DNA of 64,000 nucleotides from positions 476 to 64,475 of the forward strand of contig DUBO01000045.1 in the NCBI GenBank assembly GCA_012960245.1. Direction: 5' to 3'. Positions 1 through 64,000 of the stretch are shown here, one piece after another. Within the stretch, counting starts at the first letter, position 1, and every line of letters starts with the position of its first letter. A program made the position numbers and the translations under genes. Source of the stretch: Candidatus Binatota bacterium (GTDB lineage Bacteria > Desulfobacterota > Binatia > UBA1149). The notes under the pieces were generated by a model, which was given only the letters and a program-made list of their open reading frames with translations, had not been told where the DNA came from and did no database searches.

Positions 1-483
1 GGTGGCAGCGACGAGGTCGGGGAGGTCATCGCAGAGCATGGCCTCGGCCTCGCGTGCCGCGATCCGACGCCCACGGGCGGGAAGTCCGGCGGTAAACCGG
101 AGCTCGAGGGCACCGTCTTCGCCCACCATGACCGCGCTCTGCTCGATCACTTGCTGCCCCGGACATTCCATTTTCAGTCGCCCGCTTTTGCCCGAGCCAC
201 GGCTGCAGCTGCTGCGCAGGGCCAGCAAGGCGAATCGCCTGGCTACGTAGTCGCCCAGCGCGATCCTGCGAACCCGGCTGCTGTAGAGCGCGGGAGGAAA
301 ACCCGCAACGTCGCCTTCCACCCTTACGCCCAATCGCGACGGTCCGGCGAAGGGGTCACCCTGCACGCGGACGAGTTCGAAACAGAAATCGCCGAAGTCA
401 TAACGACCGCGCAGGTCCTTGTAGGCGGGGTAGCCGCGGCCCTCCAGCCGCAGCAACGAGGCCCTGAGATCGTCGCAATTCAC
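1..483 (-). CDS. Predicted ABC-class ATPase, PF09818-like (3' end outside window)
   Basis: The reading frame runs off the left edge, so only the first 161 codons are visible. The start is the GTG at 483: an in-frame TAA lies four codons upstream, so no earlier start is possible. The peptide reads DLRASLLRLEGRGYPAYKDL, then GDPFAGPSRLGVRV, SRVRRIALGDYVARRF, SGKSGRLKMECPGQQVIE and GLPARGRRIAAREAEAML. This series is characteristic of the N-terminal half of the 'predicted ATPase of the ABC class' family (PF09818), soluble proteins of unknown role. The nucleotide-binding motifs further downstream cannot be checked here. It lies behind the sigma-54-type regulator gene on the same strand, separated by 127 bp containing a tandem repeat. 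Family assignment is from remembered family sequence. Confidence 0.8.
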   Translation of the reverse strand, partial: MNCDDLRASLLRLEGRGYPAYKDLRGRYDFGDFCFELVRVQGDPFAGPSRLGVRVEGDVAGFPPALYSSRVRRIALGDYVARRFALLALRSSCSRGSGKSGRLKMECPGQQVIEQSAVMVGEDGALELRFTAGLPARGRRIAAREAEAMLCDDLPDLVAAT

Positions 484-542
484 ATGCCCGGATTACTCCC
501 CCCGAGCCGACTCATCAACCGGCGGCCAGCAACTGCCTCGCC

Positions 543-601
543 GGCCGAGGGAAACAACGCGCCGCGGGAAGGCGGCCGAGGGAAACAACGCGCCGCGGGA
601 A
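543..601. repeat. Tandem direct repeat, period 31 bp, two copies
   Basis: A 28-bp unit beginning GGCCGAGGGAAACAACGCGC is present at 543-570 and again, without mismatch, at 574-601. Only 3 bp separate the copies. It lies between the stop of the sigma-54-type regulator and the GTG of the ABC-class ATPase gene. Any transcript joining the two would read through it. No protein-coding role is visible. Confidence 0.85.
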
Positions 602-610
602 AGCGGCGCT

Positions 611-1624
611 TCAGCTCAGGCCGTAGCGGCCCAGCTTACGCCACAGGGTAGAGCGGCTCATGCCCAGCGATTCCGCGGCTTTTCCGCGGTGTCCGCGGGC
701 TTCGCTCAGGGCAGCCATGAGACGATTGCACTCCTGGTCCTGCACGGGCGTCAGGTCGCGCGCGAGCCCGGCCGAACCGGCCGGCTCAACCACCCTCGAA
801 GAAATAACCACCGGGGGCGGAGAAGTCCCGGCCGCGCCGAGAAGCTCGGGCGGCAGATCGTCCATCCCTAACTTGTCGCCGCGACACATCACCACGGCGC
901 GCTCCACGGCGTTGCGCAGCTCTCTCAGGTTGCCCGGCCAATGCCAGGTCTCGAGAGCCTTCATGGCTTCTTCGCTTATCGATCCGGGGATCTCTTGGTA
1001 CTTGCCTCGCAGTTCTTCGAGAAAGTGCCAGAACAGGGCAGGTACATCGCCGCTGCGATCTCGCAGTGGCGGAATCGACAACATTACCACTCCGACGCGG
1101 TACCTGAGATCTTCGCGCAGGCTGCCCTGCTCAACGGCAACGACCGGGTCACTGCTGGTCGAAGACAGCACCCTGGCGTCCGAACGACCGACATCGCCGG
1201 CAGCGCCGCGCACGAAACTGCCGTCTTCAAGAAAGCCGAGCAGGCGCGACTGCACGGAGAGGGGCGACTCCGCGACCTCGTCAAGGTACAGCGTCCCCCC
1301 ATCGGCACGCGCGAGGGCTCCCGCACTGTCAGCGGAATCGCTCTCGCCCCCGTCACCGAAGAGATCAAGCTCGAGGCTGGCCTCGCCCAGGGCGGCGCAG
1401 TTGACGGTTTCACAAGACGCGCGACGACGATCGCCCAGCGCGTGTATCGCCCGCGCAACCGTCTCCCGGCCCGTGCCGGCCTCGCCCACGATGAGCACCG
1501 GGCAATCGCTCCGCGACACCTTCTCGAGTTGGAAAAACATGTCGAGCATGGCGCGGGAGTTGGTGTACACCCCCTGGAAATTGCGCAGCCCATGCGGCTT
1601 CGGTCGTTGCAAATATTGTTTCAT
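611..1624 (-). CDS. Degenerate sigma-54-type AAA+ transcriptional regulator lacking GAFTGA
   Basis: 337 residues: AAA+ domain (about 20-255) plus C-terminal Fis-type helix-turn-helix (about 300-337, RGKAAESLGMSRSTLWRKLG). There is no receiver or sensor domain. The fold is recognisable from Walker A GEAGTGRE (47-54), Walker B GGTLYLDEV (109-117), the arginine-finger region REDLRYRVGVV and WPGNLRELRNAVERA. Two key elements are altered. The Walker A lysine is Arg53. The segment after DLFG, where activators carry GAFTGA, is an acidic stretch DGGESDSADSAGAL. GAFTGA is the sigma-54 contact loop, so classical sigma-54 activation is unlikely. A DNA-binding repressor or sigma-70-type regulator is a reasonable inference. 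The ATG start at 1624 precedes a conserved domain directly. It is divergent from ispH. Confidence 0.85.
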   Translation of the reverse strand: MKQYLQRPKPHGLRNFQGVYTNSRAMLDMFFQLEKVSRSDCPVLIVGEAGTGRETVARAIHALGDRRRASCETVNCAALGEASLELDLFGDGGESDSADSAGALARADGGTLYLDEVAESPLSVQSRLLGFLEDGSFVRGAAGDVGRSDARVLSSTSSDPVVAVEQGSLREDLRYRVGVVMLSIPPLRDRSGDVPALFWHFLEELRGKYQEIPGSISEEAMKALETWHWPGNLRELRNAVERAVVMCRGDKLGMDDLPPELLGAAGTSPPPVVISSRVVEPAGSAGLARDLTPVQDQECNRLMAALSEARGHRGKAAESLGMSRSTLWRKLGRYGLS

Positions 1625-1654
1625 ACTGTCGCATCATTGTGCCACAGACCCCAG

Positions 1655-1670
1655 CCCCCCGAAAGGGGGG
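1655..1670. other. C6-GAAA-G6 hairpin in divergent promoter region
   Basis: Six C, GAAA and six G form a perfect 6-bp stem with a GNRA-type tetraloop, between the start of the regulator gene (minus) and ispH (plus). No T-tract follows on either strand, so it is not an obvious intrinsic terminator. An almost identical hairpin is at 61677-61693. Confidence 0.6.
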
Positions 1671-1761
1671 TCAGGCAGCTTTGGCGGCTTAAGTGCCAGG
1701 GCTCGATACCGGCTCCACTGCCTTTATAGCAAAAGGAGCGTATCCCGGTTACTTTCCGGGC

Positions 1762-2766
1762 GTGGCGACGAGCGAAAAAGGCAGCGATAAAGCTGGCCAG
1801 ACTGACAAAAACAAGGCCATCGTGGCCAGCCCGCGTGGTTTCTGCGCGGGCGTGAGCTACGCCATAGATATAGTCAACACGGTACTCGAGCAGCACGGGC
1901 CGCCGGTCTACGTGCGCCACGAAATCGTCCACAACCGCCACGTCGTCGAAGACCTGCGAAGCCGAGGCGCCCGCTTCGTGGAGGACCTGGCCGACGTACC
2001 GAGCGGCAGCCTGCTCGTGTTCAGCGCCCACGGCGTGTCGCCGGCCATCAGGCAGCAGGCCGACCAACTGGGCCTGCGCGTGGTCGACGCCACCTGCCCA
2101 CTGGTGACCAAGGTACACCTGGAGGCCGCCCGGTTCGCCGGCCAGGACTACGACATCCTCCTCATAGGCCACCGCGGCCACGTGGAGGTCGAGGGCACCC
2201 TGGGCCACGCGCCCGAGCGCATGCAACTGGTCGAAACGGTCGAAGACGTTGCCAAGGTTCGGGTGCGCGACCCCGAACGCGTGGCGGTGGTGACACAGAC
2301 CACCCTGTCGGTGGACGACACCCGCGAAATCATCTCGGCTATCCGCGAGCGCTTCCCAGCCGTAAGCACGCCCGGACGAGACGACATCTGCTACGCGACC
2401 CAGAACCGCCAGGAAGCGGTCAAGGCGCTCGCGCTCCGCTGCCGCGTAGTTTTCGTGCTGGGCTCACCCAACTCGAGCAACGCCAACCGCCTGGTCGAGG
2501 TAGCCCGCAGCGCAGGGGCTCACGCCACGCTGATTGAAACCGCTGCCGACATTTCCGAAAAAGACCTTGCCCACAATCTGAACAAGCGAGACGCGAGTGG
2601 CCGCCAGGCCGTGGGCGTAACGGCCGGCGCGTCGACCCCGGAACTGCTGGTGCAACAAACGCTGGCGCGCCTGCGAGAACTCGGCTCCACCGAGGTCGAA
2701 GAGCTGCGTACCGCCGAAGAGCGAGTCACCTTCTCCCTGCCGGCCAAACAGATAGAAAACGCCTGA
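1762..2766 (+). CDS. ispH: 4-hydroxy-3-methylbut-2-enyl diphosphate reductase (IspH/LytB)
   Basis: Last enzyme of the MEP isoprenoid pathway: a [4Fe-4S] reductase converting HMBPP to IPP and DMAPP. The three iron-sulfur cysteines are visible in PRGFCAGV (Cys28), DATCPLVTKVH and DDICYATQNRQ, together with GSPNSSNANRLVEVA, VVTQTTLSVDDT and the C-terminal GVTAGASTPE. The length from the chosen GTG is 334 residues, normal for the family. An upstream in-frame GTG at 1693 would add 23 residues without homology. The AAAGGAG at 1732 is too far from 1762 to be an ideal ribosome site, so the start is not certain. The pathway partner ispG is in the same window at 47428-48579. Confidence 0.93.
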   Translation: MATSEKGSDKAGQTDKNKAIVASPRGFCAGVSYAIDIVNTVLEQHGPPVYVRHEIVHNRHVVEDLRSRGARFVEDLADVPSGSLLVFSAHGVSPAIRQQADQLGLRVVDATCPLVTKVHLEAARFAGQDYDILLIGHRGHVEVEGTLGHAPERMQLVETVEDVAKVRVRDPERVAVVTQTTLSVDDTREIISAIRERFPAVSTPGRDDICYATQNRQEAVKALALRCRVVFVLGSPNSSNANRLVEVARSAGAHATLIETAADISEKDLAHNLNKRDASGRQAVGVTAGASTPELLVQQTLARLRELGSTEVEELRTAEERVTFSLPAKQIENA

Positions 2767-2779
2767 CCGTCGCCAGATC

Positions 2780-4042
2780 GTGCGCGCGGCCGTATTCATA
2801 GCACTGTTTGATTTCCTGGCGCTGGGCGCACTGGGGGTGTTCTTTCCCTACTTCAGCATGTACCTGCACTCCACCGTCGGCCTTTCGGCCACGCAAACGG
2901 GCTTGGTATTTGCCATCACGCCCGCCACCGGCATGCTCGCCCATCCACTGTGGGGCCAACTCGCCGACCGCAGTGGCTCGCGCACCCGCGTGCTCGCGCT
3001 GGTGAGTTTCGGTGCCGCTGCTGGCTTCGTGCTGCTGGGTCAACTCGATGGTTTCTGGCCCTTGGCGCTGGGCACGGCAGTGATGGCGCTGTTTATGACC
3101 GCGATAATTCCCCTGGCGGTTTCTATCACCCTGGCGACAGTGCAGGACCTCGGCCGCCACGCTTATGGCCTGGTCAGAGTGTGGGGCACCGTAGGATTCC
3201 TGGTATCGGTGGTCGCGTTTCCCCGCCTGCTCGCCAGTACCGGGGCACAGCCGGGTGACCTGTCGTTAATGATGCCGGCCGCCGCGTTGCTGTTTGCCTC
3301 GGCCGGCCTGGTGGCGCTCGCCCTACCTCGCGGCAAGACAGTGTCGGCACGGGCCGAACCCCACGACTATCGACTGTTGCTGTCCGAACCATCGTTCCTG
3401 CGCATGCTGCTCTTCATCCTGCTCGCGTACCTCTTCCTGCAAGGACCCATGTCGCTGTTTCCGCTGTTCGTCGAATCGCTGGGCGGCGGCGTCAACATGG
3501 TTTCGGATATGTGGATAATCATGCTGCTGCTTGAGCTCCCGCTGGTAGCCATGATCGGCATGGTGCAGCAGAAGGTCGGCGCGCGCGGATTGCTGGCCAT
3601 CGGGCTTTTGTCGGGTTCGGCCAGGTGGCTGGTGTCGGCGTGGTCTAACGACCTCAACATTGTTTATGCCGCGCAACTTCTTCACGGCGTCACAGTGATG
3701 GGCCTGATACTGGGCGCGCCGCTCTACGTCGACGCGGTGGTCCCCGCCCGGCTGCGGTCAACCGCCCAGGGAGTCCTGGCCATGGCCGGCGTGAGCCTGG
3801 GCGGGGTGTTGTCCAACCTCATGACCGGCTGGATGAGCGACGCACTGGGTCCGCGCTCGCCAGCGCTGGCGGGAGGGCTGGGCGCGCTGCTGCTCGCCCT
3901 TGCAATGTCGCGGCTGCTGCCGCCACTCGCAGACTCGGACCCGAGCCACGACGGTCGCGACAAGGACAACGGCCTTGCAAACCGCGGCGCCAGGACCGGC
4001 GAGCTTCCCCAACCCGAGCAATCGGTTGAGGCCGGCATCTAG
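2780..4042 (+). CDS. MFS transporter (MFS_1-like / PPP-LacY-type permease)
   Basis: 420-residue inner-membrane protein with about twelve hydrophobic segments. The N-terminal FFPYFSMYLHSTVGLSATQT and GQLADRSGSRTRVL (the loop 2-3 MFS signature) place it among the MFS_1-like permeases related to LacY and the phenylpropionate permease group. The second half repeats the pattern with DAVVPARLRSTAQGVL. The C-terminal ~45 residues are polar and probably cytoplasmic. The start is GTG 2780, only 13 nt after the ispH stop, so the two are probably co-transcribed. The substrate cannot be told from sequence. Confidence 0.8.
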   Translation: MRAAVFIALFDFLALGALGVFFPYFSMYLHSTVGLSATQTGLVFAITPATGMLAHPLWGQLADRSGSRTRVLALVSFGAAAGFVLLGQLDGFWPLALGTAVMALFMTAIIPLAVSITLATVQDLGRHAYGLVRVWGTVGFLVSVVAFPRLLASTGAQPGDLSLMMPAAALLFASAGLVALALPRGKTVSARAEPHDYRLLLSEPSFLRMLLFILLAYLFLQGPMSLFPLFVESLGGGVNMVSDMWIIMLLLELPLVAMIGMVQQKVGARGLLAIGLLSGSARWLVSAWSNDLNIVYAAQLLHGVTVMGLILGAPLYVDAVVPARLRSTAQGVLAMAGVSLGGVLSNLMTGWMSDALGPRSPALAGGLGALLLALAMSRLLPPLADSDPSHDGRDKDNGLANRGARTGELPQPEQSVEAGI

Positions 4043-4066
4043 CAACCCGGGGTGAAGCAGTCCGCG

Positions 4067-4477
4067 TCAGTCTTCGTCGCCGGGGTCACCGTCAAAATTC
4101 AGCGACAGCGAATTGATGCAGTAGCGCAATCCGGTCGGTGCCGGGCCGTCAGGAAAAACATGGCCGAGGTGTGAGTCGCAGCGCGAACAGACCAACTCTG
4201 TGCGCTGCATGCCGTGACTCGAGTCGCCATGCTCCTCCACCTTGTCGGCACCAGCAGTGCTGCTGAAACTGGGCCAGCCGCTTCCCGAATCAAACTTGGC
4301 GTCGGAGGAGAACAGTTGCTGCCCACAACCCGCGCAGAGGTAGACCCCCGCTTGCTTGTTGTCGCAGTACTCGCCGCTGAAGGCCGGCTCGGTGCCCGCG
4401 CGTCGGCATACCGCGTAGCGTTGCTCGCCCAACTGGGCCAACCACTGCTCATCGCTTTTCTGTAACTTTTTTTTCAT
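4067..4477 (-). CDS. msrB: Peptide-methionine (R)-S-oxide reductase MsrB
   Basis: 136 residues. Reduces methionine-R-sulfoxide in proteins or free form. Zinc ligands are the two CxxC pairs in CAGCGQQ and CSRCDSH. The catalytic cysteine is in GLRYCINSLSLNF. Conserved SGSGWPSF and HLGHVFPDGP are present. The ATG at 4477 follows a good GGAG ribosome site. An ORF extension upstream to 4549 has no homology and is dropped. The catalytic residue is Cys here, unlike the selenocysteine proteins elsewhere in the window. The gene converges on the MFS transporter. Confidence 0.95.
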   Translation of the reverse strand: MKKKLQKSDEQWLAQLGEQRYAVCRRAGTEPAFSGEYCDNKQAGVYLCAGCGQQLFSSDAKFDSGSGWPSFSSTAGADKVEEHGDSSHGMQRTELVCSRCDSHLGHVFPDGPAPTGLRYCINSLSLNFDGDPGDED

Positions 4478-4585
4478 GCCTGTTCTCCACTCGAGAGCCT
4501 GTCGCCCGCCAGCTTGCAATCGACGGGCGCAAACACCGCCGTACCGCACATCTCGGCGGTCGCAGTCCCGGACGGCGGCGATATA

Positions 4586-5764
4586 TCAGTCCGGGTATTC
4601 CACGCGCACGCGGCCGCCAAGGGCCACGGCCTGGCAGGTGAGCACCCAACCGTCCTCTACCTCGGCGGGGGTGAGCACGTCATTGCGCAGCATTTTCACT
4701 TCACCCTCTACCAGCTGCGCCATGCAGCAGGCGCAGTAGCCCTCGGTGCAGGAAAACGGCACCGAGATCCCAGCCGCCTGGGCCGCCGCCACCACGGTCT
4801 GTCCGGGCTCGGGCTCGAGCTCGTGCTCGCGACCGTCAATGACGACCACGACCTTGATCGCTTCGCCGCTGTCGGCCGCCTGTTCGCGCGCCTGCTCGGC
4901 TGCCTTTTTCTGCTCGCGGGCCAGCTCTTCGTCGTCGACGTCGGCGGGCGACACGAAGTGCTCAACGTGCACCTGCTCCACGGGCACCAGCTCATCGCGC
5001 AGGCCCTGCTCGACCACCTCCATGAAGGGGCCGGGGCCGCACACGAAGAACTCCCTGTCGCCGTTGCCGGCCGACAATGCGCGCACGCCCGAAAGATCGA
5101 GAAAGCCATCGCTGTCGTCGTAGCGCCGTTGCAGGTCAAAGCGGTCGCCGTAGCGGCTTTCTAGCTGGGCCAGCTCGGCGTCAAAGATAACGCTGTCGTG
5201 GTCGCGGTTGGCGTAGAGCATGCTCACACTGCGCGAGCCGCTGACCAGGGCCGTCTTAAGAATGGATATAACGGGCGTGATGCCGCTGCCGCCGGCAAAG
5301 AGAAAAAGATCGCGCTCGCCCCCCCCGTCGCTGCCAGCCCCACCGTGGCCGAGATGAAAGTGCCCGGCCGGCGGCAGCACCCGGAGAACGTCGCCCTCGG
5401 CGACGTTCTCGTTCACCCAGTTCGACACCCTGCCGTCTTCCACGCGCTTGATTGTAACCTTGTGCTCGGGGTCACTGTCGGGCGAGCTGGCAAGCGAGTA
5501 GCAGCGATCGAGGCTACCGTCCTGCCAGGGCACCCGGAGGGTGAGAAACTGTCCTGCCCTGTAGCTGAACACCTCGGCCAGCTCGACCGGTATGTCAAAA
5601 ACCAGCGAACAAGCGTCGCTGGTTTCACGAATCACCCGCGAGACGGTCAGTTCGTGCCACTGGTGGCGAGGATCGGGAGAAGACTGCATCAGCGGAGTCT
5701 GCTTGCTGCGCGCAGTAGACTCAACGGCAGGGGCAGCTGCCGACAGGCCGGGTAATTGTGTCAC
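4586..5764 (-). CDS. Three-domain ferredoxin reductase (KshB/PaaE/Hmp-type flavoprotein)
   Basis: About 392 residues. An N-terminal FAD domain (SYRAGQFLTLRV, DRCYSLASSP) is followed by an NAD(P)H domain (FAGGSGITPVISILKTAL, FVCGPGPFMEVVEQGL) and a C-terminal plant-type [2Fe-2S] ferredoxin domain with C-x4-C-x2-C (CTEGYCACC) and a distal Cys in WVLTCQA. This order matches KshB (3-ketosteroid 9-alpha-hydroxylase reductase) and PaaE. Such proteins pass electrons from NAD(P)H to an oxygenase, but none is adjacent. A charged insert (DEELAREQKKAAEQAREQA) links the last two domains. The GTG at 5764 overlaps the divergent SnoaL gene. ATG 5689 is an alternative giving a more usual length. Confidence 0.85.
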   Translation of the reverse strand: MTQLPGLSAAAPAVESTARSKQTPLMQSSPDPRHQWHELTVSRVIRETSDACSLVFDIPVELAEVFSYRAGQFLTLRVPWQDGSLDRCYSLASSPDSDPEHKVTIKRVEDGRVSNWVNENVAEGDVLRVLPPAGHFHLGHGGAGSDGGGERDLFLFAGGSGITPVISILKTALVSGSRSVSMLYANRDHDSVIFDAELAQLESRYGDRFDLQRRYDDSDGFLDLSGVRALSAGNGDREFFVCGPGPFMEVVEQGLRDELVPVEQVHVEHFVSPADVDDEELAREQKKAAEQAREQAADSGEAIKVVVVIDGREHELEPEPGQTVVAAAQAAGISVPFSCTEGYCACCMAQLVEGEVKMLRNDVLTPAEVEDGWVLTCQAVALGGRVRVEYPD

Positions 5765-6225
5765 GCGACGGCATCCGTGTAGAAAGGGGCGTGGGAAAAC
5801 GAGAGCAGGTCGAAGCGCTTATCTACGGTTACGCCGAACTTCTCGACGCTGGCGACCTGGCGGGAGTCGCCGCGTTGTTTGACCAGGGCAGTTATTGCTT
5901 CGGTGAGGACGTCGTCATCTCGGGGAGCGAAGAACTGCTGTCGATCATGCAGGCGACGGTCATACTCTACGACGGCAGCCCTCGCACCCAGCACGTTACC
6001 GGCAACCTCATTCTCGAGTTCGACGACGACAGCTGCCTGGCGCGCTCACGCTACACCGTGCTGCAATCGGTAGAGGCCGGTGAGCTCACGGTGGTCGTCG
6101 CCGGTCGCTACCACGACCGCTTCAAACGCGACGACGGACATTGGCACTTCAGCGAACGTCGCGTGTTCATGGATCTCGTGGGCGACGCCTCGCGCCACTC
6201 GCGCTTCGAACTCACGACGGGCTGA
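5758..6225 (+). CDS. SnoaL-like (NTF2 fold) protein
   Basis: About 155 residues, of which residues 15-150 resemble SnoaL_4/NTF2 domains: REQVEALIYGYAELLDAGDL, GVAALFD, TQHVTGNLILEFD, AGRYHDRFKRDDGHWHFSER. Members are small cone-shaped proteins, often dehydratases, isomerases or hydroxylase partners in steroid and aromatic metabolism. The activity is not predictable here. Start GTG 5758 overlaps the start of the divergent reductase gene by a few bases. GTG 5791, close behind AAAGGGG, is an alternative. It ends 10 bp before the convergent glycosyltransferase stop. Confidence 0.7.
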   Translation: MSRDGIRVERGVGKREQVEALIYGYAELLDAGDLAGVAALFDQGSYCFGEDVVISGSEELLSIMQATVILYDGSPRTQHVTGNLILEFDDDSCLARSRYTVLQSVEAGELTVVVAGRYHDRFKRDDGHWHFSERRVFMDLVGDASRHSRFELTTG

Positions 6226-6235
6226 CAGCGCGGGC

Positions 6236-7825
6236 TTAAGGTGCCGATGGCGGCGAGGAGCGCCTGCGCAGGCGGCGCTCAGTGCGCCGACTTCCCGCGG
6301 GAGTGAGGTACACGCGGATCTCCGGGCCGTTGCTGCTCCGCCAGTCGGGGCGAAAAACCTTGACCAGTTCGTTCGATGCAAACACGCGCTGGTAAGCCGC
6401 CGCCTGCTCGGGGTAACGCTCGGGGTGGTTAACAAAGCGGCCGTAATCACCGCTGCTCGCCACCAGGTAATCAAAGCCGGCGAGTCCGCCGCTGCGCGCG
6501 AGGCCACCGTAGCCCAGGCGGGTTGGCCACAAGCGCCCCGCGGCCAGGGGCGGTGTGTAGTGCTCCAGAGCGACGGTGCTTCGCCGCGGCAGGTTCTGCT
6601 GCATCCAGTTCATGGCAAGCAAGCGGGTGTCGGGCAGGCGAGCCAGGCGCAGGTGCGCGGCCGAGCGCGAGGCCTGTTGCCAAGCGCCCGCCACCAGCAC
6701 GAGCAACAACAGCGAGCGCAGCAGCATCGCGCCCCTGGCTCCACCTGGTTTTGCACTGGCCTGCCAGGCCGTGGCCGCGCCCACCGCCGCCAACGCCCCC
6801 AGGGCGGGAAGCAGTACGACCGCGTTGCGCTCAAAGTGCACCGGGTAGGCGCCCATGAAAGCAAAGTAGAGGAGCGGGAAGCCGCCGAGCACGGCCGCCG
6901 TCGACCCCGCGCGCATGCACAGGGCCGCCGCGCCAATGCCCGCCAACAACAACTGCGGGCCACCGAACTTTCGCAGCAAGGTGGCCCAGTAAGCCGCGTA
7001 GCTCGTGGCCGCTCCCGTCCCGGCTCCCGGATGTTGATTGTAAGCGTCGCTCTGCAGCACGAGGAAGCGCCACAGTTCACCCGGCTCGACCAGGGCGAAG
7101 GGAGTGCTGACAAGAAAGGCGCCCACTGCCGCCGCGCCACCCGCCAGCAGGCGGCGGTCGAAGAGCGCCGCCAATGAAAACCCGCGCGACAGGTGAACCG
7201 CCACCAGTGCCAACGCCACCAGGCCACCGTTGTACTTGCTGCCGGCCGCGAGGCCAGCCATCGCGCCGGCCAGCAGGTAGTCGCGCACAGCGTCGTGGCC
7301 GCGGGCCACGCGCAGGCAGGCCAGCAGGCAGGCGCTTACCCAAAGGGTGGCCGGCATATCGGTGGTGATCAACATCGACTGTCCCAGGTGCAACACCGAC
7401 ACCGCAACAAGCGCCGCGGCGAGCAGCGACCAGGCCCTCGCACCCGCCGCTCGCGCGCAGGCCCAGGCCAGGGCCAGGGTCGCGGTGCCCAGTGCCGCGG
7501 TCAGTACGCGCCCCCACCAGTAGTAGTCGGCCATCTCGGGAGCGGCACGTCCGCCCAACGCCGACAAACCGCGCAGCAACCCGGCCACCGCGGCCTGCGC
7601 GTAAATATAAAAGGACGGGTAAAGGAAGCCGCCCGGGTGGGCGCTGCCGCTGTCGAGCATACGCAACGCCGGGTCGATGAGCTTGTTCTCATCGGGGTGA
7701 AGGAGCAGGGGCAAGCCCCACCGGGCACCCGCCACTCGCGCCAGCAGCGCCACGAGCAACAACAGCGCGAGCAGCTGCCGACCACTGACCCGGCCTTTGA
7801 TGGCTTCGAACATTGCTCCAATCAT
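6236..7825 (-). CDS. GT39/PMT-type integral membrane glycosyltransferase
   Basis: About 529 residues with roughly ten or more hydrophobic helices and a soluble C-terminal ~130 residues. The first luminal/periplasmic loop has HPDENKLIDPAL, the acidic motif typical of GT39/ArnT-like enzymes that use polyprenyl-phosphate sugar donors. HPGGFLYPSFYIY follows, also typical. Such enzymes modify lipids or proteins on the outer face of the inner membrane. The start is uncertain: ATG 7825 is given, ATG 7813 directly precedes the first basic segment and helix, and GTG 7861 is the longest possibility. It is divergent from the secreted split-barrel gene. Confidence 0.75.
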   Translation of the reverse strand: MIGAMFEAIKGRVSGRQLLALLLLVALLARVAGARWGLPLLLHPDENKLIDPALRMLDSGSAHPGGFLYPSFYIYAQAAVAGLLRGLSALGGRAAPEMADYYWWGRVLTAALGTATLALAWACARAAGARAWSLLAAALVAVSVLHLGQSMLITTDMPATLWVSACLLACLRVARGHDAVRDYLLAGAMAGLAAGSKYNGGLVALALVAVHLSRGFSLAALFDRRLLAGGAAAVGAFLVSTPFALVEPGELWRFLVLQSDAYNQHPGAGTGAATSYAAYWATLLRKFGGPQLLLAGIGAAALCMRAGSTAAVLGGFPLLYFAFMGAYPVHFERNAVVLLPALGALAAVGAATAWQASAKPGGARGAMLLRSLLLLVLVAGAWQQASRSAAHLRLARLPDTRLLAMNWMQQNLPRRSTVALEHYTPPLAAGRLWPTRLGYGGLARSGGLAGFDYLVASSGDYGRFVNHPERYPEQAAAYQRVFASNELVKVFRPDWRSSNGPEIRVYLTPAGSRRTERRLRRRSSPPSAP

Positions 7826-7943
7826 GGCACAAATCCGCCGCGTGCACCCCGGCAGGACCACGCCACGGCAAGCGACCTCGCAAGTGTTTGCCGCCGGTAA
7901 GCCTTTCGCTTTTCACTACGTCGCCCACGTGGAAAGGTGCGGC

Positions 7944-8354
7944 ATGAGAAAAATACCGCTGATATTCGTCTCGCTGTTGCTGACATCTACCCTTGGAGCC
8001 GGGCTCGCAACGGCCGACGACTGGGACCCCGCCGATTTTGCCGACCGCGATGTCCTCGAATTGCGCACCGAGCGCGAGGGTGAGGGCGAGCACTGGTTCA
8101 AGGTCTGGTTGGCCGTCGTGGACAACCAGCTCTACGTGCGCCTCGGCGGACGTGCAGCCGACCGTATAAACGGCAACACGGCCGACAGCCTCGGCCTGCG
8201 CGTGGCCGCTTCGCAATACGAGGTCAGCGGTACCCCGGCCCCGGACATGGCTGAGAAAGTAGCGGCGGTCATAGCCGATAAGTACCCGAGCGACTTCCTC
8301 ATACGTTTTTTTCCCCACCCCCTCACCCTGAGGCTTGAACCGGTAGCAGACTGA
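7944..8354 (+). CDS. Exported small protein, possibly DUF2255/split-barrel-like
   Basis: 136 residues beginning with an N-terminal signal sequence (MRKIPLIFVSLLLTSTLGAG, cleavage probably near LATADD). The mature part has DFADRDVLELRTEREGEG, FKVWLAVVDNQLYVRLGG and a C-terminal AVIADKYPSDFLIRFF, resembling the pattern of DUF2255/nitroreductase-like split barrels (xxWVVxxxxxLYVRS). That similarity is weak and from memory. The ATG at 7944 is preceded by GGAAAGG at good spacing, which decides the start over longer upstream frames. Confidence 0.6.
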   Translation: MRKIPLIFVSLLLTSTLGAGLATADDWDPADFADRDVLELRTEREGEGEHWFKVWLAVVDNQLYVRLGGRAADRINGNTADSLGLRVAASQYEVSGTPAPDMAEKVAAVIADKYPSDFLIRFFPHPLTLRLEPVAD

Positions 8355-8400
8355 TGCGCGTTGACGGCTGCCCCACTGGCCGGGGCCTGACCTGGTACTC

Positions 8401-8423
8401 TTGCCACCAAAGGAACGTATCCC
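8401..8423 (+). promoter_or_regulatory. Leader motif TTGCCACC...AAGGAACGTATCCC
   Basis: The leader of the aldo-keto reductase gene reads TTGCCACCAAAGGAACGTAT followed by CCC. The AAGGAACGTA(A)TCCC block recurs 18 nt (start to start) before the ATG at 43751, again preceded by TTGCCACC, and as AAGGAGCGTATCCC before ispH (1733). The GGA-to-ATG distance of about 12 nt is long for a plain ribosome site. The function is unknown. Confidence 0.4.
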
Positions 8424-8427
8424 ACTC

Positions 8428-9462
8428 ATGAAACAACGCAGGCTCGGAAGATCAGGACTCACCGTGTCCGAAATATGCATGGGCACGATGACCTTCGGCA
8501 GCATGGCCGACGAGAAGGTCAGCCGTGCCATACTCGACCGCGCGCTCGACGCCGGCGTGGACTTCTATGACACCGCCGAGATCTACCCCGTGCCGCCCGA
8601 CGCGAAATGGGTGGGCCGCAGCGAAGAGATACTCGGGAGTTGGATGAAAGGCAGGTCGCGCGACTCGCTCATCATCGCGAGCAAGATCGCCGGGCCCTCG
8701 GGTGGATGGTTTGTCACACCCTGCCGCGATGGCAAGACCTCGCTCGACCGGCACGCCATCGAACACGCGGTAGAAGACAGCCTGCGACGGCTCGGCACCG
8801 ACTACATAGACCTCTACCAGACCCACTGGCCCGACCACGAACTGCCGTTTGACGAAGTGCTCGAAGGGCTCGACCGCGTGGTCGAAGCAGGCAAGGTGCG
8901 CTACGTGGGCTGCAGCAACGAAAATGCCTGGGGCCTGATGAAGAGCCTGGCCGCCTCCGAAATGTCGGGCGGGCCGCGCATGCAAACCATCCAGAACAAC
9001 TTCAGCCTGGTCAACCGCCGTTTCGAAGACGAGCTGGCACTGGTGTGCCGTCGCGAGGGCGTGAGCCTGCTGCCCTACAGCCCCAACGGCGGCGGCGTGC
9101 TCAGCGGCAAGTACGACGGCGGAAAGGAAGGCGGCAGCAACTGGCCCAAGGGCGCGCGCTTCAGTCTCTACCGCAAGGACGCCAAGCGCGGGGCAGCGAT
9201 GACCGAACGTTTCGTAAATGAAAAAACAATCGAGACATCCCGCCGCCTGGCGGCCGTGGCCGAGGAGGCCGGCATGGCGCCGCTCACGCTGGCAACCGCC
9301 TGGACACTGGCGAAGGACTTCACCGGCTCGACAATAATCGGTGCCACCACGGTCGAGCAGCTCGACGACACCCTCGCCGCCGCCGACGTTACCCTGTCGT
9401 TCGACGTTCTCGCGGAGTGCAACCGCATCACGAGCGAACTACGCTACCCCATGGAAGGCTGA
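8428..9462 (+). CDS. Aldo/keto reductase (Tas-like)
   Basis: 344 residues, (beta/alpha)8 NADPH-dependent oxidoreductase. The AKR tetrad is visible: Asp and Tyr in DFYDTAEIYP, Lys in IIASKIAG, and His in LYQTHWPDHE. GRSGLTVSEICMGTMTFG at the N-terminus and the cofactor loop TTVEQLDDTLAA also fit. The insert around the active site (PVPPDAKWVGRSEEILG) is typical of the Tas/YajO subgroup. The start is ATG 8428. Three bp separate it from the downstream epoxide hydrolase, so the pair is likely an operon with the glyoxalase-like gene. The substrate is unknown. Confidence 0.9.
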   Translation: MKQRRLGRSGLTVSEICMGTMTFGSMADEKVSRAILDRALDAGVDFYDTAEIYPVPPDAKWVGRSEEILGSWMKGRSRDSLIIASKIAGPSGGWFVTPCRDGKTSLDRHAIEHAVEDSLRRLGTDYIDLYQTHWPDHELPFDEVLEGLDRVVEAGKVRYVGCSNENAWGLMKSLAASEMSGGPRMQTIQNNFSLVNRRFEDELALVCRREGVSLLPYSPNGGGVLSGKYDGGKEGGSNWPKGARFSLYRKDAKRGAAMTERFVNEKTIETSRRLAAVAEEAGMAPLTLATAWTLAKDFTGSTIIGATTVEQLDDTLAAADVTLSFDVLAECNRITSELRYPMEG

Positions 9463-9465
9463 CCC

Positions 9466-10611
9466 ATGGACGTTGAACGATTCAAGGCCAACGTAGACCA
9501 GGCGGTTCTCGACGATCTCCGCGAGCGTCTCGAGCGCACGCGCTTCCCTGGCCAGCTCGACGACGCGCAGTGGAGTTACGGTACTGAGCTGGGCTACCTG
9601 CGCGAGCTGGTTGACTACTGGATCAACGACTTCGACTGGCGCGCGGTCGAAGCCCGCCTGAACTCCTTCGACCACTACACCGCGCTGGTTGACGGGCGCC
9701 GGCAGCACTTCATCCACCAACGCTCGCCACACGACGACGCGATGCCGCTGGTACTCACCCACGGCTGGCCCGGCTCGGTGCTGGAGTTCATGGACGTCAT
9801 CGGCCCACTCACCGACCCCACCGCGCACGGCGGGAAGGCCGCCGACGCGTTCCACGTGGTTTGCCCGGCTATACCCGGCTACGGCTTTTCGGAAGCGCCG
9901 TCGCAAGCCGGTTTCGATATCCGGCGGGTAGGCGCATGCAACGCCGAACTCATGGAAGGCCTGGGCTACTCGCGCTACGGAGCCCAGGGCGGCGACTGGG
10001 GTGCAATAGCCACCTCGTGGCTGGGCCTGGACGACAGCGAGCACTGCGCCGGCGTGCACCTGAACATGGTAGTGGCCGCTCCGCCCGAGGGCGACGACAT
10101 GCAGGGCTTGAGCGAACGCGAAACCGAGGGCCTCGCGGCCATGGCAGAGTTCATGGAAGAAGGTGCAGGCTACCAGGCCATACAGGGCACGCGTCCGCAG
10201 ACACTCGGCTACGGACTCAACGACTCGCCCGCCGGACTGGCGGCGTGGATAGTCGAAAAGTTTCACGCGTGGAGCGACTGCGACGGCCGCGTGGAAAACC
10301 GATTCTCCAAGGACCAGCTGCTGGCCAACATAACCCTCTACTGGGTGACCGGCAGCATCACGTCTTCCACGCGACTGTACTGCGAGACCCGCAGGGCCGG
10401 TCGCTTTGGTGCACTACCCGAGAAGATCAAGGTGCCGACCGGCTGCGCGATCTTTCCACGGGAACTGTTCCGCCCACCGAGGCGCTGGGCCGAAGCCGCG
10501 TACAACGTGGTGCACTGGAGCGAGATGGACAGCGGCGGGCACTTTGCGGCCATGGAAGAACCCGCGGCGCTGGTCGAAGACATGCGAACCTTCTTCAGGC
10601 AGTTACGCTGA
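9466..10611 (+). CDS. Epoxide hydrolase, N-terminal EHN type
   Basis: 381 residues. The N-terminal EHN region (DDLRERLERTRFPGQLDD, WSYGTELGYLRELVDYW) is followed by an alpha/beta-hydrolase fold. The oxyanion motif is THGWPGSVLEF, the nucleophile Asp is in GAQGGDWGA, and the catalytic His is in SGGHFAAMEEP. Lid tyrosines are plausible in TLYWVTGSI. The family opens epoxides to diols and is common in xenobiotic and terpene catabolism. ATG 9466 is preceded by AAGG. It lies 3 bp after the aldo-keto reductase and 1 bp before the next gene. Confidence 0.92.
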   Translation: MDVERFKANVDQAVLDDLRERLERTRFPGQLDDAQWSYGTELGYLRELVDYWINDFDWRAVEARLNSFDHYTALVDGRRQHFIHQRSPHDDAMPLVLTHGWPGSVLEFMDVIGPLTDPTAHGGKAADAFHVVCPAIPGYGFSEAPSQAGFDIRRVGACNAELMEGLGYSRYGAQGGDWGAIATSWLGLDDSEHCAGVHLNMVVAAPPEGDDMQGLSERETEGLAAMAEFMEEGAGYQAIQGTRPQTLGYGLNDSPAGLAAWIVEKFHAWSDCDGRVENRFSKDQLLANITLYWVTGSITSSTRLYCETRRAGRFGALPEKIKVPTGCAIFPRELFRPPRRWAEAAYNVVHWSEMDSGGHFAAMEEPAALVEDMRTFFRQLR

Positions 10612-10612
10612 C

Positions 10613-11476
10613 GTGCTCAACCTCGATCACACAGTAATTGTTGTTGACGACATAGAGCAGGCCACCGACAACTACCGTACGCTGGGTTTCAATGTCCTGG
10701 CAGGCGGCAGCCACGCCGGCGGCCGCACTGCCAACGCGGTTATTTCGTTTTACGACGGCAGCTATATTGAGCTGCTGTCGTTCTCGAGCGCGGCATGGCG
10801 TTACGGGCTACGCGCCCTTGCCAGGGTTGGGCTGCTCGAGCGCGCGTTTGCCAGCCGGCCACGCATCGAGCGGCGCTTTCTTGCGCACGGCGCGCGGGCC
10901 GAGGGCCTGGCTGACCTCGCCCTGCTCTGCGACAACAGCAAGCGCACCATAGGCGAGCTCCAAAGCGCGGGGGCGTTCTACGAGGGCCCGGTACCCGGCG
11001 GCCGGCGACTGCCCGACGGCCGAGACCTGGCCTGGGAATTTGCCGTGCCTCGCTCGGAAGACCTGCCCTTCCTGATGAGCGACGTGAGCGCCCGGGAGCT
11101 GCGCGCGCCCTCGGGCGACGCCTGCCGTCACGCCAACGGCGCGGGGGGCATCGCCCGGGTGGTCATAGCGGTGACCGACCTCGACCGTAGCCGATTGCGT
11201 TTTGCGGCCATGAAAAGCAGCGGACTGGAGCCGCTCGCGGCCGGGCCAACCCCTGGTTACATAGCCGAAGACGGGCTGAGGACTGCCGGGTTCCGCCTGG
11301 GCTCCACCGAGCTGCTGCTGGTCGAAAGCGAGGACAGCAAGAATGAGCTCGGCCGCCATCTCGACGAACACGGCGAGGGGCCTTACGAGATAGAGTTGCG
11401 CACGGTTTCGGGTGCCTACCGCGGCACGCTCAACCGCAGGCTGGCCCATGGCGCACGCATACGCATGATAGCCTGA
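10613..11476 (+). CDS. Glyoxalase-like (VOC superfamily) protein
   Basis: 287 residues starting at GTG 10613, one base after the epoxide hydrolase TGA. The N-terminus NLDHTVIVVDDIEQATDNYR with LGFNVLAGGSHAGGRTANAV and YDGSYIELLSF resembles Glyoxalase_3-like (PF13468) metal-dependent domains. A second, weaker half begins near GGIARVVIAVTDLDRSR. The reaction is not known. Tight packing with the aldo-keto reductase and epoxide hydrolase suggests one catabolic operon. A longer frame upstream of 10613 overlaps the hydrolase in another frame and is not used. Confidence 0.75.
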   Translation: MLNLDHTVIVVDDIEQATDNYRTLGFNVLAGGSHAGGRTANAVISFYDGSYIELLSFSSAAWRYGLRALARVGLLERAFASRPRIERRFLAHGARAEGLADLALLCDNSKRTIGELQSAGAFYEGPVPGGRRLPDGRDLAWEFAVPRSEDLPFLMSDVSARELRAPSGDACRHANGAGGIARVVIAVTDLDRSRLRFAAMKSSGLEPLAAGPTPGYIAEDGLRTAGFRLGSTELLLVESEDSKNELGRHLDEHGEGPYEIELRTVSGAYRGTLNRRLAHGARIRMIA

Positions 11477-11507
11477 AATAAACTCGTCACCTGGAGTAAG
11501 CCGACCG

Positions 11508-12734
11508 CTACAGCCGCGTGCTTATACGCTCGACCGCCTCGACCACCTTGTCGCTGATGCCGAAGGCCGACAGCCTGAAGTAGCCTTCGCCGCAGGCACC
11601 GAAACCCGAACCCGGTGTACCCACTACGTTGGCCTTGTCGAGTAGCAGGTCGAAGAAGTCCCAGCTCGACACATCCCCGGGCGTGCGCGCCCAGACGTAG
11701 GGCGCGTTGACCCCGCCAAACGTGGTGACGCCCACATTATCGAGGCCCTCGCGAATGACGCGGGCGTTGTCCATGTAGTAGTCCACTCGCTGCCTCGTCT
11801 CGGCACGCCCGGCTACGGACAACGCCGCCTCGGCTCCCCGTTGCACGACGTAGGAAACACCGTTGAACTTGGTCGAGTGCCTGCGGTTCCACAGCTCGGC
11901 CACCGACACGCGGCTGCCACCGGCGTCGCCCTTCAACTCGTTCGGGATGACCACGTAGGCGCAACGCGTACCGGTGAAGCCAGCGCTCTTCGAAAAGCTT
12001 CGAAACTCCATGGCCACTTCGCGTGCGCCATCGATCTCGAAGATCGAGTGCGGCAAGGAGTCGTCGGTAATAAATGCTTCGTAGGCCGCATCGTAGAGAA
12101 GCACTGCGCCGTGCTTGCCGGCCCAGGCGACCCACTGTTCAAGCAGCTCGTGCGATGCCACGCTGCCGGTAGGATTGTTGGGAAAGCAGAGGTACACCAG
12201 GTCCACCGGCTTGTCCGGGGGCGAGGGCACGAAGCCGTTTTCGGCAGTACACGGCAGGTACTCTATGCCGGCGTAGCGCCCCTGCGCGTCGGCCTCGCCG
12301 CTGCGTCCCGCCATGACATTGGTGTCCACGTACACCGGGTACACGGGATCGGGCACCGCCAGGGTGGCGTCGCTGGAGAATATTTCCTGGATGTTTCCGC
12401 TGTCGCACTTGGAGCCGTCAGAAACAAAAATCTCCTCGGCGGATATCGTGACGCCGCGGGGCGCGAACTCCTCGCGAACGATGGCCTCGCGAAGAAAATC
12501 GTAGCCCTTCTCGGGACCGTAGCCGCGAAACCCCTCTGCGCTCCCCATTTCATCTATCGCCGCGTGCATGGCCTCGCGCACGGCCTCGGGCAGCGGCAGC
12601 ACCACGTCGCCTATGCCCAGGCGGATCAGGTCAGCGCCCGGGTTGGACTCCTGGTACGCGGAAACACGGCGACCTATTTCCGGAAACAGGTAGCCGGCCG
12701 CCAACTTCAAGTAGTGTTCGTTAAGACCTGCCAT
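11508..12734 (-). CDS. dapL: LL-diaminopimelate aminotransferase
   Basis: 408 residues, PLP class I/II aminotransferase converting tetrahydrodipicolinate to LL-DAP in one step, for lysine and peptidoglycan synthesis. Family-specific features are N-terminal [60 protein letters not shown] and [12 protein letters not shown]. The PLP lysine is in [13 protein letters not shown], and the C-terminal arginine is in GYFRLSAFG. The length is typical. ATG 12734 is supported by homology. DapL is found in plants, Chlamydiae, Spirochaetes, cyanobacteria and many deltaproteobacteria-like lineages. Confidence 0.95.
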
Positions 12735-12773
12735 TGGCCAAGGCTACGGCCTTCGCGCGTTGCGCTCAAGCGC

Positions 12774-13226
12774 TCACCCCGGGACCTGCCCCTGGATCGA
12801 GTAGAGGTAGAGAGTGAACAGCACCAGCAGGAAATAGCCCGCCAGCACCGCGGCGCCCTCGTAGTCCTTTGCCAGCCGCTGACCGAAGAACAACGCCAGC
12901 AGCGACACTGCCGACAACAACGCGCCCCAGATCGCCAACGCGGCCGAGCCACCCGTGAGCAACATCACTGCGCCGGCTCCCGACGCGAGGCCCGCGGCCA
13001 GCTCGAGCAGGGTGACGGTTGTGAGCATTGCGGGTACGACTCCCGACAAGGGCGACGAAGCAAAGTGGCCGGTGAGCCACTCGAGGTTGCCGCTGCGATC
13101 GCTCAACTTGTCAATCGCCGACTGCAGGAACAGTACCGACAGGAACACCGAGGCCAGTGACTTGGCCACCAGCAATACCGAAAGGCAGCCGCCCGTGGCT
13201 CCCCCCTCACAGAATACGTCCATCAT
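12774..13226 (-). CDS. DoxX-like small membrane protein
   Basis: 150 residues with four hydrophobic segments (about 17-38, 60-82, 86-110, 122-145). The pattern FLSVLFLQSAIDKLSDRSG, then a GYFLLVLF helix near the end, resembles the DoxX-like family. No catalytic residues are known. The start is the first of two adjacent ATGs at 13226, behind GGGAGG. It is upstream of dapL on the same strand (39-bp gap), so they may be co-transcribed without an evident functional link. Confidence 0.6.
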   Translation of the reverse strand: MMDVFCEGGATGGCLSVLLVAKSLASVFLSVLFLQSAIDKLSDRSGNLEWLTGHFASSPLSGVVPAMLTTVTLLELAAGLASGAGAVMLLTGGSAALAIWGALLSAVSLLALFFGQRLAKDYEGAAVLAGYFLLVLFTLYLYSIQGQVPG

Positions 13227-13267
13227 CGCGTTCCTCCCTTTTCAGTGCGTTTCATCTTCTGCAGACA

Positions 13268-13786
13268 TCATCCGGGCGTAAAGCCCAGGCCGTTGGACGA
13301 CGACCCCTCGCCCGCAGTGAAAGGTTCGGGCATCCTCATCCGCCAGGCCAGTGCCAGCGGAAACACGGTGTAGGGCAGGTTGATCACGAACACCATCAGG
13401 AGGTCGGCACGCCCCGATTCACCGATAACTTCAACAGCGAAGTAAACCAGCGTGGAGTATACGATCGCGGCCGAGTAGAGCAGCGCCGGGATGCGTATCC
13501 AGTTGAGCCCTTTTACCAATGCGTAGACGAGCAGCGGGTAGAAGGCGCCAAAGACGAAAGCGTCGATCGCGCACATGACGCGCAACCACAACGGGGTGTC
13601 GAGAAAGATCGGGTCCCAGGAAGAAGCATAAAAATACCAGGCCCGTCCCAACGGGTCCGTGGCCGCGGCAAGATCAACGCCCAGGACAATGTACATTTCC
13701 ATAACCAGGGATGTAAACGCGCACAGCGCGAACCACGCCACCAGCAGGACGTCGAAAGGCCTGTGTCTCATCGACAAAATTGCCAT
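13268..13786 (-). CDS. EXPERA-domain (emopamil-binding/TMEM97-like) membrane protein
   Basis: About 172 residues with four or five transmembrane helices. Features resembling the EXPERA superfamily are the first-helix acidic TSLVMEMYIVLG, then YFYASSWDPIFLDTPLWLRV, CAIDAFVFGAFYPLLVYAL and STLVYFAVEVIGE. The eukaryotic relatives (EBP, TMEM97) bind sterols. Bacterial members are uncharacterised. The start is ambiguous: ATG 13786 has GGGGAG immediately before it, and an in-frame TTG and ATG lie 9 and 15 nt further in. A longer open frame reaching 14068 overlaps the divergent DUF1329 gene and is rejected. Confidence 0.6.
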   Translation of the reverse strand: MAILSMRHRPFDVLLVAWFALCAFTSLVMEMYIVLGVDLAAATDPLGRAWYFYASSWDPIFLDTPLWLRVMCAIDAFVFGAFYPLLVYALVKGLNWIRIPALLYSAAIVYSTLVYFAVEVIGESGRADLLMVFVINLPYTVFPLALAWRMRMPEPFTAGEGSSSNGLGFTPG

Positions 13787-13934
13787 CTCCCCTGCGATAG
13801 CACCCAGCCGGCAGCCCCACAAGGGGGGGTGGTCTGACTTTTTGCAATGGCTGGGTATTCGGGCAGTCTGTACCCGATAAACTAAGGCGGCCCGCTGCCA
13901 TCGACGCGACGGGCATACGCAACTGGAGAAACCT

Positions 13935-15227
13935 GTGAATAGACTCGCGAAAACTACCTGCCTGCTTGCCCTGGCGACCCTGTTGGCCCCCGGATTCCTG
14001 GCTCCGCCTCCTTCGGCTGCGGAACAGAAAATCCCCGAGCCCGGCTTGCTCATCGACACTACTAACATCCACGATTACTCGGACATGCTGAGCCCGGCCA
14101 TGCTGTGGACAGTAGACCGCGGCGTGAAGATTCGCGTGGGTGAATACTCACTCGTGACCATGCCCCCGCCGTTTATGGAGGCCACCGAAAAATACTCGTC
14201 CCAGGTGGAGCTGTCCGAGGACCGCAAGGAAATCCGCAACCACGTGGCAGGGCTGCCGTTTCCGCAGATCGACACCAACGATCCCACGGTCGCGACCAAG
14301 TTGATGTTCAACTTCAACGCCACCATACGCGTGGACGACCTCGACCTGCGTAACTTTGACTGCGACACCGGCGCTGTCGGCAAAGACGGCCACCCGCTGA
14401 CAGTTGAACGTCACTTTCTCATCGATCACATCCGTCGCATGTCCTGGTACGAACGCACCGAGGTTGAACCCATGCCCGTCATTCCGGATAACCCCGACAA
14501 GGTGCGTTACAAGGAAGCGATGTACCCACTGCTCGAGCCCTTCGATCTCAAGGGTGTCGGCTTCCTGCTCTTCCGTTACAAGGAACCTTCGCGACAGGAC
14601 GACACCTGGCTCTACCTGCCGCAATTGCGCCGCGTGCGCCGGCTGTCTTCGGCCCAGCGTTCTGACGCTCTGTTTGGACAGGACACCGACATGGACAGCT
14701 ACGCAGGCTACGCCGGTAAGGTGGGCTGGATGGACTGGAAGTTTCTCGGCGAGAAAAAGATCCTCGGCAGTTTCCACTCAGAGCACCTGCCCGTTAAGTG
14801 GGGCGAGGGATCGGGTGATTTCGTGCACGCCGACCTCTGGGAGCCCAGGGACGTATGGGTGGTCGAGGGAGTGTCGCTTCTTCCGCAGTATGCCTACGGC
14901 AAGCGGGTAATTTTTCTCGACAAGGAGAGCTACCGCATTCCTTACACCGACATCTATGACACCGCCGGCGAGCTGTGGAAGATGTGGATCAACCAGTTCA
15001 AGTACGCCAAGTGCCCCATACCTGACGCCCCCTACTGCCAGGAATACGAAGCGTCGTACAACCCGTCTATAACCATGGTCGACGTGCAGCTCGAGCACGC
15101 CACGTTCTGCGCGCTGCCCAGCCACCGTTTCCCGGGCGAGCAGGGCTGGTACTTCAACCTGGGCGACGAGGAAGGCACCACCGCAGATTACTTCTCGCTG
15201 GCCAACGTAATCTCGGCCGGCCGCTAA
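13935..15227 (+). CDS. Exported DUF1329 protein (LolA/LolB-fold family)
   Basis: 430 residues starting at GTG 13935 behind GGAGAAACC. Residues 1-32 form a signal sequence (MNRLAKTTCLLALATLLAPG...SAAEQ). The body has DUF1329 features: GVKIRVGEYSLVTMPPPF, LLFRYKEPSRQDDTWLYLP followed by LRRVRRLSSAQRSDALFGQD, and WMDWKFLGEKKILG. DUF1329 proteins are periplasmic or outer-membrane-associated, often encoded near RND exporters or hydrophobic-compound catabolic genes. Lipid binding is inferred from fold. The gene is a single unit, divergent from the EXPERA-like gene and convergent with the aldehyde dehydrogenase. Confidence 0.85.
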   Translation: MNRLAKTTCLLALATLLAPGFLAPPPSAAEQKIPEPGLLIDTTNIHDYSDMLSPAMLWTVDRGVKIRVGEYSLVTMPPPFMEATEKYSSQVELSEDRKEIRNHVAGLPFPQIDTNDPTVATKLMFNFNATIRVDDLDLRNFDCDTGAVGKDGHPLTVERHFLIDHIRRMSWYERTEVEPMPVIPDNPDKVRYKEAMYPLLEPFDLKGVGFLLFRYKEPSRQDDTWLYLPQLRRVRRLSSAQRSDALFGQDTDMDSYAGYAGKVGWMDWKFLGEKKILGSFHSEHLPVKWGEGSGDFVHADLWEPRDVWVVEGVSLLPQYAYGKRVIFLDKESYRIPYTDIYDTAGELWKMWINQFKYAKCPIPDAPYCQEYEASYNPSITMVDVQLEHATFCALPSHRFPGEQGWYFNLGDEEGTTADYFSLANVISAGR

Positions 15228-15235
15228 GCCGCTTC

Positions 15236-15261
15236 GCGCCTGCTCTTTTCAGGGCAGGCGC
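15236..15261. terminator. Inverted repeat between convergent genes
   Basis: GCGCCTGC (15236-15243) and GCAGGCGC (15254-15261) form an 8-bp perfect stem around TCTTTTCAGG. It sits between the DUF1329 stop and the end of the aldehyde dehydrogenase gene, overlapping the latter's last codons. The position suits a bidirectional terminator, but neither side has a clear T-tract. Confidence 0.4.
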
Positions 15262-16631
15262 AGGTGGAATCCGCGCGTGCGGGTGAGGCGGTCGAAGCCG
15301 AGCTCGGACAAGGTCAGCCCCACCCCGCTATCCTTCCACCCCGACCACGGCAGCGCCGGGTCGAGAAAATCGCAGCGGTTGAGGAACACCGTTCCTACCT
15401 CCAGGCGCCTGCCGATGGCGCGCGAGCGATCGAGGTCACGGCTCCAGACCGAGGCTGTCAGACCGTAGCGGCTGTCGTTGACGGCAGCGATCGCGCTCTC
15501 ATCGTCGGCTACCCTGGCAACGGCGAGCAGCGGGCCAAAGCTCTCCTCCTTCATCACCTGTGCGTCGGCGGGTACATCGGCGAGCACGGTCGCCTCGAAG
15601 TACCTGCCTCGGCCGTCCAACTGAGCGGGCTTGCCGCCCGCGAGCAGGCGCGCCCCTCGCTCCACGGCGTCGGCCACGTGTTGCTCGAGCAGCGCTATCG
15701 ACGATGCCTGCGCCATGGGGCCCATGCTCGTCGCTTCGTCCATCGGGTCGCCGGGTTTCCAGTCGGCGCTGCGCGCGACCAGCAGGTCGAGCAACTCGTC
15801 GTAGACGTCGTCCTGCGCGAATACCCTCTCAACGCCGCAGCAGCTCTGCCCCGCGTTGTAGAATGCACCTTCGGCGAGAGACTCGGCTGTAGAAGATAAC
15901 TCGGCGTCGGCCCTTACCCACGCGGCGTCATTGCCCCCGAGCTCGAGACCCAGGTCCACGAAACGCCCGGCCGCCGCCTTCGACAACTCGCGGCCTCCCC
16001 GGGTCGAACCCGTGAAGGCTATGTAATCAACCCGCGGGTCAGCCACCAGGCGGGCGGTGGCGTCGTGGTCTGCGTGTACCGCTGCCAGGGCGCCCGCCGG
16101 CAGCCCGGCCTCGAGAAAAGCTCTCTCGAAGTGGCCGCCGCACAAGGGAGTACGCGAGGAGTGACGCAGTAACACAGCGTTGCCGGCCAGTAGCGCCGGC
16201 ACCAGCGCGTTGACAGCCGTCAACAGCGGGTAGTTCCACGCGGGCACGTTGAGTACCACGCCCAGCGGCAGGCGCTCAACGAAAAGCTCAAAGCCGTCGG
16301 GCCCCTCCAGCGGCTTGTCGGCGAGACAGCGCTCGGCCACCGACTGCATGTAACGCGCGCGCGCACAGCTGGTGGCGACCTCGGCCCTGGCCTGGGACAG
16401 CGGCTTGCCCATCTGCAAGCTTATGTCGACGGCCAGGGAATCGCCGTCACGCTCCATTACAGCGATAGCTCGCTCACAGACCGCCACCCTGGTGGCCACC
16501 GGAAGCGCGGCCCATTCACGACCAGCCATTACCGCGCGGGCCAGCGCCGCTTCCAATGACTCGCTGCTGTCGAGTTCAAAACGGCAGGCGATTTCGCCGG
16601 TGGCGGGATTGTCTACTTCGATCGTCGACAC
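15249..16631 (-). CDS. NAD(P)-dependent aldehyde dehydrogenase (succinate-semialdehyde-type)
   Basis: 460 residues of the ALDH superfamily. Visible elements are the cofactor segment VVLNVPAWNYPLLTAVNAL, FTGSTRGGRELSKAAA, the general base Glu in LGLELGGNDAAWV, and the catalytic cysteine region NAGQSCCGVERVF. EESFGPLLAVARV and a C-terminal PWSGWKDSGVG are also present. The length is typical for the SSADH/YneI-like subgroup, and the substrate is unproven. GTG 16631 begins directly with STIEVDNPATGE, the usual N-terminus, although no clear ribosome site precedes it. Confidence 0.9.
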   Translation of the reverse strand: MSTIEVDNPATGEIACRFELDSSESLEAALARAVMAGREWAALPVATRVAVCERAIAVMERDGDSLAVDISLQMGKPLSQARAEVATSCARARYMQSVAERCLADKPLEGPDGFELFVERLPLGVVLNVPAWNYPLLTAVNALVPALLAGNAVLLRHSSRTPLCGGHFERAFLEAGLPAGALAAVHADHDATARLVADPRVDYIAFTGSTRGGRELSKAAAGRFVDLGLELGGNDAAWVRADAELSSTAESLAEGAFYNAGQSCCGVERVFAQDDVYDELLDLLVARSADWKPGDPMDEATSMGPMAQASSIALLEQHVADAVERGARLLAGGKPAQLDGRGRYFEATVLADVPADAQVMKEESFGPLLAVARVADDESAIAAVNDSRYGLTASVWSRDLDRSRAIGRRLEVGTVFLNRCDFLDPALPWSGWKDSGVGLTLSELGFDRLTRTRGFHLRLP

Positions 16632-16701
16632 GGCAGGAACTTTTAGCCGTTGCCGCTTTCTCGATCCAGCTTGAAGTCGAAGACCGCTGACTGGCAGCCT
16701 G

Positions 16702-18717
16702 CTAAGGCGAGCTCAGCACGGTCCACGGCGCCACGACCGCCGCGCCCTCAACACTGGATAACGGACCGACGCACCAGAGGTTGCTCGAGGCCGACACTAC
16801 CTGCCCCGCACTCCCGTTGTTCTGAAGGTCGAGCAGTTGGCCGGCCGGCCCCCGGTTGCGGCAGAACAGATTTCCGCCGCCGCTGCCCTGCAACTTTTCG
16901 TCAACAGTGACTTCGCCACCACCCAGATCAACAGCGGCGTTGTCCACGAGCGCAACGCCACCGAAACCAGCTTCGGCGGAGCCCCCGCCACCGTTATCGA
17001 TGAGCATGCTGTCGGCGATGAGCAGCGACGAATCGGCCGATGCCCGAGCTGCCCGCAGCCCCGAGCCGTAGATTATGGAGTTCCTGATGACTGCCCCGAC
17101 TTCGCCCCCCACCCTCAAACCGCGGCGGCAGTTAGCCAGCAGCAGGCCATCGAGGTACACCGACTGGCTGTCGCCGGGACCGCTGCTGAAACGCGGCCCG
17201 TCGCAGCCCCAGCGGTCACTCGGGGAGCCCGTAATGACACTGTCGCTAAAAAGAAACCGACCGCCCGCAGTCGTACGGACCGGTTGCACGCAGTTGCCTA
17301 CTACCAGCCGCTCGAAAACGGCGTTGTAGTGCCCCGGCTCGCCGACCTGGCCGACGGCGAGAGAAGAATCGCCGTACAGCTGCAGGCACTTGTCGCAGCC
17401 GCCGTTCACCGACACGTCTCGGAACAGGTTCCCCACGCCCGATTCCATCGTGGTGATAGCGTCGTCGCAGTTATCGCTGAAAGCCATTTCTTCGAGCAGG
17501 TTGCCGCGGCCCGCCACGTGCACGCCGTCGTGAAATCCCCTGACCGACAGGCGCCGTATAACGTTGTCGTTGCCCTGCAGATCGAGAAACAGTGACCCGG
17601 AGTTATCGGAGCTACAGCTGTTTGCCCCGCCGCAGACAGGTGAGAGTTGAAAGATAACGCCGCTGTCGAGACCGTCCACGAGCAAACCGTCACAGGCCAC
17701 GGTCCGCATCGGGTCTAACGCCGACACCTTGATGACCTTGCCCTTGCAGTCAAAACTTATCCTGTGAGCGTCACCGCCACAGTCGTTGAGTGCCTGCCTG
17801 AACGAACTCTCCGTACACGCTATGGCGCAGGAGTAGTCGCCGTCCGTGTTGACGCAATCGGCGTAAGCCGCACACGAGTGACTAGCCGTGGCGCACTCGT
17901 CGACGTCAACACAGAGTCCGCCCTGCAACTGGTAACCGGCTTCGCACAGGCAGGCACCGTCCACCCACGCAGCCCCGTACGGACACCAGCCGCAGCCGTT
18001 GCCGTCGCACTGCTCGAGCCGGCAGTCGTAGCTGCAACCATCGCCCGAATCCTGGTTAGCGTCGTCGCACTCCTCGGTGGACTGCAGCAGACCATCACCG
18101 CACACGACCCCGGCCAGCGGCAACCCGTCGGCCATCAGCAGGGCTACCCCGTCCCTGGCCACCGAGCTTTCCAGTGCGAGGCAATCGCCCCTACGGTTGG
18201 CCCTACTCCAATTTCTCGACAGCGAATTGTCTGCCTTGTCCCGACAGGCCAGCTCCGCTCCGGCGGTCGCACCGCCCAGGCTGCGCTTTATGCAGGAGAG
18301 ATTACGGCGAAGGTAATGCCCGACAGCTCGCACCCTGCGAGTCGAACACGATGAAACCACGGGTGAGCCCGAAAAAACGACTTCCCCCAGAAGTTGATCC
18401 ATTCCGCCCTGGGCAACCGTCCCCTGGAGAAGAGTCGCCGCACAGGCAACGCCATCGGATCCGTTTGTGCGCAGAGCCGTGAGCACCCGCGCGTCGCGCA
18501 CTGCCAGCGCGCGGGCCCGACACAGCGCCCATTGATCGGGGCGGTCGGCCCTCACCAGCTTGAGCCAGCAACGGGTCAGCTCCGCGGCGTAGCCGCGCTC
18601 GGCTGCCAGGCGCTCCCGCGCGCAGTCGACCACCGCGTGCACAGGCGTCGCAGACAGTACGAGGCCCGCGACCAGAGCCGCAACTACCCCCCTTGTTCTA
18701 GCGATCGCTGACACCAC
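16702..18717 (-). CDS. Large exported Cys-rich protein: DUF4215, EGF-Ca and beta-helix
   Basis: 671 residues. A signal sequence (1-28, ending PVHAV) is followed by a helical Cys-containing region (to about 205). Next is one DUF4215/Myxo-disulfide repeat (CGDGLLQSTEECDDANQD... GDGC, about 205-240), then a calcium-binding EGF-like repeat (DVDECATASHSC...). The rest (about 300-671) is a right-handed parallel beta-helix region with repeated N-x-x-F/V rungs such as GNDNVIRRLSVRGFHDGVHV. DUF4215 is frequent in Myxococcota and related phyla. No catalytic residues of pectate lyase are evident, so a surface or adhesin role is inferred. Start GTG 18717 follows an in-frame TGA; GTG 18714 is equally possible. 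Confidence 0.8.
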   Translation of the reverse strand: MVSAIARTRGVVAALVAGLVLSATPVHAVVDCARERLAAERGYAAELTRCWLKLVRADRPDQWALCRARALAVRDARVLTALRTNGSDGVACAATLLQGTVAQGGMDQLLGEVVFSGSPVVSSCSTRRVRAVGHYLRRNLSCIKRSLGGATAGAELACRDKADNSLSRNWSRANRRGDCLALESSVARDGVALLMADGLPLAGVVCGDGLLQSTEECDDANQDSGDGCSYDCRLEQCDGNGCGWCPYGAAWVDGACLCEAGYQLQGGLCVDVDECATASHSCAAYADCVNTDGDYSCAIACTESSFRQALNDCGGDAHRISFDCKGKVIKVSALDPMRTVACDGLLVDGLDSGVIFQLSPVCGGANSCSSDNSGSLFLDLQGNDNVIRRLSVRGFHDGVHVAGRGNLLEEMAFSDNCDDAITTMESGVGNLFRDVSVNGGCDKCLQLYGDSSLAVGQVGEPGHYNAVFERLVVGNCVQPVRTTAGGRFLFSDSVITGSPSDRWGCDGPRFSSGPGDSQSVYLDGLLLANCRRGLRVGGEVGAVIRNSIIYGSGLRAARASADSSLLIADSMLIDNGGGGSAEAGFGGVALVDNAAVDLGGGEVTVDEKLQGSGGGNLFCRNRGPAGQLLDLQNNGSAGQVVSASSNLWCVGPLSSVEGAAVVAPWTVLSSP

Positions 18718-18750
18718 TCAATCCCTAGCCTTTGGCGGGGAGCCTCGTCA

Positions 18751-18780
18751 AGGGGGAAATGCGGCGGCGGGTTTCCCCCT
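18751..18780. other. Hairpin in divergent intergenic region
   Basis: AGGGGGAAA (18751-18759) and TTTCCCCCT (18772-18780) form a perfect 9-bp stem with a 12-nt loop. It lies in the 220-bp spacer between the exported beta-helix gene and the seleno-peroxiredoxin gene. The function is unknown; it could be an operator or leader structure. Confidence 0.45.
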
Positions 18781-18937
18781 GTAAAATCTTCCGTTAACGC
18801 AGCCCTTACAGTAGACCGTCGCCGGTACCCGGAGCCGACGGCGCGCTCCCGATCGGGGGGGGTGGAGAGCCCGCTGGGCTCCTCGCCATAGCCGCCCTGC
18901 GGAGCTACACTCAGCCCACCGCACGAGGAGAAAGACC

Positions 18938-19399
18938 ATGGCAGCAGAAGACAACATGATCGCCACGGGGACAGAAGCCCCCGACTTCACCCTCGCCGCC
19001 CACGACGGCAGCGAGGTCACGCTGTCCGCGCTCAGGGGCGGCCCGGTAGTCCTGTGGTTCTACCCCAAGGCCGATACCCCCGGTTGAACTATTCAGGGCA
19101 ACGGATTCCGTGATCGAATCCGCGATTTTGAAGACAAGAACGTAACCGTACTCGGTATCAGCTTTGACACCGTCGAAGAGAACAAGGCCTTCGCCGAAAA
19201 GTTCGACTACACTTTCCTCCTGCTGTCAGACGTGGACAGGAAGGTGGGCCTGGCCCTGGGGGCCTGCGAATCTGCGGATGCTGGTTGGGCCGCCCGCATA
19301 AGTTATGTGATCGACGAAAAGGGAATCGTAGTTGGGTCGCTAGCCGACGTTGACCCGACCACCCACACCGACGACGTACTCAAACTGCTGGCCGGCTGA
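18938..19399 (+). CDS. Selenocysteine-containing peroxiredoxin (PrxQ/BCP type), TGA=Sec50
   Basis: Reading through one in-frame TGA (19085-19087) gives 153 residues of an AhpC-TSA peroxiredoxin. The upstream half is TGTEAPDFTLAAHDGSEVTL, then VVLWFYPKADTPG. The TGA replaces the peroxidatic cysteine of the family motif YPKxDTPGC, and the frame continues TIQGNGFRDRI ... VTVLGISFDTVEENKAFAEK ... ISYVIDEKGIVVG. A SECIS-like hairpin follows at 19102-19122. The PrxQ resolving cysteine at +5 is Asn55; the only Cys is Cys110. The enzyme would reduce H2O2 and organic peroxides. ATG 18938 has GAGGAG upstream. Partner reductases and Sec-insertion genes are not in the window. A sequencing error is unlikely given the position and the two similar cases. 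Confidence 0.92.
19102..19122 (+). other. Bacterial SECIS-like hairpin for Sec50
   Basis: CGGATTC (19102-19108) pairs perfectly with GAATCCG (19116-19122) around the loop CGTGATC. The loop starts 21 nt after the UGA and has a G in its first two bases, as in the published loose bacterial SECIS consensus. The stem lies inside the coding sequence. Confidence 0.75.
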
Positions 19400-19431
19400 A
19401 GGCTAAAGGACGTAGCAACAAGATTCCTTCG

Positions 19432-20076
19432 ATGCCACGGGACCGCCTCTACGTCTATTTCTCCCTGAGGAGTCCCTACGCGTGGCTCGGACTGCTGCGC
19501 TTGTCGCACGTGCTCGAACGCTACTCGCCGCCTGTGTCCTGGCACCCCATCTGGCCGCGACAGGACCTGCCCTTTGTAGACCCCGTGGCCAACCCGGCCA
19601 AGGCCAGCTACCTGGTTGAAGACGTCGGACGGCAGGTGGCCGCGCTGGGTCTCCCGCTCAAGTGGCCCCGGTCTGTCGACACCGACTGGGAGTTGCCCCA
19701 CGCCTGCTGCCTGGTGGCGGCCGACGAAGGCTTGGCCCTCCCCTTTGCGCTCGACATGTTCAGCCTGCGATTTTCGCACGGACGCGACCTGGCCGATCGT
19801 TCGGTCATTGCCGACGCCGCGGACAACTGCGGGCTTGACGCAGAGCAACTCATCGAGAGGGCAAGCAAACAGGCGACTGCCGATCGACTCGATGCCTGCC
19901 ATGCCGGCGCCCGGCGCAAGGATATTTTTGGAGTACCGTTCTTCGTCTACGGTAAAAAGCGTTACTGGGGTGGTGACCGCGTGGAGTGGCTGCTCAGGCA
20001 GCTGATGATCGATAACGGCGACATGAAAGACGAAGCCCTGGCCGACCCGTTGGCGGCGCCCCACGGTTCGCGCTAA
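19432..20076 (+). CDS. DsbA-family protein, 2-hydroxychromene-2-carboxylate isomerase-like
   Basis: 214 residues with a thioredoxin-like/DsbA fold. LYVYFSLRSPYAWLGLLRL places Ser at the position of the first active-site cysteine, as in HCCA isomerases (glutathione-dependent, kappa-class-like) rather than thiol oxidases. Further matches are WHPIWPRQDLPF, WPRSVDTDWELPHACC and the C-terminal DIFGVPFFVYGKKRYWGGDR, containing the cis-proline. Members isomerise intermediates of naphthalene and related degradation; most are unassigned. It starts 32 nt after the peroxiredoxin stop on the same strand, so co-transcription is likely. Confidence 0.8.
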   Translation: MPRDRLYVYFSLRSPYAWLGLLRLSHVLERYSPPVSWHPIWPRQDLPFVDPVANPAKASYLVEDVGRQVAALGLPLKWPRSVDTDWELPHACCLVAADEGLALPFALDMFSLRFSHGRDLADRSVIADAADNCGLDAEQLIERASKQATADRLDACHAGARRKDIFGVPFFVYGKKRYWGGDRVEWLLRQLMIDNGDMKDEALADPLAAPHGSR

Positions 20077-20087
20077 CAAGTCCTGCC

Positions 20088-21140
20088 ATGAACACCGATC
20101 CCGCATCCCAGGCTGGCCCAGTACGCGAGGCGCACCGCATCGACCCCGCGCCCTTGACCAGCTGGCTGAAGGCCAACGTCGAAGGCTTTCAAGGCCAGCT
20201 GGACATCACCCAGTTCAAGGGCGGCCAATCCAACCCCACCTACCTGCTGGCTACCCCCGGCCAGCGTTACGTCCTGCGCAAGAAACCTCCGGGCCGCCTG
20301 CTCAAGAGCGCCCACCAGGTGGACCGCGAGTACCGGGTGATGAGTGCGTTGGCCGACACCGACGTGCCGGTGCCCCGCATGTACGCGCTTTGCACCGACG
20401 CCGAGGTCATCGGCACCGACTTCTACATCATGGAGTGCCTCGAGGGCAGGATATTCCGTGACCCGCGCTTGCCCGAACTGTCGCCAACAGAGCGAACGGC
20501 CGTGTACGAATCGATGGGCGAAGTGCTGGCCGCACTGCACAACGTAGACACCACGGCCGTGGGCCTGGCCGACTACGGCCGGCAGGGCAACTACTTTGAC
20601 CGACAGCTCGGACGCTGGAGCGGGCAGTACCGCGATTCGCAGACCGAGCAGCTACCCGACATGGACACGCTCATCGACTGGCTGCCGGCCAACATTCCCA
20701 CCGACGACTCCAGCGGCATAGCGCACGGCGACTACCGCCTCGAAAACTCGGTCTACCACCCCGACCAGCCGCGCATGATAGCCGTGCTCGACTGGGAGCT
20801 GTCAACGTTGGGTCACCCGCTGGCCGACCTCGCTTACAACTGCATGGGCTACCACGTGCAGAGCCCTACGCAGAGCGGCCTGGTCAACGTAGACTTTGCC
20901 GCCACCGGGATACCGACGGAGGACCAGTACGTGGCAAGCTACTGCCGGCGAACCGGCCGCGACGGCATAGACAACTGGAACTACTACGTCGCTTTTTCGC
21001 TTTTCAGGATGGCCGCCATAACCCAGGGCGTCTACAAGCGCGGCCTGGACGGCAATGCCAGTTCGGAACTCGCGACCACCTACGGGGAGGTGTGCCGCTA
21101 TCTGGCCACCCGCGCCTGCGAACTGCTCGAACTCGGCTAG
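20088..21140 (+). CDS. Phosphotransferase family protein (APH/ACAD10-kinase-like)
   Basis: 350 residues, aminoglycoside-phosphotransferase fold. N-lobe features are FKGGQSNPTYLLATPGQRYV and VLRKKPPG, with the nucleotide-binding lysines. The catalytic loop is HGDYRLENSVYH, and the metal-binding Asp is in VLDWELSTLGHPLADLAY. This subgroup (similar to the kinase domain of ACAD10/11) is usually found with acyl-CoA dehydrogenase genes and is thought to phosphorylate hydroxyacyl substrates. It is not a drug-resistance enzyme in most genomes. It starts 11 nt after the HCCA-isomerase-like gene and ends in a 4-bp overlap with the convergent WS/DGAT gene. Confidence 0.88.
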   Translation: MNTDPASQAGPVREAHRIDPAPLTSWLKANVEGFQGQLDITQFKGGQSNPTYLLATPGQRYVLRKKPPGRLLKSAHQVDREYRVMSALADTDVPVPRMYALCTDAEVIGTDFYIMECLEGRIFRDPRLPELSPTERTAVYESMGEVLAALHNVDTTAVGLADYGRQGNYFDRQLGRWSGQYRDSQTEQLPDMDTLIDWLPANIPTDDSSGIAHGDYRLENSVYHPDQPRMIAVLDWELSTLGHPLADLAYNCMGYHVQSPTQSGLVNVDFAATGIPTEDQYVASYCRRTGRDGIDNWNYYVAFSLFRMAAITQGVYKRGLDGNASSELATTYGEVCRYLATRACELLELG

Positions 21141-22723
21141 TTGAGCGTCATCTTGCCCGGCGGATCGCCCGGGCTCGTGGAAACCTGCTCAACGGTGGTG
21201 TCGGCGGCCGCGGTCTCCGCGGGAGAGGCCTCCCCCACCCCTGCCGCTGCCGATTTGCTGCCGGCCGGCGGCTGGATGTTTACTTCACCACCGCTGGAGG
21301 TCAGCTCTTCTGAAGCCGCCTGCGCCGCAGCCTCAAGCGCGGCAAACGATTCGTCGATGGCGTCGATGGCCTCCGATGTATCTGGAAACAAATCGTAGTC
21401 GGCGTTCATGCCCCAGTATATCGCACCGTCGTAACTGAGCAGCGCGATGCCAAGCCCCATGTTGTCGAACAACGGCACCACCGGGTAAGTCTCGAGCAGG
21501 CGAGCGCCGGCCATGTAAACGGGGAACTGCGGACCCGGCACGTTGGTCACTATCATGTCGAACAGGCGCATACGGGTCACGTTGCGCGTGCCAAGCGCGA
21601 GCAGGGTAGACGGGGCCCACTCGGCTACGTCGGTGAGCAGCTCGGCTCCGACCGCCTGCCGCGATTCCTTGAGTTCGCGGGTCTGTTCTCGAACAAGATC
21701 GAGCTGCGCTCGTGGGTCGACGCGGTCTACCGGCAGGTCAATGAGCCAGGCGGACACGCGGTTTCCCGGTCGCCCGCGTTCGTCGCTGCCGCGCACGCTG
21801 ACCGGCGCCAGCACCCTGAAATCTACCGAACCTGGGTTGATCCTGCGCTTGGAGAGCATTCTCTGCACGGCACCGGCCACCACGGTGAGCACGATATCGT
21901 TGATAGACCCACCCAGCCGGGCGCGCACCGATTTAACCCGGGCAAGATCCATCGCGTACCAGTCGGCCCTTCTGTGCGGCCCCACTTCGCGGTTAAACGG
22001 GATGTCGTCCGCGCTGGCCATGGTCCAGCCCAGCATGCTGGCCACGGCACGCAGGCGCACCAGCAGGTCGCGCTTGGTGTCGTCGGCTTCCTTGAACAAG
22101 GCACCCGCGCCCTTCAACAACCTCAGCGGCAGCATCGCGCGGTGGCTCACGCCGTCGGCCAGTAGTTCCCAGGCCGTCGGTACGCGGCGTGGAATGAAGG
22201 CACCGGGCTGGGGGCGTTTGCTCTCAGGGTCGACGTCGAGCAGCACCGTCATGAGGTCAACACCGGCCACGCCGTCTATCATGCAGTGGTGCACCTTGCT
22301 TATGATGGCAAAGCGGCCGTCGTCCATGCCCTCGACCACCCACATCTCCCACAGCGGCCGGCTGCGGTCGAGGTGGTTTTCCATTATGCGACCGGTCAGC
22401 CGCTTGAGCTCCTTGTCTCCACCGGGCCTGGGCAACGCCGTGTGACGAATGTGGTAGTCGATGTTGAAGTGAGAATCGTCTACCCAAACCCAGCGATAAC
22501 TACCGGGCACCTGAACTATCTTCTGCCTGTAGCGCGGGATGAATGGCAGGGCAGCCCGCACCGCGTCGCGCACCGCATCGGCGTCGATTCCGCCATCGGG
22601 ATGGGCCAGCTCACCGGCCTCGAAAATCATCGTGCTGCCGATGTGCATCGGGGTGTGGGGCTTTTCGAAGATCAGGAAGGAATTATCGAGCGCGCTCAGG
22701 CGCTCAAAGAACATTTTTGACAT
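21137..22723 (-). CDS. Wax ester synthase/diacylglycerol acyltransferase (WS/DGAT)
   Basis: 528 residues. The catalytic HHxxxDG motif is HHCMIDG at 145-151, preceded by PLWEMWVVEGMDDGRFAI. The C-terminal half has NDIVLTVVAGAVQRML, VSVRGSDERGRPGNRVS, MIVTNVPGPQFPVYMAG and a GLGIALLSYDGAIYWGMNAD segment, all typical of bacterial bifunctional WS/DGAT. It joins acyl-CoA to fatty alcohol or diacylglycerol to make neutral storage lipid at the membrane surface. The last ~50 residues are low-complexity (AETAAADTTVEQ) and not conserved. The start is ATG 22723. The stop codons of this and the convergent phosphotransferase share CTAG. Confidence 0.93.
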   Translation of the reverse strand: MSKMFFERLSALDNSFLIFEKPHTPMHIGSTMIFEAGELAHPDGGIDADAVRDAVRAALPFIPRYRQKIVQVPGSYRWVWVDDSHFNIDYHIRHTALPRPGGDKELKRLTGRIMENHLDRSRPLWEMWVVEGMDDGRFAIISKVHHCMIDGVAGVDLMTVLLDVDPESKRPQPGAFIPRRVPTAWELLADGVSHRAMLPLRLLKGAGALFKEADDTKRDLLVRLRAVASMLGWTMASADDIPFNREVGPHRRADWYAMDLARVKSVRARLGGSINDIVLTVVAGAVQRMLSKRRINPGSVDFRVLAPVSVRGSDERGRPGNRVSAWLIDLPVDRVDPRAQLDLVREQTRELKESRQAVGAELLTDVAEWAPSTLLALGTRNVTRMRLFDMIVTNVPGPQFPVYMAGARLLETYPVVPLFDNMGLGIALLSYDGAIYWGMNADYDLFPDTSEAIDAIDESFAALEAAAQAASEELTSSGGEVNIQPPAGSKSAAAGVGEASPAETAAADTTVEQVSTSPGDPPGKMTLN

Positions 22724-22809
22724 GCCTTATACCTGCTCTTAAATCACTGTAAATACAAGAAGTTAGGCGCGGCCATCTCCCCTCCCCCTGGTCAGTGGCA
22801 GGATCGGCG

Positions 22810-24993
22810 TCAGCAGGGGGCCAGCTGTGCGCGGACTGATTTGAATGCCGGCGTTCGCGAGCGTGGGTCGAGCCGGCGTGGGACCAGCTGGTTGGCCTCG
22901 GGGTAGTACATGGCCAGGTTGCCCGGCCGTATTTCGACAAGAGACACGACCACCCGCATTCGGCCAACACCGGTGTAGACTTCTACCGGGTCGCCATCGG
23001 CCAGGCCGAGGGCCGCAGCGTCCTCGCTCGACATCATCACCACGTCGCGCCGGGTGTTGCCGCGATAGCGGTCCTCCTGCTCGTAGACGACGGTGTTGAA
23101 CTGACCCTCCGACCTCAGCGTAATCAGGGTAAAGGTGCCCGGCTCCGCCTGCTGCTCGACCGGCAGCGGCGTGACCTTGAAGTGGACACGACCATCGTCG
23201 GTGGCAAAACGACGCTGGCTGAATCCCCGGCCGGCGACGTGAAACTCCTTGCGACTTTCGTCTATCTCGGCGAGCTGACCGTAGCCTGGCACCACCTGCG
23301 CCATGGTGCGCCTGAGCTCGGAATGCGAACGCAGTTGGCCCCAGTCAAAACGGCCTGTCGGAAGCAGTCGCTCGGCCAGCTCGGCCACCACTTCTACCTC
23401 CGAGCGAGCCTCGCCACCAGGTGCAGGCGCGCCGCCGTCGGACATGCGCACGAGGTTGAACATACTCTCCTGTGTTGTCGGCTGTTGCTCTTCGTCGCGC
23501 GCGAGCACGGGCAGCAGCAGGCTCGTTCGCCCGCGGCCCAGCAGGTGCCCCACGTTGAGCTTGGTGGCCATGTAAACCGTCGTGGATATGCGTCCGAGCG
23601 CACGCGCTGCCCACTCGCTGTCGGGATTGCTGGCAAACAGGTTGCCGCCGAGCATGAAGGCAGCACCAATCCTACCCTGCTCGGCTGCCTCCATAGAAGC
23701 GTAGGTATCCAAGCCCTTACCGGTGGGAGCGGCCACGCCATAAACTTCCTCGAGTTTCGAGGCGAAGGCCTGCTTGACCGCCGGAGCCACCCCGCAAGAG
23801 CCCACCCCCTGCACGTTCGAGTGCCCCCTGAGCGGCAGTAAACCCGCGCCGGGTTTTCCAAGCCAGCCACGAGCCATGGCGAGATTGGCCAGGGCCGCCA
23901 CTGTATTGCTGCCGTCCACGTGGTGGGTAAGGCCCATGGCCCAGGCCGCCACTCCGTTTTCGGCAACGGCCAGCGCGTCCACTGCGCGCTCAAAATCAGC
24001 CGCGTCTACCCCGCTGCGCTGCACGAGCGCGCCGATATCATAACGCGACAGGTCGGCCTCGAGCTCGTCCCAACCGCTCGAGTGCTCGGCTATGAACGTC
24101 CTGTCGGTCGCCCCCTTGTTTACCAGCGCCAGCAGCATGGCCTTGAACAGGGCAGCGTCCTCACCGGCGTGGGGCTGCAGGTAGATGTCGCTCACCGTGG
24201 AGCCGAACAGCATGCTTCGTGGATCCGACGGAACGTGAAAACGCAGCAGTCCGTTTTCCTTAAGCGGGTTGACGACGATCACCACGCCGCCGCGACGGCG
24301 GATCTCGACCAAGCGGGTAATAAAACGCGGGTGGTTGCTCGCCGGGTTGGCGCCGGCCAGCAACACGAGGTCGCAGGAGTCAAGGTCATCGAGCGTGACC
24401 GACGCGGTGGACGAGCCGTAGGCTTCGGTCAGGGCCACGCCCGAGGCCTGGTGACAGTAGTACGAGCAGTTGTTGATGTTGGCCGTACCCCAGGCCCGGG
24501 CCACGAGCTGCATCAGGAACGCCGACTCGTTGCTCGCGCGTCCCGAAGAATAAAAAAACGCACTGTCGGGACCGGCCGCCTTGAAGCCGGCTGCCGCGCG
24601 GTCGAGCGCCTCGTCCCAGCCCACGCGAACAAAATGCGTCGCGCCGGGCTCGGCCAGCAAGGGGAACGACAGCCTGCCCAGGGATTCGAGCCCCTGGGAG
24701 CCGAGCGCGCTTATCTGCTCGAGGGTATTGTCAGCAAAAAAGCGTTCAGGAATCGCGTCGGCCATGTCGGCCGCCTGGGCCTGTATGCTTTTCTTGCAGA
24801 CCTCGGGCCAGCGCCCCGCTTCGCTGACCATGCCGCCGGCCTGCCCGCCCATGCCCAGGGCGCAGGTCTTGCACGCGTTTCGGCTTGCCAGGCGACGGTA
24901 TAGTGCGAGTACGCCGCCCGCCTCGCGGCCCTTGCGCAGACTGTACGCGAGAGCGGCCATGCCGCCGCCGCTCGCTGGCCGGCGTTCAGACAT
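22810..24993 (-). CDS. FdhF/YdeP-family molybdopterin oxidoreductase, alpha subunit
   Basis: 727 residues. The N-terminal NACKTCALGMGGQAGGM fits the YdeP branch (TIGR01701-like), which has two cysteines here instead of the four of true formate dehydrogenases. The molybdopterin domain has FFYSSGRASNESAFL and NINNCSYYCHQASGVAL; Cys is the likely Mo ligand, whereas FDH-H uses Sec. HSNVQGVGSCG, FMLGGNLFASNPDSEWA and the C-terminal MoCo-dinucleotide domain FNTVVYEQEDRYRGNTRRDV complete it. The substrate of YdeP-like enzymes is unresolved. There is no twin-arginine leader. The gene precedes the Ddn-like gene in the same orientation as its neighbours. Confidence 0.88.
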   Translation of the reverse strand: MSERRPASGGGMAALAYSLRKGREAGGVLALYRRLASRNACKTCALGMGGQAGGMVSEAGRWPEVCKKSIQAQAADMADAIPERFFADNTLEQISALGSQGLESLGRLSFPLLAEPGATHFVRVGWDEALDRAAAGFKAAGPDSAFFYSSGRASNESAFLMQLVARAWGTANINNCSYYCHQASGVALTEAYGSSTASVTLDDLDSCDLVLLAGANPASNHPRFITRLVEIRRRGGVVIVVNPLKENGLLRFHVPSDPRSMLFGSTVSDIYLQPHAGEDAALFKAMLLALVNKGATDRTFIAEHSSGWDELEADLSRYDIGALVQRSGVDAADFERAVDALAVAENGVAAWAMGLTHHVDGSNTVAALANLAMARGWLGKPGAGLLPLRGHSNVQGVGSCGVAPAVKQAFASKLEEVYGVAAPTGKGLDTYASMEAAEQGRIGAAFMLGGNLFASNPDSEWAARALGRISTTVYMATKLNVGHLLGRGRTSLLLPVLARDEEQQPTTQESMFNLVRMSDGGAPAPGGEARSEVEVVAELAERLLPTGRFDWGQLRSHSELRRTMAQVVPGYGQLAEIDESRKEFHVAGRGFSQRRFATDDGRVHFKVTPLPVEQQAEPGTFTLITLRSEGQFNTVVYEQEDRYRGNTRRDVVMMSSEDAAALGLADGDPVEVYTGVGRMRVVVSLVEIRPGNLAMYYPEANQLVPRRLDPRSRTPAFKSVRAQLAPC

Positions 24994-24999
24994 GCCCCA

Positions 25000-25431
25000 T
25001 CAATCGGCAGGTTCGAGCATTACCAACGGTATCTCCCGGTCGGTCTTGCCCTGGTAGCCAGCGTAGTTCGTGAAGTCGCTGGTTATCGTCGGCCAGAGGC
25101 GTTCGCGCTCTTCGCGGCTCGCGACACGCGCGTTCATCTTGCGATCAGCAGAGCCCTGCATGGTCACCACCACCCGGGGATTATCCCGCAGGTTGAGAAA
25201 CCAGTTGGGGTGGTGGTCTGCTCCACCCTTCGACGCAACGATGACGATCGCATCGCCATCCCGGTGGGGCGATGTCAGCATCACCGAGCGGGGCTTACCC
25301 GACTTGCGACCGATGGTGGTCAATTCGAGCACCGGCATATCGGCCGCCGTCCAGCCCAGTCTTCCCCTGCTCAACTTGAGCAGGCAGCGGTGTGCAGAGT
25401 TCATAAACCTGAGGGCCCTGTTACTTGGCAT
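25000..25431 (-). CDS. Deazaflavin-type nitroreductase family protein (Ddn/DUF385-like)
   Basis: 143 residues, split beta-barrel. The signature VLELTTIGRKSGKPRSVMLT followed by ADHHPNWFLNLRDNPRVVV matches the F420-dependent Ddn/FDOR-B family. This suggests, but does not prove, F420 or related flavin use. The ATG at 25431 directly abuts the TAG of the upstream serine hydrolase gene (TAGATG), implying translational coupling. The stop is 7 bp before the start of the molybdoenzyme gene, so the three may form an operon. Confidence 0.85.
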   Translation of the reverse strand: MPSNRALRFMNSAHRCLLKLSRGRLGWTAADMPVLELTTIGRKSGKPRSVMLTSPHRDGDAIVIVASKGGADHHPNWFLNLRDNPRVVVTMQGSADRKMNARVASREERERLWPTITSDFTNYAGYQGKTDREIPLVMLEPAD

Positions 25432-26577
25432 CTAGTTATCCTCCCCGTAGATCGCGTCGACCAGGCGGTAGGCCCGTGGGTCGAGCAGTATGTGCGGACC
25501 CATGCGGTTCATCACGTATGCAAAGCCCAGTCTCCGCTCGGGGTCGTAAAAAGCCAGCGAACCGCCCGCACCGGCGTGGCCGAAGCTCCCCTCGCCCGAA
25601 CCGAACGACATGTGCGGCTGCGGCAACATGAATCCCACCGAAAAACGCGTTTCCAGTTCCAGCACCGCGTCGGGCCCCTGCGCCAACTCACGGCCGCAGG
25701 TGGCGATAGCCTCTGCCGAAAGCAACCCAGCCGCGTTGCCGTAGATCCTGGCCAGCGACAGGGCCGAAGAGTGACCGTTGGCACCCGGCACCTGGGCTCC
25801 GCGCCAGGCCCGCGAGTTAACGGCGCCCGGTTGCATGAGCGCGGGCGGGTTGGTGAAGGCGCGGGCGGTGAGGCCCTCGAGGTCCGACATCATTAACTCG
25901 ACCAGGTTGGGCTCGCCCGCGGGCACGGGGTCGGTGGACAACTCGCCCATCTCGGCGCAGCGCGCGTCCAGTTCCTCGCCGAAGCCGAGATAAAAATCGG
26001 CTCCCGAGGGCGCCGCGATTTCTTCGCGTATGAAGGTGGCCACGTCGCGACCATCAACCCGACGTACAAGTTCGCCCCCGAGCCAGCCAAAACTAATCGC
26101 GTGGTAACCGTGTTTCTCGCCCGGCGTCCACCAGGGCTTCTCGGCGGCGAGCACCGCACAGATACCGTCCCAGTCGTAACCCGCGTCGGCTTCCAACTGT
26201 TGCCGCACTGCCGCCAGTCCGGCCTGGTGCGACATGAGCTGGGCCACCGTGATGTCCTGCTTGCCCGCCGCGGCAAACTCGGGCCAGTAATCGGCCACCG
26301 GCGAGTCCAGCGATATCTTTCCCCGGTCGACAAGAACCTGCACCGCGAGCGCGACCATGCCCTTGGTTGTAGAAAACACGTTTACTATCGTGTCTTCCTG
26401 CCAGGGCTCGCCACCCGGGGACTTGCTGCCGCCCCACAGGCTGGCCAGCACTTCGCCGTTTTCCACCACTGCCACGGCGGCGCCGATCTCGCAGCCGTCG
26501 GTAAAGTTGGCCTCGAAAACCTGCCGCAGCCTGTCGAGCCGAGGGTCGCAGTGTCCGTTCACAGTGCTCATAGCCAT
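25432..26577 (-). CDS. Serine hydrolase, beta-lactamase class C/EstB family
   Basis: 381 residues. The SxxK nucleophile motif is NVFSTTKGMV. The Tyr of the YxN position is in GYHAISFGWLGGEL, and the third motif is FGHAGAGGSLAFYDPE, where esterase members have HGG-like instead of KTG. SHQAGLAAV and WWTPGEKHGYH support an EstB/VIII-type esterase, not an antibiotic-hydrolysing enzyme. There is no signal peptide, so it is probably cytoplasmic. ATG 26577 has AAAGGA upstream. The stop codon touches the start of the Ddn-like gene. Confidence 0.85.
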   Translation of the reverse strand: MAMSTVNGHCDPRLDRLRQVFEANFTDGCEIGAAVAVVENGEVLASLWGGSKSPGGEPWQEDTIVNVFSTTKGMVALAVQVLVDRGKISLDSPVADYWPEFAAAGKQDITVAQLMSHQAGLAAVRQQLEADAGYDWDGICAVLAAEKPWWTPGEKHGYHAISFGWLGGELVRRVDGRDVATFIREEIAAPSGADFYLGFGEELDARCAEMGELSTDPVPAGEPNLVELMMSDLEGLTARAFTNPPALMQPGAVNSRAWRGAQVPGANGHSSALSLARIYGNAAGLLSAEAIATCGRELAQGPDAVLELETRFSVGFMLPQPHMSFGSGEGSFGHAGAGGSLAFYDPERRLGFAYVMNRMGPHILLDPRAYRLVDAIYGEDN

Positions 26578-26659
26578 GTTCTTTCCTTTCTCGAATCCAG
26601 GTAGCAGTTGTCCAGGTGAGGGTTGTCCAGGTGATGGTTACCGAGTCGGCAAGCCGCGG

Positions 26660-28318
26660 TCAGGAAGCCTCGGCCACGAGGCTGGGCAACTGGTAGCCCT
26701 CTTCTTCGAGCGCCGCACGTATGACCTTCTTGTTGATCTTGCCGGTCGAGGTCAGGGGAATAGAATCTCGAAACAGCACGTCGTCGGGCAGCTGCCACTT
26801 GGCAAAGCGAGACTCGCAGTGCTTGAGTACCTCGTCGGCATTGAGCCCGGCGCCTTCGGCCACCACGACGATGGCCACCGGCCGTTCGTCCCACTTCGGG
26901 TGAGGCTGGGCCACGACGGCGGCCTGCGCAACCGCTGGTAACGAAACGATGTGGTTTTCGAGATCCACCGACGAGATCCACTCGCCGCCCGACTTGATCA
27001 TGTCCTTGGAGCGATCGGCGATGATGAGGTACTCGCCCTCGTCTATCTTCGCCACGTCGCCGGTAACCAGCCAGCCCTCGTGAAACTTGGTCGGCTGCGG
27101 ATCGTTGTAGTACTCCGACGCGATCCACGGGCCACGGATGAGTAATTCGCCAACGGCCTCGCCGTCGTGGGGCAGCGGCTGGAACTCCTCGTCGACTATT
27201 TCAATATCGAGACCGGGAATGAGCTGCCCCGCCTTGGCTATGTTGGCAAACTGTTCGTCGAGAGACAGCTCGTGGTCGGCGTACTTGGCAACCCGGCGCG
27301 ATATTGTTCCCAGCGGGTTTGTCTCGGTCATACCCCAGCCCTGTATCATCTCCACGCCGAGTTCATCCCAGAACCAGCGCATGAGCGAGGCCGGCGGTGC
27401 CGACCCGCCGCAGGTCACGCGGTTGAAGCGCTCGAGATTCCAACGGTCGGGCTCGGCCTGCACGGCGGCCATCACGCCCTGCCAGATGGTCGGCACGCCG
27501 GTCGATACCGTGACGCCCTCACTGGCGTATAGGTCGAGCAAGGCCACCGGATCCATGGCACTGCCGTTGAGCACCTGCCGGCAGCCGGTCATAAGGTTGG
27601 CGAAGGGAACGCCCCAGCCCATCGCGTGAAACATTGGCACCACGCCCAGCACGCAGTCGGTGGCCGACAAGCCCAGCGCGTCGGTCATGCACACCGCCAT
27701 GGTGTGCAGGTAAGTGCTGCGGTGGGTGTACATCACGCCCTTGGGATTGCCGGTCGTACCGCTGGTGTAGCACAGACCCATGGGCGAATTCTCGTCGAGC
27801 TCGGGCCAGCTGCAATCGTCGAGCTGGCCAGCAATAAACTCCTCGTAGTCCACGGTCTCTACACCGGCTAGCGGGCCGTCTCCCGAAACCGCGTCACCGT
27901 CCGAACACACGACGATCTTTTCAACGCAGTCTATCTTCCCCGACAGCGGGGCCAGCAACGGCAACAGGCTCTCGTCGGCCACGATCACCCTGTCCCCCGC
28001 GTGGTTGATGATGTACTCGAGGTCGGCAGGGCCCAGGCGTAGGTTGAGCGTGTGCAGCACCGCGCCCATCGAGGGCACGGCCTGGTACATTTCGAGATGG
28101 CGGTGGTTGTTCCACTGGAAACTTGCCACTCGGTCTCCGTGGCCGATGCCGTAGCTGCCCAGGGCGTTGGCCAATTGACACGCACGCTTCCTGGTCACGG
28201 CCAGCGTCTGGCGGTGGATGCCGTCGGCCTTCAGGGTGACAACCGTTTCATCGGGCGCAACGCGGGCGCCACGGTCGGTCAAGCGGTGCATCAAGAGTGG
28301 GGTACGCTGCATCGTCAT
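26660..28318 (-). CDS. Acyl-CoA synthetase (AMP-binding; fatty acid ligase)
   Basis: 552 residues, ANL superfamily. The P-loop-like motif is YTSGTTGNPKGVMYTHRS. Further motifs are VPMFHAMGWGVPFANLMTG, QGWGMTETNPLG, the hinge region LVTGDVAKIDEGEYLIIADR and KSGGEWISSVDLEN, and the catalytic lysine in SIPLTSTGKINKKVIR. It activates fatty or related acids to acyl-CoA via acyl-adenylate. The medium/long-chain FadD/AlkK-like subgroup is likely. The start ATG 28318 (MTMQRTP) has AGGAGA eight bases upstream. The frame is open further upstream without homology. A hairpin lies in its leader (28338-28372). Confidence 0.92.
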   Translation of the reverse strand: MTMQRTPLLMHRLTDRGARVAPDETVVTLKADGIHRQTLAVTRKRACQLANALGSYGIGHGDRVASFQWNNHRHLEMYQAVPSMGAVLHTLNLRLGPADLEYIINHAGDRVIVADESLLPLLAPLSGKIDCVEKIVVCSDGDAVSGDGPLAGVETVDYEEFIAGQLDDCSWPELDENSPMGLCYTSGTTGNPKGVMYTHRSTYLHTMAVCMTDALGLSATDCVLGVVPMFHAMGWGVPFANLMTGCRQVLNGSAMDPVALLDLYASEGVTVSTGVPTIWQGVMAAVQAEPDRWNLERFNRVTCGGSAPPASLMRWFWDELGVEMIQGWGMTETNPLGTISRRVAKYADHELSLDEQFANIAKAGQLIPGLDIEIVDEEFQPLPHDGEAVGELLIRGPWIASEYYNDPQPTKFHEGWLVTGDVAKIDEGEYLIIADRSKDMIKSGGEWISSVDLENHIVSLPAVAQAAVVAQPHPKWDERPVAIVVVAEGAGLNADEVLKHCESRFAKWQLPDDVLFRDSIPLTSTGKINKKVIRAALEEEGYQLPSLVAEAS

Positions 28319-28337
28319 CGTTAGTTTCTCCTGGGTG

Positions 28338-28372
28338 GGGCGGCTCGAGAATCCTCGCGAACCGCCCTTTTT
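28338..28372 (+). terminator. Intrinsic-terminator-like hairpin facing against its neighbours
   Basis: GGGCGG-CT-CGAG-AATC-CTCG-CGAA-CCGCCC is followed on the plus strand by TTTTT (28368-28372), a classical terminator form. Both flanking genes are on the minus strand, so it would stop antisense transcription, or act as a leader hairpin 20 nt before the ribosome site of the acyl-CoA synthetase mRNA. Confidence 0.5.
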
Positions 28373-28424
28373 AGACCGGATACCGTGGCTTGGGCAAGTG
28401 CTGGCGCCGGCGCAGCCTTCTTTT

Positions 28425-29486
28425 TCAGGCAGCGGCGATGAAGTCGACGCCGTCTGTCCAGCCACGCTGGCTTACCCAGGCGCGTATCCGCTCGCGAGCA
28501 CCCGCCTGTCCAACCGCCGCAACTGCCAGCGGCCGGGGCTCAAGCAGGGCTAGATCCTCCATTGAGATAACCGATAGGCGCCGCCCCTCCACCAGAACCG
28601 AGCCCCCCTGCTTGCGCGGATTGACCTCGGCAAAGCCCCGCGGGCAGCGCCCTTCGCGAGCCAGTCCCCGGGCCAGTGTCTTGCCCACCGGGCCGGCGCC
28701 CAGCAGCCAGCAGTCCTGCTCCTCTCGCGCGGCTTCGCCCAGCCAACCAGCAAGAAAGTACGCCCGCGCCCGCGCGAAGGCCTCCTCGCTGTAAGCCTCG
28801 TCGTTGCGCCACGACTGGCCGTCGTGCAAGCGCCAGCGGTAGAGCAGGCCGGGCAACGAAGCCAGCTCGTGTCCCGCGGCCAGCGCCCGCAGCACGAGAT
28901 CCCAGTCCTCGGGCCAGCCGCGGCTGCACCACCCTCCGAGTTGGCGAAGTCTGCTGCTGTGCAGCATCAGGGTCGGATGCAGAACCGGGCACTCCACGAA
29001 ACGATCCCGCCCCAGCTCGGCAGTGGTCGTCAGAGAACCCTGCCAGTCAAGATAACGGCGCATGCCGTCGTTCATGCGATCGCCAGGAAAAGCCTCGACA
29101 GCACAACCAACGGCGAACAAGCGTGGGTTGTCGCGCAACGCCCGCTGCTGCTCGGCAAGGCGCGTGGGCCGGCAACAGTCGTCGGCGTCCATACGCGCGA
29201 TCAAGGGCGCCTGCGCCAACTGCAGACCGTAGTTGAGCGCGTCGACAATGCCGCGGCCCGGGTTAGCCACCAGTAGTATCCTGCTGTCACGCCCGGCCGC
29301 TGCCTCGAGCACGGACCGGCTCGCGTCGCTGCTGTGATCGTCGACCGCCAGCAGCTCCCAGTCTTCCAGGGTCTGCGAGGTCACAGAATCCAGTGCCTCT
29401 CGCAGCCACGCGGCGGCGTTACGCACGGGCATGAGCACGCTGACTTGCGGCGGTCGCCGCTTCTGCCATTGCTTCGGTTGGCCCAC
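28425..29486 (-). CDS. Family 2 glycosyltransferase
   Basis: About 353 residues. The GT-A domain has QVSVLMPVRNAAAWLREALD, LLAVDDHSSDASR and the DxD-type metal site LIARMDADDCCRPTRL. WPEDWDLVLRALAAGH follows, the usual ED...R region. The C-terminal ~100 residues (GAGPVGKTLARGLA, RGFAEVNPRKQGG) look like a small Rossmann-type domain, unusual for GT2. The product may be a cell-envelope glycan; the acceptor is unknown. GTG 29486 is chosen because homology begins about 12 residues later and the divergent FAD gene starts at 29507. Confidence 0.8.
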   Translation of the reverse strand: MGQPKQWQKRRPPQVSVLMPVRNAAAWLREALDSVTSQTLEDWELLAVDDHSSDASRSVLEAAAGRDSRILLVANPGRGIVDALNYGLQLAQAPLIARMDADDCCRPTRLAEQQRALRDNPRLFAVGCAVEAFPGDRMNDGMRRYLDWQGSLTTTAELGRDRFVECPVLHPTLMLHSSRLRQLGGWCSRGWPEDWDLVLRALAAGHELASLPGLLYRWRLHDGQSWRNDEAYSEEAFARARAYFLAGWLGEAAREEQDCWLLGAGPVGKTLARGLAREGRCPRGFAEVNPRKQGGSVLVEGRRLSVISMEDLALLEPRPLAVAAVGQAGARERIRAWVSQRGWTDGVDFIAAA

Positions 29487-29506
29487 GACCGGATAGTGTC
29501 GGCAGC

Positions 29507-31117
29507 ATGGCAGCAAGGCAACGCAGTTTCTGGGGCTGGGGTTACGAGGGCGAGGGGCCGTCGGAAGAACAACGTCGTGCCATCGCCGGCGCGCTGGCCG
29601 AGCGCTTCGGCGTCGAGGCCCCCGAACCCGCCACTCCACCGCGGCTCGAAGACCTCGACCTGCGCCAACCGCGCCTGTCCCCACCCTCGTCGCTCGAGCA
29701 AGCCTGCTCACAGTCGCCATACGAGCGCGCGCTGCACAGCTACGGGCGTAGTTTTCGCGACGTGGTGCGTGGGCTGGCCGGAGATTTCGGCAACCCGCCC
29801 GACGTCGTTGCCTACCCGGCCGACGAAGACGAGCTGTGCTCGTTGCTCGACTGGGCCGGTGACCAGGGCGCGGCCGTGATTCCCTTCGGTGGTGGCTCGA
29901 GCGTGGTGGGCGGCGTGGAGCCGGCTGTCGGCGACAGCTATGCCGGTACGGTGACCGTCGACCTGTCGCGCATGGACCGCGTGCTCGAGATCGACCGCGA
30001 GTCGCGCGCCGCGCGCATACAAGCGGGGGTCTACGGCCCCGCTCTCGAAGACCAGCTGCGGCCACACGGGCTCACCCTGCGACACTTTCCCCAGTCGTTT
30101 GAGTTCTCGACACTGGGTGGCTGGATCGCCACGCGCAGTGGCGGACACTACGCGACGCTGTACACCCACATAGACGACTTCGTGGAATCGCTGAGGGTAA
30201 TAACGCCTTCGGGGAGCATAGAGTCACGGCGCCTGCCGGGCTCGGGCGCCGGCCCCAGCCCCGACCGCATGTTCATCGGTTCGGAGGGCACGCTGGGAAT
30301 AATAACCGAAGCCTGGATGCGGCTGCAGGACAGGCCCAGCATGCGGGCATCGGCCTCGCTGCGTTTTACCGATTACGAGCAGGCCTGGCGGGCCGTGCAG
30401 GCGGTATCGCAGTCGGGGCTGTTCCCCGCCAACCTGCGGCTGCTCGACAAGGTGGAGGCGGCGCTCAACGGCGCGGGTAACGGCGACGACCACGTTCTTA
30501 TAGTCGGCTTCGAATCCGCAGACCACCCACCCGACGCGTGGATGGCACGGGCGCTCGAGTGCTGTCGCGACCACGGCGCCAGCCACGACGAGGGAGCCGG
30601 CGCCACCCGCAGCGACCAGGCGGGCAACCGCGAGGGAGCAGCCGGGGCCTGGCGCAAGTCGTTCCTGCAAGCGCCCTACCTGCGCGACGCGCTGGTGACG
30701 ATGGGCTTTATAACCGAGACCTTCGAAACCGCCATAACCTGGGATCGCTTCGAACAGTTTCATTCGGGCATCATCGAGGCCGTCAACAAGGCACTGGCCG
30801 ACATTTGCGGAGGCGGGCAGGTGACCTGCCGCTTTACCCACGTGTACCCCGACGGGCCTGCTCCTTACTTTTCGATCATCGCGCCCGCGCGCGCCGGCGC
30901 CCAGCTGCAGCAGTGGGCCGAGATCAAGGCAGTCGCCGCCGCGGCGGTAATAGACCTTGGTGGTAGCATAACCCACCACCACGCAGTCGGCCGCGACCAC
31001 CGGCCCTGGTACGAAAAACAGCGCCCCGACGGGTTCGCGAGAGCCATGCTGGCCGCGCGCGCCGAGATGGATCCGGCCGGGATGCTGAACCCCGGCGTGT
31101 TGTTCAAGGCGCCCTGA
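29507..31117 (+). CDS. FAD-dependent alkyl-dihydroxyacetonephosphate synthase-like protein
   Basis: 536 residues, VAO/PCMH-type FAD protein. N-terminal RQRSFWGWGYEGEGPSEEQ and SYGRSFRDVVRGL are typical of alkyl-DHAP synthases (AGPS). The FAD domain shows IPFGGGSSVVGGV, PQSFEFSTLGGWIATRSGGH and RMFIGSEGTLGIITEA. The substrate domain ends with DLGGSITHHHAVGRDH, the His-rich active-site segment of AGPS. In eukaryotes this makes ether lipid precursors by replacing acyl with alkyl on acyl-DHAP; bacterial members may act likewise or in other oxidations. ATG 29507 is 20 bp from the divergent GT2. The gene overlaps the convergent M20 gene by 14 bp. Confidence 0.85.
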   Translation: MAARQRSFWGWGYEGEGPSEEQRRAIAGALAERFGVEAPEPATPPRLEDLDLRQPRLSPPSSLEQACSQSPYERALHSYGRSFRDVVRGLAGDFGNPPDVVAYPADEDELCSLLDWAGDQGAAVIPFGGGSSVVGGVEPAVGDSYAGTVTVDLSRMDRVLEIDRESRAARIQAGVYGPALEDQLRPHGLTLRHFPQSFEFSTLGGWIATRSGGHYATLYTHIDDFVESLRVITPSGSIESRRLPGSGAGPSPDRMFIGSEGTLGIITEAWMRLQDRPSMRASASLRFTDYEQAWRAVQAVSQSGLFPANLRLLDKVEAALNGAGNGDDHVLIVGFESADHPPDAWMARALECCRDHGASHDEGAGATRSDQAGNREGAAGAWRKSFLQAPYLRDALVTMGFITETFETAITWDRFEQFHSGIIEAVNKALADICGGGQVTCRFTHVYPDGPAPYFSIIAPARAGAQLQQWAEIKAVAAAAVIDLGGSITHHHAVGRDHRPWYEKQRPDGFARAMLAARAEMDPAGMLNPGVLFKAP

Positions 31118-32318
31118 AGAGTTGCCGACCGTCGGCGAGCATGGCCAAAGCCACGGCGCAGTGCAGTGCCGCGCCCACGGACAGCACCCCCTCGTCGAGT
31201 TTCATGCGATCGGAATGCAGGGGGCCGCCGTCTTCGACACGACAACCGAGAAACGCCATCGCTCCCGGCACACGGTTGAGCACGTATGAAAAATCTTCGG
31301 CACCCATCATCGGGCCGGGCATTTCGATACTGCGAAGACCCAGCCCCCCGGCAACGCCAGCAACCAGCCGGGCCGCGTACCCGTCGTTAACGGTAGGTCC
31401 GTAGCCTTCGGCTATGTCGACCTCGGCCGTGAGCCCGCGCGCGGCCGCAACTCCCGCCACCACGCGGCGCAACTGGTCGTGGGCGCGCTGCCGTCCATCG
31501 TCGCTCAGGCAGCGTATCGTTCCCTGCAAGGTGGCACGCGGAGGAATGACGTTGAAGGTACTGCCCGCTTCGACCCTGGTGACACTGAATACAACGCGAT
31601 CGTAGGGGTCGGTCTCGCGGGCCATCGCGTGCGACAACCCGTCGACGATCGGCCCGATACCAGGTATCGGATCCGCGGAAAGATGCGGCACCGAGGCGTG
31701 TCCCCCGCGACCGTCAAGATGAATCTCAAAGATATCGGCCGAGGCCATGAAGGTGCCCTCTCGCCATGACACTGCCCGCGACGGCGAGCTGGGGTCAACG
31801 TGTATTGCGAAGGCCGCGTCTACTCCCTCCAGGGCTCCCTCGTCGAGCATGACCACCGCTCCCCAGTGCCCCTCTTCGCCGGGCTGGAACATCAACCTCA
31901 CCGTGCCGGCAAAGTCGGCACGTCGCTCCTGCAACAACGACGCGGCACCGAGCAGCATTGCCACGTGGGCGTCGTGTCCGCAGGCGTGCATGCAACCATC
32001 GCGCTCGGAGCTGAAGTCAACGCCGCTGTGCTCGGTCATGGGCAGGGCGTCGGTGTCGGCCCTGAGCGCGACCACCCCCGCCGGCCGCTGGCCCTCGACT
32101 GCTTTGCCCTCGCCGACGATGTCGGCCACCACCGAGCTGCAACCTTCGCCGCTGCGGGCGCCGCTGATGCCCAGCCGTTCGAGCTCCCCCAGTATCAACG
32201 CCTGCGTGTCGGGGTTGACCAGGCCGAGCTCCGGGTTGACGTGCACGCGCCTGCGCAACTCGACCAAGCGCTCGGCATCGCGGCCGGCCGCGGCCAGGAG
32301 TTCGTTGTCGTCGCTCAT
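31104..32318 (-). CDS. M20-family amidohydrolase (HipO/AmhX type)
   Basis: 404 residues. Metal-binding region: HACGHDAHVAMLLGAASLL. The catalytic Glu region is LMFQPGEEGHWGAVVML. The dimerisation insert has GRGGHASVPHLSADPI, and the C-terminal His lies in PMMGAEDFSYVLNRVPGA. Members hydrolyse N-acyl amino acids or amides in the cytoplasm. ATG 32318 overlaps the TAA of the selenocysteine DsbA-like gene by one base (TAATG), so translation is coupled. It is the last gene of a three-gene operon (crotonase, seleno-DsbA, M20). Confidence 0.9.
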   Translation of the reverse strand: MSDDNELLAAAGRDAERLVELRRRVHVNPELGLVNPDTQALILGELERLGISGARSGEGCSSVVADIVGEGKAVEGQRPAGVVALRADTDALPMTEHSGVDFSSERDGCMHACGHDAHVAMLLGAASLLQERRADFAGTVRLMFQPGEEGHWGAVVMLDEGALEGVDAAFAIHVDPSSPSRAVSWREGTFMASADIFEIHLDGRGGHASVPHLSADPIPGIGPIVDGLSHAMARETDPYDRVVFSVTRVEAGSTFNVIPPRATLQGTIRCLSDDGRQRAHDQLRRVVAGVAAARGLTAEVDIAEGYGPTVNDGYAARLVAGVAGGLGLRSIEMPGPMMGAEDFSYVLNRVPGAMAFLGCRVEDGGPLHSDRMKLDEGVLSVGAALHCAVALAMLADGRQLFRAP

Positions 32319-32950
32319 TACTCCTGCCGCCCCTGCTCAGCTTGCACCTGTTTGAGCCGGCGGTTGACGATGTGGCGATAGAGGTCGAGCTCCTGGGCAC
32401 CGGGCAGCGTAAGCACGTCGCCGTCTACCACCACCGTCGGTATGCCGGTGATACCGAGCTCGCGGGCCTCGGCGAAATCTTTCTGCAGTTCTTCTTCCAG
32501 CGCCGGGTCGTGGAGGTCAGCCTCAAAACGGACCTGGTCCAGGCCCAGCTCCACGGCGACCTCGACCAGCGTGGATCGATTACCCGGGTCGCGGTGTTGT
32601 TCGAAGTAGGCCTTCATCAATGCCAGGTGGTAGTCGGTGAAGCGTTGCTGGCGGGCGGCCGCCTTGACGGCGATGCCCGACGGCAATGACCACGGGGTGG
32701 GTGGCTCGGCCGAGCTCCAGGGATACGCAAAAACCGGCGAGCCCGGCATCGACTCGGGACGCGCCCAGGACGCGGTATAGCCGGTAAACTTCTCCAGCGA
32801 GGTCGCGCGTTGTTGCGGGCGCAGCATATAGCCTCGCCAGTTAACGATCAGCTTGTCACCGAACTCATCCTCGAGGGTGCGCAGGCTCACGGCCGCGACA
32901 TAGCACCAGGGTCAAAGAACGTCCGACCAGACTGTGAAACGGACCTCCAT
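32318..32950 (-). CDS. Selenocysteine DsbA/FrnE-family oxidoreductase, UPWC motif (TGA=Sec13)
   Basis: Reading from ATG 32950 through one in-frame TGA (32914-32912) gives 210 residues beginning MEVRFTVWSDVL-U-PWCYVAAV. The family N-terminus is xxxxSDxxCPWCY, so Sec13 stands at the first active-site cysteine and Cys16 is kept (UxxC). The rest is DsbA-like: LIVNWRGYMLRPQQR, AYFEQHRDPGNRSTLVEVA, KDFAEARELGITGIPTVVV with the cis-proline. FrnE and HCCA-isomerase relatives share this layout. The start is supported by a one-base TGATG overlap with the upstream crotonase stop. Without recoding, the protein would begin near residue 21 and lack its active site. A SECIS-like stem-loop with a bulged U follows (32907-32876). 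Physiological substrate unknown. Confidence 0.92.
32876..32907 (-). other. Bacterial SECIS-like hairpin for Sec13
   Basis: On the minus strand GGUG (32907-32904) pairs with CACC (32879-32876). Above an asymmetric internal loop, CGCGGC (32897-32892) pairs with GCC-U-GCG (32886-32880), leaving a single bulged U. The loop is CGUGA, which starts 20 nt after the UGA. It resembles the peroxiredoxin element, whose loop also begins CGUGA. Bulged U and GU-containing loop are known SelB-recognition features in E. coli. Confidence 0.75.
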
Positions 32951-33651
32951 CAGCCGGTCATCATGCCAGCGAGGTCGGTGTCCATCCATTGCCGGATGGA
33001 GGCCACCACGGGCCCGCGTGCATCCTTGCGAGTGAGGGCAAACGCACCGCGGCTGAGCTGGGCCAGGCGCGCGGCGTCTTCAACAGCCGCTGCTATAACA
33101 TCGCCGGGCTCCACGACCTGGTCGAGAAAGCCGATGTCCACCGCCTCGGCGGGATTGTAGAGCCGGGCCAGTTGCGTGGCCTCGTGCAGGTCCTTGCGGG
33201 CCAGGCGCTCGCGCGCAAGCACCAACGCAAAATAGGGCAGGTTCATTCCGATGGCTGTCTCGTTGAGCCCCAGTTTGAAGTCACCAGCGGTGCCCACCCG
33301 CTTGTCGACCGACAGGAGCAGCATGGCTCCCAGCGCCACCGCGTGGCCGGTGCAGGCCACCACCACCGGGCGCGGGCTGGCGTAAAACCGCAGCAGCATC
33401 TCTATGCCGCTGGTCAAAAGAGCCAACGCGCCCTCGGGGTCGCCGGTGATGACCTTGAGATCAAAGCCGCCGGACAACCGCCCCTCGCGACCACTTATGA
33501 CCACCGCCCCGGCGTCGGCTTCATCGACTTCGTCGAGCAGTGAATTCATGCTCGCTATGGCAGCGGGCGAAAACGCGTTGGCCTTGCCGTCATCCATATG
33601 GATATGGGCCACGCCGTCTTCGATGCTAAGCGTTATGTTGTTGTCAGCCAT
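32950..33651 (-). CDS. Enoyl-CoA hydratase/isomerase family protein
   Basis: 233 residues, crotonase fold. The start MADNNITLSIEDGVAHIHMD is standard. The oxyanion-hole segments are SGREGRLSGGFDLKV and CTGHAVALGAMLLLSVDKRV. GLNETAIGMNLPYFALVLA holds the region of the second catalytic residue; Glu is seen in LNETAIG. It probably hydrates or isomerises an acyl-CoA. It is the first gene of the coupled operon with the seleno-DsbA and M20 genes. Confidence 0.9.
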   Translation of the reverse strand: MADNNITLSIEDGVAHIHMDDGKANAFSPAAIASMNSLLDEVDEADAGAVVISGREGRLSGGFDLKVITGDPEGALALLTSGIEMLLRFYASPRPVVVACTGHAVALGAMLLLSVDKRVGTAGDFKLGLNETAIGMNLPYFALVLARERLARKDLHEATQLARLYNPAEAVDIGFLDQVVEPGDVIAAAVEDAARLAQLSRGAFALTRKDARGPVVASIRQWMDTDLAGMMTG

Positions 33652-33726
33652 GCGGGCAGTTCTAGCGGCGATCGCCTGCTGAAAAAAGGCCGCCGGCAGT
33701 AATCGGCTTTCCGGCCAGCGGCGCGT

Positions 33727-34479
33727 TCAGCGCCCGGCCGCGACCTGCGACAACACGGTGCGAATGCGCGCCGCGTTGACACCGAGGTCGCCGCGCCCGT
33801 CGCGAGAACGAGAGCGCACGTCTACCTGCGTGCCTTCATCAATGGCTCGCACCCGGACAACTACATCGTCCACGAAGTGAAAAATCGACGAGGTGGCCGA
33901 TGCCTCCAGGCGCCCGCTCGCCCTGTCCACATCGGTTACGGTCGTGCTCGCGAGGTCTTCGAGCGCCGCCTGCACCCGGTCGAATACCAGGTCGTAAGGC
34001 TGGGTGAGGAGCAGCGGGGCAAGATCGGCGTCGGATTGGCGCTGCTGGGCGGCGAACTCTTCGCCGGGGTAAGCCATCGGGTTGCCTTCGTTAGCGGGAT
34101 CTTCGAGCGCCTTCACGAAGACCGGGGGGTCGTTGATGTCGGTCGTAAAATCGTTGATGGGCGGAGCGTCGGCCCCCTGCCCCGAGAGCGCTACCAGCAA
34201 TGCCACGACCATGCTGCCCGACACCAGGGCACCAGACACCGCATCGCCACGACCGTCGAGTCCGGCAGCAGCGCGGGTCGAGTAAAGCCCCAGCAGCGAA
34301 CAGACCAGCGCCAGCAACGACAGCAGCATGGCCAGCGCAAAACCGCCAAAGCCGGCCATCGGCGATATGACCTGCACGAAGGCTGCGGCCACCGAGCCCA
34401 CGCCCAGGGCCATGCCCACGAGGGCGAGCAGTCTACCCACTGCCGCGATGCGCGAAGAACTGTTACCCACTGTAGCCAT
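33727..34479 (-). CDS. DUF1499 membrane protein
   Basis: 250 residues. Three hydrophobic segments lie in the first ~105 residues, followed by a soluble DUF1499 domain: PPINDFTTDINDPPVFVKA, PYDLVFDRVQAALED, SIFHFVDDVVVRVR and GTQVDVRSRSRDGRGDLGVN. The last motif is the hallmark of the family (PF07386), whose function is unknown. ATG 34479 has GAGG close upstream. It follows the BON lipoprotein gene on the same strand with a 73-bp gap. Confidence 0.88.
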   Translation of the reverse strand: MATVGNSSSRIAAVGRLLALVGMALGVGSVAAAFVQVISPMAGFGGFALAMLLSLLALVCSLLGLYSTRAAAGLDGRGDAVSGALVSGSMVVALLVALSGQGADAPPINDFTTDINDPPVFVKALEDPANEGNPMAYPGEEFAAQQRQSDADLAPLLLTQPYDLVFDRVQAALEDLASTTVTDVDRASGRLEASATSSIFHFVDDVVVRVRAIDEGTQVDVRSRSRDGRGDLGVNAARIRTVLSQVAAGR

Positions 34480-34552
34480 GGCCTCGTATCCCCCTCTTGC
34501 TATATCGGCAGCGGCGGTGACCCGCAGGCGCCGGACTCAATCCCGGTTGTTG

Positions 34553-34942
34553 TCATTCATTGTCGACAGTGAGGTTGTCGGCCACGTCTTCTACTCCGCG
34601 CACGGCTTCGGCCAGCTTGACCGCCTTACGACCAACCTTGCGGCTGGGCACCTTGCCGAACAACTTTACATTGCCGTCGTGGCTGTCGACCTTGATGTCC
34701 CACACGCTTATCTCATCGTCCGCGGCGTAGGCAGCCTTGATACTCAGCTCTATGCCGGTGTCGTCTATGATCTGCCCTACCGGGCGGTCGTCCTTGCCGG
34801 CGTAGTAACCACCGGCGGCCGCGCCGCCCAGTGCAACCGGCCAGCAGCCGGCCAGCAAGCCACCCAGCAGCAGCGGTACAACGGCCAGCGCAAGGCGGGA
34901 CAAGAAAGTGGAACCGACGGGTTTGAGGTTATTTTTTATCAC
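34553..34942 (-). CDS. BON-domain lipoprotein
   Basis: 129 residues starting at GTG 34942 behind AAAGG. The lipobox LLAGC (Cys at about residue 33) ends a hydrophobic leader. A Gly/Ala-rich stretch (GGAAAGGYYAGKDDRPVGQI) precedes a single BON domain: DTGIELSIKAAYAADDEI, WDIKVDSHDGNVKLFGKVPS, AEAVRGVEDVADNLTV. OsmY/DolP-like BON proteins act at the envelope under stress and bind phospholipid. This one is probably an outer-membrane-anchored periplasmic lipoprotein. Confidence 0.88.
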   Translation of the reverse strand: MIKNNLKPVGSTFLSRLALAVVPLLLGGLLAGCWPVALGGAAAGGYYAGKDDRPVGQIIDDTGIELSIKAAYAADDEISVWDIKVDSHDGNVKLFGKVPSRKVGRKAVKLAEAVRGVEDVADNLTVDNE

Positions 34943-34986
34943 GCCGCACCTTTAGCATGTACCGCCGGTAAGCGGCAGCCAGCGCC

Positions 34987-35730
34987 TTATCCCTCGGCGC
35001 CCTGCCCCGCCCAGGGCCTGTTGCCGTAGTTGTCCAACGACACGACATCGCCCACCGGACGGCGGGTGGTGGGCCCGTAACGTCCCCGCGGCCAGCCCAG
35101 GGGAATAACCGCGCAGGGGGTGACCTTCCACGGCAGGCCGAGAATACGACGGGCCTTTATGGTGCTCCACAGGGGCAGGGTTATCAGCGCCGCGCCCAGC
35201 CCGGCCGCGCGCGCGGCCAGCAACAGGTTCTGGACCGAGGGGTAGATCGAACCGTACAAGCCCGTGGCTGCCATGGGAGGCCACGGCGGAATGATGCTCC
35301 TGAGGCAGGCCACAACGATCACCGGGATGTCTTCAAAATGATCGGCCTGCCACTGCACGGCATTCAGGATGCGCTGCTGGCCCTCGTCGTTGCGCGCCAA
35401 CCAGCGCCCGAGGCCGCCGTAGATTTTCCACATGCGCATATTCTGCCGCCCCAGTGCGGCCTTGACCGCGGGGTCCCTCACGACAACGAACTCCCAGTTC
35501 TGCGCGTTCGAACCGGTGGGCGCCTTGAGCGCCAGTTCGAGCAGGCGCAGCACCAGGCCATCATCTACCGGGTCGTCGGTGAGTCGGCGTATCGCCCTCT
35601 GCGTGCTCATCGCCTCGGCCAGTGGCATGTCCAGCGACACCTCGGCCCCGGGGCGCTTCTCGCCTGCGGGCGGCTGTTCGCCTATCGGCGGTTGTGACTG
35701 TTCGCTTTGCTGATCTTCCATGGGCGGCAT
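34987..35730 (-). CDS. Nitroreductase-family flavoprotein
   Basis: About 247 residues, NADH/FMN nitroreductase fold. STQRAIRRLTDDPVDDGLVL and LKAPTGSNAQNWEFVVV supply the FMN-phosphate-binding Arg and Ser/Asn. NLLLAARAAGLGAALITLPL and C-terminal VTPCAVIPLGWPRGRYGPTTRRP complete the family pattern. The first ~40 residues are Gln/Pro-rich and probably disordered. The start is ATG 35730 or 35721 behind AAGGAG. It is divergent from the selenoprotein B gene. Confidence 0.85.
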   Translation of the reverse strand: MPPMEDQQSEQSQPPIGEQPPAGEKRPGAEVSLDMPLAEAMSTQRAIRRLTDDPVDDGLVLRLLELALKAPTGSNAQNWEFVVVRDPAVKAALGRQNMRMWKIYGGLGRWLARNDEGQQRILNAVQWQADHFEDIPVIVVACLRSIIPPWPPMAATGLYGSIYPSVQNLLLAARAAGLGAALITLPLWSTIKARRILGLPWKVTPCAVIPLGWPRGRYGPTTRRPVGDVVSLDNYGNRPWAGQGAEG

Positions 35731-35843
35731 TTCTCCTTGCGAAAGCTGTTCTCGCGACCCGCAGTGTAGCCTGCTGTTGACCCTTGGCAAGGCCGGCTTG
35801 CCACCGCCTTCCAGTTTTGGCAGGGCTCGGCTAAACATGGGTC

Positions 35844-36674
35844 ATGCAATCCCCCACCCACAGCCGAGCGCCTCTCTCTTCGAGCGAGGTCGCCTGGTCA
35901 AAACGGGCCGTGGCCCGGGTCGCCCTGTGGATGCAACGCAACACGCCGGGTATCTACCAGTGGCACGCCGCCCGCGAGAACCACCGCTGGCACAGCGAAG
36001 TCCCATTTTCGCCCCTGCTGAAGCCGCTGAAGCAATGCCGGGTAGCCCTGGTGAACTCGGGCGGACTCATCCTCGACGACCAGCAGCCCTTCAACCTCGC
36101 TGTCGAAGAAGGCGACTGCAGCTACCGGGTGATACCTGGAGATGCCGACCCCGCCCGCCTGGTGGTCAGCCACATGTTCTACGACGCGCACAATGTTGAA
36201 CTGGACAGCGGCGTGATGCTGCCACTGGCTGTGCTCAAAGACTTCGCCGTGGAGGGAAAGATAGGCAGCGTGGGTCCCCGTCACTTCAGTTTCAGTGGCG
36301 GCATTCCCGACCCTGGCGAGCTCATCGAGCGCTACGCCCCTGAGGTGGCCGAGGCCATGGTCTCCGACGAAGTGGACCTCGCGATACTCACGCCGGCTTG
36401 AGGCTACTGCCACCGGGCCGTCGGCCTGGTAGCTAGAGCCATCGAAGAGCGCGGCATAGCCACCCTCATGGTCACCCTGCTGCCCGAAGCGACGCGCAAG
36501 CTCGGGGTACCGCGCACGTTGCACTTTCCTCGACCACTGGGAACCCCCATAGGTCGACCAGGTGACAGGCAAACCCAGGCTCACGACCTGGAGCTATGCC
36601 TGCAGGCAGCCGCCCAACTTGGTCGCGAAGAAATGGCCGAGTACAACGGCGACGAGCTGAGCTACCCCGTATAA
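35844..36674 (+). CDS. GrdB/PrdB-family 'selenoprotein B', UGYC motif (TGA=Sec186)
   Basis: Reading from ATG 35844 through one TGA (36399-36401) gives 276 residues. The upstream part has CRVALVNSGGLILDDQQPF, VIPGDADPARLVVSHMFYD, GSVGPRHFSFSG and EVDLAILTPA. After the TGA, GYCHRAVGLVARAIEERGIA leads to VTLLPEATRKLGVPRTLHF, and the tail matches the family end. The site is therefore TPA-U-GYC, a UxxC redox motif like that of the Sec subunits of glycine/betaine/sarcosine and D-proline reductases. Substrates of stand-alone family members are unknown. Stickland partner genes are absent here. A SECIS-like structure follows at 36402-36434. Conventional calling would end the gene at 36401 and add a spurious small gene at 36468. 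Confidence 0.92.
36402..36434 (+). other. Bacterial SECIS-like hairpin for Sec186
   Basis: GGCTA (36402-36406) pairs with TAGCT (36430-36434, one G-U). CCA (36410-36412) pairs with TGG (36427-36429). GGCC (36416-36419) pairs with GGCC (36423-36426). The loop GUC starts 18 nt after the UGA. Two 3-nt bulges lie on the 5' side. It is less regular than the other two candidates. Confidence 0.6.
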
Positions 36675-36705
36675 CAACGCTGCCCCCTGAAACGAAAAAA
36701 CAACG

Positions 36706-37284
36706 ATGGCCATAGACCCCGTAAAACGATTCAATCGCTGGTTCTCCGAAGCCAGGCGAGCCGGCATAACCCTGCCCGAAGCCTGCGCCATGGCCACTGT
36801 AGACAGCCGCGGCCGCCCAACGCTGCGCTACCTGTTACTCAAGCAGGCCGGCCCCGACGGTTTTGTTTTCTATACCAACGCCCAGAGCGACAAGGGCGAG
36901 CAGCTGCGCAACAACCCGGCCGCCGCGCTGGCGTTCTACTGGGATGCCACCGGACGACAGGTGCGCATAGAAGGAACCGCCACGCTGCTATCGGCCGCGA
37001 CGGCCGACAAGTACTGGGCCACCCGTCCCCGCGGCAGCCAGCTGGCCGCGGCTGTATCGCAACAGAGCCGAACTTTGTTCGACCGCTCACGGATGATGGC
37101 CGAGTATCGTCACCTGGAGAAAAACAGCGAAGGCCAGGACATCAAGCGCCCCGACTACTGGAAGGGGTACTCCATCAAGCCTCGGCGCATCGAATTCTGG
37201 ACGCGGCGGGAACCACGACTGCATCACCGGGAATTGTTCGTAAGGCGCAACGGGGAGTGGACCAGCCGCCTGCTGCAACCCTGA
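36706..37284 (+). CDS. pdxH: Pyridoxamine/pyridoxine 5'-phosphate oxidase
   Basis: 192 residues. FMN enzyme oxidising PNP or PMP to pyridoxal 5'-phosphate. ACAMATVDSRGRPTLRYLLL, FVFYTNAQSDKGEQLRNNP, ALAFYWDATGRQVRIEG and the C-terminal signature RRIEFWTRREPRLHHRELF (substrate-binding R-x-H region) are present. It lacks the long N-terminal arm of E. coli PdxH, within normal variation. ATG 36706 is 31 nt after the selenoprotein B stop on the same strand. It supplies cofactor for DapL, among others. Confidence 0.93.
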   Translation: MAIDPVKRFNRWFSEARRAGITLPEACAMATVDSRGRPTLRYLLLKQAGPDGFVFYTNAQSDKGEQLRNNPAAALAFYWDATGRQVRIEGTATLLSAATADKYWATRPRGSQLAAAVSQQSRTLFDRSRMMAEYRHLEKNSEGQDIKRPDYWKGYSIKPRRIEFWTRREPRLHHRELFVRRNGEWTSRLLQP

Positions 37285-37382
37285 AGACCACGTTCCACCG
37301 CACCGCAGATCACACAAAGGGCTGGCGCTGTTGACCACGGCCCCGCCGACGCAGACAATGGAGACCCCGGGGGAGAACAACA

Positions 37383-37763
37383 ATGGAAACGCGATTGACG
37401 ATGGTTATACGAATTCTGTTGGGCCTGGCGATGTTCGTGTTCGGACTCAACAAGTTCCTGCACTTCATGCCCACGCCCGAGCACCACGGTGCGGCGGCTG
37501 AGTTCCTCGGATCACTGGCTGCCTCCGGCTACATATTCCCAATGGTTGGAGTGGTCGAGACCGTGTGCGGCTTCCTGCTGTTGACCGGCCTGTTCGTGCC
37601 ACTGGCGTTGATCCTACTGGCGCCGGTGACGTTAAACATCGTCGCCTTCCACGCCTTCCTCGATCCGGCCGGCATAGCGGTGGCCGCGCTGCTGGCCGTG
37701 CTCCACGTTTACCTTGGCGTGGCCAACATCGACCGCTTCAACGCCCTGCTGCGTTCCAGGTAG
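37383..37763 (+). CDS. DoxX family membrane protein
   Basis: 126 residues with four helices: TMVIRILLGLAMFVFGLNKF, AASGYIFPMVGVVETVCGFL, PLALILLAPVTLNIVAFHAF and AVAALLAVLHVYLGVANIDR. GLNKFLHF followed by a GF-LL-TG helix resembles the DoxX family. ATG 37383 has GGGAG upstream. The gene ends before a CCGCCC/GGGCGG inverted repeat (37764-37782). The function of bacterial DoxX homologues is poorly defined. Confidence 0.75.
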   Translation: METRLTMVIRILLGLAMFVFGLNKFLHFMPTPEHHGAAAEFLGSLAASGYIFPMVGVVETVCGFLLLTGLFVPLALILLAPVTLNIVAFHAFLDPAGIAVAALLAVLHVYLGVANIDRFNALLRSR

Positions 37764-37875
37764 CCGCCCTGTCTCCGGGCGGCCGACGGACAGGCTTTGG
37801 GCCAAGCAGCCCCCCTACCCCCCCGGCCGGGGGTGCGTAGATGCGACTTTCTTCATGCGAACGCACCCACTGCCG

Positions 37876-37897
37876 AAGCACAAGCGATTTTGTGCTT
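37876..37897. promoter_or_regulatory. Perfect 8-bp inverted repeat, operator-like
   Basis: AAGCACAA (37876-37883), spacer GCGATT, TTGTGCTT (37890-37897). Its right arm overlaps the first two bases of a TTGACA promoter element, a typical place for a repressor operator. A hairpin in RNA is unlikely to matter because it precedes the probable transcription start. Confidence 0.5.
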
Positions 37898-37925
37898 GAC
37901 AGAATAGCAACCAATTTCCTAGGCT
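37896..37925 (+). promoter_or_regulatory. Candidate sigma-70-type promoter for the Cys-rich exported protein
   Basis: A perfect TTGACA (37896-37901) is followed, 18 nt later, by TAGGCT (37920-37925), a weak -10 match. The surrounding sequence is unusually A/T-rich for this genome. The start codon of the next gene is about 110 nt further on, leaving a substantial leader. Confidence 0.45.
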
Positions 37926-38036
37926 TGTACCGGGCGTGTCTGCTTTGACCCGACCCCTTGAACTGTGAGTGCAGCCCGGTGCCGAGCGGGAAGGCCACGG
38001 CCTGACAGCGATGCCCCGTTGGAGGAAATTGCCGTA

Positions 38037-40961
38037 ATGAAAAACGTACACAACTCGTCGTTAGTGGCCATGCGGGCCGTGGCTTCGTTATTTTTTGCAG
38101 CCTTGGTTTTTACCGGCGGCGTGCTGCTCCAACCGGCCACCGGGTCAGCAGCCGCGCTCACGAGCAAGCTCGAAGGCAAGTGCGTTTCAAAGGTGTCCAA
38201 AGCTGCCACCAAGGCCGCCGCTACCACGGCCAAGTCACTGGCCAAGTGCCGCGACGCCGACATAAGCGGAAAGGCGGTAGGCTCGTGCCCGGACGCCAAG
38301 GGCCAAGCGAAAATAGACAAGGCCAAGGCCAAGGCCACGGCGACTGCTGCCAAGAGCTGCGGAAGCACCTGCACGGTGTCGGGAATCGACTGCGTTGCCG
38401 ACAACGGCTGTCCCCCGCTCGGAGGATCGGCCAACGAACTATGCAAGGGCGACGGTGCCTTCGACATGGGCACCATCAACTACCCGGGCCCGTTCTGCGA
38501 ATCGACCCTGGGTGTAGCACTCGCAAGCGCTTCGCAGATAGGCGAGTGTGCCGGGCAGCTCGCTTCTGCAAGCGGCTCTGATCTCGTTGACCTGTTATAC
38601 GGATCCATAGGCAACGCCGATGGCCTTTCGAAGGTCACGGCCAAGTGCCTGTCAACGATCTCCAAGTCAGCAGTGAAGCTTACCTCCACGATAGCAAAGG
38701 GGGTGGCCAAGTGCCGCGACTCGATCAACAATGGCAAGACGCTGGGCAATCCACGTACCTGCACCACCGACGACACCAAGCTGGCGGACAAGATAAGCAA
38801 GTCCGACGCCAAACTGCGCGCTGACATAGCCAAAAAATGTATTGCTTCCGACATCCTGCAACTCGACCTGTGCGGAGAGGGAGTGGGGGGCGTCACTTCG
38901 ATAGCCGATGCCCAGGATTGCGTGGCGGCTGCCGCGGCTGAGCTGGCCGATTCCCAGGAGTTGGCCCCAGACCGCAGCTACTCATCGCGGTCGATAGTTG
39001 AAGCCGCTTACCCTCCCACGGCGGTCTGCGGCGATAATGTCATAAACCAGGGGCCGAGCAGCAGTATGCTGCTCGGAGAAGAGTGTGACGGCACCGATGC
39101 CGCCAGTTGCCCCGGCGCCTGTTTTCCGCCGGGCGACCTTTTCCAGTGTACCTGCGCAAATGTGTCGCGCTATCGGCGACAAGCCGACTCTCTCGCCTCG
39201 GACTCTGACGCTGGCTGGATAGGCGGCTCGCACGACCAGGCCACACCGAACAAGGGTGGGTTCATACTGGACAGGACGGACTGCGACTGCTCTGAGCTGA
39301 CCAACAACACCTGCACCGGCAGCTCGGCCGACCCCGTCTGCACGATAGCAGCAACCACCAGGCCCACTTGCTCGAACACACCCGGCGTGGGCAATTGCCT
39401 CAGGGACGAAGACTGCCGAACCTGCGATTCGTTCAACAGTGATGCCGGCGCGAGCTGCTCCGACCACGACGACTGCCAGGCCCAGTGCTACGACTCGGGT
39501 GGGAGCCCGGTTGGCAACTGCAGCTCGCAGGCCGACTGCGGAGCTAACGAAGTATGTCGTGGCCAGTGCGACCGAAGCGCCGACTGCGTGTACCTTCTAA
39601 GCAGCAATCCCTTCCCGGTATCCAACGGCGGAACGCCCGTTTGCACGCTGCAGTTAATGGCCACCGACGTTAGCGGAACTCAGAACATGCAGACCGGTGC
39701 CGCCGAGTACTTCTACGAAGCCAACAGCAAGGTCTTTCTCGGCATAAATACCGCCACCCCTTGCCCGGTATGCGGTGGCTTCTGCGACGGGGGCACCTTC
39801 GAAGGCCTGCCTTGTAGTGGCAGCTGTAGTACCAGCGGTGACGAGTGCCGCTTCAACAGCGACTGCGCGGGGGGTGAAACCTGCTCAAGCACGTCAGGCG
39901 ACTGCCCGGGCAGCACCTGCAACCTGTCTAATATCTGCTTCGGTGGCGCGGGATATGCCAAGAACGGAGCCGCCTGCGAGGTGGGCGACGTTGATGCAGT
40001 TTTCGGCTCGGTTTCTAACGACTGCCCGCCCGACGTGGGCGCGTCGATATCGGGCGAGTTCGGGCTACGCATACGCCACTTGCCCAACACCACGCACTCC
40101 CGGTCCCTGGATGCCGCTGTCGATGGCGTGCCCTGCTCGGCCGCTGGTTTCGAATTGTTCGACTGCCCCTGCCCGGATGCGGGTGGCGTGCCTACGCAGG
40201 TCAACTCATGCAACCCGGGCTGCAACGCGGGGATAAATTCGGGCGGTGGTTGCGCAGACGGCGTCGGTAGCGGAACCTTCGCCAGCTGCGCCGCGGGCGC
40301 CAACGTGGCCAAGGCCTGCGACGAGGACTCCGACTGCCCCGGTAGCAGCTGCGAGAACCCCCTCCACTGCGAAGGCGATCCCGCGACCGAGCACGTGGCC
40401 TGTACCAGCAGCGCCACCTGCGGAACCGGAACTTGCGTGGACGCCTGCCCCGCTGGCCTCTGCATACCGCTGTGCGAGCTCAAGACCGGGGATCCGTGGC
40501 CCCTGGACCGCGAATGTTCCGCGGGACCCACCGAGACGAGCTGCACCGGCGAGGGACACTCCTTCCGCGTCTGTGATAAATCCAGCATCGGGGCGGGCTG
40601 TAGTGCCACCTGCGTCACCGCCGGTACTCCCTGCACGAGCCAAGCAGACTGTGGAGTGGGCGACAGCTGTTCGGGGCCTTGCGAAGAACGCCGCCAATGC
40701 GAAGCTGGGCTCGACGGTTTCCTCGGAAATGACGACGATTTCATTGGAGCTGCCGGCTGCATCGAAACGAATCTGGAATGTTTTGCCCCGTTGATAGAGG
40801 GCAATGGCTTGCTGTCTGGCAACGCCGATAACTACCAGTCGATCAGCATTTACTGTTACACGGCCACCACGTCACCCGCGATCAATTCGGGAGCGGGATT
40901 CGGCGGCCCCGCACGTAACCACGAGGTCGGTGTCAACTTATCGAACGGCGTGCTGCCCTAA
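38037..40961 (+). CDS. Very large exported Cys-rich protein with tandem KC...KC helical domains
   Basis: 974 residues from ATG 38037, which has GGAGGA ten bases upstream. Residues 1-40 form a long signal sequence. Two related Lys/Ala-rich helical units follow, starting GKCVSKVSKAATKAA (about 47) and AKCLSTISKSAVKLT (about 207). Each has a second KC/KCRD pair, probably disulfide-linked helices. A DUF4215-like stretch (VCGDNVINQG...GEECDGTDA) precedes about 600 residues dense in cysteine, with short repeats of the form C-x-S-x-A-D-C-G-x-x-x-x-C. No enzyme motif is seen. An extracellular or outer-surface structural or adhesive role is inferred. A strong terminator follows. Confidence 0.85.
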   Translation: MKNVHNSSLVAMRAVASLFFAALVFTGGVLLQPATGSAAALTSKLEGKCVSKVSKAATKAAATTAKSLAKCRDADISGKAVGSCPDAKGQAKIDKAKAKATATAAKSCGSTCTVSGIDCVADNGCPPLGGSANELCKGDGAFDMGTINYPGPFCESTLGVALASASQIGECAGQLASASGSDLVDLLYGSIGNADGLSKVTAKCLSTISKSAVKLTSTIAKGVAKCRDSINNGKTLGNPRTCTTDDTKLADKISKSDAKLRADIAKKCIASDILQLDLCGEGVGGVTSIADAQDCVAAAAAELADSQELAPDRSYSSRSIVEAAYPPTAVCGDNVINQGPSSSMLLGEECDGTDAASCPGACFPPGDLFQCTCANVSRYRRQADSLASDSDAGWIGGSHDQATPNKGGFILDRTDCDCSELTNNTCTGSSADPVCTIAATTRPTCSNTPGVGNCLRDEDCRTCDSFNSDAGASCSDHDDCQAQCYDSGGSPVGNCSSQADCGANEVCRGQCDRSADCVYLLSSNPFPVSNGGTPVCTLQLMATDVSGTQNMQTGAAEYFYEANSKVFLGINTATPCPVCGGFCDGGTFEGLPCSGSCSTSGDECRFNSDCAGGETCSSTSGDCPGSTCNLSNICFGGAGYAKNGAACEVGDVDAVFGSVSNDCPPDVGASISGEFGLRIRHLPNTTHSRSLDAAVDGVPCSAAGFELFDCPCPDAGGVPTQVNSCNPGCNAGINSGGGCADGVGSGTFASCAAGANVAKACDEDSDCPGSSCENPLHCEGDPATEHVACTSSATCGTGTCVDACPAGLCIPLCELKTGDPWPLDRECSAGPTETSCTGEGHSFRVCDKSSIGAGCSATCVTAGTPCTSQADCGVGDSCSGPCEERRQCEAGLDGFLGNDDDFIGAAGCIETNLECFAPLIEGNGLLSGNADNYQSISIYCYTATTSPAINSGAGFGGPARNHEVGVNLSNGVLP

Positions 40962-41007
40962 GGTCGCGCAACGAATGCGCCCAGGGGCTACCAGCCCCTG
41001 ACATTAC

Positions 41008-41045
41008 CGGGCCCGTGCTGCCATGCGCAGTGCGGGCCCTTTTTT
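41008..41045 (+). terminator. Rho-independent terminator
   Basis: GGGCCCG (41009-41015) pairs with CGGGCCC (41033-41039), followed by TTTTTT (41040-41045). It ends the transcript of the Cys-rich exported protein. A second smaller stem, GGGGCTACCAGCCCC, lies at 40984-40998. Confidence 0.85.
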
Positions 41046-41079
41046 CTGCGAGCCCAGCGGCGCGGCTCTCCGGCGAGCG

Positions 41080-42873
41080 TCAGACCCTGACGCTACCGTC
41101 TACTATTTGCTTTCGCAGTGCCTCGTCGAGTGGCGCGTAACAGCCGGCCTCGTCGTCGCGAAACAGCACCGGGTCGGCCACCACCGCGGGATCAAAACCC
41201 TCGCGTACCAAGTCCGTCTTACGGTGCTTGAAGGTACCCGTCACGTCCACGACCTCCACCAGGCGCAGGAACAGTGGCTGCGCGTAAGCCGCCAGTGAAC
41301 CCGTCACCTCGCTGTACAGCTTCTCGAGGTCGAGCTCGCCATCAACAACCAGGGCCGCCATGCCGGCCCTGCCGTCCGCGCCCGGCACCTCTACGCCGTA
41401 GACCGTGGCCTCGCTCACTCCCGTGCAGGCCGTGAGCTGCTCAGCCACCTCGTTGGTGGATACGTTCTCGCCCTTCCAGCGAAAGGTATCGCCGATGCGA
41501 TCCACGAAGTAGTAGTAACCGTTGGCGTCGCGCCTGAGCAGGTCGCCGCTGCGGTACCAGCGGTCGCCGCTCTCGAACACGTCCCTCAATACCTTGCGCT
41601 CCGAGGCCTCCCTGTCGGTGTAGCCTTCGAACTCGGCCACCGGGCGGCCCTTGTCGGCCGGCATCCGGCACACGGCCTCGCCCACCTCGTCGGTCTCACA
41701 GGCGATCATAAAATCGTCCGCGTCACGCGGATGGGAATCGGACTCGACGTCGTAGCGCACCAGCTCCACGGGCAGCATGGGCTTGGCCCAGGCCGGCACG
41801 CGCCCTACCGAGCCCACGGTGTTATCTACGTTTATGAGCGCAAAGTTGGCCTCGGTGGCACCGTAGAACTCGCGTATTTCGGCCAGGCCGAAGCGATCCC
41901 GAAACTCTTCCCAGATGTCGGGCCGCAGACCGTTGCCCACCGCGCACCTGACCGAGTGCGCGCGATCATATTCGCTCGGCTCACCGTGGAGCAGGTAGCG
42001 ACACAGCTCACCGATGTACAGGAAGATGGTGACGCCTTCTTCAGTGCACTCGCGCCAGAACGCCGACGCTGAAAAACGCCGCCTGATGACCAGGCAGCCG
42101 CCGTTGAGCAGCGCCGTCGCGACCGCGATCACGCCGCCGCTCGAGTGATACAGGGGCAGCACGCAATACACCTTGTCGTTGGGCCCGGCGTCGGCCAGCA
42201 CCGTGTAGGCCGCGCCAACTCCGAGAAAACGAAAGTTACTGAAGTGAGCGGCCTTGGGATTGCCGGTGGTACCCGAGGTGTAGATATAAAAAAGATCGTC
42301 ACGCGAGCGGGCGTTCTGGCGCAGCGAGGCCGGCGGCCGTTCGCTCGAAGCTGTGGCCAGCACCGGGTCCAGCGGCAAACAGCCCTCGTGCTCGCCACAG
42401 CTCACCCAGGCGCGGGGCGCGTCCTGCAACTCATCGGTGATCTCCGTCCAGCGCTCGGCCAGCGCGGCGCTGACAACCAGCTCCCGCGCGCCCGACACCG
42501 TGATCGCGTGGGCCAGCTGGGCACCCGCGAGGTTGGTGTTGATCAGCGCAGTCACGGCCCCGAGCTTGGCCAGTCCGAACCAGGTGATTATGAACTCGGG
42601 GCGGTTCTCCATCAGCAGCGCCACGACGTCGCCGTGCCCCACCCCCTGCGAACGCGCCCACGCCGCCACCCGGTTGGCGGCCTCGTCCATGTTCCGGTAA
42701 CTCACCGATTCACCCTCGAAACGCAGCGCGGTTGCCGAGGGTGTACGGTCGACCTGCTCTTCGAGCTGGCCGGCCACGGTGTGCATGCCGCCGGGCTTGA
42801 AGCGCAACATCTTCAGGCCGGTCCTGCCAAGGACCCTTATCGTCCTCAATTCTCTCGACAGTCCTTCGAACAT
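41080..42873 (-). CDS. Long/very-long-chain acyl-CoA synthetase (FadD6/ACSVL-like)
   Basis: 597 residues, ANL superfamily. The AMP motif is YIYTSGTTGNPKAAHFS. LPLYHSSGGVIAVATALLNG, EFYGATEANFALINVDNT and RSGDLLRRDANGYYYFVDRI with TFRWKGENVSTNEVAEQL match the FATP/FadD6 subgroup. The C-terminal TGTFKHRKTDLVREGFDP contains the equivalent of the catalytic lysine region. It activates long-chain fatty acids or steroid side chains. ATG 42873 follows GGGGGAG; an upstream extension is not used. The 13-bp gap to the upstream SDR gene suggests one operon. Confidence 0.9.
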   Translation of the reverse strand: MFEGLSRELRTIRVLGRTGLKMLRFKPGGMHTVAGQLEEQVDRTPSATALRFEGESVSYRNMDEAANRVAAWARSQGVGHGDVVALLMENRPEFIITWFGLAKLGAVTALINTNLAGAQLAHAITVSGARELVVSAALAERWTEITDELQDAPRAWVSCGEHEGCLPLDPVLATASSERPPASLRQNARSRDDLFYIYTSGTTGNPKAAHFSNFRFLGVGAAYTVLADAGPNDKVYCVLPLYHSSGGVIAVATALLNGGCLVIRRRFSASAFWRECTEEGVTIFLYIGELCRYLLHGEPSEYDRAHSVRCAVGNGLRPDIWEEFRDRFGLAEIREFYGATEANFALINVDNTVGSVGRVPAWAKPMLPVELVRYDVESDSHPRDADDFMIACETDEVGEAVCRMPADKGRPVAEFEGYTDREASERKVLRDVFESGDRWYRSGDLLRRDANGYYYFVDRIGDTFRWKGENVSTNEVAEQLTACTGVSEATVYGVEVPGADGRAGMAALVVDGELDLEKLYSEVTGSLAAYAQPLFLRLVEVVDVTGTFKHRKTDLVREGFDPAVVADPVLFRDDEAGCYAPLDEALRKQIVDGSVRV

Positions 42874-42886
42874 CAGCTCTCCCCCC

Positions 42887-43645
42887 TCAGCCGTGTGCCT
42901 GGCCCATTCCACCGTCCATCACCACGATGTCGCCCGTCACCATGTCGGCCCGCAGCAAGCCCATGATGGTTTGCGCCACGTCGTCGGGTCCCGCCACGCG
43001 CTTGAGCGGGGTCGCCTCGGCTGCCATCTGCTTGATAACGTCGTAGTGTTCGCGATCCTTCCACCAACGGGTGTCAACGAAGCCCGGCGCCACGGCGTTG
43101 ACCCTGACCTCGGGGGCCATGACCCTCGAGGTAGTGACCGTGAGACTGTTGATAGCGGCCTTCGAAGCACAGTAGGGAATCGAACTGCCCATGCCGTAGA
43201 CGCCGGCCACGCTCGACAGGTTGACCACCGCGCCGCCCTCACCGGCCTTGAGCGCATCGGCCGCCGCGCGCGTGCAGTAGAAGGTGCCGCGCACGTTGGT
43301 GTCAAAAATACGTTCCCAGTCCTCGTCGCTCACGCCCTCGAGATCGTCGTGGGGCACGAAGCAGGTCACGCCGGCGTTGTTCACCAGCACGTCGAGACCT
43401 CCCAGTACTTCGACCGTCTCGGCCACCATCGCTCGCACCTGCTCGTCGTTGCCCACGTCGGCCTTGACGGCAAGCGACTTGACGCCCAGCCCTTCGATCT
43501 CTGCCGCGGTGGCCTCACAATCCTCGCGCGAGCGCGAGTAGTTTACCGCCACGTGGCAGCCGGCAGCCGCCAGTGCCAGCGCCGTGGCCCGTCCTATGCC
43601 CACACCACCACCGGTTACAAGCGCCTTTTTCCCTTTAAGTTCCAT
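42887..43645 (-). CDS. Short-chain dehydrogenase/reductase
   Basis: 252 residues, classical SDR. The nucleotide-binding motif is TGGGVGIGRA (TGxxxGIG), with LVNNAGVT as the NNAG motif. The catalytic Ser is in VVNLSSVAGVYG, and YxxxK is YCASKAAINS. VAPGFVDTRWW and VMDGGMG end the fold. It is an NAD(P)-dependent alcohol/ketone oxidoreductase; FabG-like or hydroxyacyl/steroid substrates are possible. ATG 43645 has AAGG upstream. It probably shares a transcript with the acyl-CoA ligase. Confidence 0.92.
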   Translation of the reverse strand: MELKGKKALVTGGGVGIGRATALALAAAGCHVAVNYSRSREDCEATAAEIEGLGVKSLAVKADVGNDEQVRAMVAETVEVLGGLDVLVNNAGVTCFVPHDDLEGVSDEDWERIFDTNVRGTFYCTRAAADALKAGEGGAVVNLSSVAGVYGMGSSIPYCASKAAINSLTVTTSRVMAPEVRVNAVAPGFVDTRWWKDREHYDVIKQMAAEATPLKRVAGPDDVAQTIMGLLRADMVTGDIVVMDGGMGQAHG

Positions 43646-43713
43646 GGTCTACCTTCTACCCGCAAAGCCGTATACCTTCCAGTCTCGCCCGCGAGCCAAG
43701 GGCGCGTACCGGT

Positions 43714-43748
43714 TGCCACCCCTGGAAACCGGAAGGAACGTAATCCCC
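43714..43748 (+). promoter_or_regulatory. Leader motif TTGCCACC...AAGGAACGTAATCCC (second copy)
   Basis: TTGCCACC (43714) and AAGGAACGTAATCCC precede ATG 43751. The AAGGA-to-ATG distance is 18 nt, identical to the copy before the aldo-keto reductase gene. It may be part of an extended ribosome-binding or regulatory leader. Confidence 0.4.
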
Positions 43749-43750
43749 TT

Positions 43751-44035
43751 ATGAAAGATTCTATCGCCGAGCGCTACTGGCGCACCAACTTGAAGATCAT
43801 GGCCGTGCTGCTGCTCATCTGGGCGGTGACGAGCTTCGGCCTGGGCATAATCGGCGCGCCGGCCCTCAACGAGATACGCCTCGGTGGTTTCCCGTTGGGC
43901 TTCTGGTTCGCCCAACAGGGCAGCATCATCGTCTTCGTGTTGTTGATCGGCATCTACGCCGCCCTCATGAACCGCGTGGACGACCGCCACCACCGCGAGC
44001 TGCAGAAAGAGCGTAGCGAGGGGGCGGGCAAATGA
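43751..44035 (+). CDS. DUF4212 small subunit of a sodium/solute symporter
   Basis: 94 residues with two transmembrane helices (about 15-37 and 54-76). IAERYWRTNLKIMAVLLLIW and RLGGFPLGFWFAQQGSIIVF are typical of DUF4212, which is almost always encoded directly before an SSS-family symporter of the VC_2705 subgroup. The stop overlaps the start of that gene by four bases (ATGA). The start is ATG 43751; longer frames upstream lie inside the divergent SDR region. Confidence 0.92.
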   Translation: MKDSIAERYWRTNLKIMAVLLLIWAVTSFGLGIIGAPALNEIRLGGFPLGFWFAQQGSIIVFVLLIGIYAALMNRVDDRHHRELQKERSEGAGK

Positions 44036-45864
44036 GCGTTTCGGCGTGGACCTACCTCTTCGTGGGCCTGAGTTTTTCGCTGTACCTGGGCATCGCGTGG
44101 CGAAGCCGCGTGCGCGACACCCGCGGGTTTTTCGTGGCTGGGCGCGGAGTACCCGCGATGGCCAACGGCATGGCCACTGCCGCCGACTGGATGAGCGCCG
44201 CCTCGTTCATCTCCATGGCCGGATTGATTTCCATGATGGGCTACGCGGGCGGCGTGTACCTCATGGGATGGACGGGCGGCTACGTGCTCCTGGCCCTGTT
44301 GCTGGCGCCCTACCTGCGTAAGTTCGGCAAGTTCACGGTGCCCGACTTCATCGGCGACCGCTACGATTCGAACGTAGCGCGCGTTGTGGCCGTGCTGTGC
44401 GCCGTCTTCATCAGCTTTGTTTACGTGGCCGGACAGATGCGCGGCGTGGGCGTGGTCTTCTCGCGCTTCCTCGAGGTCGACATCAATGTGGGCGTCGTCA
44501 TAGGCATGGCCATCGTCTTCGTCTATGCCACCCTGGGCGGCATGAAGGGCATCACCTGGACGCAGGTGGCCCAGTACTGGGTACTCATTACTGCCTTCCT
44601 CGTCCCCGCCATAGCCATCAGCATACGCCTGACCGGCCACGCGCTGCCGCAGGTGGGCATGGGTGCCGAGCTGCTCGACAGCGCATCGGGTGGTGGCGTG
44701 TACCTGCTCGACAAGCTCAACCAGATCCACGCCGACCTCGGCTTTGCCAGCTACACCGATGCCTTTGCCTCGCAGCGCTGGAACCGGCTCAACGTGGGCC
44801 TTACGGCGCTCGCGCTCATGGTGGGCACGGCTGGCCTGCCGCACGTGCTGGTACGTTTTTACACCGTCAAGAATGTGAAGGCCGCGCGCTGGAGCGCATT
44901 CTGGGCGCTGTTTTTTATCTCCATGCTCTACCTCACCGCGCCGGCCACGGCCGCGTTTGCGCGCTACTACATGATAGACAGCCTGCAGGGGCAGAGCCGA
45001 CAGGAACTGCCCGCCTGGTTCGAGAGCTGGGAACAGACCGGGCTCATCGCCTGGTTCGATAACGGCGACAACCGCCTTCGTTACTCAGCCGGTGAAGACA
45101 ACGAGGTGTTCAGGAGCGGCAGCATGGCGGCTACGCGCATGCAGGCACTGGCTACCAGCCACCAGCGCTGGCTGGACGGTACCGGCGGCGAAGACGCGCG
45201 GCCCGAACTGCGCGAAGCCGGCCTGTCGGGGCCCGACCGCGACATCATAGTGCTGGCCACGCCCGAAATGGCCGGCCTGTCGGCGTGGATCATAGCGCTC
45301 ATGGCAGCCGGCGGACTGGCGGCGGCGCTGTCGACGGCCAGCGGCTTGCTGCTGGTCGTATCGTCGAGCGTCGCCCACGATCTTTACTACCGCATCATCA
45401 ACCCGCAAGCGTCCGAGGCCAAGCGACTGGCCGTGGGCAGGGCCACCATAGGACTGGCCGTGGTGGTGGCGGGCATATTCGGAATCTATCCACCGGGCTT
45501 CGTAGCCGAGGTTGTAGCGTTTGCCTTCGGACTGGCGGCGGCGAGCTTCTTTCCGGCCCTGGTACTGGGTATTTTCTCTCGCCGCGTGGGCACCGTGCCT
45601 GCCGTAAGCGGCATGGTGGTGGGCATCGGCTTTACTGCCGCCTACATTATAGGCAACCGTTTTTTCGGCATGCCGGCCTGGTGCTTCGGCATAAGCGCCC
45701 AGGCCATAGGCTCGGTGGGCATGCTCCTCAACTTTGCCGTGGCCTTGCTGCTGGTGCCCTTCTGCAAACCGCCGGGGCCCACCGTGCAACAGCTCATCGA
45801 CCGCATACGCGAGCCCGAAGGCTCCGGCCCGGCCGTCGACATCGAGACCGCAGCCGGGCAGTGA
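44032..45864 (+). CDS. Sodium:solute symporter (SSS family, VC_2705/ActP-like)
   Basis: 610 residues with about 13 transmembrane helices. FFVAGRGVPAMANGMATAAD and WMSAASFISMAGLISMMGY carry the SSS sodium-site region. YATLGGMKGITWTQVAQYW and GTAGLPHVLVRFYTVKNV are family signatures. ALSTASGLLLVVSSSVAHDL is the second conserved sodium site. A ~100-residue soluble insert (about 325-415, QELPAWFESWEQTG...ATPEMAG) is characteristic of this subgroup. It probably takes up acetate or other short carboxylates with sodium, as a pair with the DUF4212 protein. Confidence 0.92.
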   Translation: MSVSAWTYLFVGLSFSLYLGIAWRSRVRDTRGFFVAGRGVPAMANGMATAADWMSAASFISMAGLISMMGYAGGVYLMGWTGGYVLLALLLAPYLRKFGKFTVPDFIGDRYDSNVARVVAVLCAVFISFVYVAGQMRGVGVVFSRFLEVDINVGVVIGMAIVFVYATLGGMKGITWTQVAQYWVLITAFLVPAIAISIRLTGHALPQVGMGAELLDSASGGGVYLLDKLNQIHADLGFASYTDAFASQRWNRLNVGLTALALMVGTAGLPHVLVRFYTVKNVKAARWSAFWALFFISMLYLTAPATAAFARYYMIDSLQGQSRQELPAWFESWEQTGLIAWFDNGDNRLRYSAGEDNEVFRSGSMAATRMQALATSHQRWLDGTGGEDARPELREAGLSGPDRDIIVLATPEMAGLSAWIIALMAAGGLAAALSTASGLLLVVSSSVAHDLYYRIINPQASEAKRLAVGRATIGLAVVVAGIFGIYPPGFVAEVVAFAFGLAAASFFPALVLGIFSRRVGTVPAVSGMVVGIGFTAAYIIGNRFFGMPAWCFGISAQAIGSVGMLLNFAVALLLVPFCKPPGPTVQQLIDRIREPEGSGPAVDIETAAGQ

Positions 45865-45887
45865 AATTACCAGGGGGCGGGCGCCGC

Positions 45888-46298
45888 TCAGTCCTTCTTG
45901 ATCCAGCCCTTGCCGGGCACGTGGTTCATCTCCACGCGTATCCCGTCGGGATCTTCGAACAACAGCGAGTAGTAGCCGGGAGCCCACTCGTCTTCGCGCG
46001 GCGGGTGAACGATGGTAGCGCCCATCTTGAGGAGTAGCTCGTGCAGCGTGTCTACATCCTGGCGCTCGCGCGCGCGCAGGCAGACGTGGTGCAAGCCGCT
46101 GCGCTGCTGGTCAAAGCGGTCGCCGACATCACCCCTCTGTATTCCGATAGCGGTGCGGCCTCCTATGCAGTAGTAGTTGTCGGCGCTGTCTATGAGCGGC
46201 GTCAGCCCGAGCTCGGGCAGAAGGTGGCCCCAGAAGACCCTGCAGGCCTCGAAGTCACTCACCGTCAACATCACGTGAGCTATACCGTTTATTTCCAT
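45888..46298 (-). CDS. Glyoxalase/bleomycin-resistance (VOC) family protein
   Basis: 136 residues, one VOC domain with two beta-alpha-beta-beta-beta modules: GIAHVMLTVSDFEACRVFW and GLHHVCLRARERQDVDTLH. Metal ligands are likely the His of each module and the Glu of LFEDPDGIRVEMNHV. It could be a dioxygenase, isomerase or thiol-binding protein. The start ATG 46298 has AGAAGG upstream. It is the last of four minus-strand genes beginning with ispG. Confidence 0.88.
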   Translation of the reverse strand: MEINGIAHVMLTVSDFEACRVFWGHLLPELGLTPLIDSADNYYCIGGRTAIGIQRGDVGDRFDQQRSGLHHVCLRARERQDVDTLHELLLKMGATIVHPPREDEWAPGYYSLLFEDPDGIRVEMNHVPGKGWIKKD

Positions 46299-46321
46299 GT
46301 CTCGCCTTCTCTCCCGGTCGC

Positions 46322-46927
46322 TCAGCCCCTGCTGTTCGCACGACGCGCCAGCAGGCGAGCGTAAATTCTCAGCGCCGCCAGCGCCAGCATCACGGCCACG
46401 CCCACCGCGGCTACCGGTCTCTGCGCGGCTCCGCCGGCCCATGTCACCGTGAACACCACCCAGAGATACAGCATGCCGCTGCGATGGAGCAACAGCCAGC
46501 GTTTCCTGCCCAGCGCTTCGACTGCAGCGTCGCTACTGGTGGCAGCCATCAGGGCTATGACCACGAAACCTCCGCTGCCGGCTACCAGGGTGAGCGGGTC
46601 CACTCCCAGCTCGACCAGCTGGACCAGCGTGAGCAAGGCCAGCAGGTGAACGCCGTGCGACATGGCCATGCCCAGGCCCACGCGCCGGCGCGAAGCCAGC
46701 AGCGAGAGCGCCCAGCGTTTCCTACTGAGATGGGCAAGAGGTGCCGCCGCCCAGGCCAACACGAACAGCAGGCTCGACAGCGCCCCGGTAGACCTGATCA
46801 CGATACGCGCCGAATCCTCGCCCGAGTCACCCCCACCCAGGGCGGCCGCCACCAGCAGGACCAGCAACGTGGCAGTAGCCGGCAGCAGTCGATGCGCGCG
46901 GGGTTTCGTAACCGGTAAAACCATCAT
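46322..46927 (-). CDS. Ferric-reductase-like transmembrane (MsrQ/YedZ-like) protein
   Basis: 201 residues with five or six helices. SSLLFVLAWAAAPLAHLSRK, RRVGLGMAMSHGVHLLALLT and LGRKRWLLLHRSGMLYLWVV contain histidines positioned as in the heme-binding helices of the ferric-reductase-like domain (PF01794). YedZ/MsrQ is the heme partner of periplasmic MsrP, which is not seen here. It starts immediately after the MOSC gene stop (TGA then ATG), so it is translationally coupled. Confidence 0.75.
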   Translation of the reverse strand: MMVLPVTKPRAHRLLPATATLLVLLVAAALGGGDSGEDSARIVIRSTGALSSLLFVLAWAAAPLAHLSRKRWALSLLASRRRVGLGMAMSHGVHLLALLTLVQLVELGVDPLTLVAGSGGFVVIALMAATSSDAAVEALGRKRWLLLHRSGMLYLWVVFTVTWAGGAAQRPVAAVGVAVMLALAALRIYARLLARRANSRG

Positions 46928-47431
46928 TCAGCCGCGGGGCTCTGCCACCACGATCTCGTCGCCCTCGCCCACGCTACCGTCCTCGATCACGCGCACGCAG
47001 ATGCCACCGCGGCCGAGCAGCGAACGGGTCATGCCAGGCTCGGTGAGCGCCTCGATGTAGGCGCAGGGCGGACGAGGCCGGTCGTACTCGAACAGCGCGC
47101 TGCCCAACCTGAAACGCAGCCCGGCCAGCGCTTGCAGGCCAGCTCCCTCTACCGCACCGCCCTCTATCATACCGCGCACGACGATATTGCGCCGGTGCTG
47201 GCCCTCGCCCACGGCCACGCCCGTGTCACGGGTAATGGCGTCAAGATCCTCGGCGCTTATCAAGGTCACCTGGCATTCGTCAACGCCGGTCCAGTAACCG
47301 CTGCGTTCACAGTAACGGTCGCCGTCAAGTCCGCGGCCGGCCAGGGCCGTCACGCGGTCCACGCGCAACATGGGCTCGCTTCCGCGAACCGCCACGTACA
47401 GTGCTTCAACGCGGGCAGCCAACTCTCTCAA
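46928..47431 (-). CDS. MOSC-domain protein
   Basis: 167 residues starting at TTG 47431, which overlaps the isp[21 protein letters not shown] and [14 protein letters not shown] give the N-terminal pattern, and [12 protein letters not shown] follows. The conserved MOSC cysteine is in [17 protein letters not shown], and the end is [23 protein letters not shown] domains bind molybdenum cofactor or transfer sulfur. A role in cofactor handling for the YdeP-like molybdoenzyme is possible but not shown by context. Confidence 0.9.
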
Positions 47432-48579
47432 GCTCCCTCGGCCGCAACCTGCGAGGCAATGATCTGGTCGAGTTCGGCGCGCAGGCGCGGCAGTATCTCT
47501 TCATAGGAATACGAGCCCAGGCTCTCGGGCCCACGCTTGAGGTTCACAAAGGTTGGCGCGCACCACAGCCCGAGGTCGGCGTCATCGGTCTCGCCGGGGC
47601 CGTTTACCCTGCAACCCATGATGGCAATGGTGAGCCTGTGGTCGCGGGCATAAGCCGTGAGATCGCGCACGTCTTCGGCCAGCTGCACGAAGGCCTCGTT
47701 CTCTACCCGCGAACAACTCGGGCAGCTGATAATGTTGAGTCCGGGCAGGCCGTAGTCGACCACGCTGCGCACGCGGCCAGCCGCTACGTCGGCGAGGATG
47801 CTGCGCGCAGCCTCGATTTCTTCGCACTTGCGATCGTTGGGTACGGTGAGTGACACGCGCAGGGTGTCGCCTACGCCACGGGCCAGCAACTGCTCAAAAG
47901 CGATGCGCGTCTTGATGACTCCGTCGGGTGGAAGGCCAGCCTCGGTAACGCCCAGGTGCAGGGGCACCCCGGGGCGCTGTTCACTGAAGCGCAGGTTGGC
48001 GTCGACCACCTGGGCGGGGTCGGAATCCTTGAGCGATACGCAGTAGCGGGTAAAACCGATAGAGTCGAGAAAGTCCGAGTGAGCGGTGGCGCTCTCCACC
48101 ATGGGCGTCACGGCGTCGCCGGGCCCGTAACGGTCGGCGAGCTCAGGGTCCACCGAGCCGCAGTTGACGCCGACCCGCAGCGCGCAGTCGTTGTCTGCGG
48201 CGACACCCGCGATCATACGGACCTTGTCCTGCCAGGACCGCTCACGCTCGTGGTGATAAAGATGCCCGGGGTTATAGCGCAACTTGTCCACCCAGGGCGC
48301 GACCCTTTCCGCGAGGCGGTAGTTCTCCTGCAGGTCCACCACCAGGTTGGCATCTGTACCCTTGCGTATGTCGGCCAGGGCATCGGCGTCAGCGCGACTG
48401 TCTACGGCCACCCTCACGAGATCCGCGCCAACCGCGTGCAGCGCGTTGACCTGCTCGAGCGTGGCCGCCGCGTCGCTCGTAGGCGTGGCAGTCATGCTTT
48501 GGACGGCAATGCGATTGCCATCGCCTATAACTACCGTGCCTACGGCGACAGCGCGGGTGCTTTTTCGTTTGATGTCCAT
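47428..48579 (-). CDS. ispG: 4-hydroxy-3-methylbut-2-enyl diphosphate synthase (IspG/GcpE)
   Basis: 383 residues. Converts MEcPP to HMBPP in the MEP pathway. The TIM-barrel N-terminus has [15 protein letters not shown], then [15 protein letters not shown] and [17 protein letters not shown]. The [4Fe-4S] cysteines and Glu are in [10 protein letters not shown] and [18 protein letters not shown] 48579 (MDIKRK) begins at the conserved end; the frame upstream has no homology. Genes for MOSC, ferric-reductase-like and VOC proteins follow with overlaps or short gaps. Confidence 0.95.
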
Positions 48580-48640
48580 GGGTGGTGTAGCCAGCTTAGA
48601 GAATAGGAAAAGCTTCCGACAAGCGCTAACGTAGACGCGG

Positions 48641-49048
48641 GTGGAAGCGGTACCCGAAATTCCCAGGCGGCTGTTGACCGACTGCCGCATCATTGCCGTG
48701 GTCGGGCTGTCTGACGACCCCGGCCGCGCCTCGCACCGGGTGGCAGCCTACCTGCTGGCCGCCGGTTACGAAATCGAGCCCGTAAACCCGCGCGTGGCAA
48801 GCGTGCTCGGGCGCGACTGCTCACCCGACCTGGCCTCGCTGCCGCAGCCGGTAGACATCGTACAGGTATTCCGACGCTCGCAGTACGCGGGCGAGGTGGT
48901 CGACGCGGCCATCGAAGCCGGCATCCCCGCCGTTTGGTTGCAGGACGGCGTAGTCGACGAACAAGCCGCCGCGCGCGCGCAGCAGGCGGGCATGGACGTG
49001 GTCATGGACCGCTGCATGATGCGAGACCACGCGCTGCTGGACCTGTAA
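48641..49048 (+). CDS. CoA-binding domain protein (YccU-like)
   Basis: 135 residues, Rossmann-type CoA-binding fold. [75 protein letters not shown] and a final [12 protein letters not shown] match the YccU family throughout. The role is unknown, possibly CoA-dependent regulation. The GTG start at 48641 gives the normal length. It is divergent from ispG. Confidence 0.92.
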
Positions 49049-49392
49049 GACGCGGCCAGCAGCACTGCAACTGCCCTTTTACGCAACTGTCTCGTCCGCT
49101 GTTCGTTATTCGAACACCATACCCAATCGTTACAACCGCCCCTGATAACCTTAGTAATCACTGCTCTTATTCACCGCAACGACCAGTGCCGTCCCCCCGG
49201 CAAGTTTCGTATGCGACACAACCAACGGCCATCCTCTACCGCTTACTGGAATAAGGCGTATTCTCCGAATCAGAATGATTTGATATTTCCCGGTTACCGC
49301 CCCCCCCTTGGTGGCCGGGAACGGGATCCCGGCAGGTTGGGACTCCCCTTTCTCCTTGCCTGCCGGGGTCCTAAAGTTCTGCTGCCGAGCGG
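49049..49392. other. 344-bp convergent intergenic region, A/T-richer than the genome
   Basis: No credible ORF is visible between the CoA-binding gene and the end of the DUF255 gene. The first ~230 bp have no structure I can name. The right part holds two long hairpins (49287-49371). Neither is followed by a T-tract, so they are not textbook terminators. Confidence 0.6.
49287..49371. other. Two tandem long-stem hairpins
   Basis: Hairpin 1: TTCCCGGTTACC (49287-49298) with GGTGGCCGGGAA (49310-49321), 12 pairs including two G-U, with a C-rich 11-nt loop. Hairpin 2: GGATCCCGGCAGG (49324-49336) with CCTGCCGGGGTCC (49359-49371), 13 pairs including one G-U, with a 22-nt loop. They are separated by 2 nt. 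They may be a structured RNA, a repeat unit or a convergent transcription barrier. Confidence 0.65.
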
Positions 49393-51696
49393 CTACTGGT
49401 AATTTTTGACCGTGGAAATCAGTTCGGCAAACTTCTCCGGGTCGGTCGTCGGAAACTTGCACACCCGGTTCTCACAGACGTAAGCCGTCACCTTGCCCTC
49501 GATCGCCGTCTTCTCTCCTACCAGAGGCACTAGTCCTGCAAGCTCGCGCGCCTGCTCCCCCTCGGTGACGGCTGCGACGATGCAGTTGGGCAGGTAAGTG
49601 CGGCTGAGCACCGCGGTGAAGGGGCCGAGATCATCGTCGTCAGCCGAGCGCACGAGGATGACCTCCTTTGGACTGTCGAGATAGTAGTCCAGTGCCGACA
49701 GCATGCGGGGACTACCAGCCGGATAGCGCCCCAAGGCCGTGGCAAACGCGCCCAGCGTGCGCTCGGCGCGTTCTTTCCACCGCTCGTCGGTCGTGAACTC
49801 ATACAGGCGCATGAGGTTCGATATCATGACCGAATTACCCGAGGGACGTGCGCCGTCGTAAGATGGCTTCTTGCGCACCAGCAGGTTCTCTCCGCTCGCC
49901 GGCGACAGGAAATAGCCTCCCGCGGTCTCGTCGAGGAACTCCTCGTCGGCGCCACCCTGCAGCTCGAGCGCCAGCTCCAACCAGCGCCGGTCGTAGTCGG
50001 TTTCGTAGAGATCGAGCAGGGCTGCCACCAGGAAGGCGTAGTCGTCAAGCACGCCGTCGTGCCGCGCCTTGCCCGATTTCCATGAACGCCGCAGGCGGTT
50101 ACCGTAGCGCAGCTGCGACACCAGGAACTCACCGGCCCTGACGGCCGCATCGACGTAACGCGGTTCGCCCAGGGCACGCCCGGCCTTGGCCAGCGCCGAG
50201 ATCATGAGTCCGTTCCAGGCCGTGAGCACCTTGTCGTCCAGGCCCGGTGGCTGCCTGTCGGCGCGCAGCTCGTACAGCCGCGCGCGTATGGCGTCGAGCC
50301 GTTCGCGGTCGACCGCAGCCGCGTTACGATCAACGTAGAGAATGCTTCGGCCTTCAAAATTACCGCCCTCGGTAACGCCCCAATAGTTGCGGGCAAATTC
50401 GCCTTCGTCTTTTCCCAGTGCCTCGTCTAGCTCGCCCGGTGTCCAGGTGAAGTACAACCCTTCTTCTTCGTGACCACCGGGCGCCGGGCTGTCGGCGTCG
50501 GTGGCCGAGTAAAACCCGCCAGCCTCGTCGGTCATCTCGCGCAACACGTAGTCGAGTATCTCGCGGGCCACCCGGGCAAAATCATCGCGGCCACTGACCT
50601 GCCAGGCCTCCACCAGCGTCGACGCGATTAGCGCGTTGTCGTAGAGCATCTTCTCAAAGTGCGGCACCAGCCAGCGCGCATCGGTGGAGTAGCGATGAAA
50701 TCCGCCACCCACCTGGTCATACACGCCGCCCTGCAACATACGCTCAAGGGTGATGACCACCATCTCCAGGGCGCGCTCGTCGCCGCTGCGACGGTGGTAA
50801 CGCAGCAGCATGTCGAGCATCACGCTACGCGGGAACTTCGGCGCGCGGCCAAAACCTCCCCACTGTTGGTCGAAGGAAGCCGTCAGAGACTGAACTGCTT
50901 TCTCCAACATCTCGTCACCCGGTACTCCCACCGGGGCCGCGGCACGGGCGGCGGCCTGGAGCCGTGAGGTCAACCGGGCCGCCTGCTCTACGACAGCATC
51001 GGGATTGTCGGCGTAGTTATCCGAAAGTGTTTTTAAAATGCTGAGAAAGCCGCGACGAGCACCTCGGTCACCGTCGCGCGCGGGAAAGTATGTTCCGGCA
51101 AAAAATGGCTCGCGATCCGGTGTCAGCATTACGGTCATCGGCCAACCGCCGCGCCCGGCCAGTGCGTGCACCGCGTCCATGTACACCGCGTCAACGTCTG
51201 GCCGTTCTTCACGATCAACTTTTATGGCGACGAAATGCGAATTAATGAAAGCCGCGATCTCGAGATCTTCAAAGGACTCGCGCTCCATGACGTGGCACCA
51301 GTGGCAGGTCGAGTAGCCAACGCTGAGCAACACCGGCCGACCCAGGCGATGCGCAGCCTCGAACGCCTCATCGCCCCAGGGGTACCAGTCCACCGGGTTG
51401 TGGGCGTGCTGGATCAGGTAGGGGCTGCCCTCCATGGATAGGCGATTACTGAATTCAGGCGAACCGTCCTCCCCCAGGTGGTGGGTACGCGGCGCGTAGC
51501 CGGCCGGCATGGCGTCGAGCGCTTCGCTTATGTCGTCGAGCACAGCCGCGGGGCGTGTTTCGCCCCCGGGCTGGGCTGCCGGCACCTCCCACCCCCTCGA
51601 CGGGGGCCCCTCGGGAGACGTGCAGGACGCCCCCAGGGACAGGACGGCAGACAAAACCAGCGGTAGGAGGTAGTGATCCTTGGTGCGGCAACGCAT
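49393..51696 (-). CDS. DUF255 thioredoxin-like/SSP411-type lipoprotein
   Basis: 767 residues. An N-terminal lipoprotein signal ([13 protein letters not shown], Cys at about 22) is unusual for this mostly cytoplasmic family. The thioredoxin-like DUF255 domain has [37 protein letters not shown] (CxxC) and [17 protein letters not shown]. The remainder is an (alpha/alpha)6 barrel with [33 protein letters not shown] and [18 protein letters not shown]. Homologues include YyaL and mammalian SPATA20; the function is unknown. ATG 51696 follows AAGGAG at ideal spacing and beats the longer frame to 51780. Confidence 0.92.
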
Positions 51697-51758
51697 AAAT
51701 AACTCCTTTGCGTTGGCGCTTTTGCCTCCGCGTAGCGACCATTGAAACACCGGGAGCG

Positions 51759-53984
51759 GTGAAACGTCGAACCGTGACATCGAAGAAACAGAAAGGAGGG
51801 CTGGCCGGCAGGCTGATGATAGGGCTGGCGCTGCTGGTACTGGTCGTCGCCCTGGCTGTGCCGCTGCTGATCAGCGAGCTGCTGCTGGACGCCGAATGGG
51901 TTAACAGCAACCTGCTCCCGGCGGTCGAGGCCAGGCTCGGGCGACGCCTGAAGGTCGACGAGCTGGATTTCAAGACCAGTTCGCTGTGGCTGCGCGGTGT
52001 CAGCTTGTCCGAGGACCCCGACTGGGCTCCCAACGACAGTCCGTTTCTACAGATCGACGAGGTCAGCCTGGGAATAAATCTCGCCGCGCTGTTCGAAGCA
52101 CGACTCGAAATCGATTCGCTCTCCCTCAGTGGACTGACGATGACCCTGCGCAGGTCTCGGTCGGGTGGACTCAACACCGACTCGCTCAACCGGCCGCCCA
52201 GCATAGGCGAAGGCGACAAAAGCGACTGGCAGCCACCGCCTGGCAGCGCTGCGGTATCACTGAAGCTCAAGCAGCTGGTTATTCGCGACAGCCGTATCCT
52301 CTTGCTGCCGCCTGACGACGATGACGCTGCGACGGTGTCGATAGAAACGGCTCGCTGGAAACCGGCACACGGCGCGTGGCCGCTCGAAGCGAAGGGAACG
52401 CTCTTGTTTCCCGGCGGTCCCCGGCGTGACTTCGAGTTACGCAACCACGGCGAAAAATTCGTGCGCCTCTCGGGCCTCGACCTCGAGCGCGCGGCGTCCT
52501 TCGCCACCGCGTGGCGCGGCGACCTACAGCCGCAACTGCCGGCGCCCTCAGCAGGTAAAGCCAGGCTTGAACTGGGCACCCTCAGCTGGCGTGGACTGGA
52601 GATAAGCCGACTGTCGGGCCTGGCCGTCAGCGAAGCCGGGCGGCTGCGGATACGAGGGCTCACGGGTTCAATAGCTGGCGGTACCCTCGACGGTGAGGCC
52701 GACCTGTTTCCCGGCGGCAAACCGGATCGTTACTCCGGCAAGCTGCTGGTCAGGGACGCCGCGTGGGCCAGCGTGGCGACGGCAGTTTTCGGCCCCGGCT
52801 GGGCCAGCCAATCAGGCAAGCTCACGGCCGACCTGGGCTTCGAGGGCAGCCTGGACAACGACCTCGCGCTGGCCATAGACCTCGACCTCGACCGCCTCGA
52901 TATGGTGAAAGTCGGCGAACGGAGCAGGGAGTGGAAGGGCGAGCTTCCCCTGCGGCGCGATCCCCGCGAAGTCCCCATCACGGCGCGCGGCAACTTTCGC
53001 GCTGGAGCCGTCATCCTCCCAGGCCTGGAGTTTGAGCAAGCCTCCGGCAAGGTTGAGTACGGCAGAGGCGTGCTCCGCGTTTACGAAACCGAGGCCGATC
53101 TCTACGGCGGAAGCCTGGGCGATCTAACCGCGCACGTGGACTTCTCGCCGAGGAAGACCGACCCAGCGCTCGGTGCTGGTTCATCTCCGGGGCCGGCCTG
53201 GAAAGCCGCGGGCAAACTCACCGGCGCCGATATCAAACTGGCCGTGCAGCACTACCTGCCGCCTTCATGGGGGACGCTTAAGGGCGTATTCAACCTCGAG
53301 GGTTCGGTGTCGGGAGCCGGCACGGGCGAGGAGTTGCTAACCGGGCTGCGCGCCGACGCGTCGCTCGCGGTACCGCGAGCCGGCTTCCGCGACTCCGCTT
53401 TCATGAAGGATCTCGCCCGCAAGACCGGCATCGCCCCGCTGGCAGAACTGAAAATGGTGGACTCGGGTGGGGACTTCCAGGTACGCGACGGGCGCGTCCA
53501 CAGTCCCCTGGCGGTGTTCGGCAACAGCGCAGGCCAGCTGGCCCTGCGCGGGAGCGTGGGCTTCGACACCAGCATGGACTTCGACCTGTGGATAGGAATC
53601 GGCCCGGGCGAAAAACGTGAGCTACTGTCGGCGGGCATACTGATGCCCTATCTCAAGGACACCGAGGGCTGGACCTACGTGCCGGTGTCGGTGTCAGGCG
53701 ACTTCAAGGATCCCGGTGTTGCGGTTCACCCCAGGGCGGTCGTGTCGACCGTGCTCAACGTGATCCCCGACGCGGCTGGGCGCATACTGGCGGAGGGCAG
53801 CGACGCGGCCGAGATCCTGCCAGGCGGAGCACTCGCGGGCAAGGTCGTAAGAAGCAGCGCCAACGTGGCATCTGGCATAGTCGCGCACGGCACGGGTGGG
53901 CTGCTGTCGGTGATAGATCGCTTCGGAAAAATTATAGGCCTCGACGTCAAGGAACCCTCGCCCCCACCCGCAACGAAGCCCTGA
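51759..53984 (+). CDS. AsmA-family envelope protein
   Basis: About 741 residues. A short basic N-terminus ([13 protein letters not shown]) precedes one transmembrane helix ([20 protein letters not shown]). A long AsmA-type repeat region follows: [53 protein letters not shown]. The C-terminal domain has [39 protein letters not shown] and [20 protein letters not shown]. AsmA/TamB-like proteins are inner-membrane-anchored periplasmic bridges implicated in phospholipid transport to the outer membrane. Start: GTG 51759 or 51774. It is convergent with the beta-barrel gene, 3 bp apart. Confidence 0.85.
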
Positions 53985-53987
53985 CCG

Positions 53988-54809
53988 CTACCAGTCAAAC
54001 ACCAGCGTGTTGCGCAGCTGGACGTCGGTCTGCTCCACGTCACCCGGAGGCCGGCTGTCGTGCTCAAGTGACAGCGAGAGGTCCAGGCTGATGCGCTCGG
54101 TAACCCGCGTCTCGAGCAGGAGTTCGGCCATCGCGCGCAGGTCACCGGGATCGTCAACGCGCGGTTGCACGAAGACCGTGGCAGAAAAGTCCGCGCTCTC
54201 GCCCACGGCGCGCGACAAGGACAGGTAAGTGTTGAGCCGCAAGGCTGACACCGAGGAATCTTCACCGGAGCCGGTATCAACGTCCAGCGACTCGCTTTCA
54301 ATCATCGCGCCGAGCCCCAACCAGGCCCTGCTGTGCTCGAAACGCTCCAGCCGTATCCTCGCACCGCCACCCAGGAGGGCGCGAATTTTGAGATCGGCAA
54401 ACTCGTTGGTCTGCAGCTGCGCAAAGACCTCGGGGTCCAGCCGCTGGTCGCGCCGGAAGTTGCGGCGAATGTGGACCTGCCCTTCCTGCACGTAGGTACT
54501 GTTGTCTTTCTCGGCCACCCGGCCGCCGGCGATGAGCAACCAGGAACGATGCTCGTCCCACTTTTCGAGCCTCAGGCCCAGGCCGAAATCGACCAGGTCC
54601 ACGTTACCCGAGCGCAGCGCAATGCTCAGGTTCAGCCTGCGACTAAGTCCCTCGCCGCCTTCGACCCGCCGCTCCTTCTCGGTGTTGAGGATGAGCGCAG
54701 ACGAGTCGGGCGGCAGTAACAGGCCCACCATGAACGCGCAGGCAAGCGCGGCCACGAGGCCGCGAGAGTGTGCGCGTAGGTCGATACCTGTAAACGTAGG
54801 GAAGCTCAC
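53988..54809 (-). CDS. Exported DUF481-like outer-membrane beta-barrel protein
   Basis: 273 residues. A signal sequence (hydrophobic LVAALACAFMVGLLLPP near 18-34) is followed by alternating beta strands with aromatic ends: LSRRLNLSIALRSGNVDLVD, WLLIAGGRVAEKDNSTYVQE, IRRNFRRDQRLDPEVFAQLQ. It terminates in VFDW, an aromatic C-terminal residue as required for BAM-dependent insertion. The pattern with NEFADLKIRALLGGGARI is typical of DUF481 (YdiY-like) barrels. GTG 54809 is the first start; later starts would shorten the leader. Confidence 0.75.
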   Translation of the reverse strand: MSFPTFTGIDLRAHSRGLVAALACAFMVGLLLPPDSSALILNTEKERRVEGGEGLSRRLNLSIALRSGNVDLVDFGLGLRLEKWDEHRSWLLIAGGRVAEKDNSTYVQEGQVHIRRNFRRDQRLDPEVFAQLQTNEFADLKIRALLGGGARIRLERFEHSRAWLGLGAMIESESLDVDTGSGEDSSVSALRLNTYLSLSRAVGESADFSATVFVQPRVDDPGDLRAMAELLLETRVTERISLDLSLSLEHDSRPPGDVEQTDVQLRNTLVFDW

Positions 54810-54873
54810 CGCGCGGCAGCTTCCCGCTTTCGCCTGCGGCGGTCAAGCCCGCCGCCGCATCGCGCGGCCGGGG

Positions 54874-55308
54874 TCAGCCGGAGACGTACTCGCGCAAGTA
54901 AGTCACTTCGGCGTTGGTCTCCTCGAGCTGGACCTTCACCACGTCGCCTATCGAGGCTATGCCCACCAGCCTTCCACCGTCCATTACCGGTAGATGCCTG
55001 ATACGGTGTTCTGTCATTATCCTCATAACGTAGGCCACCGAGTCGTCGGGCACACCTACCAGCGGTGAGGGTGTCATGACTTCGCTGACCATGTGCGTGT
55101 CGAGACCGGCAATACCATCGCTGCCGCAGAGCCTGAGGACGTCGCGCTCTGTTATGATACCGACCAGGCTCCCGCCCGCGTCGCAGACAGGCAGCGCTCC
55201 AATGTTGTGCTGGTTGAGAAGATCAACCGCCTGCTTGACCGTACTCGCGGGATCGATGGTCTGAAGTTTCGCCAGACCGTGAGTCATTACATCGCCTATG
55301 GTTTTCAT
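54874..55308 (-). CDS. Two-CBS-domain protein
   Basis: 144 residues made almost entirely of a tandem CBS pair. First: VMTHGLAKLQTIDPASTVKQ...IGALPVCDAGGSLVGIITER. Second: VMTPSPLVGVPDDSVAYVMR...RHLPVMDGGRLVGIASIGDV. CBS pairs bind adenosine nucleotides and regulate partner proteins; no fused effector is present. ATG 55308 follows GGAGGG. It is divergent from the hem genes. Confidence 0.95.
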   Translation of the reverse strand: MKTIGDVMTHGLAKLQTIDPASTVKQAVDLLNQHNIGALPVCDAGGSLVGIITERDVLRLCGSDGIAGLDTHMVSEVMTPSPLVGVPDDSVAYVMRIMTEHRIRHLPVMDGGRLVGIASIGDVVKVQLEETNAEVTYLREYVSG

Positions 55309-55553
55309 ATCCGACCCTCCCGTCCTGCGCGCCCGCCGCCTGAAAACAAGCCTTTTGTCTGCCTCGTTTTCGACTCAGCCGGCGCAAGTCAACGGGAAGG
55401 CTACCACAGAATGGCCAGGAGGTGTTAGCCCGGCGGCAAACTTTGACCACATGGGTGACACCCTTTCGGGTAGGTAGGGCGGCGCAAACGGGTCACTGAT
55501 AAGCACCGCTTTTCGCTTTTGGCTAAACGGATAAGGAGGGTTACAGTAGAGCG

Positions 55554-57542
55554 GTGATTTCGGCTTCCAGCGACCAGGCCGGTAAGGCCGGTAAGGACGG
55601 TGCGAACCGTTCGACTGCAGAAGGCTTTGGCGGCCTGCGGGTGGTCTTCTTCGAATCCCGCCTCGCTGCCGAGTGCGGAACACTGGTCGAAAAATCGGGA
55701 GGCATCGCTATCAGCGCGCCAGCGATGCGCGAAGTCGAACTCAGCGACAACGGGCCGGCCACAAGCTTTGCAAGCCAGCTGCTCGCCGGCCGCGTGGACG
55801 CGGTAGTCTTCCTGACCGGTGTCGGCACCCGGCATCTCTTTGCAGCCATGGAGACAGTGCACCAACGCGACGAGCTCGTGGCCGCACTGAAAAAAACCAC
55901 GGTGGTAGTGCGCGGCCCTAAACCACTCAGGGCGCTGGGTGAACTCGGTGTCCGGGTGGACCTTCGCGCTGAAGAACCCAACACCTGGCAGGAAGTGCTC
56001 GCGGCCTTCGACGCAAACCAGTCAACGTTTTCCCTCGAAGGCAAGACCGTTGCCGTGCAGGAGTACGGCGCCGACAGCCCCCAGCTCGCCAGTGGACTGG
56101 CCGAGCGCGGGGCCACGCCCTTGAGCGTAGCGGTGTACCGCTGGGCGACGCCGGAGAACACGAGACCGCTGCTCGACGGGCTGCGCGAAATCATCTCGGG
56201 CACGGCCGACGTGTTGCTGTTCACCAGTTCGATGCAGGCCCGTAACGTTATCGAAATCGCTTCGGCTGCCGGCATCGTTGACCACCTGCGCCAGTCACTC
56301 AAAGAAGTAGTAGTCGCGTCGATCGGCCCGGTTTGCAGCCAGACACTCGAAGAACTGGAGATCCCCGTCGATGTGCAACCCGCGCGCGGCAAGCTGGGCG
56401 CCCTGGTAAAGGTGGCAGCCGAACAGGCACTACCGCTGCTCGAGCAACGCCGACGCCAGGCCGTACCCGGCCCACCGCCGACGGCCGGCCGCCGGGAATT
56501 CGCGAGCGACGATCCCGAACAGAGTCTCTTCATGCGAGCCTGCAGAAGAGAACCCGTGGAACGCGTACCGGTATGGTTGATGAGGCAGGCCGGTCGCTAC
56601 ATGCGCGAGTACCGCGAGCTGCGCGCGAGAACCCCGTTCATGGACCTGTGCAAGAACCCCGAGCTATCGGCCGAGGTAGCGGTCACCGCCGCAGCGAGGC
56701 TCGGAGTAGACGCAGCCATACTGTTTTCAGACATCCTGTTGATCGTCGAGCCCATGGGACTGGGCCTGACCTACAGCCGGGGTGACGGCCCGCGCCTGCA
56801 GCACGTGGTCCGAGATGCTTCCGACGTAGATCGGCTGCTGGAGGTCGACCCCGACGAGTCGCTGCCTTTCGTAATGGACGCGATCAGGCACACGCGCAGT
56901 GAGTTACCCCCGGGCTTGCCTTTGATCGGCTTCAGCGGTGCGCCGTTCACCCTGGCCTCCTACATCATAGAGGGCGGCGGCTCGCGCAACTACACGCACA
57001 CAAAGCGCCTGATGCACAGCGACCGGGGCGCCTGGGACGCCATGATGGAGCTTATCTCGCGCTCAGTAGCGCGCTATCTCTCCGCCCAGGTCGAGGCCGG
57101 TGTCCAGGCCGTGCAATTGTTCGACAGCTGGGTGGGCTGCCTGTCGCCCGACGAGTACCGCGAATTCGTGCTGCCCCACACACGCTCGGTGTTCGACTCA
57201 CTGCCGCCGTCGACCCCCAGCTTACACTTCGGCACCGGCACCTCGGCCCTGCTCGACCTGCAGGTCGAGGCTGGTGGAAGCGTGCTGGGCATAGACCATC
57301 GCAGCGACCTCGCCGAGGCTTCGCGGCGCTTCAGCGACCTCGCACTGCAGGGCAACATGGACCCGGCCATCCTCTTCGCCGGACCCGAAGCCGTGCGCAG
57401 CGCATGCCGCGACGTGCTGACGGCAGTGGGCGATCGCGATGGCTTCATTTTCAACCTCGGGCACGGAGTACTGCCGGGCACACCGGTAGACAACGTCATC
57501 GCGCTGATCGACGCGGTGCACGAATTCGGACTGCGCGACTGA
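55554..57542 (+). CDS. hemDE: HemD-HemE fusion: uroporphyrinogen-III synthase/decarboxylase
   Basis: 662 residues. The N-terminal HemD-type domain (about 25-300) has GLRVVFFESRLAAECGTLVE, VVFLTGVGTRHLFAAM, VQEYGADSPQLASGLAERGA, LLFTSSMQARNVIEIA and VVASIGPVCSQTLEE. A ~20-residue Pro/Arg linker follows. From about 320 HemE is complete: SLFMRACRREPVERVPVW, LMRQAGRYMREYRELR, AILFSDILLIVEPMG, FSGAPFTLASYIIEGGGSRN and FNLGHGVLPGTPVDNV. The protein would turn hydroxymethylbilane into coproporphyrinogen III with both steps joined. Start GTG 55554. The stop overlaps the hemG start (TGATG). Confidence 0.93.
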   Translation: MISASSDQAGKAGKDGANRSTAEGFGGLRVVFFESRLAAECGTLVEKSGGIAISAPAMREVELSDNGPATSFASQLLAGRVDAVVFLTGVGTRHLFAAMETVHQRDELVAALKKTTVVVRGPKPLRALGELGVRVDLRAEEPNTWQEVLAAFDANQSTFSLEGKTVAVQEYGADSPQLASGLAERGATPLSVAVYRWATPENTRPLLDGLREIISGTADVLLFTSSMQARNVIEIASAAGIVDHLRQSLKEVVVASIGPVCSQTLEELEIPVDVQPARGKLGALVKVAAEQALPLLEQRRRQAVPGPPPTAGRREFASDDPEQSLFMRACRREPVERVPVWLMRQAGRYMREYRELRARTPFMDLCKNPELSAEVAVTAAARLGVDAAILFSDILLIVEPMGLGLTYSRGDGPRLQHVVRDASDVDRLLEVDPDESLPFVMDAIRHTRSELPPGLPLIGFSGAPFTLASYIIEGGGSRNYTHTKRLMHSDRGAWDAMMELISRSVARYLSAQVEAGVQAVQLFDSWVGCLSPDEYREFVLPHTRSVFDSLPPSTPSLHFGTGTSALLDLQVEAGGSVLGIDHRSDLAEASRRFSDLALQGNMDPAILFAGPEAVRSACRDVLTAVGDRDGFIFNLGHGVLPGTPVDNVIALIDAVHEFGLRD

Positions 57543-58954
57543 TGCAGGCTCTTGTCGTAGGCGCCGGAATCTCGGGACTGGCGACGGCCTGGTACCTGCA
57601 GCGCGAAGCCGCACGCCGAGAGCGTGATCTCGACATAACCGTGCTTGAAGCAGACGACCGCGTCGGCGGAGTGATAAACACCGAAAACGTCGGCGGCTTT
57701 ACCTGCGAGCTCGGGCCGGACTCCTTCATCAGCGAAAAACCCTGGGCGCTGGCCTTGTGCCACGAGCTGGGACTGGAGCAGCGGGTGCTCGGCACCGGCC
57801 AACGACGGCGCAGCTTCATAGCCCGCGGCCACCGCCTGCACCCCATTCCCGACGGTTTTCAGATGCTCGCACCAACGCGCCTTGCGCCCTTTCTCACCAC
57901 GCCGCTGTTCTCGCCGCTGGGCAAGCTGCGCATGGGAATGGACCTGTTGCTGCCAAGAGGCGGGCAAAGCAGCGACAGCGGCAACGATGAGACCCTGGCC
58001 GAGTTCGTCAGGCGGAGACTGGGCAACGAAGCCCTGGAGCGCGCAGCGCAGCCCCTGGTGGGCGGCATCTACACCTCCGACCCTGAAAAGTTGAGCCTGG
58101 AGGCCACCATGCCCCGCTTCATCGAAATGGAGCGCAAGCACCGCAGCCTGATACTGGGCATGTACAAGGCCCGCCGCGCAATGGCTCCGGCCAATACCAC
58201 CGGGCCACGTTACGACCTCTTCGTGAGCCTGGCCGACGGGATGGGCGAGTTACCCGCGGCACTGGTAAAAGCCTTGCCCCACGGCTGCGTTCGAACCGGG
58301 CAGCGGGTGGAGAGCCTGCGACACGACGGTGACGGCTACCTGCTGGGCGGCCCGGGGCTGCAGCTGCGCGCTGACGCGCTGTGCCTGGCGCTGCCGAGCC
58401 ACGCCTCGGGCCAGCTGACGGCCGGAATCGCCGCCGAGCTCACGACCGAACTCAACGCCATTGATTACGCCTCGACAGCGACCATTAACCTGGCCTTCGC
58501 CCGCCGCGACGTAGCCCACCCGCTGGACGGCTTCGGCTTTGTCGTACCGGCGGTCGAAGGCCGCACCCTGCTGGCCTGCACCTTCAGCCACGAAAAGTTT
58601 CCCGGGCGGGCCCCCTCCGACCAGGTGCTGCTCAGGGCCTTCGCCGGTGGTGCCATGCAGCCCGGGGCTGCCCTGCTCGACGACGAGCAACTGCTGGCGG
58701 CAGTAACCCATGATCTCTCCGAACTGCTGGGACTCAAGGGCCCGCCGCTGCACGTACGAATTTCGCGCCATCCCCGGGCCATGGCCCAGTACGGCCGCGG
58801 CCACCTGCAACGTGTGGACCGTATAGAAAAACACGTGGAAGCCCTGCCCGGCCTGGCCCTGGCGGGCAACGGCTACCGTGGCATAGGCATACCCGATTGC
58901 GTGCACTCGGCCGAGCTCGCCGCCGAGCGCATGGCAGCCCACCTGTTCGGGTAG
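57542..58954 (+). CDS. hemG: Protoporphyrinogen oxidase (HemY/HemG type)
   Basis: 470 residues, FAD oxidase for the penultimate heme step (oxygen-dependent type). The dinucleotide motif is VVGAGISGLATAWYL, then VLEADDRVGGVINTENVGGF, ELGPDSFISEKPWALALC, AQPLVGGIYTSDPEKLSLEA and FVSLADGMGELPAALVKALP. The C-terminal FAD contact is GLALAGNGYRGIGIPDCVHS. ATG 57542 overlaps the hemDE stop by one base, implying coupled translation. In Gram-positive bacteria the same enzyme can make coproporphyrin; the HemE partner favours either route. Confidence 0.93.
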   Translation: MQALVVGAGISGLATAWYLQREAARRERDLDITVLEADDRVGGVINTENVGGFTCELGPDSFISEKPWALALCHELGLEQRVLGTGQRRRSFIARGHRLHPIPDGFQMLAPTRLAPFLTTPLFSPLGKLRMGMDLLLPRGGQSSDSGNDETLAEFVRRRLGNEALERAAQPLVGGIYTSDPEKLSLEATMPRFIEMERKHRSLILGMYKARRAMAPANTTGPRYDLFVSLADGMGELPAALVKALPHGCVRTGQRVESLRHDGDGYLLGGPGLQLRADALCLALPSHASGQLTAGIAAELTTELNAIDYASTATINLAFARRDVAHPLDGFGFVVPAVEGRTLLACTFSHEKFPGRAPSDQVLLRAFAGGAMQPGAALLDDEQLLAAVTHDLSELLGLKGPPLHVRISRHPRAMAQYGRGHLQRVDRIEKHVEALPGLALAGNGYRGIGIPDCVHSAELAAERMAAHLFG

Positions 58955-59126
58955 GCCCAGCACCACCTTTTCGGGTATAGAATCGCCGCCACCCCCGCCC
59001 GCGCTTCTCGCGAAATTCTCGGTCAAAACAAATCTGGCCCGTAATGCCGCTGTTTACGGCACCTGCGACACCCTGCAAAAAAAACAGTCTTGCCGACCCG
59101 TATCAAGAGGGGGTAATTATTGGGGC

Positions 59127-59687
<561 letters not shown>

Positions 59688-59731
59688 GTAACTTCGACCG
59701 GGTCGCTTCTGCCGGGTCTCTTTCGCTACCG

Positions 59732-60241
59732 CTACAATCCGTCCTGTTTTGAGAACCTGCCCGCGTACACCGCCTCGCCGTCTGTTCGCTGGAACACGAT
59801 CTGGCAAAGACGCGTGCCGGCGTGGATGTTCAGCGTGCGGGCCGACACGTTGGATATCTCAAGCACCTGCCTGTTACTGACCCCGGGGGCCACGAAACCG
59901 GATGTCACGTGCACCATCAGGCCCAGCCGGGCAAAACGCGAGCGCCCCTCGAGCCAGGCGCATATGCCGGGGGCCAGGGTGATCTTTTCGAGCGTAATAC
60001 CGTGGATGGTGTTGCCGGGTTCAAGGGCGTAGGGCGCGTCGAGCAACTGCCGCTCGGTATGGTCGAGATAGTCGACCTCGTCGACCACGTCCAGCGCCGC
60101 GGGGTCGCGCTTCATCACGCGAATTTCACCGGCCAGGTGCAGGTCAACCGACGCCGGTCCGACCAGGGCCTCGTCGAACGGTTCGATAATAATATCGCCG
60201 TCGCGCACGGCCTCAAGGATCTTGTCGCGTGCCAGGATCAT
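59732..60241 (-). CDS. dcd: dCTP deaminase
   Basis: 169 residues. Deaminates dCTP to dUTP for thymidylate synthesis; some members also cleave dUTP. LVGPASVDLHLAGEIRVM is the Dcd N-terminal pattern. PGICAWLEGRSRFARLGLMV contains the substrate Ser-Arg, and VHVTSGFVAPGVSNRQVLEI with LNIHAGTRLCQIVFQR form the trimer core. The Glu usually acting as general base is expected near QVLEISN. ATG 60241 is 19 bp downstream of the M20 peptidase stop on the same strand. Confidence 0.9.
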   Translation of the reverse strand: MILARDKILEAVRDGDIIIEPFDEALVGPASVDLHLAGEIRVMKRDPAALDVVDEVDYLDHTERQLLDAPYALEPGNTIHGITLEKITLAPGICAWLEGRSRFARLGLMVHVTSGFVAPGVSNRQVLEISNVSARTLNIHAGTRLCQIVFQRTDGEAVYAGRFSKQDGL

Positions 60242-60260
60242 CCGTATCGCAGGCCCGTGC

Positions 60261-61607
60261 TCAGCGGGCCGAGGGTCCCGAGCACGCCAGCCTCCTTGTC
60301 ACTTCGAACAACAACTCGGTGCCCAGCGCGAGATTTTCTACGCTCAGCCGCTCGTTGTGTCCGTGTATGGTCGAGAGCTCTTCGCGCGACAGAAGGGCCG
60401 GCGTAAACCCGTAAGCGTGCCCGCCGGCCTTGCGAAAGGCGTGCGAGTCGGTGAAGCCCGGCGACAGCATCGGCAGCACGCACACGTCGTTGCCGTAGCG
60501 CTCTTCGAGCACCTCGCCTATCACCTGCGTCACCGGCGTGTCCATGGACGACTGTCCCGAGTCGTGTTGCAGCACCAACTCGAGTTCCACCCCCGGGTCG
60601 TCGATTACCGCGCGCAGCTCTTCTACGAAATCGTCGGGGTTAGTGCCGGGCAACAGTCGGCAGTCCAGCGTTGACTCGGAGTTAACCGGGATCACGTTGT
60701 GCTTGCTGCCCGCGTGCACGCCGGTAAGCGTAACCGTGTCGTGGGTGATCGCGTGCAGGAAGGGGTCGAGTTCGCCCAGCGCCTCCAGCGTCGCGTCGTC
60801 GCGCGGGTCGAGATCCTCGGGCAGAAAGCCCTGCCCCTTGAGCGTGTTGAGCATGGCTTCCACCGGTGCCGTCAGGCGTGCGCGTTTCTCGCGTTCCTCG
60901 ATGCGGGCAAGTGCCTTGACCAGCGCTACCAGCGAGTTCTTCGAGTGCGGCACCGAGCCGTGGCCGGGTTCTCCGTGTGTGCGCAAGCGTATCCAGCAGG
61001 GGCTCTTCTCGCTGGGGGCCACGCCAAACATGCGAGTGGGCTTGCCCATAAACTCCCTGAAACCATAGGCGCCCTCGTTAAAAATCCAACTCGACCTGAG
61101 CAGTTCGGGCGCCTCGCGCTCAAGGTAGTGCACGCCCATGAGACCGCCCTCTTCTTCGTCGGCCACCGCCACGAACACGAGATCCTGCTTGAGCGGCAGC
61201 CGGTGACGACGGACGAGTACCATCACGAGCAGCTCCATTATGCCCATGCACTTCATGTCCAGCGCCCCTCGGCCCCATATGGTGCCGTCCGCGACAAGGC
61301 CTGACAGGGGGTCCACATCCCAGTGTTCGGCCTCGGCCGGCACCACGTCGATGTGCGACAACAGCACCAGCGGGCTGGTCTCGCTGCCGCCACTGCCCTC
61401 CAGGCGCGCGCTTATCGACACCCTCGAATCGCCGGCGTCGTGCATGCGGCAGGGTATGCCCTCGGACTCGAGCAAGCCCCGGAGAAACAACGCCCCGGCT
61501 TCTTCACCACCGGGGGGGTTGGTAGTGTTGATACGAATATACTCCGACAGCAGCTCCACCGCCTGGGCGTGGATCTCCTGCCAATTGACGTCGACCGCGG
61601 CTGGCAT
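60261..61607 (-). CDS. M20/M28-type metallopeptidase (carboxypeptidase/deacylase)
   Basis: 448 residues. Metal and catalytic motifs are SPLVLLSHIDVVPAE, TIWGRGALDMKCMGIMELL and FVAVADEEEGGLMGVHYLE, with the dimerisation domain THGEPGHGSVPHSKNSLVAL. The C-terminal His is in STIHGHNERLSVENL. SEYIRINTTNPPGGEEAGA at the N-terminus is typical of the ArgE/DapE/CPG2-like M20 subset with long inserts. The substrate is not predictable. ATG 61607 has GAGG immediately before it. A longer upstream frame crosses a hairpin (61677) and is rejected. Confidence 0.9.
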   Translation of the reverse strand: MPAAVDVNWQEIHAQAVELLSEYIRINTTNPPGGEEAGALFLRGLLESEGIPCRMHDAGDSRVSISARLEGSGGSETSPLVLLSHIDVVPAEAEHWDVDPLSGLVADGTIWGRGALDMKCMGIMELLVMVLVRRHRLPLKQDLVFVAVADEEEGGLMGVHYLEREAPELLRSSWIFNEGAYGFREFMGKPTRMFGVAPSEKSPCWIRLRTHGEPGHGSVPHSKNSLVALVKALARIEEREKRARLTAPVEAMLNTLKGQGFLPEDLDPRDDATLEALGELDPFLHAITHDTVTLTGVHAGSKHNVIPVNSESTLDCRLLPGTNPDDFVEELRAVIDDPGVELELVLQHDSGQSSMDTPVTQVIGEVLEERYGNDVCVLPMLSPGFTDSHAFRKAGGHAYGFTPALLSREELSTIHGHNERLSVENLALGTELLFEVTRRLACSGPSAR

Positions 61608-61676
61608 ACCTCGTTCTAAGCTCTCACCGGTGTGTTGTACAGCGGCGCTGTAGCCCTTTGCAGGCCTGAAAAAGCA

Positions 61677-61693
61677 CCCCCCCGAAAGGGGGG
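61677..61693 (-). other. C6/G6 hairpin (second copy), T-run on minus strand
   Basis: Seven C, GAAA, six G. Read on the minus strand it is CCCCCC-TTTC-GGGGGG followed by GTGC then TTTTT, so it could terminate or attenuate minus-strand transcription before the M20 peptidase gene, about 70 nt downstream. The 1655-1670 element has the same stem and loop. Confidence 0.5.
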
Positions 61694-61740
61694 AAACAAG
61701 CAGAGAAGCCCGCAAAATTGGGGGCCGCGCCCTGCAATAG

Positions 61741-61750
61741 TTTGCGCAAA
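61741..61750. promoter_or_regulatory. Palindrome TTTGCGCAAA, possible activator site
   Basis: A 10-bp perfect palindrome about 58 bp upstream of the sigma-54 -24 element. Enhancer-binding proteins of the NtrC family bind palindromes upstream of such promoters. Assignment to the adjacent regulator is inference. Confidence 0.35.
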
Positions 61751-61807
61751 AGCTGCTGGCAAGCCCGCGGGCCTGCCGTTTTCCTTGATAACAGGGCACG
61801 CGCGGGC

Positions 61808-61823
61808 TGGCACGACGGTTGCT
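61808..61823 (+). promoter_or_regulatory. Sigma-54 (RpoN) promoter
   Basis: TGGCAC-GACGG-TTGCT gives the -24 TGGCAC and -12 TTGC elements with exact GG-N10-GC spacing (GG 61809-61810, GC 61821-61822). This is close to the consensus TGGCACG-N4-TTGC. The predicted start is near 61834. No other site of this quality was noticed in the window. Confidence 0.85.
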
Positions 61824-61889
61824 TCTCATATTGCAGTCGCGACGAGCAAGACGGGTTCGACTGAGACCCGGTTCAGCGAGGAAGCGACT

Positions 61890-62036
61890 ATGCGACAGTG
61901 GTCTCTTCTCAGGGGTTACGCGGAGCCTGGGTTGAGTCGTTTCCTGTCGCGGCGTTTTTTCTGGTGTGGCTCAGGTAGCCGCACTGGGGTCTGCGGCCAC
62001 CCGCTTGGCGGAGTGGTCACGTGGTGTTTCCAGTAG
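61890..62036 (+). CDS. Hypothetical 48-residue peptide within the sigma-54 transcript
   Basis: ATG 61890 is preceded by GCGAGGAAGCGACT, a good ribosome site at normal spacing. The peptide is Arg- and Trp-rich (MRQWSLLRGYAEPGLSRFLS ... TWCFQ) with three cysteines and no known family. It may be a chance frame in a structured RNA. The ribosome site and the location inside a defined transcription unit are the only support. Confidence 0.3.
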   Translation: MRQWSLLRGYAEPGLSRFLSRRFFWCGSGSRTGVCGHPLGGVVTWCFQ

Positions 62037-62134
62037 TCGGTCCCACGCCCCCCCAGGGGCCGGCTGCAGGAAGCCACAAAGCAGGGGCCCCGGGCTCACG
62101 CCTTGGACCCGCGCTTTTTCGGGGAAAGCGGTCT

Positions 62135-62160
62135 CGGCCCTGCCGGGGCCGCTTTTTTTT
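62135..62160 (+). terminator. Strong intrinsic terminator
   Basis: CGGCCC (62135-62140), loop TGCCG, GGGCCG (62146-62151), then C and eight T (62153-62160). It closes the sigma-54 transcript 115 bp before the regulator gene, so the regulator is likely expressed by read-through or from its own promoter. Confidence 0.9.
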
Positions 62161-62275
62161 GGCCAGCTCATATTCCGGACCAGCAACAGGAGCTGCCGGC
62201 ACACCACGCGCCCGCGGTCCTTGCTGCACGACCCGGCCGTGTCTAGAGTAGAAGCTGTACCAAGGGGCATCTGGA

Positions 62276-63673
62276 GTGAATTCAGGCAAAACAGTACTCA
62301 TTGTTGACGACGAAGAGCGCATTCGCCGCGTCCTCGAGGCCAGCCTCAGTGCCATGGGCCTGATCGTGCTCACGGCAAGCAACGGAGAAGAGGCCATCAA
62401 GCTGCTCGACGAGAGCGTCGCCCTGATTCTCACCGACCTCAAGATGTCCGGCCGCGACGGGCTGGCGGTACTCGAAGCCTCGGCGGTACAGAGCCCCGAG
62501 CGCCCGGTCATAATCATGACCGCTTTTGGCACCGTGGACAGCGCCGTGTCAGCCATGAAAAAGGGTGCTTACGATTACGTCACCAAGCCCTTCAGCCTCG
62601 AAGAAATCGAGCTGCTGGTACGCCGCGCACTGCGAACCATCACCCTTGAAATAGAACACGGCTACCTGCGGGCCACCGGACTGCAGCGACTCGAAGACAT
62701 GATCTGCCGGTCGGCTGCAATGAGCGAGGTATTCGACCTTATCCGCCGCGTGGGAAGCGCGGAGGGCACGGTGCTTATCAAGGGAGAAACCGGCACGGGC
62801 AAGGAACTCGTGGCGCGCGCGATACACGGCCTGAGCAGACGCAGAGACAGGTTGTTCGTCCCCATCAACTGCGCCGCCATACCCGGCGAGCTGCTCGAGA
62901 CCGAACTCTTCGGCCACAGCCGGGGTGCGTTTACCGGGGCCACCGCCGACCGGGTAGGAAAATTTGAACTGGCGTCGGGCGGCACCCTGTTCCTCGACGA
63001 AATAGGAGACATGCCGCACCAGCTGCAGGCCAAGTTGCTGCGAGTACTCGAAGAAGGCGTCATCGAACGCCTGGGTAGTAACAACCAGATTCACGTCGAT
63101 ACCCGCATCGTGGCGGCCACCCACAGGGACCTGCACCAGGCCATGGAAAAGGGCGAATTCCGCGAAGACCTGTACTACAGGCTCAATGTGCTCACGCTCG
63201 ACATCCCGCCTCTCAGGGACCGACTGGACGACGTCGGGCCGCTGGCCGAAAGTTTTCTCGCCCAGGCGGCCCGACGCAACGGACGCGACGTGCCCGAACT
63301 CGACGCCGGCGCATTACAGATGCTCCAAAACTACCCCTGGCCGGGCAACGTGCGCGAGCTGCGCAATATATGCGAGAGACTCACCGTGCTGGCAATGAGC
63401 CCGAGCGTGTCATCAGAACTGCTCTATCAGCTGCTCGACGTGCCCGATCGATTGGTGGGCAACAACGCCCCGGTAGCGAGTGGAGCCGATTCGGGCTCGC
63501 TGGCAGAAGCCATAGACACGGTGGAATCTGAAACGATCCGTCTCGCCCTCGACCGCTGCGACAACAACAAGGCGCGTACCGCACGCGAGCTCGGAATAAG
63601 TGAACGCAGCCTGTGGTACAAGCTCAAAAAATACGGCCTCGGTCCGAGGTCCAGTGGCCAGGGCGACGGCTGA
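62276..63673 (+). CDS. NtrC-family sigma-54-dependent response regulator
   Basis: 465 residues in three parts. The receiver domain (1-125) has acidic DD at 11-12, phospho-acceptor Asp54 in LILTDLKMSG, the Thr in IIMTAFG and the Lys in YVTKPF. The AAA+ domain (about 145-385) is intact: GETGTGKELVARAIH, ELFGHSRGAFTGATADR with the GAFTGA loop, GGTLFLDEIGDM, and arginine finger FREDLYYRLNVL. The Fis-type HTH is ARTARELGISERSLWYKLKK. The start is GTG 62276, behind AAGGGG. No histidine kinase gene is adjacent, so it is an orphan in this window. It is the natural candidate activator of the promoter at 61808. Confidence 0.95.
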   Translation: MNSGKTVLIVDDEERIRRVLEASLSAMGLIVLTASNGEEAIKLLDESVALILTDLKMSGRDGLAVLEASAVQSPERPVIIMTAFGTVDSAVSAMKKGAYDYVTKPFSLEEIELLVRRALRTITLEIEHGYLRATGLQRLEDMICRSAAMSEVFDLIRRVGSAEGTVLIKGETGTGKELVARAIHGLSRRRDRLFVPINCAAIPGELLETELFGHSRGAFTGATADRVGKFELASGGTLFLDEIGDMPHQLQAKLLRVLEEGVIERLGSNNQIHVDTRIVAATHRDLHQAMEKGEFREDLYYRLNVLTLDIPPLRDRLDDVGPLAESFLAQAARRNGRDVPELDAGALQMLQNYPWPGNVRELRNICERLTVLAMSPSVSSELLYQLLDVPDRLVGNNAPVASGADSGSLAEAIDTVESETIRLALDRCDNNKARTARELGISERSLWYKLKKYGLGPRSSGQGDG

Positions 63674-63679
63674 TCGGCG

Positions 63680-64000
63680 TCAGCGCCCCCGGCGATCGGC
63701 GCGCCACTTCCACGGGGGAACCATGCTCCCCCGCCATATCCCCACGCCCTGTGACTCGGCGCGGGTTTCATCGTCAACGTAGTCGTTACTGAAGCGCCGG
63801 TAGGCCAGCGCCCAACCGGCGGCGACCATGGCCGCCGAAAGATCGCGGCCGTCGCCCAGCTTGCATACACAGACCTTGCGTCCCCAGCTGTCGGTGTCTT
63901 TCACCTCGCAGTGGACCGCGCGGCCGCCAGCCAACCGGTCCATGGCCACGGTGGCGTGTTGACCGCAGGGCCAGCGCGAGCCATCCGAACCCTTGCAATA
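63680..64000 (-). CDS. Thermonuclease (SNase-like) family protein (5' end outside window)
   Basis: The frame is open to the right edge and ends at 63680. The visible 106 residues include SRWPCGQHATVAMDRLAGGR, HCEVKDTDSWGRKVCVCKLG, DLSAAMVAAGWALAYRRFSN and a C-terminal ESQGVGIWRGSMVPPWKWR. This matches the C-terminal two thirds of small Ca-dependent SNase-like proteins. In staphylococcal nuclease one active-site Arg lies in an R-x-L/V stretch near GR(x)L; GRKVCVC occupies that place here. The N-terminal catalytic Asp/Arg are beyond the edge. It is convergent with the NtrC-type gene (6-bp gap). Confidence 0.8.
   Translation of the reverse strand, partial: YCKGSDGSRWPCGQHATVAMDRLAGGRAVHCEVKDTDSWGRKVCVCKLGDGRDLSAAMVAAGWALAYRRFSNDYVDDETRAESQGVGIWRGSMVPPWKWRADRRGR

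Follow-up and report, generated by a model that had tools for sequence, protein, structure and literature searches.

A free-standing PrdB-like selenoprotein in Candidatus Binatota, probably a self-contained seleno-reductase

Here we describe a selenoprotein gene in a window of 64,000 nucleotides, the whole stretch of DNA that was analysed, from Candidatus Binatota (genus UBA1149). Judged from sequence, the gene encodes a genuine selenoprotein, in which Sec insertion at UGA186 is directed by a conserved downstream SECIS element with SelB and tRNA-Sec in support, and its product is PrdB-like (about 240-280 aa) rather than full-length GrdB-like (about 430 aa). We consider it probably a free-standing PrdB-type selenoenzyme of a host that is itself probably aerobic, working as a self-contained UxxC seleno-reductase without a pyruvoyl partner. 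The gene and its features are as follows.

35844..36674, + strand: stand-alone PrdB-like selenoprotein gene (TGA-as-U translation; TIGR04483, 149.8 bits; Pfam GRDB, 41.7 bits; frame and TGA common to all orthologues)
36399..36401, + strand: in-frame TGA, Sec residue 186 (invariant TGA column in 30 Binatia-class members)
36399..36446, + strand: TGA and bacterial SECIS element, with hairpin 36409-36433 and apical loop GTC at 36420-36422 (fold, covariation, held-out model)

The ATG open reading frame (35844-36401) encodes 185 aa and is terminated by the TGA after EVDLAILTPA; read through this codon as Sec, the frame continues to a TAA at 36672-36674 and yields a product of 276 aa with the motif TPA-U186-GY-C189-HRAVGL (UGYC, of the UxxC type). 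A first-pass annotation had proposed this read-through, reasoning that GYC and a conserved tail of about 90 residues follow the TGA. The frame was confirmed, since TIGR04483 spans residues 55-257, and the segment after the TGA does resemble the family C-terminus, where TIGR04483 and the GrdF and GrdH models all align. The TGA occupies the same codon in 30/30 Binatia-class members inspected, and Cys replaces Sec186 in Alphaproteobacterial homologues and in one Paraclostridium homologue. Twelve columns are invariant over 29 homologues, most of them 3' of the TGA, and they include U/C186, C189, E201, G204, T207, P223, R224, and G233; the UxxC motif is conserved throughout the family. The N-terminal half contributes the conserved residues H110, D121, P127, and G152, of which His110 and Asp121 are invariant. 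Comparisons of orthologues within the window's order give Ka/Ks values of 0.12-0.53 for the part before the TGA and of 0.16-0.44 for the part after it, and the latter is under purifying selection.

The 48 nt from the TGA onwards fold at -26.0 kcal/mol, below 212/212 control windows of the same gene. In the alignment of 30 Binatia-class genes, the SECIS hairpin pairs columns 11-21 with columns 25-35 around a GTN loop; 96.6% of cells are paired, far above controls, cells changed on both sides number 35 compared with 12.5 in shuffles, and the covariation score is 0.397 compared with 0.173 in shuffles and at most 0.105 in slid controls. A covariance model built from rows L031-L054 (families of other orders and copies in other genera, leaving out the window clade and its own genus, with four rows, L034 and L036-L038, being distant UPVC-type paralogues from the window's own order) matches exactly 36399-36446 at E=3.5e-7, the next match in the window standing at E=3.4. 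The full covariance model recovers 27/27 held-out loci from a phylum-wide search and finds no match in clostridial or enterococcal PrdB genes or in the Alphaproteobacterial Cys homologues, from which the hairpin is also absent by folding. Rfam at its gathering threshold reports nothing in the window. As to the machinery, the window's genome encodes SelB, over its model cut-off, and a tRNA-Sec with anticodon TCA; among 58 relatives, tRNA-Sec is present in 29 of the 32 carriers of PrdB-like genes and in 13 of the 26 non-carriers (Fisher p=0.0009). That the TGA might instead be a genuine stop codon, an error of sequencing, or the mark of a pseudogene, with the downstream similarity a relic, accords with standard annotation, which would end the gene at 36401; this reading is already refuted, to a degree that leaves it next to no probability, because the TGA is present in each of the orthologues found and the downstream segment is conserved. 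The same conserved TGA, together with low downstream Ka/Ks, the covarying SECIS, and the Sec machinery, leads us to regard the gene as a genuine selenoprotein.

The gene belongs to a recurrent group in its lineage. The window's genome, a 2.82-Mb draft in 60 contigs that is 96% complete, carries three PrdB-like genes, all three with an in-frame TGA, and contigs of two relatives are 93-94% identical to it. PrdB-like genes occur in 32 of the 58 relatives, with the TGA in all among the matches listed, and 83 of 395 genomes in a phylum-wide draw match at E<=1e-20. Among the matches listed from this draw, only L125 (genome G403) lacks an in-frame TGA; it has no internal stop, yet is one of the 27 loci recovered by the full covariance model, which gives it 25 bits, and is possibly a recent Sec-to-Cys change. 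The window clade (>50% identity) is confined to the window's order of Binatota, both among the relatives and in the phylum-wide draw. No homologue of the protein was found in the viral contigs searched.

The first-pass annotation had assigned the protein to a joint GrdB/PrdB selenoprotein family; the superfamily placement stands, and within it the protein is of the PrdB-like and not the full-length GrdB-like form. Its Pfam GRDB score (PF07355) exceeds the cut-off of 22 bits, and the Sec-x-x-Cys motif with a SECIS after the UGA and the Sec machinery of the host are those of a selenoprotein of this superfamily. TIGR04483 (PrdB) is the best NCBIfam model and, as the suggested search across codon 186 bore out, aligns unbroken through Sec, but its score is half of the 300-bit equivalog cut-off. 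The GrdB, GrdF, and GrdH models reach 43-63 bits over a corresponding part (residues 52-241 for GrdF and GrdH) against cut-offs of 602-800 bits; for GrdB itself, 276 aa and 43.4 bits stand against about 430 aa and 602 bits. The protein shares with these three the C-terminal region and the UxxC motif, but is without their N-terminal domain of about 200 aa, and the genome holds neither GrdE nor GrdA. In the tree, support for the order of the deep branches is poor; the window clade (P0001, L024, L025, L028-L030) and true PrdB form separate groups, each at 100/100.

A conventional PrdB, working as part of D-proline reductase in Stickland metabolism, would agree with the best NCBIfam model and with the UGxCHR motif common to true PrdB; indeed, the protein shares UGxCHR[SAT] with D-proline reductase PrdB, is of similar length, and is colinear with it across Sec at about 38% identity over about 200 aa. 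We nevertheless hold this explanation to be very improbable: the model score falls far short, the clade is separate, there is no prd operon, and no PrdA/GrdE-type gene (PF09338) was found in the window's genome or in six relatives with the same kind of gene, although the same search recovered positive controls in three true-prdB records and five class members. Similarly, GrdA (PF04723) was not found in the window's genome, whereas matches came from two class members and from two clostridial records. Binatota are furthermore predicted to be aerobic methylotrophs (PMC8262859). The first-pass claim that the gene lies outside a Stickland cluster, with no grdA or prdA, thus extends across a 96%-complete genome, and a complete prd or grd operon elsewhere, which would have spoken for a normal Stickland role, did not appear in the form of any PF09338 or PF04723 gene. 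Neither the PrdA that accompanies PrdB nor the GrdE and GrdA partners of GrdB being present, a Stickland role through the established mechanism appears unlikely, and the protein is, as far as its sequence and genome define it, no D-proline or glycine reductase subunit. The prdB of Peptoclostridium acidaminophilum (L065, plasmid EAL2_808p) was considered as an orphan and set aside, for a PF09338 gene that is missing from the PLSDB table lies just upstream of it (W01:258999-260039). Elsewhere in the class Binatia, five genomes (G026, G046, G033, G053, and G040; e.g., L080-L083) each carry 3-7 GrdE/PF09338 genes along with full-length, TGA-containing GrdB-like genes, and two of them (G026 and G046) also have a GrdA with an in-frame TGA; these sequences suggest that some Binatia possess real glycine/betaine-type reductases in many copies.

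The flanking genes are as follows.

34987..35838, - strand: nitroreductase-family gene, divergent, upstream of the PrdB-like gene (PF00881, 80.1 bits)
36706..37284, + strand: pdxH (pyridoxamine 5'-phosphate oxidase), downstream and probably co-transcribed (TIGR00558, 216.9 bits; cut-off 180)

Both flanks were named by the first-pass annotation and both are present; they differ in reach, the nitroreductase adjoining the PrdB-like gene only within the genus, while pdxH lies directly downstream in two further members of the genus (G001, G002) and in one genome of another family (G007). The nitroreductase was accordingly rejected as a functional partner because its adjacency is genus-only, and a pyridoxal role drawn from pdxH is weak because pdxH is a single housekeeping copy in the window's genome and sits on a different contig from the PrdB-like gene in G011. 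Further downstream, a 998-aa Cys-rich open reading frame (37965-40961, + strand) consists of many short Cys-containing repeats and is about 90% conserved in the genus. PADLOC found nothing. Neighbourhoods vary from clade to clade and are for the most part not conserved, so that no single conserved pathway is apparent from them, and gene context is no more than weakly informative about the substrate.

Every characterised GrdB or PrdB acts in a complex, and the protein could accordingly supply the Sec-bearing subunit to a reductase of several components, with a substrate-binding partner unlike PrdA encoded elsewhere or by a neighbour. In two families (L056 and L057, in G007 and G012) the same-strand gene immediately upstream is of the crotonase type, which favours such a partner, as does the genome's own second copy (G000:C43, L020 = 19500-39400, 7030-10251), which has a UPVC motif and stands behind genes for a thiolase and for an F420-dependent LLM oxidoreductase (TIGR03564, 312.6 bits, over cut-off), an arrangement partly conserved and similar in several genera of the window's order. 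No partner is conserved even across the window clade, however, and G011 (L055) has none of the pdxH, crotonase, or nitroreductase neighbours; we regard a multi-component reductase as unlikely.

With no pyruvoyl partner, the most economical reading would be an enzyme that reduces an activated small molecule by itself, through its Sec/Cys pair. For GrdB and PrdB, the carbonyl (pyruvoyl) of the partner is believed to hold the substrate amine while the selenolate attacks carbon, and a thiol then cleaves the resulting selenoether, giving a selenenylsulfide (PMC10298544). The present enzyme would keep PrdB chemistry minus the pyruvoyl-anchored D-proline step: the Sec186 selenolate would attack an electrophilic site on a small molecule, perhaps an activated carbon (C-N, C-S, or C-X) or a bond of the type S-S, S-O, or O-O; Cys189 would resolve the intermediate to a selenenylsulfide, setting the reduced product free; and the enzyme would be regenerated by a thioredoxin-type cellular dithiol or by a flavin/F420 reductase. 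His110 and Asp121 are candidates for an acid/base role or for substrate binding. FarB of Synergistota, a GrdB-type protein found by transcriptomics and implicated in C-F cleavage of fluoroacetate (PMC10838667), provides a precedent and suggests, by analogy, that the GrdB-type scaffold is usable on a non-amino-acid electrophile; it differs in being of the full-length GrdB type, in having a GrdE-type partner, and in serving anaerobic dehalorespiration.

A role as a general thiol or peroxide redox protein, either an antioxidant or a disulfide reductase and not a metabolic enzyme, would fit the UxxC motif, which recurs in redox selenoproteins of marine origin (PMC1088965, Table 3), and a weak resemblance to Thioredoxin_3 over residues 178-209 (E=0.051). 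That match is below threshold, and the conserved H110/D121/P127/G152 half, together with the likeness to substrate-binding GrdB and PrdB, suggests a small-molecule site, which makes this explanation more doubtful still than a multi-component reductase. A search of PDB sequences gave no match to the protein, and a PDB profile search returned only designed proteins and marginal glutaredoxins, no solved structure resembling the family by sequence; a structure prediction from an alignment of the window protein and two near-identical orthologues reached a pLDDT of 36.8, too poor for a test of the active site. For the self-contained seleno-reductase that we favour, a new specificity, as the first-pass annotation had supposed, is plausible. 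More specifically, and more tentatively than for the reading as a whole, we suggest that a PrdB-type selenoenzyme may have shed its pyruvoyl subunit and may alone cleave a non-proline electrophile reductively in an aerobic methylotroph.

Free-standing forms of this kind had been called undescribed. They have in fact been reported since 2005 (PMC1088965, PMC2398784), and what holds of that claim is that, in the literature searched, their function is still unassigned. In the Sargasso Sea only two known selenoprotein families were more abundant than 'PrdB', which numbered 42 genes and was referred to there as proline reductase (PMC1088965); the GOS study places it among the top selenoprotein families, with 235 Sec and 110 Cys forms in its Table 2 (PMC2398784); and a 2021 marine survey attributes 6.4% of selenoprotein genes to proline reductase (PMC9402790). 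Aerobic Cys forms carry the NCBI name 'glycine/sarcosine/betaine reductase selenoprotein B family protein'. The Binatota genome paper makes no mention of selenium (PMC8262859), and our literature search found no paper joining Binatota with selenoproteins and none assigning a function to the partner-less PrdB form. Set beside the marine proteins of 2005 and of GOS (2008) by description, the present protein, which stands outside any prd operon, has the same pfam07355 membership, UxxC motif, and Sec form, the latter prevalent at sea, and likewise no assigned function; it differs in that the window clade is small, has UG[YLI]CHR and an N-terminal extension of about 50 aa, and occurs only in the window's order.

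Since free-standing ocean 'PrdB' has been on record from 2005 onwards, the gene joins, on the published descriptions, an already known, widespread, and functionally unassigned group of orphan selenoproteins, which by the same reports is among the most abundant in the ocean (PMC1088965, PMC2398784, PMC9402790). That a partner was not found, that Sec and SECIS are strictly kept, and that the phylum is predicted to be aerobic argues against carrying over the proline-reductase label, and the same evidence argues that an unassigned seleno-reduction exists. If the proposed reading is true, the ocean-abundant PrdB-like selenoproteins would be misannotated as proline reductases.
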